The position numbers and the translations under genes are program-made. Below, in pieces: positions 1 through 25,686 of a stretch of DNA of 25,686 nucleotides. The notes below the pieces were generated by a model, which saw only the letters and a list, made by a program, of their open reading frames with translations, made no database searches and was not told the DNA's origin. Origin of the DNA: a virus; IMG/VR virus record IMGVR_UViG_3300006749_000108, positions 1 through 25,686 of that record; one strand, 5' to 3'. Position 1 is the first letter of the stretch, and each line of letters starts with the position of its first letter.

Positions 1-702
1 CATGTTCCATTGCATGCGTTGACGTTGGAGCAAATTATGAGCCACGTTACAAGCCGAGGGAACAAGCCAAACACTGTGGCGAGAGAGTTGAACAGTATCA
101 AAGCCATGCTATCGCATGCAGAGAGTATGGGGTGGGATGTACCAAGCATAAATATTGTACGTCCGAACGTGGATGATAGTCGCTTGCGTTGGTTGACCGA
201 GACCGAGCGAGACCATCTGATTGACTGTTGCGATAGCACAATCAAAGACGTCGTAACCTTTTTATTCTATACGGGGGCGAGGATTGGCGAGGCTTTCGCA
301 CTTTGTCCACAGGATATTCACAGGGGCTCGGCATTATTCACCAGCAAAAAAGGCAAGACGAAACGAAAAAAGGTTCGAGCTGTTCCGCTGGGGGCCAGAG
401 TATCTAAAGTTCTGACAGTCGACGACGACGACGATTTCGTTTTCACTCAGCCAGACGGAAGCCAGTGGGTGAGGTCTAAGTTTTACGACAGCTTTTACAA
501 CGCTTGCAACGTTGCTGGCATAAAAGATTTTACACCACATGATTGTAGGCACACGTTCGCTAGTCACTTGGTGCAAAAGGGGGCATCTCTTCGAGCGGTT
601 GCAGACTTGCTTGGACATTCGTCTCTAGCAATGGTGATGAGGTATTCGCATCTCGCACCGACACATTTAGAAACAACAATCAACTTACTTGAAGGAGAGT
701 AA
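1..702 (+). CDS. int: Tyrosine recombinase (phage integrase), 5' end cut by window edge
   Basis: This is a site-specific tyrosine recombinase that would integrate or excise the phage genome at att sites. The frame is open to base 1, so the true start and most of the SAM-like core-binding domain lie outside. Numbering from the in-frame TTG at base 10, the catalytic set is complete: R91 (TGARIGEA), a lysine near K116 in the beta-hairpin, H177 and R180 (HDCRHTF), H203 (LLGHSS) and nucleophile Y212 (RYSHL). Seen length is 230-233 residues against a usual 300-400, consistent with a missing N-terminus. An Asp run (residues 138-142) sits in a loop. The gene ends 1 base before the next ATG, suggesting co-transcription. 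The attachment site is not visible. The family call is firm; integration activity is inferred. Confidence 0.95.
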   Translation, partial: HVPLHALTLEQIMSHVTSRGNKPNTVARELNSIKAMLSHAESMGWDVPSINIVRPNVDDSRLRWLTETERDHLIDCCDSTIKDVVTFLFYTGARIGEAFALCPQDIHRGSALFTSKKGKTKRKKVRAVPLGARVSKVLTVDDDDDFVFTQPDGSQWVRSKFYDSFYNACNVAGIKDFTPHDCRHTFASHLVQKGASLRAVADLLGHSSLAMVMRYSHLAPTHLETTINLLEGE

Positions 703-703
703 C

Positions 704-1012
704 ATGGAAGAAGAAACTAAACAGCCAGAGTTTGTGAAGGTAGCAGACGTTTGGATGGTAAAGAACGACGACCAGTTCGTTGGTCTGGAGATGACGTTTA
801 CGCAAAATGTTTTCAACAAAGACGGAGCAATGACAGTCATAGACTTTATGAAAAATTCTATACTGAATACACGATGGTTATTTGCAACGATTAACAGAGT
901 AGAGGACAAAGATGCACCGACTAACGCACAACCAGAAAGTGATGGCAGTGAAAATTCTAAAGCACCTCCGCCAGTCGACGACACCAGTGAATCAGCAAAA
1001 GGAGATAGCTGA
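704..1012 (+). CDS. Hypothetical protein with acidic, low-complexity C-terminal tail
   Basis: This predicts a 102-residue protein that I do not recognise. I chose the ATG at 704, preceded by GGAG in GAAGGAGAGTAAC, rather than the TTG at 689, which lies inside the integrase gene. Residues 1-65 look like a compact fold with alternating hydrophobic residues (VWMVKND, FVGLEMTF). From about residue 68 the chain becomes a Pro/Ser/Asp/Glu-rich tail. That tail is exactly the part overprinted by the next gene in another frame, as expected if the tail is free to vary. It follows the integrase by one base and is probably in the same operon. It could be an excision or integration accessory protein, but nothing in the sequence shows this. 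Confidence 0.75.
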   Translation: MEEETKQPEFVKVADVWMVKNDDQFVGLEMTFTQNVFNKDGAMTVIDFMKNSILNTRWLFATINRVEDKDAPTNAQPESDGSENSKAPPPVDDTSESAKGDS

Positions 1013-1166
1013 CGCCATAGGTGTGACACAACATAGTGTCTCACGTTATCTGCGCACATTACTTTACATTGGGTTCATTGAAAAAGATGGACGCAATTAT
1101 ATTGAGGGGCCAAAAGCCCCTCAATATCTACAGTATTGGGCTGTAATCTTATTAGATTCTGCCTAG
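912..1166 (+). CDS. Small winged-helix DNA-binding protein, overlapping the preceding gene
   Basis: This is an 84-residue protein with a helix-turn-helix/winged-helix pattern: helix at residues 7-20, then a helix-turn-recognition helix (QQKEIADAIGVTQHSVSRYL, about residues 28-47), then a wing-like segment (GFIEKDGRNYIE). The fold resembles MarR/LexA-type wHTH domains, so a transcriptional regulator, perhaps of integration, is likely. The ATG at 912 has GAGG six bases upstream, supporting this start even though it lies 101 bases inside the previous gene in the +1 frame. An ATG at 942 is an alternative and would still contain the HTH. The last codons run through a 12-bp inverted repeat (1099-1127), so the hairpin probably doubles as coding sequence and terminator. 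Confidence 0.75.
   Translation: MHRLTHNQKVMAVKILKHLRQSTTPVNQQKEIADAIGVTQHSVSRYLRTLLYIGFIEKDGRNYIEGPKAPQYLQYWAVILLDSA
1099..1127. terminator. Perfect 12-bp inverted repeat between convergent genes, likely bidirectional terminator
   Basis: The arms are ATATTGAGGGGC (1099-1110) and its exact reverse complement (1116-1127), with a CAAAA loop. It lies in the last codons of the plus-strand wHTH gene, 25 bases from the end of the convergent minus-strand gene. There is no long T-run on either side, so efficiency as an intrinsic terminator is uncertain. The position between convergent units is the main argument. Confidence 0.6.
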
Positions 1167-1604
1167 ATATTTAGCTAATCCTAAGATTGCGATACCACCA
1201 ACGACGACGACTGCGAGTATGACTGCGAACCAAGTGCCAATAAGTTCTAATATCTCTCGTCGTCGTCTTCGTTTAGCTTCTTCTTCTTCTTGCCTACGTT
1301 TTCTGACTTCGACACGCATACGTATTAGTTCTTGCCATGCAGATGGGCCTCTAGTTGCAATAACTATTTGACGTAAGTTGTCTTCAAGGTCTTCTGCTTG
1401 CTTCTTATTAATAAAAGTTTGTAATGCTTCTTCGTTAGCAGACTGAAAGGGTTTTCCCTTTTCATTATTATGCTCTTGTTTGACGTTATCAATGGCATCA
1501 AACATTTTTCCGATGTCTTTAGCCAAAGACGAGATTTCTTTTCCAGCAGCCACGCCCGCTTTTATTCCGTTAAAAGCTGCGACTGCCATAGTAATTGGTT
1601 CCAC
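1152..1604 (-). CDS. Coiled-coil protein with C-terminal membrane anchor (probable virion-associated)
   Basis: This is a 150-residue protein. It starts with a small-residue-rich helix (AFNGIKAGVAAGKEISSLAKDIGKMF), has a helical middle, a strongly charged stretch of Arg/Glu/Lys at about residues 95-117, and one hydrophobic C-terminal segment (about 123-145) that looks like a transmembrane helix. I recall similar proteins from marine T7-like phages annotated as structural, but cannot verify this. The start is GTG at 1604: GGAGG lies at ideal spacing upstream, better than for the ATG at 1589. It is the last gene of the minus-strand accessory unit and has the TAGGACGAC element 50 bases upstream, so it may have its own promoter. 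The positive-charge cluster next to the anchor suggests a cytoplasmic N-terminus. Confidence 0.8.
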   Translation of the reverse strand: MEPITMAVAAFNGIKAGVAAGKEISSLAKDIGKMFDAIDNVKQEHNNEKGKPFQSANEEALQTFINKKQAEDLEDNLRQIVIATRGPSAWQELIRMRVEVRKRRQEEEEAKRRRRREILELIGTWFAVILAVVVVGGIAILGLAKYLGRI

Positions 1605-1653
1605 CTTGCCCTCCTTAACACCCTCTTATAAAATAACTAGGGGAGTAGCAAGT

Positions 1654-1664
1654 GTCGTCCTATA
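1654..1664 (-). promoter_or_regulatory. Shared element TATAGGACGAC, copy A (candidate late promoter or processing site)
   Basis: The minus strand reads TATAGGACGAC, and its TAG is the stop codon of the zinc-ribbon gene. Copies occur at 3772-3782 and 21809-21819, each also built on the stop codon of the preceding minus-strand gene and each followed by a new gene. An AT-rich hexamer follows 16-18 bases downstream in all three. Its function is inferred only from recurrence and position. Confidence 0.45.
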
Positions 1665-1980
1665 GTTCGTCTTCGTCAAACCTTACATTGCCAGACATGA
1701 CTTGTTTTTCTAGCTCTTCGTCTGACAAGCTGTCGACGTCGAACATGTAAGATGTGTTATTTAGTTTTTCCTGGGAGATTTTTGGGGTCACTTTTCTTTT
1801 CGTCTGAGAAACGTTCTTCTCTGACGTACAGTCTTTCTCTGTGTGCAAGGAGGTCTCTAATACTTCCAATGTCCAGAAACTCGTACTGCAATTCGTGCAT
1901 GTTCTCTTGCGTCTTATGCTTCCGTCTTTGGAACGACTGTCTAATACTTTTGTAGAGCCTCCACATTCGTGGCAAATCAA
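1660..1980 (-). CDS. NrdR-like zinc-ribbon protein (no ATP-cone)
   Basis: This is a 106-residue protein. Residues 1-40 match the zinc ribbon of the NrdR repressor: C3-x2-C6, then a TKVLDSR-like segment, an IRRKR basic patch, and C28-x2-C31 followed by an aromatic strand. NrdR represses ribonucleotide reductase genes and carries an ATP-cone after the ribbon. Here the ATP-cone is absent and is replaced by a hydrophilic, acidic tail, so only DNA binding is predicted. The start is TTG at 1980: it places the first Cys at residue 3 as in NrdR and overlaps the upstream stop as TTGA. It sits at the end of a chain of overlapped small genes. It may be a phage transcription factor acting on host or late promoters; the target is unknown. 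Confidence 0.8.
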   Translation of the reverse strand: MICHECGGSTKVLDSRSKDGSIRRKRTCTNCSTSFWTLEVLETSLHTEKDCTSEKNVSQTKRKVTPKISQEKLNNTSYMFDVDSLSDEELEKQVMSGNVRFDEDEL

Positions 1981-2120
1981 GCTGTTCTCGTGCGCTTCTT
2001 CTTTAACTTCTTGAAGTCTGCGCCTGTAATCTTGTTAAACGGAGGAGCCATACCAGCAATCATCTTTTGCTTTTTAGTTAAGCTCTTTCCTTTGGTCATG
2101 CTTTTCTTCATTCCCCTCAT
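1977..2120 (-). CDS. Small basic protein, 47 residues
   Basis: This is a lysine-rich protein beginning MRGMKKSM and containing the segment PPFNKITGADFKKL near its C-terminus, ending in a KKKRTRTA basic tail. I recall an NKITGADF-type motif in small proteins of other phages but no function for it. The ATG at 2120 forms an ATGA overlap with the stop of the upstream gene and has AAGGA upstream. The longer reading frame back to 2207 would overlap that gene without support. The first eight residues are identical to those of the 34-residue gene at 2792-2896, suggesting duplication or a shared functional N-terminus. Its strong positive charge suggests nucleic-acid binding. Confidence 0.7.
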   Translation of the reverse strand: MRGMKKSMTKGKSLTKKQKMIAGMAPPFNKITGADFKKLKKKRTRTA

Positions 2121-2335
2121 TTCTTCTTTCCTTTCTTCCAGCTGATACGTGCTGGCCCTTTCTTCTTTCTGCTGGCAGACGAGCATTGAGCCTTCGTCGG
2201 TCTGCAAGCTGGATAAGGTCTCTTGGATTTACCCTTCGCCGACTTACGACCACAAGGCTTTCCAGTCTTGCAGTCTACCCAGCCTTTGCCTTTGTTTCTG
2301 CTGAACCATTTATGCAGACTTTCGCTTCGAGCCAC
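2117..2335 (-). CDS. Small basic Cys-containing protein, 72 residues
   Basis: This is a highly basic protein with a conserved-looking core, GWVDCKTGKPCGRK and YPACRPTKAQC, giving four cysteines (C22, C27, C44 and C51) that could bind zinc, and a Lys-rich C-terminus. I recall this core as a recurrent small protein in marine phages and large viruses, with no assigned function. The start is GTG at 2335, 26 bases inside the upstream gene. GTG is accepted because the Arg/Trp segment before the core looks conserved and no ATG lies between it and the core. The stop overlaps the next ATG as ATGA. It is a member of the tight run of tiny basic genes at 1977-3676. Confidence 0.75.
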   Translation of the reverse strand: MARSESLHKWFSRNKGKGWVDCKTGKPCGRKSAKGKSKRPYPACRPTKAQCSSASRKKKGPARISWKKGKKK

Positions 2336-2495
2336 TCTTCTTACCCCAGTTCTTTGCGCCTACACGTCTACATTTAACTAATGCTCCGCTAGCATAAGCG
2401 CTAGGCCATTTTGTGTAGCGTGACTTAACTTTGTGGTAACAAGCGTCTTTCTTGCTAGATGTCTTACCCTTTTTTGACGTTGACTTTCTTGCCAT
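2310..2495 (-). CDS. Small basic protein with a KKDACYHKVKSRY/YASGALVKCR core, 61 residues
   Basis: This is a 61-residue Lys/Arg/Ser-rich protein. The N-terminal 14 residues are almost only Lys, Ser and Thr. The core KKDACYHKVKSRYTKWPSAY followed by ASGALVKCR and a GAKNWG segment is a pattern I recall from uncharacterised small phage and giant-virus proteins. The two Cys (C18, C42) may pair or bind metal. The ATG at 2495 is preceded by GAGGTAAC. It overlaps the gene before it by 32 bases and the next by 26. Such compact overlap with independent start signals suggests coordinated late translation. DNA or RNA binding is inferred from charge alone. Confidence 0.75.
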   Translation of the reverse strand: MARKSTSKKGKTSSKKDACYHKVKSRYTKWPSAYASGALVKCRRVGAKNWGKKSGSKRKSA

Positions 2496-2595
2496 TGTTA
2501 CCTCGTGCCAACACGCAAGGACAATTTGCGTGCTTCATTTTACCTGTCTGCGTTTTGTTTGCGACAGCTTTTACTTTCCTACCAATACTAGCCAC
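2464..2595 (-). CDS. Tiny basic protein, 43 residues, GTG start
   Basis: This frame fills an otherwise unexplained gap between two small genes. GTG at 2595 begins 5 bases after the stop of the upstream gene and has AGGT 7 bases upstream; the frame ends with TAA at 2464-2466 after overlapping the next gene by 32 bases. The product is basic (VASIGRKVKAVANK at the start, a Lys-rich end) with a CPC motif in its middle. An internal ATG at codon 20 is a possible alternative start. Composition and spacing match its neighbours, which is why I accept it, but I recognise no family and chance is not excluded. Confidence 0.5.
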   Translation of the reverse strand: MASIGRKVKAVANKTQTGKMKHANCPCVLARGNNGKKVNVKKG

Positions 2596-2600
2596 AGTGT

Positions 2601-2792
2601 TTACCTACGTCTGAGGGAACGACCACGACCACCGAAGATAGGTTTTACTCCTGTGGTTGTTCTTCCGAACTGGCTAGGCATCATGGACATTGCACGATAA
2701 GGGTTGATGTTTTTGCCACCAACCTTCATCGACTGCATCCCTGGTGTTTTGCCACGTGTTCCGAAGATAACGCCTCGGTTTTTCTTAATCAT
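2601..2792 (-). CDS. Small Gly/Arg-rich basic protein, 63 residues
   Basis: This is a 63-residue protein with many Gly, Arg, Lys and Met and an R-rich end (GGRGRSLRRR). No recognisable domain is visible. The ATG at 2792 is preceded by AGGAGAGC and overlaps the upstream stop as TAATG, a classic translational coupling arrangement. The RGG-like end suggests RNA or DNA contact. Like its neighbours, it might be packaged in the virion or act on the host nucleoid, but nothing here proves either. Confidence 0.7.
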   Translation of the reverse strand: MIKKNRGVIFGTRGKTPGMQSMKVGGKNINPYRAMSMMPSQFGRTTTGVKPIFGGRGRSLRRR

Positions 2793-2896
2793 TAAGCTCT
2801 CCTAATGACCTTTTTTTTCTTCATAGAGCCTTTTTTTGATGCCATAGTTTTCTTCTTTGGCATAGGCTTTTTCATTGATTTTTTCATTCCACGCAT
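2792..2896 (-). CDS. 34-residue Met/Lys-rich protein nested in the 3' end of the preceding gene
   Basis: This very short frame has the best ribosome-binding site of the cluster: AAGGAGGT ends five bases before the ATG at 2896. The product is almost entirely Lys, Met, Ser and Arg, begins MRGMKKSM (identical to the first eight residues of the 47-residue gene at 1977-2120), and ends IRRA. Its TAA overlaps the next ATG as TAATG. It lies in a different frame from the last 32 codons of the 203-residue gene, so both proteins are encoded by the same bases. Start signal, coupling and the shared N-terminus together make it convincing. Function is unknown; polycationic, perhaps nucleic-acid binding. Confidence 0.75.
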   Translation of the reverse strand: MRGMKKSMKKPMPKKKTMASKKGSMKKKKVIRRA

Positions 2897-3413
2897 GATA
2901 GACCTCCTTGCGATGATTAATATACTTTATGTCATCTATATTAAACTTTTGATAATAGTTTGTCTTCCTCAACTTATCAGAAGATTTAACAAGATAACCT
3001 AATGATTGCACAAGTAGTAGTGCATAGTCGTCCTCAACGATACCTTCAAATTCTGGTACGTTAGGATGCGATTCGGCTTCAGGGTGAAAACCCATCAACC
3101 AAATTCCAAAATGATTTTTATTTTGATTGTCTAGCCAGCTGTTGAAATCTTCAAAGCTCAAGTCTTCCCAACCTGTCCATGCTACAACGTGTGTTATCTC
3201 GTCTGTAAGACACATCTCGTTCTTGATTTCTATTACAGGTTCTAGTCTTTCGGTTACATGAACGACGACATTGCCTTCGAGCCAAGCCTTTTTTGCGAAA
3301 GGACATGGGGGCATGTCTGCAAATAATGGTGTTGGTTTTTCTAATACTTCTTCAGACCAAGATTGAATCTCAGCTGCAACAAGTGTTGAAAACTCATCCC
3401 AGTCGTCTGCCAT
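2802..3413 (-). CDS. Hypothetical acidic protein, 203 residues
   Basis: This is a soluble, acidic protein, unlike its basic neighbours. Features include a Trp/Asp-rich start (MADDWDEF), a CPFAKKAW segment near residue 40, a beta-like stretch (NVVVHVTERLEPVIEI), and an aromatic-rich centre. I do not recognise a family with confidence. The start is ATG at 3413, which overlaps the upstream stop as TAATG and has GGAAG upstream; the GTG at 3425 lies inside the preceding gene. The last 95 bases are shared with the 34-residue gene in another frame, and the C-terminus there (Lys/Glu-rich) looks unconstrained. It could be an accessory protein of the late unit; no function can be assigned. Confidence 0.8.
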   Translation of the reverse strand: MADDWDEFSTLVAAEIQSWSEEVLEKPTPLFADMPPCPFAKKAWLEGNVVVHVTERLEPVIEIKNEMCLTDEITHVVAWTGWEDLSFEDFNSWLDNQNKNHFGIWLMGFHPEAESHPNVPEFEGIVEDDYALLLVQSLGYLVKSSDKLRKTNYYQKFNIDDIKYINHRKEVYHAWNEKINEKAYAKEENYGIKKRLYEEKKGH

Positions 3414-3676
3414 TAGCACTTCCACCTACGTCTGGCTGCGCAAATTCTTTTCTTTGGAGTCTTCTTACAGCTGATGTTGTGCATTTTCATCTGACCAGCA
3501 GACCTTGAGCAGTATGATTTCTTACGCTTACCACCTTGTGGTTGTGGGGCTTTCAAGTTAGAGCCTGTAGCTTTGTTATATTTACGTCTGCCTTTTGCTG
3601 TGAGGCCCGCCCCTTTGGAGGCGGGTCTCTTTTCGCCTCTTCCTACTGACAGTTTTACGCTTTTCTTTCGTGCCAT
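3413..3676 (-). CDS. Small basic protein with KGAGLTAKGRRKYN motif, 87 residues
   Basis: This is a strongly basic 87-residue protein. The central KGAGLTAKGRRKYNKATGSNLKAPQPQGG is a pattern I remember from uncharacterised small proteins widespread in phages (written here in two parts: KGAGLTAKGRRKYN, then ATGSNLKAPQPQGG). It also has Cys residues (YCSRS, ISCKK, RICA, terminal WKC) that could bind zinc. I chose the ATG at 3676; the frame is open further upstream, but that part is hydrophobic and falls in the promoter-like spacer after the TAGGACGAC element. No good Shine-Dalgarno is visible, only GGAT close to the ATG. It is the first gene of the tiny basic run. The function is probably nucleic-acid binding, inferred from charge. 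Confidence 0.75.
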   Translation of the reverse strand: MARKKSVKLSVGRGEKRPASKGAGLTAKGRRKYNKATGSNLKAPQPQGGKRKKSYCSRSAGQMKMHNISCKKTPKKRICAARRRWKC

Positions 3677-3771
3677 ATCCAAAAACCACTCTATAAAGTA
3701 TGTACAAAAGTATACAGCCAATAAACTGTACTTCTCTACCTTCAATAAAGATACTGGATGACAACGTCTTA

Positions 3772-3782
3772 GTCGTCCTATC
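3772..3782 (-). promoter_or_regulatory. Shared element GATAGGACGAC, copy B
   Basis: This is the second copy of the TAGGACGAC element, with TAG being the stop codon of the nuclease gene (3778-4161). It lies 96 bases upstream of the first gene of the small basic cluster. The spacer 3677-3771 is AT-rich and contains no convincing gene. Candidate late promoter or RNA processing signal. Confidence 0.4.
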
Positions 3783-4161
3783 TGTTGTTAAATTTAACTG
3801 AACCTGTTTCTCTCAGGTAACTACAATAAAATTTTAAGAAGTCGTCTAGCCTTATAAGACAAAGGCTTTCGCCTGTTCTCATTCTATTTTTTCTATTAAT
3901 TACGATAGGAACCTCTGGTGCATTTGTTTTTCCTATGTTACGTTCGGCTTGTCTCAGGGCGTCATGGAAGTTCAGACGTTCAACACGTTTAGCTTCTATG
4001 AATATCCCTGGGACACCAAGAATATCTGCACCACCCGACATATCCACGTAACCACCACCAGATAATGGGGCTCTGTGCGCTGTCTTCAGTCCTGTTTCTT
4101 GATTAATGTATTTGGCTAACTCTCTTTCGTAGTCATCGCCTTTTTTCTTTTGCTTACTCAA
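3778..4161 (-). CDS. PD-(D/E)XK-type nuclease, Holliday-junction-resolvase-like
   Basis: This is a 127-residue protein with the layout of small archaeal-type resolvase/VRR-like nucleases: KGDDYERELAKYI (Glu at 12/14), a Gly-rich turn, D46 in GADILG, and E56-x-K58 in FIEAKR, followed by a helix with A-x-x-Q-A-E-R-N. These residues would bind Mg2+ and cut DNA. Plausible roles are resolving branched replication intermediates before packaging or degrading host DNA. The start is TTG at 4161, overlapping the upstream stop as TTGA; no ATG occurs before the conserved helix. Its stop codon forms part of the shared TAGGACGAC element. It forms a two-gene unit with the HTH/zinc protein upstream. Confidence 0.8.
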   Translation of the reverse strand: MSKQKKKGDDYERELAKYINQETGLKTAHRAPLSGGGYVDMSGGADILGVPGIFIEAKRVERLNFHDALRQAERNIGKTNAPEVPIVINRKNRMRTGESLCLIRLDDFLKFYCSYLRETGSVKFNNR

Positions 4162-4451
4162 TCCTCGTACCCCAAATCTTTACGACAAGACTTACAAAAA
4201 AACCAATTCTTTGGTCGCTCTGTCGTATCTTTACATTTCATGCACGGCCTAGCCCACGTTTTTCCTTGGAAGTCACGGCGAACCTGATACTTGGCCCCAT
4301 CGAACTCTTGCAAGCCTTCTCTTACAAGTATTCTTTTCAAGGTATCGACACAACAATTAAGGTGTTGTGCCATGTCAGAGTAAGTTTTAATTCTATGGTT
4401 TTGACGAAGCCAAGATAAGTTCGAGTCCGAGACTCGAATGTTTCTTGGCAT
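4158..4451 (-). CDS. HTH protein with C-terminal zinc ribbon, 97 residues
   Basis: Residues 10-46 resemble a helix-turn-helix (TYSDMAQHLNCCVDTLKRIL), and the C-terminal part carries two CxxC knuckles, C70-x2-C73 and C86-x2-C89, that would bind one zinc. This combination suggests a DNA-binding transcriptional regulator. The ATG at 4451 is preceded by AAGGAG at long spacing. It is the first gene of a leftward unit that continues into the nuclease gene (TTGA overlap). Upstream lies an AT-rich region with a possible -10 (TATACT, 4478-4483 on the minus strand) but a poor -35. It may control the late accessory cluster that follows; this is inference from position. Confidence 0.8.
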   Translation of the reverse strand: MPRNIRVSDSNLSWLRQNHRIKTYSDMAQHLNCCVDTLKRILVREGLQEFDGAKYQVRRDFQGKTWARPCMKCKDTTERPKNWFFCKSCRKDLGYED

Positions 4452-4551
4452 ATATCACTGCTCCTTTTTCCATGTATAGTATAACATTTAATACTAATAA
4501 CAAATATTTACAAGAAATTTTTTTCTAGGTGTTGATTTATCCAGTCAAAAG

Positions 4552-4648
4552 TGATACAACGACTAAACGTTTAGTCTTTAAAAGACGGGGTTGTAAACCC
4601 CGCCTTTTGACTTAAGGCGTTATTAGCGAAGTGAAAGTCGTTGTATCA
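4552..4648. repeat. 97-base block of nested inverted repeats (possible structured RNA, origin or switch)
   Basis: A perfect 13-bp outer inverted repeat, TGATACAACGACT (4552-4564) and its complement (4636-4648), encloses a perfect 16-bp palindrome GACTAAACGTTTAGTC (4561-4576) and a hairpin at 4580-4608. In addition AGTCAAAAG (4543-4551) is the exact complement of 4604-4612. The outer stem, palindrome and hairpin partly share bases, so they cannot all form at once; this resembles alternative RNA folds. The block fills the divergent gap 4452-4658, immediately before a gene without a clear Shine-Dalgarno. The AT-rich remainder (4452-4542) shows no gene. Confidence 0.6.
4580..4608. terminator. Strong GC-rich hairpin flanked by A4/T4, terminator-like
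   Basis: The stem AAAAGaCGGGGTT / AACCCCGcCTTTT has a GTA loop and one A-C mismatch. The A and T flanks would let it act on either strand. It sits inside the larger inverted-repeat block, so it may be the terminator arm of an attenuator rather than an ordinary gene-end terminator. Confidence 0.5.
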
Positions 4649-4658
4649 TCCTTAATAC

Positions 4659-4862
4659 ATGAAAAAATTAAACCTAAGACAAAAAGAAATTGAACATAAA
4701 TATAACTCTTGGAAACACAATCGTGACCTAGAGATTGAGAAACAGCGTGAAGAAAATAGGAAGCGCAATCCAGAAGTCGCCAAGATAGTTGACGAAATTA
4801 GAAAGCACTTCCCTGATGCAAAAGTTACTTCGATAACTCCAACCAAAGACGAACCAAAGTAA
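4659..4862 (+). CDS. Small charged helical protein, 67 residues
   Basis: This is a hydrophilic protein with a predicted long helix (about residues 4-45, rich in Lys, Glu, Arg) and a C-terminal part NPEVAKIVDEIRKHFPDAKVTSITP that looks like a conserved helix-turn-strand. I do not recognise it. No Shine-Dalgarno precedes the ATG at 4659; the 13-bp repeat arm ends only 10 bases upstream, so translation could depend on RNA structure, or the message could be nearly leaderless. Its last 38 bases overlap the convergent primase-helicase gene. The opposite strand has a frame here too, but the amino-acid pattern supports the plus strand. Confidence 0.65.
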   Translation: MKKLNLRQKEIEHKYNSWKHNRDLEIEKQREENRKRNPEVAKIVDEIRKHFPDAKVTSITPTKDEPK

Positions 4863-6726
4863 GAGGCTTGCCAAGCTTTTCGGCTATATGCTCGGCGTCT
4901 AATCCATTCAGAGCCATCTCTTTTGCTTTTTGTTTTGTAGATTTGCTAGCGACGATACGCTTCTCGCCAGTAATATCGTTTGCAGAAAACCCTAGCCACT
5001 GAACTCTATCGTGTAGGTCTGTCCACTCACGAACTTTTCCGTATCGAACTTCCATCACCATATACAGACGAAAGTTCTCAGGTAAACTTCCTTGCAGCAA
5101 GGGCCAGACAGGTTGGTCATAGTTGCCATCATACAACGCAGCATTTTGTTTCGCTGTATCTTCGTCTTGGAATACTTGTGCTACACGTATTTGTGTTTCT
5201 AAAGTAGTAAGCTGATTCGTTGAGCCAGCTTCTCTTCCAATACCACTGTCACTTGGTTTGTTACTGTGATGTATAAGTATTACAGACAAGCCAGAGTTTC
5301 TGAGCTTCACTGCGAGCTGGTTTACCTTTGACCATTCGTCTGAGCTGTTCTCCTGTAGCCCTGGGTAAGCTGTTCGTAGTGTATCTATGACAACAACGTC
5401 TGGGTCGGAGAACTCAATCCAACCTTGCAGTTCCTGTAAACCATCTCTGTTGTGCAGATTAATTTCTTTCTTATCAATAAACGGAGTCCAGATATTGAGT
5501 CTGTCAGCCGTGTCAGAATGTATTGATTTCAAGTCAATCAATCGTCTTGCGATGGTAGCCATGCCCATCTCGAAGTCCATATACAATACACGTGCTGGTT
5601 TACCTATCTCAAAAGGGCCAAAGTATTTGTTGCCAGCAGACAAAGCACCCATTGCATGTTGTACAAACAACGACTTCCCGTGACCACTGTATCCAAACAC
5701 TTGCACAATCGTATTACTTGGAAGCCAAGGTTCTATCAGATACGTCTTTGCATCAGCTTCTTGTAACAGCTGGTCTGCATCTTTCATTTGTATAAGTCTG
5801 CGTGTCCTAGCTTCGACTGGTTGGTTAGCATTTATGTATGGCTTATATATATAGTCACCCTTCTCATCAAATCTGTCAGGATGATTACGTCGTTCTGATT
5901 GTTCCATAGACAGAACCGTTGCCTCAAACTCACGTTCTGTTAAGGGCGCTTCAAAAAACTCATTCATAAACGCAAAGCCACGAAGACGTAAGTCGTGACC
6001 CCAGAACCCTTCAAGTATGGATTCAGATATGTAACGCATCACACGTTCGTTGCGTCCGTTGCCAAGACCAGATGGAATCTTCAGTGAGTTTGGAAAAGAA
6101 TCACGGACATATTTGGCAGTCCTATCCCACTCCGATATAAACTCGTCTGGGTCTAATGGCATTACGGAAGACAAGTCTAGCTGTGAGAACTCAAAGTCTT
6201 TGCCATCCATAGATGGTAAGACTGGTTTCCAATCCTTCCAAGTTGGAATGTCATCCCAGTCTAAGCCTATACCTATCTCCCAACTATAGTTTTTACTTGG
6301 AGGTAGCAACGCATAAGAGCCGTCGCCTCTAAAATCCAACCCATTTATACGAGGCCAGTCGGAGCCCGTGCTGTTTACGCCAGCACGAGGCCCACGACGA
6401 ACTCCATCTTTGGGATGCTCGAAATATAAATGCACTCCTCTTTTCGTCTTGACTGTAAAAGCCGAGCGCATGCCTGTGTTTATTGCCTGTTCGTAAGCTT
6501 CTTCATTGTCACAATCGACAACAACAATTCCACTTACCTCGCCTGTTATGATTGCAATGTCATAGTCAGGCCATTGTGTCCACCATTGGTCTACTTCTTT
6601 CTCCGTAGGTGGCTTATCTTGGTATTGTCTCCACTTAATAGCGGGTCTTTTAGCGTCTGGTTTGATTGGTATTACAGACCAACCTCTCTCAAGATAATCC
6701 AGCGCTGCTGCCAGTTTTTCGTTCAT
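4825..6726 (-). CDS. Bifunctional primase-polymerase fused to RecA-fold helicase
   Basis: This 633-residue protein would prime and unwind phage DNA at the replication fork. Residues 3-165 form an archaeo-eukaryotic-type Prim-Pol domain: WSVIPIKPDAKRPAIKW, catalytic D71-x-D73 in VVVDCDN, H99 in RGVHLYF, and D131 in LDFRGDGSYALLPP. Residues 330-565 form a RepA/AAA_25-like P-loop domain: Walker A GYSGHGKS (345-352), Walker B VVVIDT (444-449), and HH at 486-487. Residues 600-633 resemble a small HTH. I chose the ATG at 6726 (GAGG nine bases upstream) over 6771; it overlaps the Cro-like gene by 38 bases. No separate family A or B DNA polymerase is visible in this window, so the host or genes outside must supply the replicase. 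Confidence 0.9.
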   Translation of the reverse strand: MNEKLAAALDYLERGWSVIPIKPDAKRPAIKWRQYQDKPPTEKEVDQWWTQWPDYDIAIITGEVSGIVVVDCDNEEAYEQAINTGMRSAFTVKTKRGVHLYFEHPKDGVRRGPRAGVNSTGSDWPRINGLDFRGDGSYALLPPSKNYSWEIGIGLDWDDIPTWKDWKPVLPSMDGKDFEFSQLDLSSVMPLDPDEFISEWDRTAKYVRDSFPNSLKIPSGLGNGRNERVMRYISESILEGFWGHDLRLRGFAFMNEFFEAPLTEREFEATVLSMEQSERRNHPDRFDEKGDYIYKPYINANQPVEARTRRLIQMKDADQLLQEADAKTYLIEPWLPSNTIVQVFGYSGHGKSLFVQHAMGALSAGNKYFGPFEIGKPARVLYMDFEMGMATIARRLIDLKSIHSDTADRLNIWTPFIDKKEINLHNRDGLQELQGWIEFSDPDVVVIDTLRTAYPGLQENSSDEWSKVNQLAVKLRNSGLSVILIHHSNKPSDSGIGREAGSTNQLTTLETQIRVAQVFQDEDTAKQNAALYDGNYDQPVWPLLQGSLPENFRLYMVMEVRYGKVREWTDLHDRVQWLGFSANDITGEKRIVASKSTKQKAKEMALNGLDAEHIAEKLGKPLTLVRLWLELSK

Positions 6727-6916
6727 GTTCGTCTTCCTCAAAGTAATTGTTAAAGTCAATTTCTGGAGCATGCTCCTTTATTTTCTCAAGAACTTGGCTA
6801 CTTATATAGCGTCTCTTCATCCAGCCGTATGGGGCAGTACGAACCACGCCAGTTATCTTAGCCACCGAAGACGCCCCACCCAAATCGGTGATGAGCTTCT
6901 CGATGTTAAGTCGCAT
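6689..6916 (-). CDS. Cro/YdaS-like HTH repressor candidate
   Basis: This is a 75-residue protein whose first 50 residues follow the Cro pattern: a helix, then LGGASSVAKITGVVRTAPYGWMKRR, where the turn and recognition helix are followed by a W-x-x-R contact segment, then VLEKIKEHAP. The tail is acidic and is overlapped by the primase gene. The ATG at 6916 has AAGGAG at good spacing. It is the first gene of the leftward early unit, facing the rightward replication module across 111 bases that hold a 13-base palindrome over the rightward -10. A repressor of one or both promoters is the natural reading, by position and fold. No CI partner is seen in the window. Confidence 0.8.
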   Translation of the reverse strand: MRLNIEKLITDLGGASSVAKITGVVRTAPYGWMKRRYISSQVLEKIKEHAPEIDFNNYFEEDEHERKTGSSAGLS

Positions 6917-6928
6917 TTTGTTCTCCTT

Positions 6929-6957
6929 TTGACTTGCATTAATGTATAATTTATACT
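6929..6957 (+). promoter_or_regulatory. Sigma70-type promoter for the rightward replication module
   Basis: The plus strand has TTGACT (6929-6934), a 17-base spacer, and TATACT (6952-6957): an almost ideal vegetative promoter driving 7028 onward. A 13-base palindrome, GTATAATTTATAC (6944-6956), covers most of the -10. The leader (about 6964-7027) also contains a 7-bp inverted repeat (6978-6984 with 7000-7006). No equally good leftward promoter is seen. Confidence 0.75.
6944..6956. promoter_or_regulatory. Palindromic operator candidate GTATAATTTATAC
   Basis: The arms GTATAA and TTATAC are exact reverse complements around a central T. A dimer bound here would block RNA polymerase at the rightward -10 and also lies upstream of the Cro-like gene. 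A related but imperfect sequence, GTATAGTATAAC, occurs at 4474-4485 in front of the HTH/zinc gene. Binding by the Cro-like protein is inferred. Confidence 0.45.
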
Positions 6958-7027
6958 ACACCTATATTATTAATCAAGTCATCATTCATAAAAATTTGCT
7001 GATGACACATTAAAATAAGGAGGTCTT

Positions 7028-7462
7028 ATGACTGATAGTTGGGACGTGTTTGACAAAACACGCAAAGATGATGTCGCATCTAAAACGACACAGCGATTGG
7101 AGGAAATGTCTTCCAAGCTGTATAAACTAAGCCAAGAACGGCAGACCCTCGATGAGCAAATATCTGTGCTAGAGGGAGACATTTCAAGATTATTTCCAGA
7201 GGAGTCAGGCTCACAATCCAAAGACTTAGGATTGTATGAGGTCACTGTTTCTCGTACTGAAAGATGGTCTTGGGATAAGGATGCGCTTGAAAAACATTTT
7301 GAAGAGAAACCTCTTCCAAATTATGTAAGGCGTAATCTTAGCATAGATAAAAGGCAGTACACAAAGATGCCTTTGGAAACTCAAAATGAAATCAGATATT
7401 GCTTAACACGCAATTTAGACAAACCGAAAGTGAGGGTGGTTAAAAATGTTCAAAACGTTTAG
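7028..7462 (+). CDS. Coiled-coil protein preceding the Sak4-like gene
   Basis: This is a 144-residue protein. Residues 15-52 form a heptad-like coiled coil (KTTQRLEEMSSKLYKLSQER and on), then comes a basic/aromatic domain (SRTERWSWDKDALEKHF, PNYVRRNLSIDKRQY). I do not recognise a named family, but proteins of similar size and composition often sit just before phage Sak4 genes. The start is clear: ATG at 7028 preceded by AAGGAGG. It is the first gene of the rightward early unit and overlaps the next gene by 17 bases. A helper of the recombinase is a reasonable guess from position only. Confidence 0.8.
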   Translation: MTDSWDVFDKTRKDDVASKTTQRLEEMSSKLYKLSQERQTLDEQISVLEGDISRLFPEESGSQSKDLGLYEVTVSRTERWSWDKDALEKHFEEKPLPNYVRRNLSIDKRQYTKMPLETQNEIRYCLTRNLDKPKVRVVKNVQNV

Positions 7463-8201
7463 CACAAAAGACATTATGCAAGATGGGCCTACGAAGGTTC
7501 TTCTTTATGCGCATCATGGGTTTGGTAAAACATTTCAGTGTAGATATTACCAAGCTAGATACGGTAAGGGTCTCATTCTTTCTGGTGAGGCTGGGTTGAA
7601 ATCAATCGAAGACGTAGAGATAGACTATGTTCCTTTTACTTCTTGGGCTGGTAAGCACGAGCCTGAGAGTGGAACGTATAGTTTCCGTGGAATTATGCAG
7701 ATGATTAAGACGGAAGAATTTGCCAAGCAAGGTTACAAGTGGATAGCCATTGATAGTTTGACAGAGATGTCAGACAGATTGATGGAGCATCTTGAGCAAG
7801 AAAATCAGGGAGAGAGCAACAACTTTAAAATATGGGGCGACAATGCACGTATTATGATTGGTGCTTTGAAGTGGATACGTGACTTGCCTATGCACGTTTA
7901 CGTTACCTGTTTGGCGAAGGAGGAGAAGGACGCTAATGATGTAACTCATTATTGGCCAATGGTAAAAGGAGCTTCTGTTGCGAAACAAGTTCCAGCTTTG
8001 TTTGACCACGTCTTGTGTGGTGTGAGACGGACAGAGACAAACGATAAGGGTTTACCAAAGGTTAAGAGATATATCGTTACGGACGAAGTGAGTGGGTGGC
8101 ATGGCAAGACCAGAGACCCAAAAAGTGTACTGAAACCATTTGAACAAGTGGATGATGTCACTGAATTATTAACACGAATGGCTACTGCCGAGGAGAAATA
8201 A
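7446..8201 (+). CDS. Sak4-like RecA-fold ATPase (single-strand annealing/recombination)
   Basis: This is a 251-residue P-loop protein. The Walker A is AHHGFGKT (residues 22-29), with Ala in place of the usual first Gly; Walker B is WIAIDSL (D103), followed by a long helix and later strands (HVYVTCLAK). Phage Sak4 proteins are RecA-like ATPases that anneal single strands with the help of a phage SSB, and here an SSB-like gene follows after two bases. That pairing supports the call more than the motifs alone. It overlaps the preceding gene by 17 bases. It is shorter than RecA, as usual for Sak4. Confidence 0.85.
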   Translation: MFKTFSTKDIMQDGPTKVLLYAHHGFGKTFQCRYYQARYGKGLILSGEAGLKSIEDVEIDYVPFTSWAGKHEPESGTYSFRGIMQMIKTEEFAKQGYKWIAIDSLTEMSDRLMEHLEQENQGESNNFKIWGDNARIMIGALKWIRDLPMHVYVTCLAKEEKDANDVTHYWPMVKGASVAKQVPALFDHVLCGVRRTETNDKGLPKVKRYIVTDEVSGWHGKTRDPKSVLKPFEQVDDVTELLTRMATAEEK

Positions 8202-8203
8202 AT

Positions 8204-8689
8204 ATGAGTGATTGGAACTTTACTAATCTTGACTTGTCTTCAGTTGAAGAAGGGTCAGGAAGCACACGTCTTCAACAAGGCGTTTATACAGTGGAATGTA
8301 AGAGTGCATCCCTTGAACCAGTTGGTGCAACCAACAACCGCAAATTGGTTCTTGACTTCGATGATGTCGATGGTCAAGGTGATATAAGGGTAAACTTGAA
8401 CATCAAGCACACCAGCAGTCAGGCACAAGAGATTGCTCTCAGACAGTTGAAATCATTTCTTGTCTGTGCTGGACACTCAACACCTGACAAGCCTGGGGAT
8501 GTTGCGTCTCTGAAAGGATTGCAATGTAAAATCAGAGTCGGTTTAGGGAAGCCTTGGACTGGTGACGATGGGGTTCAAAGACAGAGTTCAGAGGTCAAGT
8601 CGTTTATGCCTACTAAGGCAGACGCTAAGTCTGACAAGTCTGATTCTCCCTCAGATAATAAAGACTTAGACGACGAAATTCCGTTTTAG
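8204..8689 (+). CDS. SSB-like protein (DUF669-type) with bacterial-type C-terminal tip
   Basis: This 161-residue protein probably binds single-stranded DNA. Residues 20-130 form an OB-like beta-rich region (GVYTVECKSASLEP, RKLVLDFDD, GLQCKIRVGLG). A flexible Ser/Lys/Asp linker leads to the ending DLDDEIPF, a close match to the acidic tip that bacterial SSB uses to dock RecO, PriA, exonuclease I and others. This suggests it recruits host or phage partners in the same way. The start ATG at 8204 follows the upstream stop by two bases and has GAGGAG upstream. An intrinsic terminator lies immediately downstream. The pairing with the Sak4-like gene is typical of phage annealing systems. Confidence 0.85.
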   Translation: MSDWNFTNLDLSSVEEGSGSTRLQQGVYTVECKSASLEPVGATNNRKLVLDFDDVDGQGDIRVNLNIKHTSSQAQEIALRQLKSFLVCAGHSTPDKPGDVASLKGLQCKIRVGLGKPWTGDDGVQRQSSEVKSFMPTKADAKSDKSDSPSDNKDLDDEIPF

Positions 8690-8697
8690 TCACTAGC

Positions 8698-8736
8698 AAA
8701 GAAGGAGTGGAAATCCTCCCCACTCCTTCTTTTTTT
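8698..8736 (+). terminator. Intrinsic terminator after the SSB gene
   Basis: There is a perfect 13-bp stem (8698-8710 with 8720-8732, core GAAGGAGTGG), a 9-base loop, and a run of seven T ending at 8736. It lies between two genes on the same strand only 61 bases apart, so it probably attenuates rather than ends transcription, making the upstream recombination proteins more abundant than the nuclease. Confidence 0.9.
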
Positions 8737-8750
8737 ATACAGGTTTTAAT

Positions 8751-9572
8751 ATGGTCGAAGCAAAAAAAGTAGTAGAAGCAATAGACGAGGGCTACGAGAA
8801 AGAACCAAGAGAGAAAGCCAGAGATTACATCGGTGCGTCTATGATTGGTACTGCTTGTGATGCTGAGATAGCATTTAGTCTGCGTGGGTTTCCGAACAAT
8901 CCACCGACACCAAGATTAAAAAGAATATTTAGACTCGGTCACATTCTTGAAGACGAAGTCGTTAGAGATTTAAAAATTAAAGCAGATGTCAGAGTCTGGG
9001 AAAAAGACGGACTGACTGGAAGACAACATACATACGAAGAACTAGGGGGTCATGTCGTCTGTCACATGGATGGACACATACAGCTAGACGAAAGCAAGGA
9101 AGACTTGCATGTTCTTGAAATCAAAAGCATGAACGATGCTTCATGGAAAAAGTTTTATAAAGATGGTGTGAAGAAATCACATCCAAGATACTACTCACAG
9201 TTACAAATGATGATGGGGATGTCGCAAATGCCGACATCTTTTTTTATAGCAATCAATAAGAATACTAGCGAATACCATTCTGAGATTGTGGATTATGATG
9301 ACCTTGAGTTTATGTTTATTAAAGAACGGATTGAAAGGGTTTTACTTAACAAAGCGAGGAAGATTAGCAATGACGAAACAGATTGGAGATGCCGAGGGTG
9401 TTTTAAAAGGGGTGCGTGTTGGGGACAAATTGATGTTCCTAAATCATGCACGACGTGTAGGTTTGCAATCGCCAAGTCAGATGGTGACTGGTATTGCCAG
9501 AAACACGAACGAAGTGCCAGAGAACTGTGTAACTTTTACGAGCTTTATGAACCGTTGCCGAAGGGAAGCTGA
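8751..9572 (+). CDS. Cas4/RecB-like PD-(D/E)XK exonuclease with C-terminal Cys cluster
   Basis: This 273-residue nuclease probably makes single-strand ends for the annealing system. RecB/Cas4-type motifs are in order: H64 in RLGHILEDEV, D107 in CHMDGHI, E123-x-K125 in LEIKS, and QLQMMM (from Q150) where a Q-x-x-x-Y motif would be. The C-terminal third has many Cys (C214, C217, C223, C233, C236, C249, C260), and C36 near the start, which could hold an iron-sulfur cluster as in Cas4/AddB, a zinc site, or both. The ATG at 8751 has only a weak AGG upstream, in line with reduced expression after the terminator. No CRISPR array is near, so an adaptation role is unlikely. Confidence 0.85.
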   Translation: MVEAKKVVEAIDEGYEKEPREKARDYIGASMIGTACDAEIAFSLRGFPNNPPTPRLKRIFRLGHILEDEVVRDLKIKADVRVWEKDGLTGRQHTYEELGGHVVCHMDGHIQLDESKEDLHVLEIKSMNDASWKKFYKDGVKKSHPRYYSQLQMMMGMSQMPTSFFIAINKNTSEYHSEIVDYDDLEFMFIKERIERVLLNKARKISNDETDWRCRGCFKRGACWGQIDVPKSCTTCRFAIAKSDGDWYCQKHERSARELCNFYELYEPLPKGS

Positions 9573-9573
9573 C

Positions 9574-9834
9574 ATGAAGTATGAAGAGTTGGAAAATAAA
9601 TTTGTAACATTACACAAAAAACGTTCCGAAGTTATGAAAGACATCGAGCATAACGAGAACGAAATCAACTCTATACTAGAGCGCATTTCGAGAAGCAATC
9701 TTGAGAAGGATGACTTTGCAAAAGCCAATGATAAACGTAAGCATCTTCGCAAGGAGACTGTGGAACTTAACCACAAGAAGCGAGAGCTTGAGGCACAGAT
9801 ACAACTAATAAAAATGAGAATGAAAAATGAGTAA
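9574..9834 (+). CDS. Small coiled-coil protein, 86 residues
   Basis: This is almost entirely predicted helix with Glu/Lys/Arg heptads (KYEELENKFVTLHKKRSEVM and on, ending AQIQLIKMRMKNE), so a coiled-coil dimer is expected. The start is ATG at 9574, one base after the nuclease stop, with GGAAG upstream; the same frame is open back to 9286 but that part lies over the nuclease Cys cluster and looks random. It overlaps the next gene by 8 bases. No family recognised; it could tether or regulate the nuclease. Confidence 0.75.
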   Translation: MKYEELENKFVTLHKKRSEVMKDIEHNENEINSILERISRSNLEKDDFAKANDKRKHLRKETVELNHKKRELEAQIQLIKMRMKNE

Positions 9835-10159
9835 GAAAAAATTTAATCGCACTTCGTTTTTGGGTACAGCAGACCAGCTTATCAATAGTGATAGAGCTAA
9901 AGTGTATGGGCCAGCAAAGAAAAACCATGAGGACATTGCTAAGATTTGGTCTGTGATTCTTGGTAAAGAGATAACAGCCGAACAAGTTGTTATGTGTATG
10001 ATGGGTTTAAAGATTTCACGGCTTATAAAAACACCAGAGCATGCAGATTCATGGGTGGACTTGTGTGCTTATGGAGCTATTGGAGGAGAAATAACAAATG
10101 AAAGTAATAGTGGAAAGCCCGTACAAAGGGCAAAACGAGGCAGACCGAAAAAAAAATAG
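9827..10159 (+). CDS. DUF6378-like all-helical protein with AT-hook-like tail
   Basis: This is a 110-residue protein. Residues 14-92 (LINSDRAKVYGPAKKNHEDI ... ITAEQVVMCMMGLKISRLI ... DSWVDLCAYGAI) match my memory of the DUF6378 family of phage proteins, whose helical layout and acidic/Asp pattern recall MazG-type nucleotide pyrophosphohydrolases. Hydrolysis of a nucleotide is therefore possible but unproven. The C-terminus ends in KRGRPKKK, an AT-hook-like GRP with basic flanks, which may bind DNA. That tail is the part overlapped by the next gene (62 bases). The ATG at 9827 overlaps the previous stop region by 8 bases. Confidence 0.75.
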   Translation: MSKKKFNRTSFLGTADQLINSDRAKVYGPAKKNHEDIAKIWSVILGKEITAEQVVMCMMGLKISRLIKTPEHADSWVDLCAYGAIGGEITNESNSGKPVQRAKRGRPKKK

Positions 10160-10418
10160 AGAGTTCGCACGTAAGTGTATGCTTGATTCATTAAAAAAGG
10201 GCGAGAGCCCTTTTTTATCTCACCTACTCTACACGCAAGTGCTAGACGAAGACGTAGAATCAGAAAGGCAAATAGGATTAGATGCTGCATTTAAGTGGTA
10301 TGATGTTGCAGATTATGTGGTCGTCTATACAGACAGAGGTATATCGAAAGGGATGAAGCAAGGCATAAAGGTAGCTAGAGATTTGAACAAGACTGTTGAG
10401 TACAGGTCTTTCAAATGA
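10098..10418 (+). CDS. Nucleoside 2-deoxyribosyltransferase-like protein (DUF7768-type)
   Basis: This is a 106-residue protein with a Rossmann-like start VIVESPYKG, a helix with RKCMLDSLKKGESPFLSHLLYTQ, then GLDAAFKWYDVADYVVVYTDRGISKGMKQGI. This series resembles nucleoside 2-deoxyribosyltransferase-like proteins widespread in phages (which I recall as DUF7768). Such proteins may act on modified or salvaged nucleosides. The ATG at 10098 has GGAGGAG nine bases upstream, so the 62-base overlap with the previous gene is real. It ends with an ATGA overlap into the next gene. Substrate is unknown. Confidence 0.8.
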   Translation: MKVIVESPYKGQNEADRKKNREFARKCMLDSLKKGESPFLSHLLYTQVLDEDVESERQIGLDAAFKWYDVADYVVVYTDRGISKGMKQGIKVARDLNKTVEYRSFK

Positions 10419-10609
10419 AGGAAGTAATTGTTTACAGCTTGTGGTTGCTGATTGTTCCAGACGTTGAGTCGTCGGAAGTAAAACTACACAGACTAGAGTT
10501 TACTAGCCATGCAAGTTGTTTGGTTATGGCTAACTTACTTGAACAAAAGAGAGACCCCATTGTACAGAAGAAGCAATGCCGAAGGGTCATCAAGTATCCA
10601 GCAGACTAA
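10415..10609 (+). CDS. Hypothetical small protein with hydrophobic N-terminus, 64 residues
   Basis: It starts at an ATGA overlap with the previous gene. Residues 3-14 (EVIVYSLWLLIV) are hydrophobic but too short for a confident membrane helix or signal peptide; the rest is mixed and ends in a basic segment (KKQCRRVIKYPAD). It is the last gene of the rightward unit, facing the lysis genes across 34 AT-rich bases in which I see no clear terminator. No family recognised. Confidence 0.6.
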   Translation: MKEVIVYSLWLLIVPDVESSEVKLHRLEFTSHASCLVMANLLEQKRDPIVQKKQCRRVIKYPAD

Positions 10610-10643
10610 AACAATAATAATAAGTAGTTTATTTACAAACCTG

Positions 10644-11099
10644 TTATGAGCTGAGTTCAAAGTGTGGAGCGTCAATGAAAGGACGTCTGCCTTGTGACCT
10701 ACGTAAATCTACGTAAGCGTTCATAGCTTCTTCCATTGTCCCATCCCATTCTCGAATATCTGGTATTTGCCACGCAGCACCCCAACGTACTCCAACTCCT
10801 TCGTCTTGGGCTGCTTGTTTCATTGCGTCTGCAATGTCGTCATACAAATTTAATTCCCAGGAACCTCGTGAACCAATGTAACACATTAAGTCTACAGCGT
10901 TGCCAGTAAGGTGGTGTGATTTCATCGTCTTGGATGCACCTTTTGCTACCAGCTCCTCTTGTTCTTCTTGAGTTCGCAGACCACAAATAACTCCGAAGTC
11001 AATTTTTGTAAGGGTTATGGCTTTCATAACAACAAGTTTCATGCTGTCATTCACGCCTTCAAGCTTGCCGAGGCTTCGCTCTGATAATTTAAATGTCAT
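10644..11099 (-). CDS. Endolysin: M15-family zinc peptidase (L-Ala-D-Glu/D-Ala-type)
   Basis: This 151-residue protein would cut cross-linking peptides in peptidoglycan at the end of infection. The M15 signature is complete: S61-x-H63-x2-G66-x-A68-x-D70 (SHHLTGNAVD) and H146 in DAPHFE, giving zinc ligands H63, D70 and H146 as in the T5 endolysin. There is no signal peptide, so it needs the holin encoded directly upstream, with which it shares an ATGA overlap. Its size is normal for single-domain M15 endolysins. It is the last gene of the leftward late unit. Confidence 0.9.
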   Translation of the reverse strand: MTFKLSERSLGKLEGVNDSMKLVVMKAITLTKIDFGVICGLRTQEEQEELVAKGASKTMKSHHLTGNAVDLMCYIGSRGSWELNLYDDIADAMKQAAQDEGVGVRWGAAWQIPDIREWDGTMEEAMNAYVDLRRSQGRRPFIDAPHFELSS

Positions 11100-11494
11100 T
11101 TGATTCCTTTCGTATCAGTTTTTTTCATCTTGTCATAGCTCCTCATTCCACCAATTCCGAGCATGCCAAACATCAATGGCATCATTACGGACATGTCTGC
11201 TTGTGGTATCATAATGCCAAAGCCAGCGCAAATCGGTGCGACCATGTAATTGATTCCAAGGGATAAGCCAGAAATCCAGCCAATCAAGGGTCGCCAAGAC
11301 GACTGAAACCAGTTGCCTTTAGCGTCTTCTTTTAAAACTTCTATCTGAGCCAGTGCTAATTCTTGCCCGTGACGTTCTGCCATCGTGCTTAATTCAAAAG
11401 CAATTTTATTCTTCTGGTCTTTGTCTTCTATAAATTTATCTAGTAGCCCTGTTACTGGGCCAATCAGTGCTTGTATCATTTTCTTGCCATCCAT
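11096..11494 (-). CDS. Holin, 3-TM GTA-type
   Basis: This is a 132-residue membrane protein. An amphipathic N-terminal helix (QALIGPVTGLLDKFIEDKDQ) and a helical stretch lead to SSWRPLIGWISGLSLGINYM, then hydrophobic segments around residues 70-90 and 95-115, ending in a Lys-rich tail. The WRPLIGW signature and order fit the 3-TM holin family known from alphaproteobacterial gene transfer agents and related phages. It would open the inner membrane for the endolysin. It is coupled downstream to the endolysin (ATGA) and overlaps the EF-hand protein by 19 bases, a standard lysis cassette. Confidence 0.85.
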   Translation of the reverse strand: MDGKKMIQALIGPVTGLLDKFIEDKDQKNKIAFELSTMAERHGQELALAQIEVLKEDAKGNWFQSSWRPLIGWISGLSLGINYMVAPICAGFGIMIPQADMSVMMPLMFGMLGIGGMRSYDKMKKTDTKGIK

Positions 11495-11790
11495 GCTGTT
11501 GTTCCCATATATGCGCCGACTATTCCAGCGCCTGATATATAGAATAGGTTACTAATATCCGCTAGAGCTTGTACTCGCTCTATTGGTACGAAAAACATTG
11601 CAGCAGTAAATGCACCCATAGCAATCAGTGTGAACCTAGCCATGCGTAACTGTGCTAAATTTTTTCGTAAACTCGTCTCGGTTTCTTTTATAGTCTTTAC
11701 GTGAGCAAGTTCTTCATCACTCACAATGCCATCACCGTCTTCATCATATTCTGCATACTTAGATTCTACTTGTAGTTTTTTTTGGTTCAT
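11476..11790 (-). CDS. Membrane protein with an N-terminal EF-hand, lysis cassette
   Basis: This is a 104-residue protein. Near residue 17 it has a canonical EF-hand calcium loop, DEDGDGIVSDEE, with Asp at positions 1, 3 and 5, Gly at 6, a hydrophobic residue at 8 and Glu at 12. A helical linker follows, then two hydrophobic segments (about 48-68 and 78-98) that look like membrane helices. It sits between the SNase-like gene (ATGA overlap) and the holin (19-base overlap). It may be a second holin, an antiholin or a spanin-like factor; regulation by calcium is suggested by the loop but unproven. A single EF-hand without a partner usually binds weakly unless the protein dimerises. Confidence 0.8.
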   Translation of the reverse strand: MNQKKLQVESKYAEYDEDGDGIVSDEELAHVKTIKETETSLRKNLAQLRMARFTLIAMGAFTAAMFFVPIERVQALADISNLFYISGAGIVGAYMGTTAWMARK

Positions 11791-12170
11791 CGCTTCGCCT
11801 TCAGTTCGTCTAGGCTTTTTGTTTTCTTGCCTCCGTCATACTCCCAGGCGTAACCACGATAGACCATCTCTTCATTTAAGTTCGTCTGTCCTATGTAAAT
11901 CCACCCCAACATTCTACCATACTTGCCGTCTTTTTCTGTCTTAACTTTGAGACCTGAAGGCTCGCCGTCAGCAAGACGTCTTGTAAGAAATGCTTTTGCT
12001 TCGAGCCCCATCTGCTTTTCATCGAGGTCACGTGTTCTGCTTTCTGGTGCGTCGATACCAGCAAGACGTACACGTTCTTTCTTTGTAAGGCTGAAGCCAA
12101 GGTCTATCACCATGTCGACAGTATCGCCATCAACTACTTTGGTTATTTCTTTTATGGCGTACTCGTACAT
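11787..12170 (-). CDS. Staphylococcal-nuclease-like (SNase/thermonuclease) protein
   Basis: This is a 127-residue SNase-fold nuclease. Seen: VVDGDTVDMVIDLG (calcium-binding Asp at 14 and 16), RVRLAGIDAPE with R35, D40 and E43, and KYGRMLGW with R86. These correspond to the R35/E43/R87 catalytic set and calcium ligands of staphylococcal nuclease. No signal peptide is evident. The ATG at 12170 overlaps the stop of the giant gene as TAATG. Possible roles are degrading host DNA after entry or cleaving DNA at lysis; being encoded with virion and lysis genes leaves both open. It ends in an ATGA overlap with the EF-hand gene. Confidence 0.9.
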   Translation of the reverse strand: MYEYAIKEITKVVDGDTVDMVIDLGFSLTKKERVRLAGIDAPESRTRDLDEKQMGLEAKAFLTRRLADGEPSGLKVKTEKDGKYGRMLGWIYIGQTNLNEEMVYRGYAWEYDGGKKTKSLDELKAKR

Positions 12171-15100
12171 TATTTAGTGATGCTCCTTAGATAAGACTTT
12201 GAATTGTCATCAGATTCACCAGCAACTGCATCAACGATAGCTTCTTTAGCTGCTCTGTTACCACCGACAACTGGTATCCTGTTGGCAATTTCTCTGACTG
12301 CTTGTCTTGATTTACCGCTTCCTTCTTCTGCTCCGATACCAGCAAAAACATTAGCTGCTGAGTTGCCAAGACCAAACGTTGGGCCGAGTAATGTTCCCCA
12401 CATTCTTTCTCGTCCGTAAGCTCCGTTGTCTATTTGTTCAACTGCTGTGTGCATCATGTCTCCAATAAGACCAAGACCACCCATTACAATTAAACCTTCA
12501 ACATACCAGCCAAGGAAGTTGTCTTCATCTCCGTGTACTTTCTTGTCATAGCCTAGAGATTTAAGAATGTTTCTCTTTCTAGTCTCTGGGCTTCTACCAT
12601 CATCGCCACCACGTGACTGCAAAATATCTTTTGCTGCTAGAGTTCCCATACCAAATGTTGGGCCAAGAGCTGCGAAAGCTAACAGTGGGCCAAAGTTTCC
12701 AGAGTTTGCTTCCTTCAAGACGTGTCCTGTAAGACGTGTCATCATCAGCGGGAATGACTTGAGCTGGAATACAAGCGCACCTATTGGTGTCTGAGCCCAC
12801 ATTGGCACGTCGTCTGCATTAGGTTGGAAGATAGAATCATCAGCGAATCTTATCATAGCCATCTTAACATGCTTGTCTTGCAAGACGTTTTTATCGCCAA
12901 GAGATTTTGGATTTACTTCTGCCCCAGGCAAATACATCTCAAGACCATACATCTTCAAAGCTCTGTGTGCAGTTTTGTATGATGCTGGTTGCTGTGCGTA
13001 AGGCACACCTTCCTTGAAGTTGTTAAATGCTTTCGTCTGCATAGCTTGGAAATAGTTGTAACCAGTTGCTGCTGCTATCTGTCTGTTCATATCAGTCCAG
13101 TCTGTAAGCAACGTGGCATTAAAGAAAGCATGTGATGCCTTGCCATCAGGTGCGCCATACAGATGAATCATTCTTTCGTGAATGATGTTCTCCATAGCAA
13201 CGCCTGTGTTTCTAATCGCTTGCCTCATCTCAGCATCTCTCAGGCTGAACATGCCTTTCATCCAAGACTTCATACTTCCAGAACGAATGACTGGAAGTAC
13301 CAAGTCACCAAGTGATGTAAGAGTTGTGTATGAAAGCAACGTAATGTTGTTAAAGAATCTTAAATTCCTTGAGGCTGTTTGTATTGCTTTGCCTCCCATA
13401 GTTGTTAGAGGCTTCTTCATAACAGGCTTCAAAGAACGCTCGATAAAGTCATAGTCTTGTGGTTGCAACACTCCTGTTTTGCCTTTGAAGTCATCAAGAG
13501 CATGCACGATTGCATCAGCACGTCTCTTATATGTCTGGTTCATTCTGCCAGTGCGTGGGTCTATTGGAGCTACCGCATATATAAGTTGTCTTGCAGCTGG
13601 AGCGCCAGCACCATTATGTGTGTTCACTAACTGCTCTGCAAATCTAAGAGCTTCAGCATCACTGTTTGCAAACGGCATACGTATTACGTCTTGCAAAGTA
13701 AATGTTTCCATCATGCCAGATGCGTTTGTTGCACTCCTGTCAAACCTAAACTGTTTGTTTGTTGATAGAAGTTTTGCAATTCCTTGCACACCTTCTTCAG
13801 CTACTTGCATGTAATCGTAAACAGCGTGGCTATTAATACCAAGCTCGTCCACATGGGTCATCTTTCTTGAGCTACCCTCAAAGTATTTAACAAGCAACGC
13901 ATCGAGGTCACTCTCTAAATACTTTTCTAGGTCTCGAAGCTCATCAATAAACTCTGGTTTATCAAGCTCAAGAACCCTTGAGTAATCAACGTTGTCAAAT
14001 GTTGGGCTCCTTGTTGTGCCTTTTACTGGAATAAATGTTCCGTCTGCACCATCCTCATCATCTACAAGCTTCATCATAACGCCTTCAGCAAAGTCTTTTG
14101 CTTCTTCGTCTGTAGGTGTTCTGCCATTTAGAAGTGCGTCTTTGTTGTAGTATCGTTGTAGAACTTCGAGAAACTTATCTCTGTCTTTGCCAATAGCTTT
14201 TGCGTTCCAAACTTGTGGGAAATAGTTTTGTCTATAGCCAACCATCAAGCCAGCATCTAACATGGCTTGTCTTTCTGCTTCAAAGGCACTTCTAATTTGC
14301 CTGTAAACAACACGTTCTTGGTCGGTAAGAGCTGTTTCTTGACGGCTTCCATCTCCGTAACGTAAAGCTTTTACAATCTTAGAATGTGATTTTGGTTGCT
14401 CTGCAATTTTGTCTGTGACTGTTGTCCCAACATTTACAGACTTCTTAAAATATCTTTTCAGGCTTCCATCAGAGTCAGGCAAACCTCTCATTGCCTTCTG
14501 TATTGGAAAGTATATGCCAGCAAAGCGTTGGTTCAAATTAGGGAAATGGTTTTCATACCAGTCGCCTAGCCACCTAGCACCCATATCTCTCAAGTTGTTA
14601 GACTGTGATTTAAGGAACCCAACAGGGCTAGACTTTCTAATTGTTTCTTCTTCGGCTGGTGTAAGCGTTCTCTTTCTCATAAGAGACATAAGAGCGCCAA
14701 CATAGTTTGGGTCACCGCCAGCTGATTCTAGTAGCTCTCCAAACTCACCGACAGGAATGTCATTTATGCTGTTAAAGTCTCCGTCTTGAAGACCCCTTGC
14801 CATGCTTCCTACAGCACCTTTTGGAATTGGGTTGCCTGTGGTTTGTGCATAGATGCCATATTCCATATCGTTAAACTCATCTGCGTCGATGTGTTTAATT
14901 TGATTTGAGTTAAACAAAACAGCTGTTTCATGTTGAATACTTGAAGCGCCATAAGTCCTATTAGTTTGAACGAACTCATCCCCATCATTCAAACTATTTC
15001 TGTGTGTAGTTAAGAGACCATCGTATCCCATCTCTTGTAACATATTGTTAAATTCTGCTTGAGCGCCTGTCTTACTTCTGCCACCGAAGCGAACAAAAGC

Positions 15101-18100
15101 ATCAATAACAGAATTATAAATATCTTCTCCACTTCTTGGGCCAAATGCTCTGCCATCTACGCCACGCATGCTAAGAGAAGAAATCATCTCTGCTGGCACG
15201 TCTTCTTCGTTAAACTTTGCCATGATAGCTTGCAAGAACGGGTCGTCTTCAGACTGATATATACTTGTTGCTCTGAAGTCTGCTGGGCTATCTAGTTTTA
15301 TAACTGTAGGCAAGACATCAGACTCAAACTCCATGCCATTATTTTTCATGTTTGCTACTAAACCACGCTCAACCTGTATGAGTTCGTCTAGCTGTTCTTT
15401 AACGATAACCCTCTCGTCTGCAATCTCCCGCTGCAAGTAAGCATCTGGCTGCAAAGACGCATACTGTCGTCTTAGCTTTCCAATGTCTCGTCTTACTTGT
15501 GTAAGTTCAAAAGCATCCCAGTGCAAATCTTCTTTAATAATGTCTGATAGGTTTGATTCATCTATTGCATCAACCATTGCATTGAACGTTGGTGTCCTTG
15601 CATACATCTGTGATGCAACAAAAGGATTCTCTGTTACGTAAATGCCAGGGCCGTACAACCCTATATCAGACGGACGCATCTGCACGTTTGGATTGTTTGA
15701 TTTCTTTAATTTGTTGCCACGTGGTGTACCATGATAAAAGAACAATGGCATTTGATTGGGTTCATCAAACCCGTATCCGCCTTTTACAAACCTAAGAATC
15801 TTTGTCTTCTTGTCTTTAGACATAGACATGAAACTGTCATGTGCATAATCAGCTGCATAGCTTGGGTGTGTAAGGTACTTGCCTTCTAGCGAACCAGCCA
15901 GTGGTCGAGCAGCATTGTCTTCAAACATGTCGCCATACATGGATACACGTCTGTAAGCGTTCTTAACGTCTTGTCTACCAATCTGACCATTAGCAATGTA
16001 AGAAGAATACTCTATGGTTCTGTCTATTGCCCTGTCGAGAACGGCTATGTTGGCTATGTTTTGTGTGTCGCCAGATATGCTTAGTTCGAGAATGTCATCA
16101 CGAGTTATGTCTTCTTTCATGTATCGTGATATAGAATCTCCAAACCATTCATTAGCCAGCATCTCATCTCTGGTCATGGAATAGTAACCTTCGTACTTAC
16201 TTCCATGCTTGGCAATAACTTGAGCTTTTGCTGTGTCATCAAGAGCATCGTAAGCAGCCCTTATTACGTCCATCTCGTCTTGTGGCAATGCTCCAGAACG
16301 AATGACCATATTGTTTAGTTCTGTAATACCGCTGTCTATATCTTCGCCTTTGTTTAAAGATGTAGCCAGTCGTCTTACTGTATTTCTAAAGTTTTTAAAG
16401 TCTGGGAGGTTGTAGTTTCCAAACGCACCATCTCCCGTTACAGCATAGTCACCCCTACCAAGACGAGCCATGATGTCCATAGTAATTCTGTTGGCGTTTT
16501 GCATAGTTCCATAAGATGATTTGTTAAGAATGTTCATCATTCTGTATGCAATAGTTCTGCTGACCTGTTGCATCTCTGTGTCTCTGTGAGTGATGTAAGA
16601 CAACATCTCCCTTACAGAAGCACGAGCAGCAGAAGGTATACCATCGTTTCTAACGACACCTTTGTTGTGAGCTATCTCTGTAGCAATAGCCATCTTTGAC
16701 TTTTTAAACTTAGGTTTGAGTATAGCTGCACCACCTTGTGACTTCGCACGCTTGTTGTTTGCACGTCGCACGACTTCAGCATAGGCCTCATCTACCCTAG
16801 TTTTGTCTCCTACATGCAGAGCATCTAGCAGTTCTGACTCAAGAGCATCTCCACTTAGCTTAAATGTTCCACGTGAAACACGTACTTGCTTGGCTGGCGC
16901 TGGCTGAGATTTGATTTTGTTTACAATCTCTACACCAATTTGGTCACCATACTCTGTGCCTTTATGCTTTCTGAACAAAGCAAGCAAGTCATTAAGCTTC
17001 TTGCCCTTGACTGATTCAGCTGAGTTCTGATTGATTGCTGGTGTATTCTTTGTAGTAACCCTTGTTCTGCTATTCTTCTTTGTTTTTGCAACTTGCACAG
17101 CTTCGTTAAGGGTCTGCTCTTTAATTCTTTCGTTCTTAATCTTTGTATTCTTGGCTGTTTTGCTTGGCTGAACCTTGCCGTTTGAGCGCACTGGAGGCTT
17201 GTTAGCCATGTCTGGTTTAGAACCACCAATAAGATTAGTGGTGTTTTCAACCTTTTGATAAACAGAGTTTAGCTGCTTATCAATCATGCCAATAAGGTTT
17301 TGCGTAGACGAAGCCTCTAGGTTTTTTATTCGACCAGGGATTCCTTCAGCTGGCACAAATGTTCCACCATAACCGTTGTAGTAAAAGTCTTTTAACTGTT
17401 CAGCTACTTTCTCCATATCTGCTTGAGTTGAAAAGTCACCATAGTTACGTGTGTCAAACCCGTCGTCTGTACCGTACTGTTTGCCATCAATCATTTCGTC
17501 GTAGTTATTGATTCGGTCACGAATAATCTTGACCATACCTTTTCTACCAGCTGCACCTTTTCTTAGTGGAGAGAATATAGCGTTCTCTGCACCATCTCGT
17601 GCCACTACCTTAGAGTTCGGAACCATCTCTAGCAGAAGCTGTTGCAGCTCTTTGTGAGCTTCAACAATTCCATCTGCGCTATCACGACCTATTGCACTTT
17701 CTAGGTTTTCTTTAGTGATTTGCAACTGAACAAGACGCTTTTGTATGTGCCGTCCGAAATCAGTCTTTGGCTTGTCATCTACACCAAGACGGAATGTAAC
17801 TTCTTCTTGTACATCAGGAATAATTTTAGCGAAGATAGGCTCTAGGTCTGGGTTTAGTTCAGCGCCATAGTAGTATCTGTCAAAGATACCTTTGACGTAC
17901 GTAGCAATCTTTTGCCAAAACTTCTCTGTAGCCAAATCTGGTGAGGCTTTCTTTCGAGAGACCCACATTTCAAACTGCTCTGCAAAGTATTCTTGTGGGC
18001 TTGTAGGTTGTCTTACAACATAATCAGGTCGACCTTCTTTGCTAATTGTTTGGTTCTGAAGGTAGCGTGATTCATCTATGGAGTCAGAATCTATCTTGCC

Positions 18101-21100
18101 TCCTTTGTAGTGTGTCTTGGCTATATTCCAAAACTGAGCCCTGTCTTCTGGTGTCAGAATGTTTCTGTAAGCCCAGTGACCAACCTCATGGTACAAAACG
18201 TTTATTGTGGGAGTAAGCTGAGTCATGTCAGTGCCACGACCCTGACCAGTTCTCATGGTTACAGCGTTATCTCTTTGTGTGTAATAACCTCTGTATGCCC
18301 CGATAGTATCTGTCGTCTTGCCTCTGATTAGGGGAGCCTTGTCTGGGTCTCCTCCAAGCATATCAATAAGTCTTTTGGCTCCAGCAATCTCTTCTGATGA
18401 GTGACCAGCAAAGATATTCTCTATAGCCAGCTTTGCTTCTGACCTTGTTTGAACAGGTTTGTTTACACCATCAGGTGCAATCTTAGCCATAAGGTTTTCA
18501 AGGAAAGCTATCTGCTCAATACGTGCATCCATTGCACTTTCTTTTACAGGCCACCCACCCATACTAAGCTTATCTTCCATAACCATTAAGGTTTGCCCAG
18601 TAATCGAGTTACCTTTTAATCCATTGGCTCCACGGAAACCCATCTCACCAAGGATGTTGTTTACAATGGCTACTTCTGCTTCACTTAGCTCAAGTTCTTT
18701 TTCATTAAACTCAGCTTCGTCTATAGGCTTTTTAATAACGTCTTCACGTGTTTGCCCTGGGACTTCGCCAGAAGGTAAGCTTTCAAATAGTTCTTGTCTT
18801 GCTCGTAACGTTTTGGCCTCTGCATCAAAAGGTGCGTATTTAATATCCCAGTTTGCTGGGTTTGAGTTAGGCCCACCCTTTTGACCGATAATAGCTTCTA
18901 TGCCTTTGCCTTCGCTGATTTGCTTTTGGCTAATCATACGAACATCAGCAGCATTGTTCTTTGAGCGGATAATTAGTTTCTTACCAGCACTTGTTGTTGG
19001 TACGTCTACAGTTGCTGAAGGCTCTTCAGGTACACCAGCACCTTTCTTTTGAAGTGCTTTTACAGTTCTAATAAACTTGTCTGTATCTCCGTCAGTCTGT
19101 AAATCAGCAACAAGCTTCTGAACAACCTCGTTAGTAATTGTTGGTGTTTCGTCTGTAGGCTGTTTAACTTTCTTTGTTGATTTCTTACCGATGTTCACAC
19201 CACGTGTTTTCATAAGGTATTCGTAGCTTACAAAGCTTCTCTTTGTTACGCCGTCTGCAAACAAAGTAGTGCCAGCTTTTACACGAATCTTTCTTCCATC
19301 TGGGCCTACAGCTGTTTCGCCACCAGAGATATACTTAACAACATCTGGCCCCTTGCCAGATGTTGCTTTAATAATAGCTTCTTCTTTTGCAAACTCGTTT
19401 GGTTTTACGTTTACGGAACTCTTACGAAGCATAGCTTGGATACGTCCACGTGTATCTCTACCAGCTGTTTCGTAAATGCCTTTGTTGTCGATAGACTTTT
19501 GAACAGAGCGAACCAGTGATTCGGTCTGCGTTTCAGGATTGTCTCTTGCGTTGAGAACTTGTCTCTCTGCAAGTATCTGTGCTGTTTCTTTTGAAAACTC
19601 AGGGTTGCCATCTTTAGGGTCTCGAATCTTTCTAACGAGCTGACGTATCTTTTTGAGTTCTGTTTGTGTAAAAGCCTTATCGCCTGTAGCCATACCGCTT
19701 TTGCTGAACTCATCAAACAATGCCAAGATGTCGTCTGGGTCAGACTTGTAAGAAGCTTTGTCCTGGGACATAACCCTAATCAAAGCTCTAAGACTGTTCT
19801 CGTCTACGTCAATGTCATTGCCAATGTTTGCAAGAAGCGTATCCAAGTCCCTTTGCACTTGTTGTGCATAAGAAGATGGAGGATTGTTCTTTGCAGCATT
19901 AATTGCTTTGTTAACTTGTCGTTTTGTAACACGACCAGAAGCAGATGCCTCTGCTGCTGGAATATCTTTCGGGTCAAGACCAGCTGCTAAAGCTTTTCCT
20001 CGTGACTCGCTATCAATAATAATTTCGTCTGTCTTAGCTTCTGGTTCTGCTGTAACTGTAGTTTCATTTGGTTCAGCTTTGCCTGAATCCATCATTTCTG
20101 TGAACGCTTTTCTGTCCCTAGCCAATGATGCGCTTGCTGTTACCTCGCCAACAGAATCTCGTGTAAACTTACCATCCCTACCAACAGAAATTTTGCCAGC
20201 TGCAAAATCAGCTTCAAATTGTTCTTGGGTGTACTCTTCGTTAAACCTTGATTGTATTTTTGTTTTCTGCGCTTCGTTTCTGAAAGGCATGTCATCGAAT
20301 TTAACTTCGACAGTGGCTGTAACAGTCTCGTCTGCTGGTACAGTTTCAGTCGTTGTAGTGGTAGTAGTAGTGTCAGCTTCTGAAACTGCGCCTTCTGTAC
20401 GTCCTTCGGGCGCTGCTTCTGTGGTTGTAGTGCCTTCGCCAGTAGCTTCAGTTGTTGTTGCTTCTGTTTCTACTGGGTTTGCGTCAGCAGTGTCGCTTGG
20501 CTTCGCTCTATACTGCTCAAGAATCTCGTTGATTTCAGATAAATTGAGACCGCCTCTTGTTGCTCGTCTAAACTTTGAGTAGTTTCTTTCAAAAATTGCA
20601 CGACGCTTCTGAGCTTGAGCCCTTAAGTTAGGATTGTTTGAGGCTTCAAGCTTGCTGATTTCTATTTGTTCTGCTTTTAGGTTCTCGCCAAACTCTCTAA
20701 GTGCAGCCAGTTCGTTCAGGTTTACTTCTGTTTCTGCAACAATGTCTGGGTCTATGCCGTCGTCTAGCTGACTATCGAGTAGGTCTTGCTCTTCTTTATA
20801 GAAAGTTTTTATTTGATTGATTTTCTCATCAATCTCAGCTGTAGGTGACTCTGTGGTCGCTGTTGTTTCTGTTGTCGCTGCATCACTTGGCTGGATAAAT
20901 GCGTCTGTATCTTTTGATGCTGTAACAAGTTCGTCAAAACCCGTAACGCCACGTGCTGCTACAGTGTCTGCGATTTGCTGACCTGTAAGACCTTTGCTTA
21001 TAAGCTCGTCTGTTTGGGCTGCTGTTGTGTTAATTCCACGTCTTGCACCAATAACAGCTGGTACTGGGCCAAGAACGCCACCACCAATAAGTCCACCAGT

Positions 21101-21757
21101 AGCACCGCCAATAACTGCATCCTTTGCAACTCGACCAATGCTTACTTCGTCTTCCAAGCCAAGCTGTACATCTCTAATTTGATTTGCTGTACTAATTACG
21201 CCTTCTGCACCAGCACCGATTGCAGCTTCTCGAACACCAGCGCCTATAATACCAGATTTTACACCAGCGATTGTTGCTTGCTTTCCAGTCTGACCAGCTA
21301 GATACGCTGCTTTTGCTACTTGTGCAGCTTTGCCGTACGCACCAATAACTGGAATAAGGTTTACTGGGTCAAGAATAATAGCTTTAGCAATGTCAGGCGC
21401 AGCAGAAGCAATGCCTCTACCACCTTCTTGCCAAAACATTGGGAGCTGACGCCATGCTTGCTCAAGACGTTTTGCTCTTGCTCTTGTTTCTTTACTCTCG
21501 CCTTGAGTATAAGTAGCACCAATCACTGCACCAGCAGTGTTTAGGTCTCGCCAAGTAGCGTCTTCGTAAAATTCGTCTAGGTATTCTTGGTCTGTAGAAT
21601 AAAACTGTCCGTAGTCTGCGTAGTATTTACGCAAATCTGTAAGAAATCGGGGGTCTTTTGTGATTTGGTCGGGGGATACGTTAAGGTATCCTACGTCTGT
21701 TGCACCCTCTTCTTGTGGTGTAAATGATATGCCGTCATAATTTGTTTGGTTTGCCAT
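12170..21757 (-). CDS. Giant polyvalent internal virion protein (gp16-like position) with zincin and ADP-ribosyltransferase domains
   Basis: This 3195-residue protein follows gp14- and gp15-like genes, as gp16 does in T7 (1318 residues), so it is probably ejected into the host with the DNA. Domains in order: hydrophobic Gly/Ala-rich region 113-240; Thr/Glu-rich linkers around 290 and 420-485, including eight Thr in a row; an E3-binding-domain-like motif about 582-620; a zincin metallopeptidase with HEVGH at 1190-1194 and a likely third ligand E1260; an ADP-ribosyltransferase-like domain about 2005-2290 (YHGTP with H2009, GLYGPGIYVTENP, then HETAVLFNSNQIK); long helical regions; and a hydrophobic C-terminus about 2790-3195 that may enter membranes. 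I see no lytic transglycosylase motif like that of T7 gp16. The start has GGAG seven bases upstream, and the TAGGACGAC element lies 52 bases before it. Domain calls are motif-based. Confidence 0.9.
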   Translation of the reverse strand: MANQTNYDGISFTPQEEGATDVGYLNVSPDQITKDPRFLTDLRKYYADYGQFYSTDQEYLDEFYEDATWRDLNTAGAVIGATYTQGESKETRARAKRLEQAWRQLPMFWQEGGRGIASAAPDIAKAIILDPVNLIPVIGAYGKAAQVAKAAYLAGQTGKQATIAGVKSGIIGAGVREAAIGAGAEGVISTANQIRDVQLGLEDEVSIGRVAKDAVIGGATGGLIGGGVLGPVPAVIGARRGINTTAAQTDELISKGLTGQQIADTVAARGVTGFDELVTASKDTDAFIQPSDAATTETTATTESPTAEIDEKINQIKTFYKEEQDLLDSQLDDGIDPDIVAETEVNLNELAALREFGENLKAEQIEISKLEASNNPNLRAQAQKRRAIFERNYSKFRRATRGGLNLSEINEILEQYRAKPSDTADANPVETEATTTEATGEGTTTTEAAPEGRTEGAVSEADTTTTTTTTETVPADETVTATVEVKFDDMPFRNEAQKTKIQSRFNEEYTQEQFEADFAAGKISVGRDGKFTRDSVGEVTASASLARDRKAFTEMMDSGKAEPNETTVTAEPEAKTDEIIIDSESRGKALAAGLDPKDIPAAEASASGRVTKRQVNKAINAAKNNPPSSYAQQVQRDLDTLLANIGNDIDVDENSLRALIRVMSQDKASYKSDPDDILALFDEFSKSGMATGDKAFTQTELKKIRQLVRKIRDPKDGNPEFSKETAQILAERQVLNARDNPETQTESLVRSVQKSIDNKGIYETAGRDTRGRIQAMLRKSSVNVKPNEFAKEEAIIKATSGKGPDVVKYISGGETAVGPDGRKIRVKAGTTLFADGVTKRSFVSYEYLMKTRGVNIGKKSTKKVKQPTDETPTITNEVVQKLVADLQTDGDTDKFIRTVKALQKKGAGVPEEPSATVDVPTTSAGKKLIIRSKNNAADVRMISQKQISEGKGIEAIIGQKGGPNSNPANWDIKYAPFDAEAKTLRARQELFESLPSGEVPGQTREDVIKKPIDEAEFNEKELELSEAEVAIVNNILGEMGFRGANGLKGNSITGQTLMVMEDKLSMGGWPVKESAMDARIEQIAFLENLMAKIAPDGVNKPVQTRSEAKLAIENIFAGHSSEEIAGAKRLIDMLGGDPDKAPLIRGKTTDTIGAYRGYYTQRDNAVTMRTGQGRGTDMTQLTPTINVLYHEVGHWAYRNILTPEDRAQFWNIAKTHYKGGKIDSDSIDESRYLQNQTISKEGRPDYVVRQPTSPQEYFAEQFEMWVSRKKASPDLATEKFWQKIATYVKGIFDRYYYGAELNPDLEPIFAKIIPDVQEEVTFRLGVDDKPKTDFGRHIQKRLVQLQITKENLESAIGRDSADGIVEAHKELQQLLLEMVPNSKVVARDGAENAIFSPLRKGAAGRKGMVKIIRDRINNYDEMIDGKQYGTDDGFDTRNYGDFSTQADMEKVAEQLKDFYYNGYGGTFVPAEGIPGRIKNLEASSTQNLIGMIDKQLNSVYQKVENTTNLIGGSKPDMANKPPVRSNGKVQPSKTAKNTKIKNERIKEQTLNEAVQVAKTKKNSRTRVTTKNTPAINQNSAESVKGKKLNDLLALFRKHKGTEYGDQIGVEIVNKIKSQPAPAKQVRVSRGTFKLSGDALESELLDALHVGDKTRVDEAYAEVVRRANNKRAKSQGGAAILKPKFKKSKMAIATEIAHNKGVVRNDGIPSAARASVREMLSYITHRDTEMQQVSRTIAYRMMNILNKSSYGTMQNANRITMDIMARLGRGDYAVTGDGAFGNYNLPDFKNFRNTVRRLATSLNKGEDIDSGITELNNMVIRSGALPQDEMDVIRAAYDALDDTAKAQVIAKHGSKYEGYYSMTRDEMLANEWFGDSISRYMKEDITRDDILELSISGDTQNIANIAVLDRAIDRTIEYSSYIANGQIGRQDVKNAYRRVSMYGDMFEDNAARPLAGSLEGKYLTHPSYAADYAHDSFMSMSKDKKTKILRFVKGGYGFDEPNQMPLFFYHGTPRGNKLKKSNNPNVQMRPSDIGLYGPGIYVTENPFVASQMYARTPTFNAMVDAIDESNLSDIIKEDLHWDAFELTQVRRDIGKLRRQYASLQPDAYLQREIADERVIVKEQLDELIQVERGLVANMKNNGMEFESDVLPTVIKLDSPADFRATSIYQSEDDPFLQAIMAKFNEEDVPAEMISSLSMRGVDGRAFGPRSGEDIYNSVIDAFVRFGGRSKTGAQAEFNNMLQEMGYDGLLTTHRNSLNDGDEFVQTNRTYGASSIQHETAVLFNSNQIKHIDADEFNDMEYGIYAQTTGNPIPKGAVGSMARGLQDGDFNSINDIPVGEFGELLESAGGDPNYVGALMSLMRKRTLTPAEEETIRKSSPVGFLKSQSNNLRDMGARWLGDWYENHFPNLNQRFAGIYFPIQKAMRGLPDSDGSLKRYFKKSVNVGTTVTDKIAEQPKSHSKIVKALRYGDGSRQETALTDQERVVYRQIRSAFEAERQAMLDAGLMVGYRQNYFPQVWNAKAIGKDRDKFLEVLQRYYNKDALLNGRTPTDEEAKDFAEGVMMKLVDDEDGADGTFIPVKGTTRSPTFDNVDYSRVLELDKPEFIDELRDLEKYLESDLDALLVKYFEGSSRKMTHVDELGINSHAVYDYMQVAEEGVQGIAKLLSTNKQFRFDRSATNASGMMETFTLQDVIRMPFANSDAEALRFAEQLVNTHNGAGAPAARQLIYAVAPIDPRTGRMNQTYKRRADAIVHALDDFKGKTGVLQPQDYDFIERSLKPVMKKPLTTMGGKAIQTASRNLRFFNNITLLSYTTLTSLGDLVLPVIRSGSMKSWMKGMFSLRDAEMRQAIRNTGVAMENIIHERMIHLYGAPDGKASHAFFNATLLTDWTDMNRQIAAATGYNYFQAMQTKAFNNFKEGVPYAQQPASYKTAHRALKMYGLEMYLPGAEVNPKSLGDKNVLQDKHVKMAMIRFADDSIFQPNADDVPMWAQTPIGALVFQLKSFPLMMTRLTGHVLKEANSGNFGPLLAFAALGPTFGMGTLAAKDILQSRGGDDGRSPETRKRNILKSLGYDKKVHGDEDNFLGWYVEGLIVMGGLGLIGDMMHTAVEQIDNGAYGRERMWGTLLGPTFGLGNSAANVFAGIGAEEGSGKSRQAVREIANRIPVVGGNRAAKEAIVDAVAGESDDNSKSYLRSITK

Positions 21758-21808
21758 TCGGTACTCCAGTTATCCGATAGGTTTAATTTATATTATTGCT
21801 GTATTACA

Positions 21809-21819
21809 GTCGTCCTATA
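21809..21819 (-). promoter_or_regulatory. Shared element TATAGGACGAC, copy C
   Basis: This is the third copy of the element, its TAG being the stop codon of the gp15-like gene. It precedes the giant gene by 52 bases, and a short inverted repeat (CTGTA/TACAG) and an AT-rich stretch follow. A separate promoter or processing site for the giant gene would make sense given its size. Confidence 0.45.
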
Positions 21820-23902
21820 AGTCATCCCCGTTATTGTTTTGTGTTATCCATTGAGAATAATACGTGTTGTAGTATCGCTTGATAAAGGACACAGGGTCTT
21901 GTTGAAACTCTTGATACTGGCCTGAATCTAGCTTGTTAATCATATCTCGTTTTATGTTTCGTATACCCATAAATTCCTTAACCATTTTTTGTCTCTGTCC
22001 TTGCTGACTTGCTATAACAGTAGGAATGTTAGAGTCTCTAAGAGTCCTTTCTTGGCTACTTATATTATCAACAAGAGTAGGTGCGGTTGGTGTGTTCTGC
22101 ACTTGTCTTTCGGCAATAGCAATTTGTTCTGTGATTTGCTTCATCAAAGCATCTTTTTCAGTATTAACACCATTCTGCCACCCTTCTACGTCTGTTCTAT
22201 TCCAGCCAGGGGTTCCAGCAGTAATCCACCTGTCTTTACCTTGAGCATATCTAAACGCATTTCTAAAGCTTTCAGCAGTAACTTGTTGAAGCTGATTAAG
22301 ACCAGCAGCAACACCTCTAAGGGCTCTAAGTTTTGCAGTTGCGTCAGACTCTTGTAATGCACTGGTTAGTGCAGCTTTAGCTTCGTCAAACTTCTTAGTG
22401 TATTGTGTTTTCTCGTTAGTGAACCAGTTATCAAAAGTCTGGTCTCCGTCAAAGTCACCAAGCTGTCTCCTTGTAAGGTCTTGCGTGTACTCAGTAGCTT
22501 GTTCAATCGTTGTTACGCCACGTGAGTTCTCAAGGATTGAGTTTGCTCCAGCAAGAACAGCGTTGTAATCAGAGCCTTCCTCTTTGCCCAGCCTCTTAAA
22601 GTAGTCAGACAAGAGCGACAATGTGTATGAGTTACTAAGGTCATATTTCTTAGCTAGTTCAGCAACAACGGCTGGTGCTGCAACTGCTTCTCCAGAAGTT
22701 GCTGGATTGATTTGACCTTTCTTGCCACCTGTAAAGAAGTTGAAAGCAGAGTCTTGGCTTTTCTTCAGAACTGCTGCTGGTACGCCAGCCACAGTCTTGT
22801 CTGCAAGTGATTTCTTTTCGTTATGTAGAGTGTCTTGTTCGTACTGAGATTCTACTGTTAGGCCTTCAATAATAGTATCAAAGGTACTTATTACGGCTGC
22901 TTTCTCGGCATCACCAAGAGTTGTATAATTATTTAAAAGATACTCCTCCATAAGCTTTTTGGCTGTATTAATGTCGCCTCTTGCAATAGCCACTTTGACT
23001 TGAGGAACATTTTGAACATCATTACCAAACGCAATCTTAGCTTTTTGTACTCTTTCAGCTAGCTCGTAGTTTCTGTCTTCTTCAATTTTCTTTTTAATCC
23101 TAGTGGATTCCGTTTTCATTTCGTCGACAGCTTTGTTTAGTTCGGTTTCATTTACTCCAAAACTTGTTGCATCTGTTTTAAAAGCAGCTATTGCCTCCTC
23201 AACATCGCCTCCACGCTCCATAATTGGTTTGATTTGAGCAAGAAGGTCTTTCTTCTTGTCGTACAAATATGTTTCTTTTTCTCTGTCAAGTACGGTCTTA
23301 ACTCTATCTGATACACCTTTTACTAGAAATTTTGGCACACCCAAAGCAGCAGCAGCCTGTTCTACACTAACTGTGCCGTCTGTGCTTTTCATGTACTCAA
23401 CAACCTTGGGAACAAGGGTCAAGGTTCTATCTGTTCTAACTTGGTTTATTCTGTTGGGTGTAATTACACCACTAAAATCAACGCCACTTTGTGTTTTAAG
23501 TTCATCTAAAAATTTTGTAAATTCTTCTGTAGGAAGACCCGTCTCTTCATTTATAGGACTACCGCCAAACCTTAAGGTAAGGTCATCACTTATGTTTGCT
23601 GCTTTTGAAAACAAATCAAATTTACTTGCAGCAGCAGCTTGAGCTTCTTGGTTTTTCTTGGCTTGCAGTGCTTCAGCATTGCGCTTACCAATAATATTCA
23701 AGACGTCTGCGCTAGGCATGCCACCAGCAAGATAGTTTCTGCCAGCAGCAGCTTGGTCTACAAAAGACTGCATCTCCATAGGCGAAGCGTATGGGTTTGT
23801 TTGTCTAAAATCGTTAAAAGCTTTAGCCAACTCAAGACGTCTACGTTCGTCTGAGTCCATTTGCTTGTTATAGCCTGTCCCGAATCCTACAAAATCTACC
23901 AT
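21815..23902 (-). CDS. Internal virion protein, T7 gp15-like by position and size
   Basis: This is a 695-residue, largely helical, charged protein with no visible membrane segment or enzyme motif. It begins with a short ordered region containing NPYASPMEMQSFVDQAAAG, then long helices rich in Lys, Glu and Ala, and ends with IKRYYNTYYSQWITQNNNG. Size (T7 gp15 is 747) and its place between a gp14-like and a gp16-like gene suggest it forms part of the internal core or ejectosome tube. Sequence similarity to gp15 is not evident to me, so the role is inferred. The ATG at 23902 has GAGGT upstream, eight bases after the previous stop. Confidence 0.8.
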   Translation of the reverse strand: MVDFVGFGTGYNKQMDSDERRRLELAKAFNDFRQTNPYASPMEMQSFVDQAAAGRNYLAGGMPSADVLNIIGKRNAEALQAKKNQEAQAAAASKFDLFSKAANISDDLTLRFGGSPINEETGLPTEEFTKFLDELKTQSGVDFSGVITPNRINQVRTDRTLTLVPKVVEYMKSTDGTVSVEQAAAALGVPKFLVKGVSDRVKTVLDREKETYLYDKKKDLLAQIKPIMERGGDVEEAIAAFKTDATSFGVNETELNKAVDEMKTESTRIKKKIEEDRNYELAERVQKAKIAFGNDVQNVPQVKVAIARGDINTAKKLMEEYLLNNYTTLGDAEKAAVISTFDTIIEGLTVESQYEQDTLHNEKKSLADKTVAGVPAAVLKKSQDSAFNFFTGGKKGQINPATSGEAVAAPAVVAELAKKYDLSNSYTLSLLSDYFKRLGKEEGSDYNAVLAGANSILENSRGVTTIEQATEYTQDLTRRQLGDFDGDQTFDNWFTNEKTQYTKKFDEAKAALTSALQESDATAKLRALRGVAAGLNQLQQVTAESFRNAFRYAQGKDRWITAGTPGWNRTDVEGWQNGVNTEKDALMKQITEQIAIAERQVQNTPTAPTLVDNISSQERTLRDSNIPTVIASQQGQRQKMVKEFMGIRNIKRDMINKLDSGQYQEFQQDPVSFIKRYYNTYYSQWITQNNNGDDL

Positions 23903-23910
23903 ATTCTACC

Positions 23911-25452
23911 TCAAGAACCTGTCAGGTTATTAAAAAATTTATTAAATGATTGGTCTATGCTGTAGAACAGACCATCATTTTGTTTTACTCCACTGCCTGG
24001 GATTACTTTGCCGTCTGCATCATACTGAAACGTCATTCCCCCAGCCTGTGATTGGTCGTTTACAAACTGACCAAAAGACTGACCAAAGTTTTGACCAGCT
24101 GTTTGGGCTCTGTTTTGCATGTTATTAGCGTATGAGCCAAGCTGACTCATCATTTGGTTACCTATACTTGTAGCGTTACCAAGATAGTTTGAGCTATCAA
24201 GACTGACTGCTGCTGGGTTGAATATGCCAGACTTAACATTAAAGCCCTGATTAGTAGCCATGCTTGTTGGTCTGGTGTAGTTGGCTAGGTTTGCTGTCAT
24301 CAATGCTGGGTTGTTGTATATTGAACTGCCAATAGCAACAGGAGCCCTAAAATCATTTGCACTGCTAATGTTTCTGTTTATGATTGATGACGGTATCATT
24401 CGTGCATAGTTGAATCCTGATAGTGCTGATGGTGCGCTTGGAAGATTAGCTAGTTGCTGTAGTCCTGTACCAGCTACACCAGCTGTCTCTGCAAGCAATT
24501 TGCTTCTTGCATCCATAATGTTGCCCACATTTGTGCCGAAGACTTGTTCTCTTCCAGAGATGTATTTTAGTGCATCGTCATAAGCTGAATCTCTGGCTTT
24601 TGAATATTCGTTTGCAAGACGTGCTGCAATATCACCACGAACTGCTGTGCCTTTTGTGCTGTCATCCATGCCCTGACGTATAAGACCAGCCTCGCCTACA
24701 GAAGCTACCGCTTCTGCTGCTCGGTCTACGTCTGAAATATTTTGAGCTGTTCGCTTGTCTATTTCTGACTGTATGTCTCCTTCGGATACAGCTGCTGGAA
24801 TAGGAACGTAACCAAGCTGAGAAGCAGTTTGGTTTACAGCGCCTTGTAATCCAAGTATCTGATTAAGTATTTGGTCACGCACAGCCATACCGTCAGCACG
24901 CTCAAGACGTGCTGTATCTTGTGCATCAAGAGCCATGTTTACAAGAAAGTCACGCTCTATCTGTGCTGTTGCTCTGTCTTGTAAGAAACGTCTTAGCTCT
25001 TCATCACGTTCACCAGATGCCGTTGCTCTAGCTAAGTTAAGTTGTTGTATAGCAAAAGCTCGCTCTTGCTCGCTAATGTCCTGTCCTTTGAGGAGTTGTT
25101 CTAGTCTAAATGTAGAAAGACGTGCAGCCTCTTTGTCCTGAAGAATCTGACGTTCAATGTCTGATTCTCTTTCCTTCAACAAAGCCCTCTTAAAGTTGTC
25201 TAGCTCAGACATTTGGAACTCACGTTCCTGTCCAGCAAGCCTCCTGTTAAGAGCTTCTATTTGTTGTAGATACTGATTTTGCTCTCTACGCTCTTTACGT
25301 GCATCTTGAGCCAGCATAAAGTTTGCATTTTGGAACTGTCTTTGCGATTCCATCTGCTGCATCTGCAAAGACCTTGCAGCTGCTGCGTCCTTTGATGCTT
25401 GGTTTGCTGCGTATAAGTTACCAGCTAATCCTAATATTGCGCTAAATGCCAT
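23911..25452 (-). CDS. Internal virion protein, T7 gp14-like by position
   Basis: This is a 513-residue protein. The N-terminus has one short hydrophobic segment (FSAILGLAGNLYAANQA), a feature of gp14-type proteins that reach the host outer membrane, followed by a Gln/Arg/Glu-rich coiled-coil region (about 25-190) and a Ser/Asn/Ala-rich, low-complexity second half. T7 gp14 is 196 residues, so this one is much longer. The order gp14-like, gp15-like, gp16-like is the best evidence. The ATG at 25452 follows the previous stop by 12 bases, with GGGG upstream at slightly long spacing. Confidence 0.8.
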   Translation of the reverse strand: MAFSAILGLAGNLYAANQASKDAAAARSLQMQQMESQRQFQNANFMLAQDARKERREQNQYLQQIEALNRRLAGQEREFQMSELDNFKRALLKERESDIERQILQDKEAARLSTFRLEQLLKGQDISEQERAFAIQQLNLARATASGERDEELRRFLQDRATAQIERDFLVNMALDAQDTARLERADGMAVRDQILNQILGLQGAVNQTASQLGYVPIPAAVSEGDIQSEIDKRTAQNISDVDRAAEAVASVGEAGLIRQGMDDSTKGTAVRGDIAARLANEYSKARDSAYDDALKYISGREQVFGTNVGNIMDARSKLLAETAGVAGTGLQQLANLPSAPSALSGFNYARMIPSSIINRNISSANDFRAPVAIGSSIYNNPALMTANLANYTRPTSMATNQGFNVKSGIFNPAAVSLDSSNYLGNATSIGNQMMSQLGSYANNMQNRAQTAGQNFGQSFGQFVNDQSQAGGMTFQYDADGKVIPGSGVKQNDGLFYSIDQSFNKFFNNLTGS

Positions 25453-25464
25453 TCGCTAACGCCC

Positions 25465-25686
25465 CTATACACTTATAACCCCTAAGTTTTGACTAAACGC
25501 TGAAGGCAAGTTTGCTAATGCTCCCAGCTCTTCTTCGTCGCCACCTTGAGCTAATAGATTTAAATATTGCTCTAGGGTTATTGGGTCTATCTGAGCGAAG
25601 TTCTGAAACTCAGGAACACCTGATGCCCCTATTGATGCAAGTAAGTCTTGCTGTGCTTGTCCTGACCTAGCAGCAACGGCTTCTGC
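25465..25686 (-). CDS. C-terminal fragment of a further late gene, cut by window edge
   Basis: An open minus-strand frame enters from the right edge and ends with TAG at 25465-25467. The 73 visible residues are rich in Ala, Gln, Leu and Glu (PEFQNFAQIDPITLEQYLNL and a GGDEEEL stretch). No ribosome-binding gap or start is seen inside the window, and it runs directly into the gp14-like gene with 12 bases between. By position it is probably another virion protein or a scaffold-like protein of the late operon. Too little is visible to name it. Confidence 0.7.
   Translation of the reverse strand, partial: AEAVAARSGQAQQDLLASIGASGVPEFQNFAQIDPITLEQYLNLLAQGGDEEELGALANLPSAFSQNLGVISV

Follow-up and report, generated by a model that had tools for sequence, protein, structure and literature searches.

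A giant phage protein with predicted tandem zincin domains, an H-Y-D ADP-ribosyltransferase domain and a gp16-like core is a probable virion-packaged ejection protein

A giant gene on the minus strand (12170..21757) of a 25,686-nucleotide virus sequence (IMG/VR record IMGVR_UViG_3300006749_000108, hereafter the window) encodes a protein of 3,195 amino acids that is probably packaged in the virion as an ejection protein of the T7 gp16 kind and has absorbed enzyme modules. Its predicted order of modules is an N-terminal module, a linker, a first zincin domain (zincin-1), a second zincin-like region (zincin-2), an ADP-ribosyltransferase (ART) domain and a C-terminal core. In our judgement, this arrangement is a variant of the polyvalent theme, gp16-like in character, with tandem zincins and an ART and with no RNA polymerase found. 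According to Iyer 2017 (PMC5512222), phage polyvalent proteins are packaged and are encoded near virion genes. The giant protein is predicted to hold several unrelated domains of that kind (zincin-1, the zincin-2 region, the ART and the gp16-like core), and it is encoded beside late genes, with holin and endolysin genes downstream and the copy of an isolated relative placed after capsid and structural genes. The idea put forward in the preliminary description of this DNA is not new, since that 2017 paper already set out phage proteins that are packaged and injected and combine a metallopeptidase with an ART.

Genome setting and integrity of the gene

The giant gene lies in a late-gene setting. 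Downstream are the late lysis genes for an endolysin (10644-11099, minus strand; PHROG 465, 2e-49) and a holin (11096-11494, minus strand; PHROG 3427, 1.2e-29), and upstream are two further large ORFs, which by position are candidate partner ejection proteins. The first, of 695 amino acids (21815..23902, minus strand), gave no Pfam family at E 1 and PHROG matches of 0.06 or worse, and the second, of 513 amino acids (23911..25452, minus strand), gave no PHROG match at 0.1. Genes for a Sak4-like annealing protein (7446-8201, plus strand; PHROG 124, 2.9e-31) and an ssDNA-binding-like protein (8204-8689, plus strand; PHROG 6015, 2e-5) together converge on the late block (7446..8689), and in phages N4 and LIT1 the Sak4 and SSB genes are likewise convergent on the gene of the virion RNA polymerase (vRNAP).

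The gene is a single continuous frame under purifying selection. Translation starts at an ATG, with a GGAG at 21764-21767, six bases 5' of it, and dN/dS against two close relatives is 0.085-0.095 for the whole gene, 0.07-0.09 for the zincin part and lowest, at 0.04, for the ART part. The ORF list and its translation confirm the coordinates and the length given in the preliminary description, which had left the minus-strand orientation unsaid. An NCBIfam search with the giant protein returned two weak matches only, far under the cut-off, phmmer with the whole protein against the PDB returned zero matches, and PDB profile searches with the N-terminal-module, C-terminal and ART-plus-C-terminal alignments gave no trusted match.

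The nearest isolate to the giant protein is the marine Roseobacter phage CRP-810, in which gp34-gp36 form a direct homologue of near full length with similar neighbours, located after the capsid and other structural genes. The CRP-810 counterpart is read as three overlapping ORFs, one annotated as 'internal virion protein D' and the other two as hypothetical proteins, and its record names neither ART nor peptidase for gp34-gp36; virion proteomics for CRP-810 was not found in the parts of its paper that were searched (PMC11288001). The gene is also split into overlapping ORFs in the relative L071, with different breakpoints, and in L079 the N-terminal module lies on a separate ORF, so that the modules may not need to be joined in one polypeptide. 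The possibility that the CRP-810 gene is split by design, marking processing sites, was considered and set aside. The start of gp35 is a TTG preceded by a mere purine-rich stretch, and that of gp34 falls within the second unit of a short direct repeat; because these junctions resemble frame changes and L071 is broken elsewhere, nothing is concluded from them about processing sites.

Two zincin domains in tandem

Residues ~1050-1320 (17798..18610, minus strand) are predicted by an AlphaFold2 model (pLDDT 81, pTM 0.82) to adopt a zincin fold with its metal-site residues intact. The motif HEVGH (residues 1190-1194; 18176..18190, minus strand), found by motif search, is the sole HExxH in the 3,195 residues, where 0.02 would be expected from composition. 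Based on conservation and the model, E1256 (17990..17992, minus strand), within EYFAEQF, is the candidate third metal ligand. Among 81 added family ORFs, a set that includes near-duplicates, H1190 is kept in 78, E1191 in 76, H1194 in 75 and E1256 in 75, which bears out the HEVGH and the later Glu of the preliminary description. The structure prediction that it had proposed for this region yields the layout of zincin-like metallopeptidases: three strands (114-118, 128-131 and 136-140 in model numbering), a helix (155-170) bearing HEVGH at 161-165, and a later helix (225-240) with the Glu near its start, at E227. The top PDB matches of the model are zincins, with a best Foldseek E of 0.02 and none reaching 0.001. 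In VIA comparisons bearing on a kinship with lethal-factor type (M34) and PPEP peptidases, where Z below 8 may reflect the fold only, Z reached 7.0 at best (rmsd 4.0 over 138 residues), and PPEP peptidases scored Z 5.6.

The preliminary description had seen one metallopeptidase; zincin-1 stands, but a second, degenerate zincin was missed. Residues ~1700-1920 (15998..16660, minus strand), between zincin-1 and the ART, appear from profile comparison to form a second zincin-like domain that is predicted to be catalytically dead in the window. The comparison with zincin-1 gave a probability of 95 and E 2e-8, against E values of 0.42, 0.092 and 0.85 for controls. By alignment, the second HExxH has degenerated to TELNN (T1812, E1813, N1816; 16310..16324, minus strand), so losing the catalytic His residues, and E1870 in NEWFG (16148..16150, minus strand) corresponds to the downstream Glu. 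A Pfam search of the middle region in 31 family members gave no match.

Across 75 family proteins, the catalytic columns of zincin-2 are live in 37 and not intact in 38; one of the 38, L085, has another HExxH elsewhere in the region. The zincin-1 ligands are intact in 69 and dead in six, all of which retain the zincin-2 site, and both sites are dead in none (0/75). The six zincin-1-dead sequences had raised the view that the zincin is dispensable, which the second zincin overturned. The pattern of never losing both is suggestive and not significant, because zincin-1 loss counts as a single event on a quickly built, long-branched tree of the 75 members (71 different rows).

An H-Y-D ADP-ribosyltransferase domain

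Residues ~1975-2310 (14828..15835, minus strand) are predicted from family matches and a model to form an ART of the H-Y-D type (ART-PolyVal/PARP-like). The putative triad consists of H2009 in FYHGT (15731..15733), Y2040 in YGPGIY (15638..15640) and D2246 in GYDG (15020..15022), all on the minus strand; in 76 added ORFs, again including near-duplicates, the first two are each kept in 72 and the third in all 76. In the ART-PolyVal/Tox-ART-HYD2 triad, according to Iyer 2017 (PMC5512222), H lies on strand 1, Y on strand 2 and D on strand 5, and the three residues fit this triad by residue identity.

The profile search proposed earlier gave a divided answer: the window's ART falls below the gathering cut-off of PF18760 ART-PolyVal (27.4 against 31.2 bits; E 0.0011 for the whole protein, 6.6e-6 for the domain), whereas 31 of 45 family members, the window's counted, match at E <=0.01, with a best value of 1.3e-9. 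The weak call in the window is backed by these family matches, by the conserved H-Y-D residues and by the modelled fold, so that the ART-like domain of the preliminary description holds up. The structure prediction for this region indeed gives an ART/PARP-like fold, with VIA matches to the cyanophage A4 pre-ejectosome chain 9k3a_B (Z 10.4), tankyrase-2 (Z 6.6) and PARP2 (Z 6.4). Models without a zincin or an ART fold at these places, one refutation named in the preliminary description, were not what structure prediction returned. The triad is intact in 58 of the 75 family proteins and changed in four, and 13 have no ART, so the scaffold does not depend on the ART; Pfam found nothing in three ART-less proteins.

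An Alt-type ART was rejected, as the triad is H-Y-D and not R-S-E. Iyer 2017 (PMC5512222) presents T4 Alt as a packaged, injected early ADP-ribosyltransferase with an R-S-E active site, does not place it in an ejection conduit, and states that ModA is not injected. In these details the analogy with an Alt/ModA strategy drawn in the preliminary description is unsupported or wrong.

It is unlikely, in our estimation, that the ejectosome uses the zincin and ART folds chiefly as building elements, with catalysis vestigial or irrelevant and the protein serving as conduit only. The decay among the 75 proteins (zincin-2 not intact in 38, zincin-1 dead in six, ART triad changed in four) speaks for such a role, but the 69 intact zincin-1 sites and 58 intact triads, the constant presence of one zincin site or the other, the lowest dN/dS in the ART and the complete active residues of zincin-1 and ART in the window argue against it.

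The C-terminal core and the ejection machinery

The conserved C-terminal core (residues 2360-3150; 12308..14680, minus strand) is the most conserved of four parts aligned across the same relatives, and residues ~2377-2864 have a gp16-like predicted fold. The best matches of the C-terminal model are to T7 gp16 and other ejectosome cores: four of the top five VIA rows are core or ejectosome chains, namely T7 9jyy_I (Z 12.3, rmsd 6.1 over 278), PhiM1 8vb2_A (Z 12.2, rmsd 7.1 over 291), 7eyb_I, titled 'core proteins' (Z 10.6), and E1004 9vvp_W (Z 10.3), values to be read with the caution that helical proteins under about Z 13 can match through a common arrangement. These matches fall in model residues 389-907, equivalent to window residues 2348-2866. 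The ART-plus-C-terminal model has pLDDT 72 and pTM 0.44, with a best Foldseek PDB E of 0.017, and its C-terminal part matches several internal virion proteins and the KPP25 structural protein in BFVD, with TM-scores by query length of <=0.36. In sequence, residues 2948-3050 match a KPP25 'virion structural protein' (tblastn, E 3e-5), and residues 2845-3008 match PHROG 6958, a virion structural protein (E 7e-7).

The placement of this protein in the gp16 position, proposed in the preliminary description, is supported by the late setting, the PHROG virion structural match and the gp16-like model. The likeness extends to the predicted fold but not to sequence models: no gp16 PHROG matched the window's protein at 0.1, and no Pfam transglycosylase matched it at E 1. 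Pfam found nothing in ten divergent family C-termini. The giant shares with the T7 gp16, PhiM1 and E1004 cores the predicted fold of residues ~2377-2864 and, as with T7 gp16, lies in a late block after two other large ORFs; it differs from gp16 in its added enzyme modules, in having no transglycosylase or gp16 PHROG/Pfam match at the thresholds used, and in its size (3,195 residues against 1,223 for the T7 chain).

A parallel for the ART comes from cyanophage A4/Anabaena phage A-4L. Chain 9k3a_B carries the full sequence of A-4L ORF27, so the pre-ejectosome of a podophage has an experimentally resolved domain of this fold. In our reading, its residues 1423-1610 resemble the ART described here and carry H, Y and D motifs; ORF27 has 1,717 residues and no HExxH. 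As this resolved part resembles the ARTs of the giant family, the claim could be tested on an existing isolate.

The same comparisons bear on whether the giant is instead Alt-like polyvalent cargo, held in the head near the portal and outside the ejection tube, its C-terminal core serving for packaging or portal binding. The packaging and virion-gene proximity attributed to phage polyvalent proteins in Iyer 2017 (PMC5512222) would suit such cargo. Against it stand the matches of the core to T7, PhiM1 and E1004 core proteins, the match of the ART part to a solved pre-ejectosome chain, and the description of N4 vRNAP as the third ejection protein in a preprint, and we regard it as decidedly unlikely.

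The N-terminal region and the virion RNA polymerase question

The N-terminal module (residues 1-290; 20888..21757, minus strand), delimited from an 11-sequence alignment and hydropathy, has Gly/Ala-rich hydrophobic stretches at ~123-141 and 214-232, and may be a membrane or portal-side part. A linker of low conservation follows (residues 291-1029; 18671..20887, minus strand; alignment A10). Pfam found nothing in the N-terminal third of the window's protein. Scattered Pfam matches occur in the N-terminal third of other family members.

N4 gp50 resembles the giant in being a large ejected protein at a similar genome position with an HExxH in its C1 domain; unlike the giant, it has a single-subunit RNA polymerase, and its profile match is non-significant. 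Several observations would fit a remnant of an N4-type vRNAP in which the N-terminal module, zincin and C-terminal domain outlasted the polymerase domain: the similar convergent location behind SSB-type genes, the match of CRP-810 gp36 to PHROG 2206 (virion RNA polymerase; 5.8e-5), and the presence of an HGT-type ART motif and two HExxH motifs in each of the N4-like vRNAPs of RPP1, EE36phi1 and L196. We nevertheless consider this origin very improbable. Profile comparison with seven vRNAPs, one of them partial, yielded nothing significant (best E 0.0093, probability 4), single-sequence alignments were likewise non-significant, and none of 28 family N-terminal regions matched the vRNAP PHROG at 0.001. 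Moreover, the N4 C2 domain is reportedly without structural relatives, as against the gp16-like C-terminus here. Pfam and PHROG gave no polymerase match in the window's giant protein, and no RNA polymerase is annotated among CRP-810 genes gp06-gp63 (of 63). One of the 28 N-terminal regions matched PHROG 342, an internal virion protein with an endolysin domain (1.3e-4).

In Roseovarius Plymouth podovirus 1 (RPP1), a giant polyvalent protein (ART plus RNA polymerase) encoded among late genes also combines a zincin-like metallopeptidase with an H-Y-D ART. Judged by motif only, its YHGT at 1028 precedes HExxH motifs at 1291 and 2520, whereas in the giant the ART follows the zincins, no RNA polymerase domain was found and the C-terminus is gp16-like.

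Proposed function

As an ejection protein with absorbed enzymes, the giant would be stored in the head and would exit via the tail, ahead of the DNA or together with it, its C- and N-terminal modules helping to form an inner-membrane conduit. The zincin may cut the giant itself, releasing modules after entry, or may cut host envelope or defence proteins, and the ART may modify one or more host macromolecules ahead of phage transcription. Of the two, cleavage of the giant or of its partner proteins is slightly favoured over host targets, because all 75 proteins keep at least one zincin site while which one is kept varies. A bolder version, which we hold to be rather doubtful, is a self-processing device in which the tandem-zincin ejection-tube protein would cut itself after entry and free the ART into the cytoplasm. 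If so, a single gene product would serve both as tube protein and as the first enzyme to modify the host, and phages that lack their own RNA polymerase would modify the host at DNA entry.

In our view, the giant joins two separate literatures: ejectosome structural biology, in which large cores are treated as conduits, and polyvalent-effector theory, in which packaged enzymes are predicted yet seldom localised. If the ejection reading is right, a widespread phage family would have conduit proteins that double as pre-transcription enzymes. Natural contrasts for the role of each enzyme come from the clade in which zincin-1 is dead and from the lineages in which zincin-2 is dead or the ART is absent.

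Sampling of the family

Family scans comprised the best 80 of 167 for the zincin and the best 80 of 156 for the C-terminal part. Relatives from the zincin alignment are skewed towards a live zincin-1, because they were reached through DNA patterns spelling the zincin motif. In the C-terminal-alignment set (66 distinct ORFs), zincin-1 was live in 35, dead in six and not showing in 25; the H-Y-D triad was present in 51, with no ART call in the other 15. Fourteen of these 15 also had no zincin call, and the 12 listed were all cut by a contig end; the remaining one, L184, is a long ORF. Among the matches listed in a search of open-licence PubMed Central articles, none dealt with the enzymes of the giant's family. 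A plasmid search gave no match, and a search of bacterial genomes returned one small contig of a Rhodobacteraceae bin.

Gene setting

The giant gene (21757 to 12170, minus strand) runs uninterrupted through 3,195 codons, and GGAG lies six bases 5' of its ATG in the window sequence. Read in the direction of this gene, two large unassigned ORFs (513 and 695 aa) come before it; after it come an ORF resembling a nuclease, a further small ORF and then the holin and endolysin genes. The opposite strand carries Sak4-like, SSB-like and Cas4-exonuclease genes that are convergent with this late block, just as Sak4 and SSB genes converge on the virion RNA polymerase (vRNAP) gene in N4 and LIT1, and the SSB gene does in S6. 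Between the replication and lysis genes, small overlapping ORFs (9827-10418) match the PHROG phosphofructokinase and nucleoside 2-deoxyribosyltransferase families.

Predicted tandem zincin domains

The HEVGH with a later Glu pointed out in the preliminary description is the sole HExxH of the giant (residues 1190-1194; 0.02 expected), and it is conserved: among 81 added ORFs, H1190 is kept in 78, E1191 in 76, and H1194 and the later E1256 in 75 each. A model of residues 1030-1345, built from 52 sequences (pLDDT 81, pTM 0.82), places the HExxH on a helix after three strands and the Glu on another helix farther along, so the zincin fold that had been expected here is present in the prediction. 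The top PDB matches in Foldseek are zincin peptidases at E 0.02, with none at 0.001, and VIA structure comparison gives Z 7.0 to a lethal-factor peptidase chain (rmsd 4.0, 138 residues) and 5.6 to a Pro-Pro endopeptidase. Pfam matches are scattered and weak: Peptidase_M91 in 4 of 54 members, and a single member apiece for two other families. The model and its matches thus support a predicted zincin fold without assigning it to a family, and the shared fold says nothing about targets.

Between this domain and the ADP-ribosyltransferase (ART) domain lies a second conserved region. Of 31 aligned members, 17 carry HE[IV][GAS]H there, followed about 50-60 residues further on by E-W-[FYA]; the window is not one of the 17. 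The profile of these intact second sites matches that of the first zincin across the HExxH and the later Glu (probability 95, E 2e-8), compared with control values of 0.42 against the ART, 0.092 against the N-module and 0.85 against the C-terminal profile. The corresponding window residues are T1812, E1813 and N1816, with E1870 as the later Glu, and by these residues the region is a predicted pseudo-zincin. Among 75 tree-placed proteins, both zincins are intact in 31, only the first in 38 (the window type), only the second in six and neither in none. Because the six second-only proteins fall within one clade, the state of the first zincin changes once on the tree; that of the second changes at least six times. 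One of the 38 first-only proteins, a 3,758-residue relative (L085:6143-17416), has zincin-1-type matches at 1243-1550 and 2153-2451 and an extra HExxH in the zincin-2 region; its ART match is very weak, if there is one at all.

The predicted ART domain

The ART-like domain of the earlier proposal is supported by a weak Pfam match together with a conserved triad and a predicted fold. Pfam ART-PolyVal matches the whole window protein at E 0.0011 and the domain taken by itself at 6.6e-6, neither of which reaches the gathering score, and 31 of 45 scanned members, the window included, match at 0.01. The triad H2009, Y2040 and D2246 is kept in 72, 72 and 76, respectively, of 76 added ORFs. According to Iyer et al. 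(2017), H-Y-D is the active site of polyvalent ARTs, whereas T4 Alt has R-S-E; the giant carries H-Y-D and differs from Alt in this respect. In a model of residues 1960-3150 (pLDDT 72, pTM 0.44), the ART part matches chain 9k3a_B of the cyanophage A4 pre-ejectosome in VIA with Z 10.4 (rmsd 4.2, 178 residues), followed by tankyrase-2 (Z 6.6) and PARP2 (Z 6.4); profile matches to tankyrases agree in direction but are weak (E 0.2-0.7). Within the window giant, the ART domain has the lowest dN/dS, 0.038 against one close relative and 0.044 against another. In the 75-protein set the triad is present in 58 and altered in four, and 13 proteins have no ART call, with at least five changes of state on the tree.

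Chain 9k3a_B matches ORF27 of Anabaena phage A-4L (L194:20116-25269) across all 1,717 residues. In this protein, annotated only as a tail protein, YHGT stands at 1425 and GTYFS at 1446, and the corresponding Asp lies near 1580. Its hhalign match to the ART profile reaches E 0.00038 in the first block and 0.11 in the second; HMMER gave no significant match to that profile, and a Pfam scan gave no match. Taking fold and motifs together, we read residues ~1423-1610 as an H-Y-D ART-like domain already resolved in a podophage pre-ejectosome.

The C-terminal core

The C-terminal core is the best conserved part of the giant: seven relatives that are 29-50 per cent identical to it in the zincin reach 52-61 per cent here. 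In VIA, residues ~2348-2866 match the T7 core chain 9jyy_I (Z 12.3, rmsd 6.1, 278 residues), the PhiM1 ejectosome 8vb2_A (12.2), 7eyb_I ('core proteins'; 10.6) and E1004 9vvp_W (10.3), values that helical proteins can also reach through a common arrangement. All four chains stand in the top five, and the next row (Z 8.8) is unrelated and concerns a different part; since several ejectosome structures agree, the match is accepted. Foldseek alone gave a best PDB row of E 0.017 for the 1960-3150 model. BFVD matches, which have low overall TM-scores, include phage proteins annotated as polyvalent (E down to 4.6e-41), the structural protein of KPP25 (5.6e-9) and several proteins that bear the name internal virion protein (1.7e-6 to 8e-4). 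Residues 2845-3008 match PHROG 6958 'virion structural protein' (E 7e-7), and tblastn retrieved KPP25 and relatives (3e-5) and Aeromonas phage phiA008 (1e-6).

Relatives and module order

In viral contigs, the whole giant retrieved 22 loci, the zincin 167 relatives (best 80 used), the ART 27 and the C-terminus 156 (best 80 used); once contained copies had been removed, 114 ORFs remained that carry one or more family modules. The one bacterial genome contig that matched is a short fragment of a Rhodobacteraceae bin, and a plasmid search gave no match to the giant. Long relatives share one order of N-module, zincin, ART if present and C-terminal core; the exceptions are the broken genes of CRP-810 and L071, the record L079, and three distant records (L024-L026), each of which shows a single module. 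In five of 28 family members (N-terminal alignment A10), Pfam E3_binding (PF02817, best E 3.4e-11) occurs in N-terminal linkers.

The closest isolate is Roseobacter phage CRP-810, from which a marine phage family has been described (PMC11288001). Its counterpart (L023:12613-22253) consists of three overlapping ORFs: gp36, annotated 'internal virion protein D', matches giant residues 27-367, and the hypothetical proteins gp35 and gp34 match 404-2365 and 2355-3186. The middle ORF has a TTG start, a short direct repeat lies at the second junction, and the split may be either a real breakage or a sequence error. L071:6550-16406 also has the giant in three overlapping frames, broken at other places, and L079 carries the N-module on its own ORF (1265-3037), ~5 kb upstream of the remainder (7949-16561). 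Cobaltochelatase subunits CobS and CobT are annotated elsewhere in CRP-810 (L023:38178-41996).

Possible role in ejection

The combination of metallopeptidase and ART in packaged phage proteins was already proposed by Iyer et al. (2017), along with possible self-processing and early host modification, and the theme recurs in a 2022 article (PMC9503650). In open-licence PubMed Central literature, no description was found of the two domains on an ejection protein that resembles gp16 and lacks a polymerase, of tandem zincins with alternating retention, or of an ART-like domain in the A4 pre-ejectosome.

The analysis shows predicted folds, full sets of active-site residues in zincin-1 and the ART, selection on the gene and a place among late genes; we infer that the giant is packaged, ejected, part of the conduit and catalytically active. 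It would be kept inside the head until ejection, when it would form the inner-membrane section of the conduit; the zincin would cut the giant itself or its partners or, alternatively, a host protein, and the ART would modify host macromolecules ahead of transcription. By analogy with Alt, host RNA polymerase is one conceivable ART target among others, though an improbable one. In the N4 preprint, the N4 giant gp50 is described as the third of the ejection proteins, with an N-domain that enters membrane nanodiscs and a C1 domain that bears HExxH; on that precedent, a multi-domain protein of 3,000 residues could plausibly be ejected.

The vRNAPs of N4, LIT1, S6 and VBP47 (partial) have one HExxH each and no HGT-type ART motif. 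Those of RPP1 (L192), EE36phi1 (L197) and an IMG/VR record (L196), in contrast, all have such an ART motif, together with two HExxH each.
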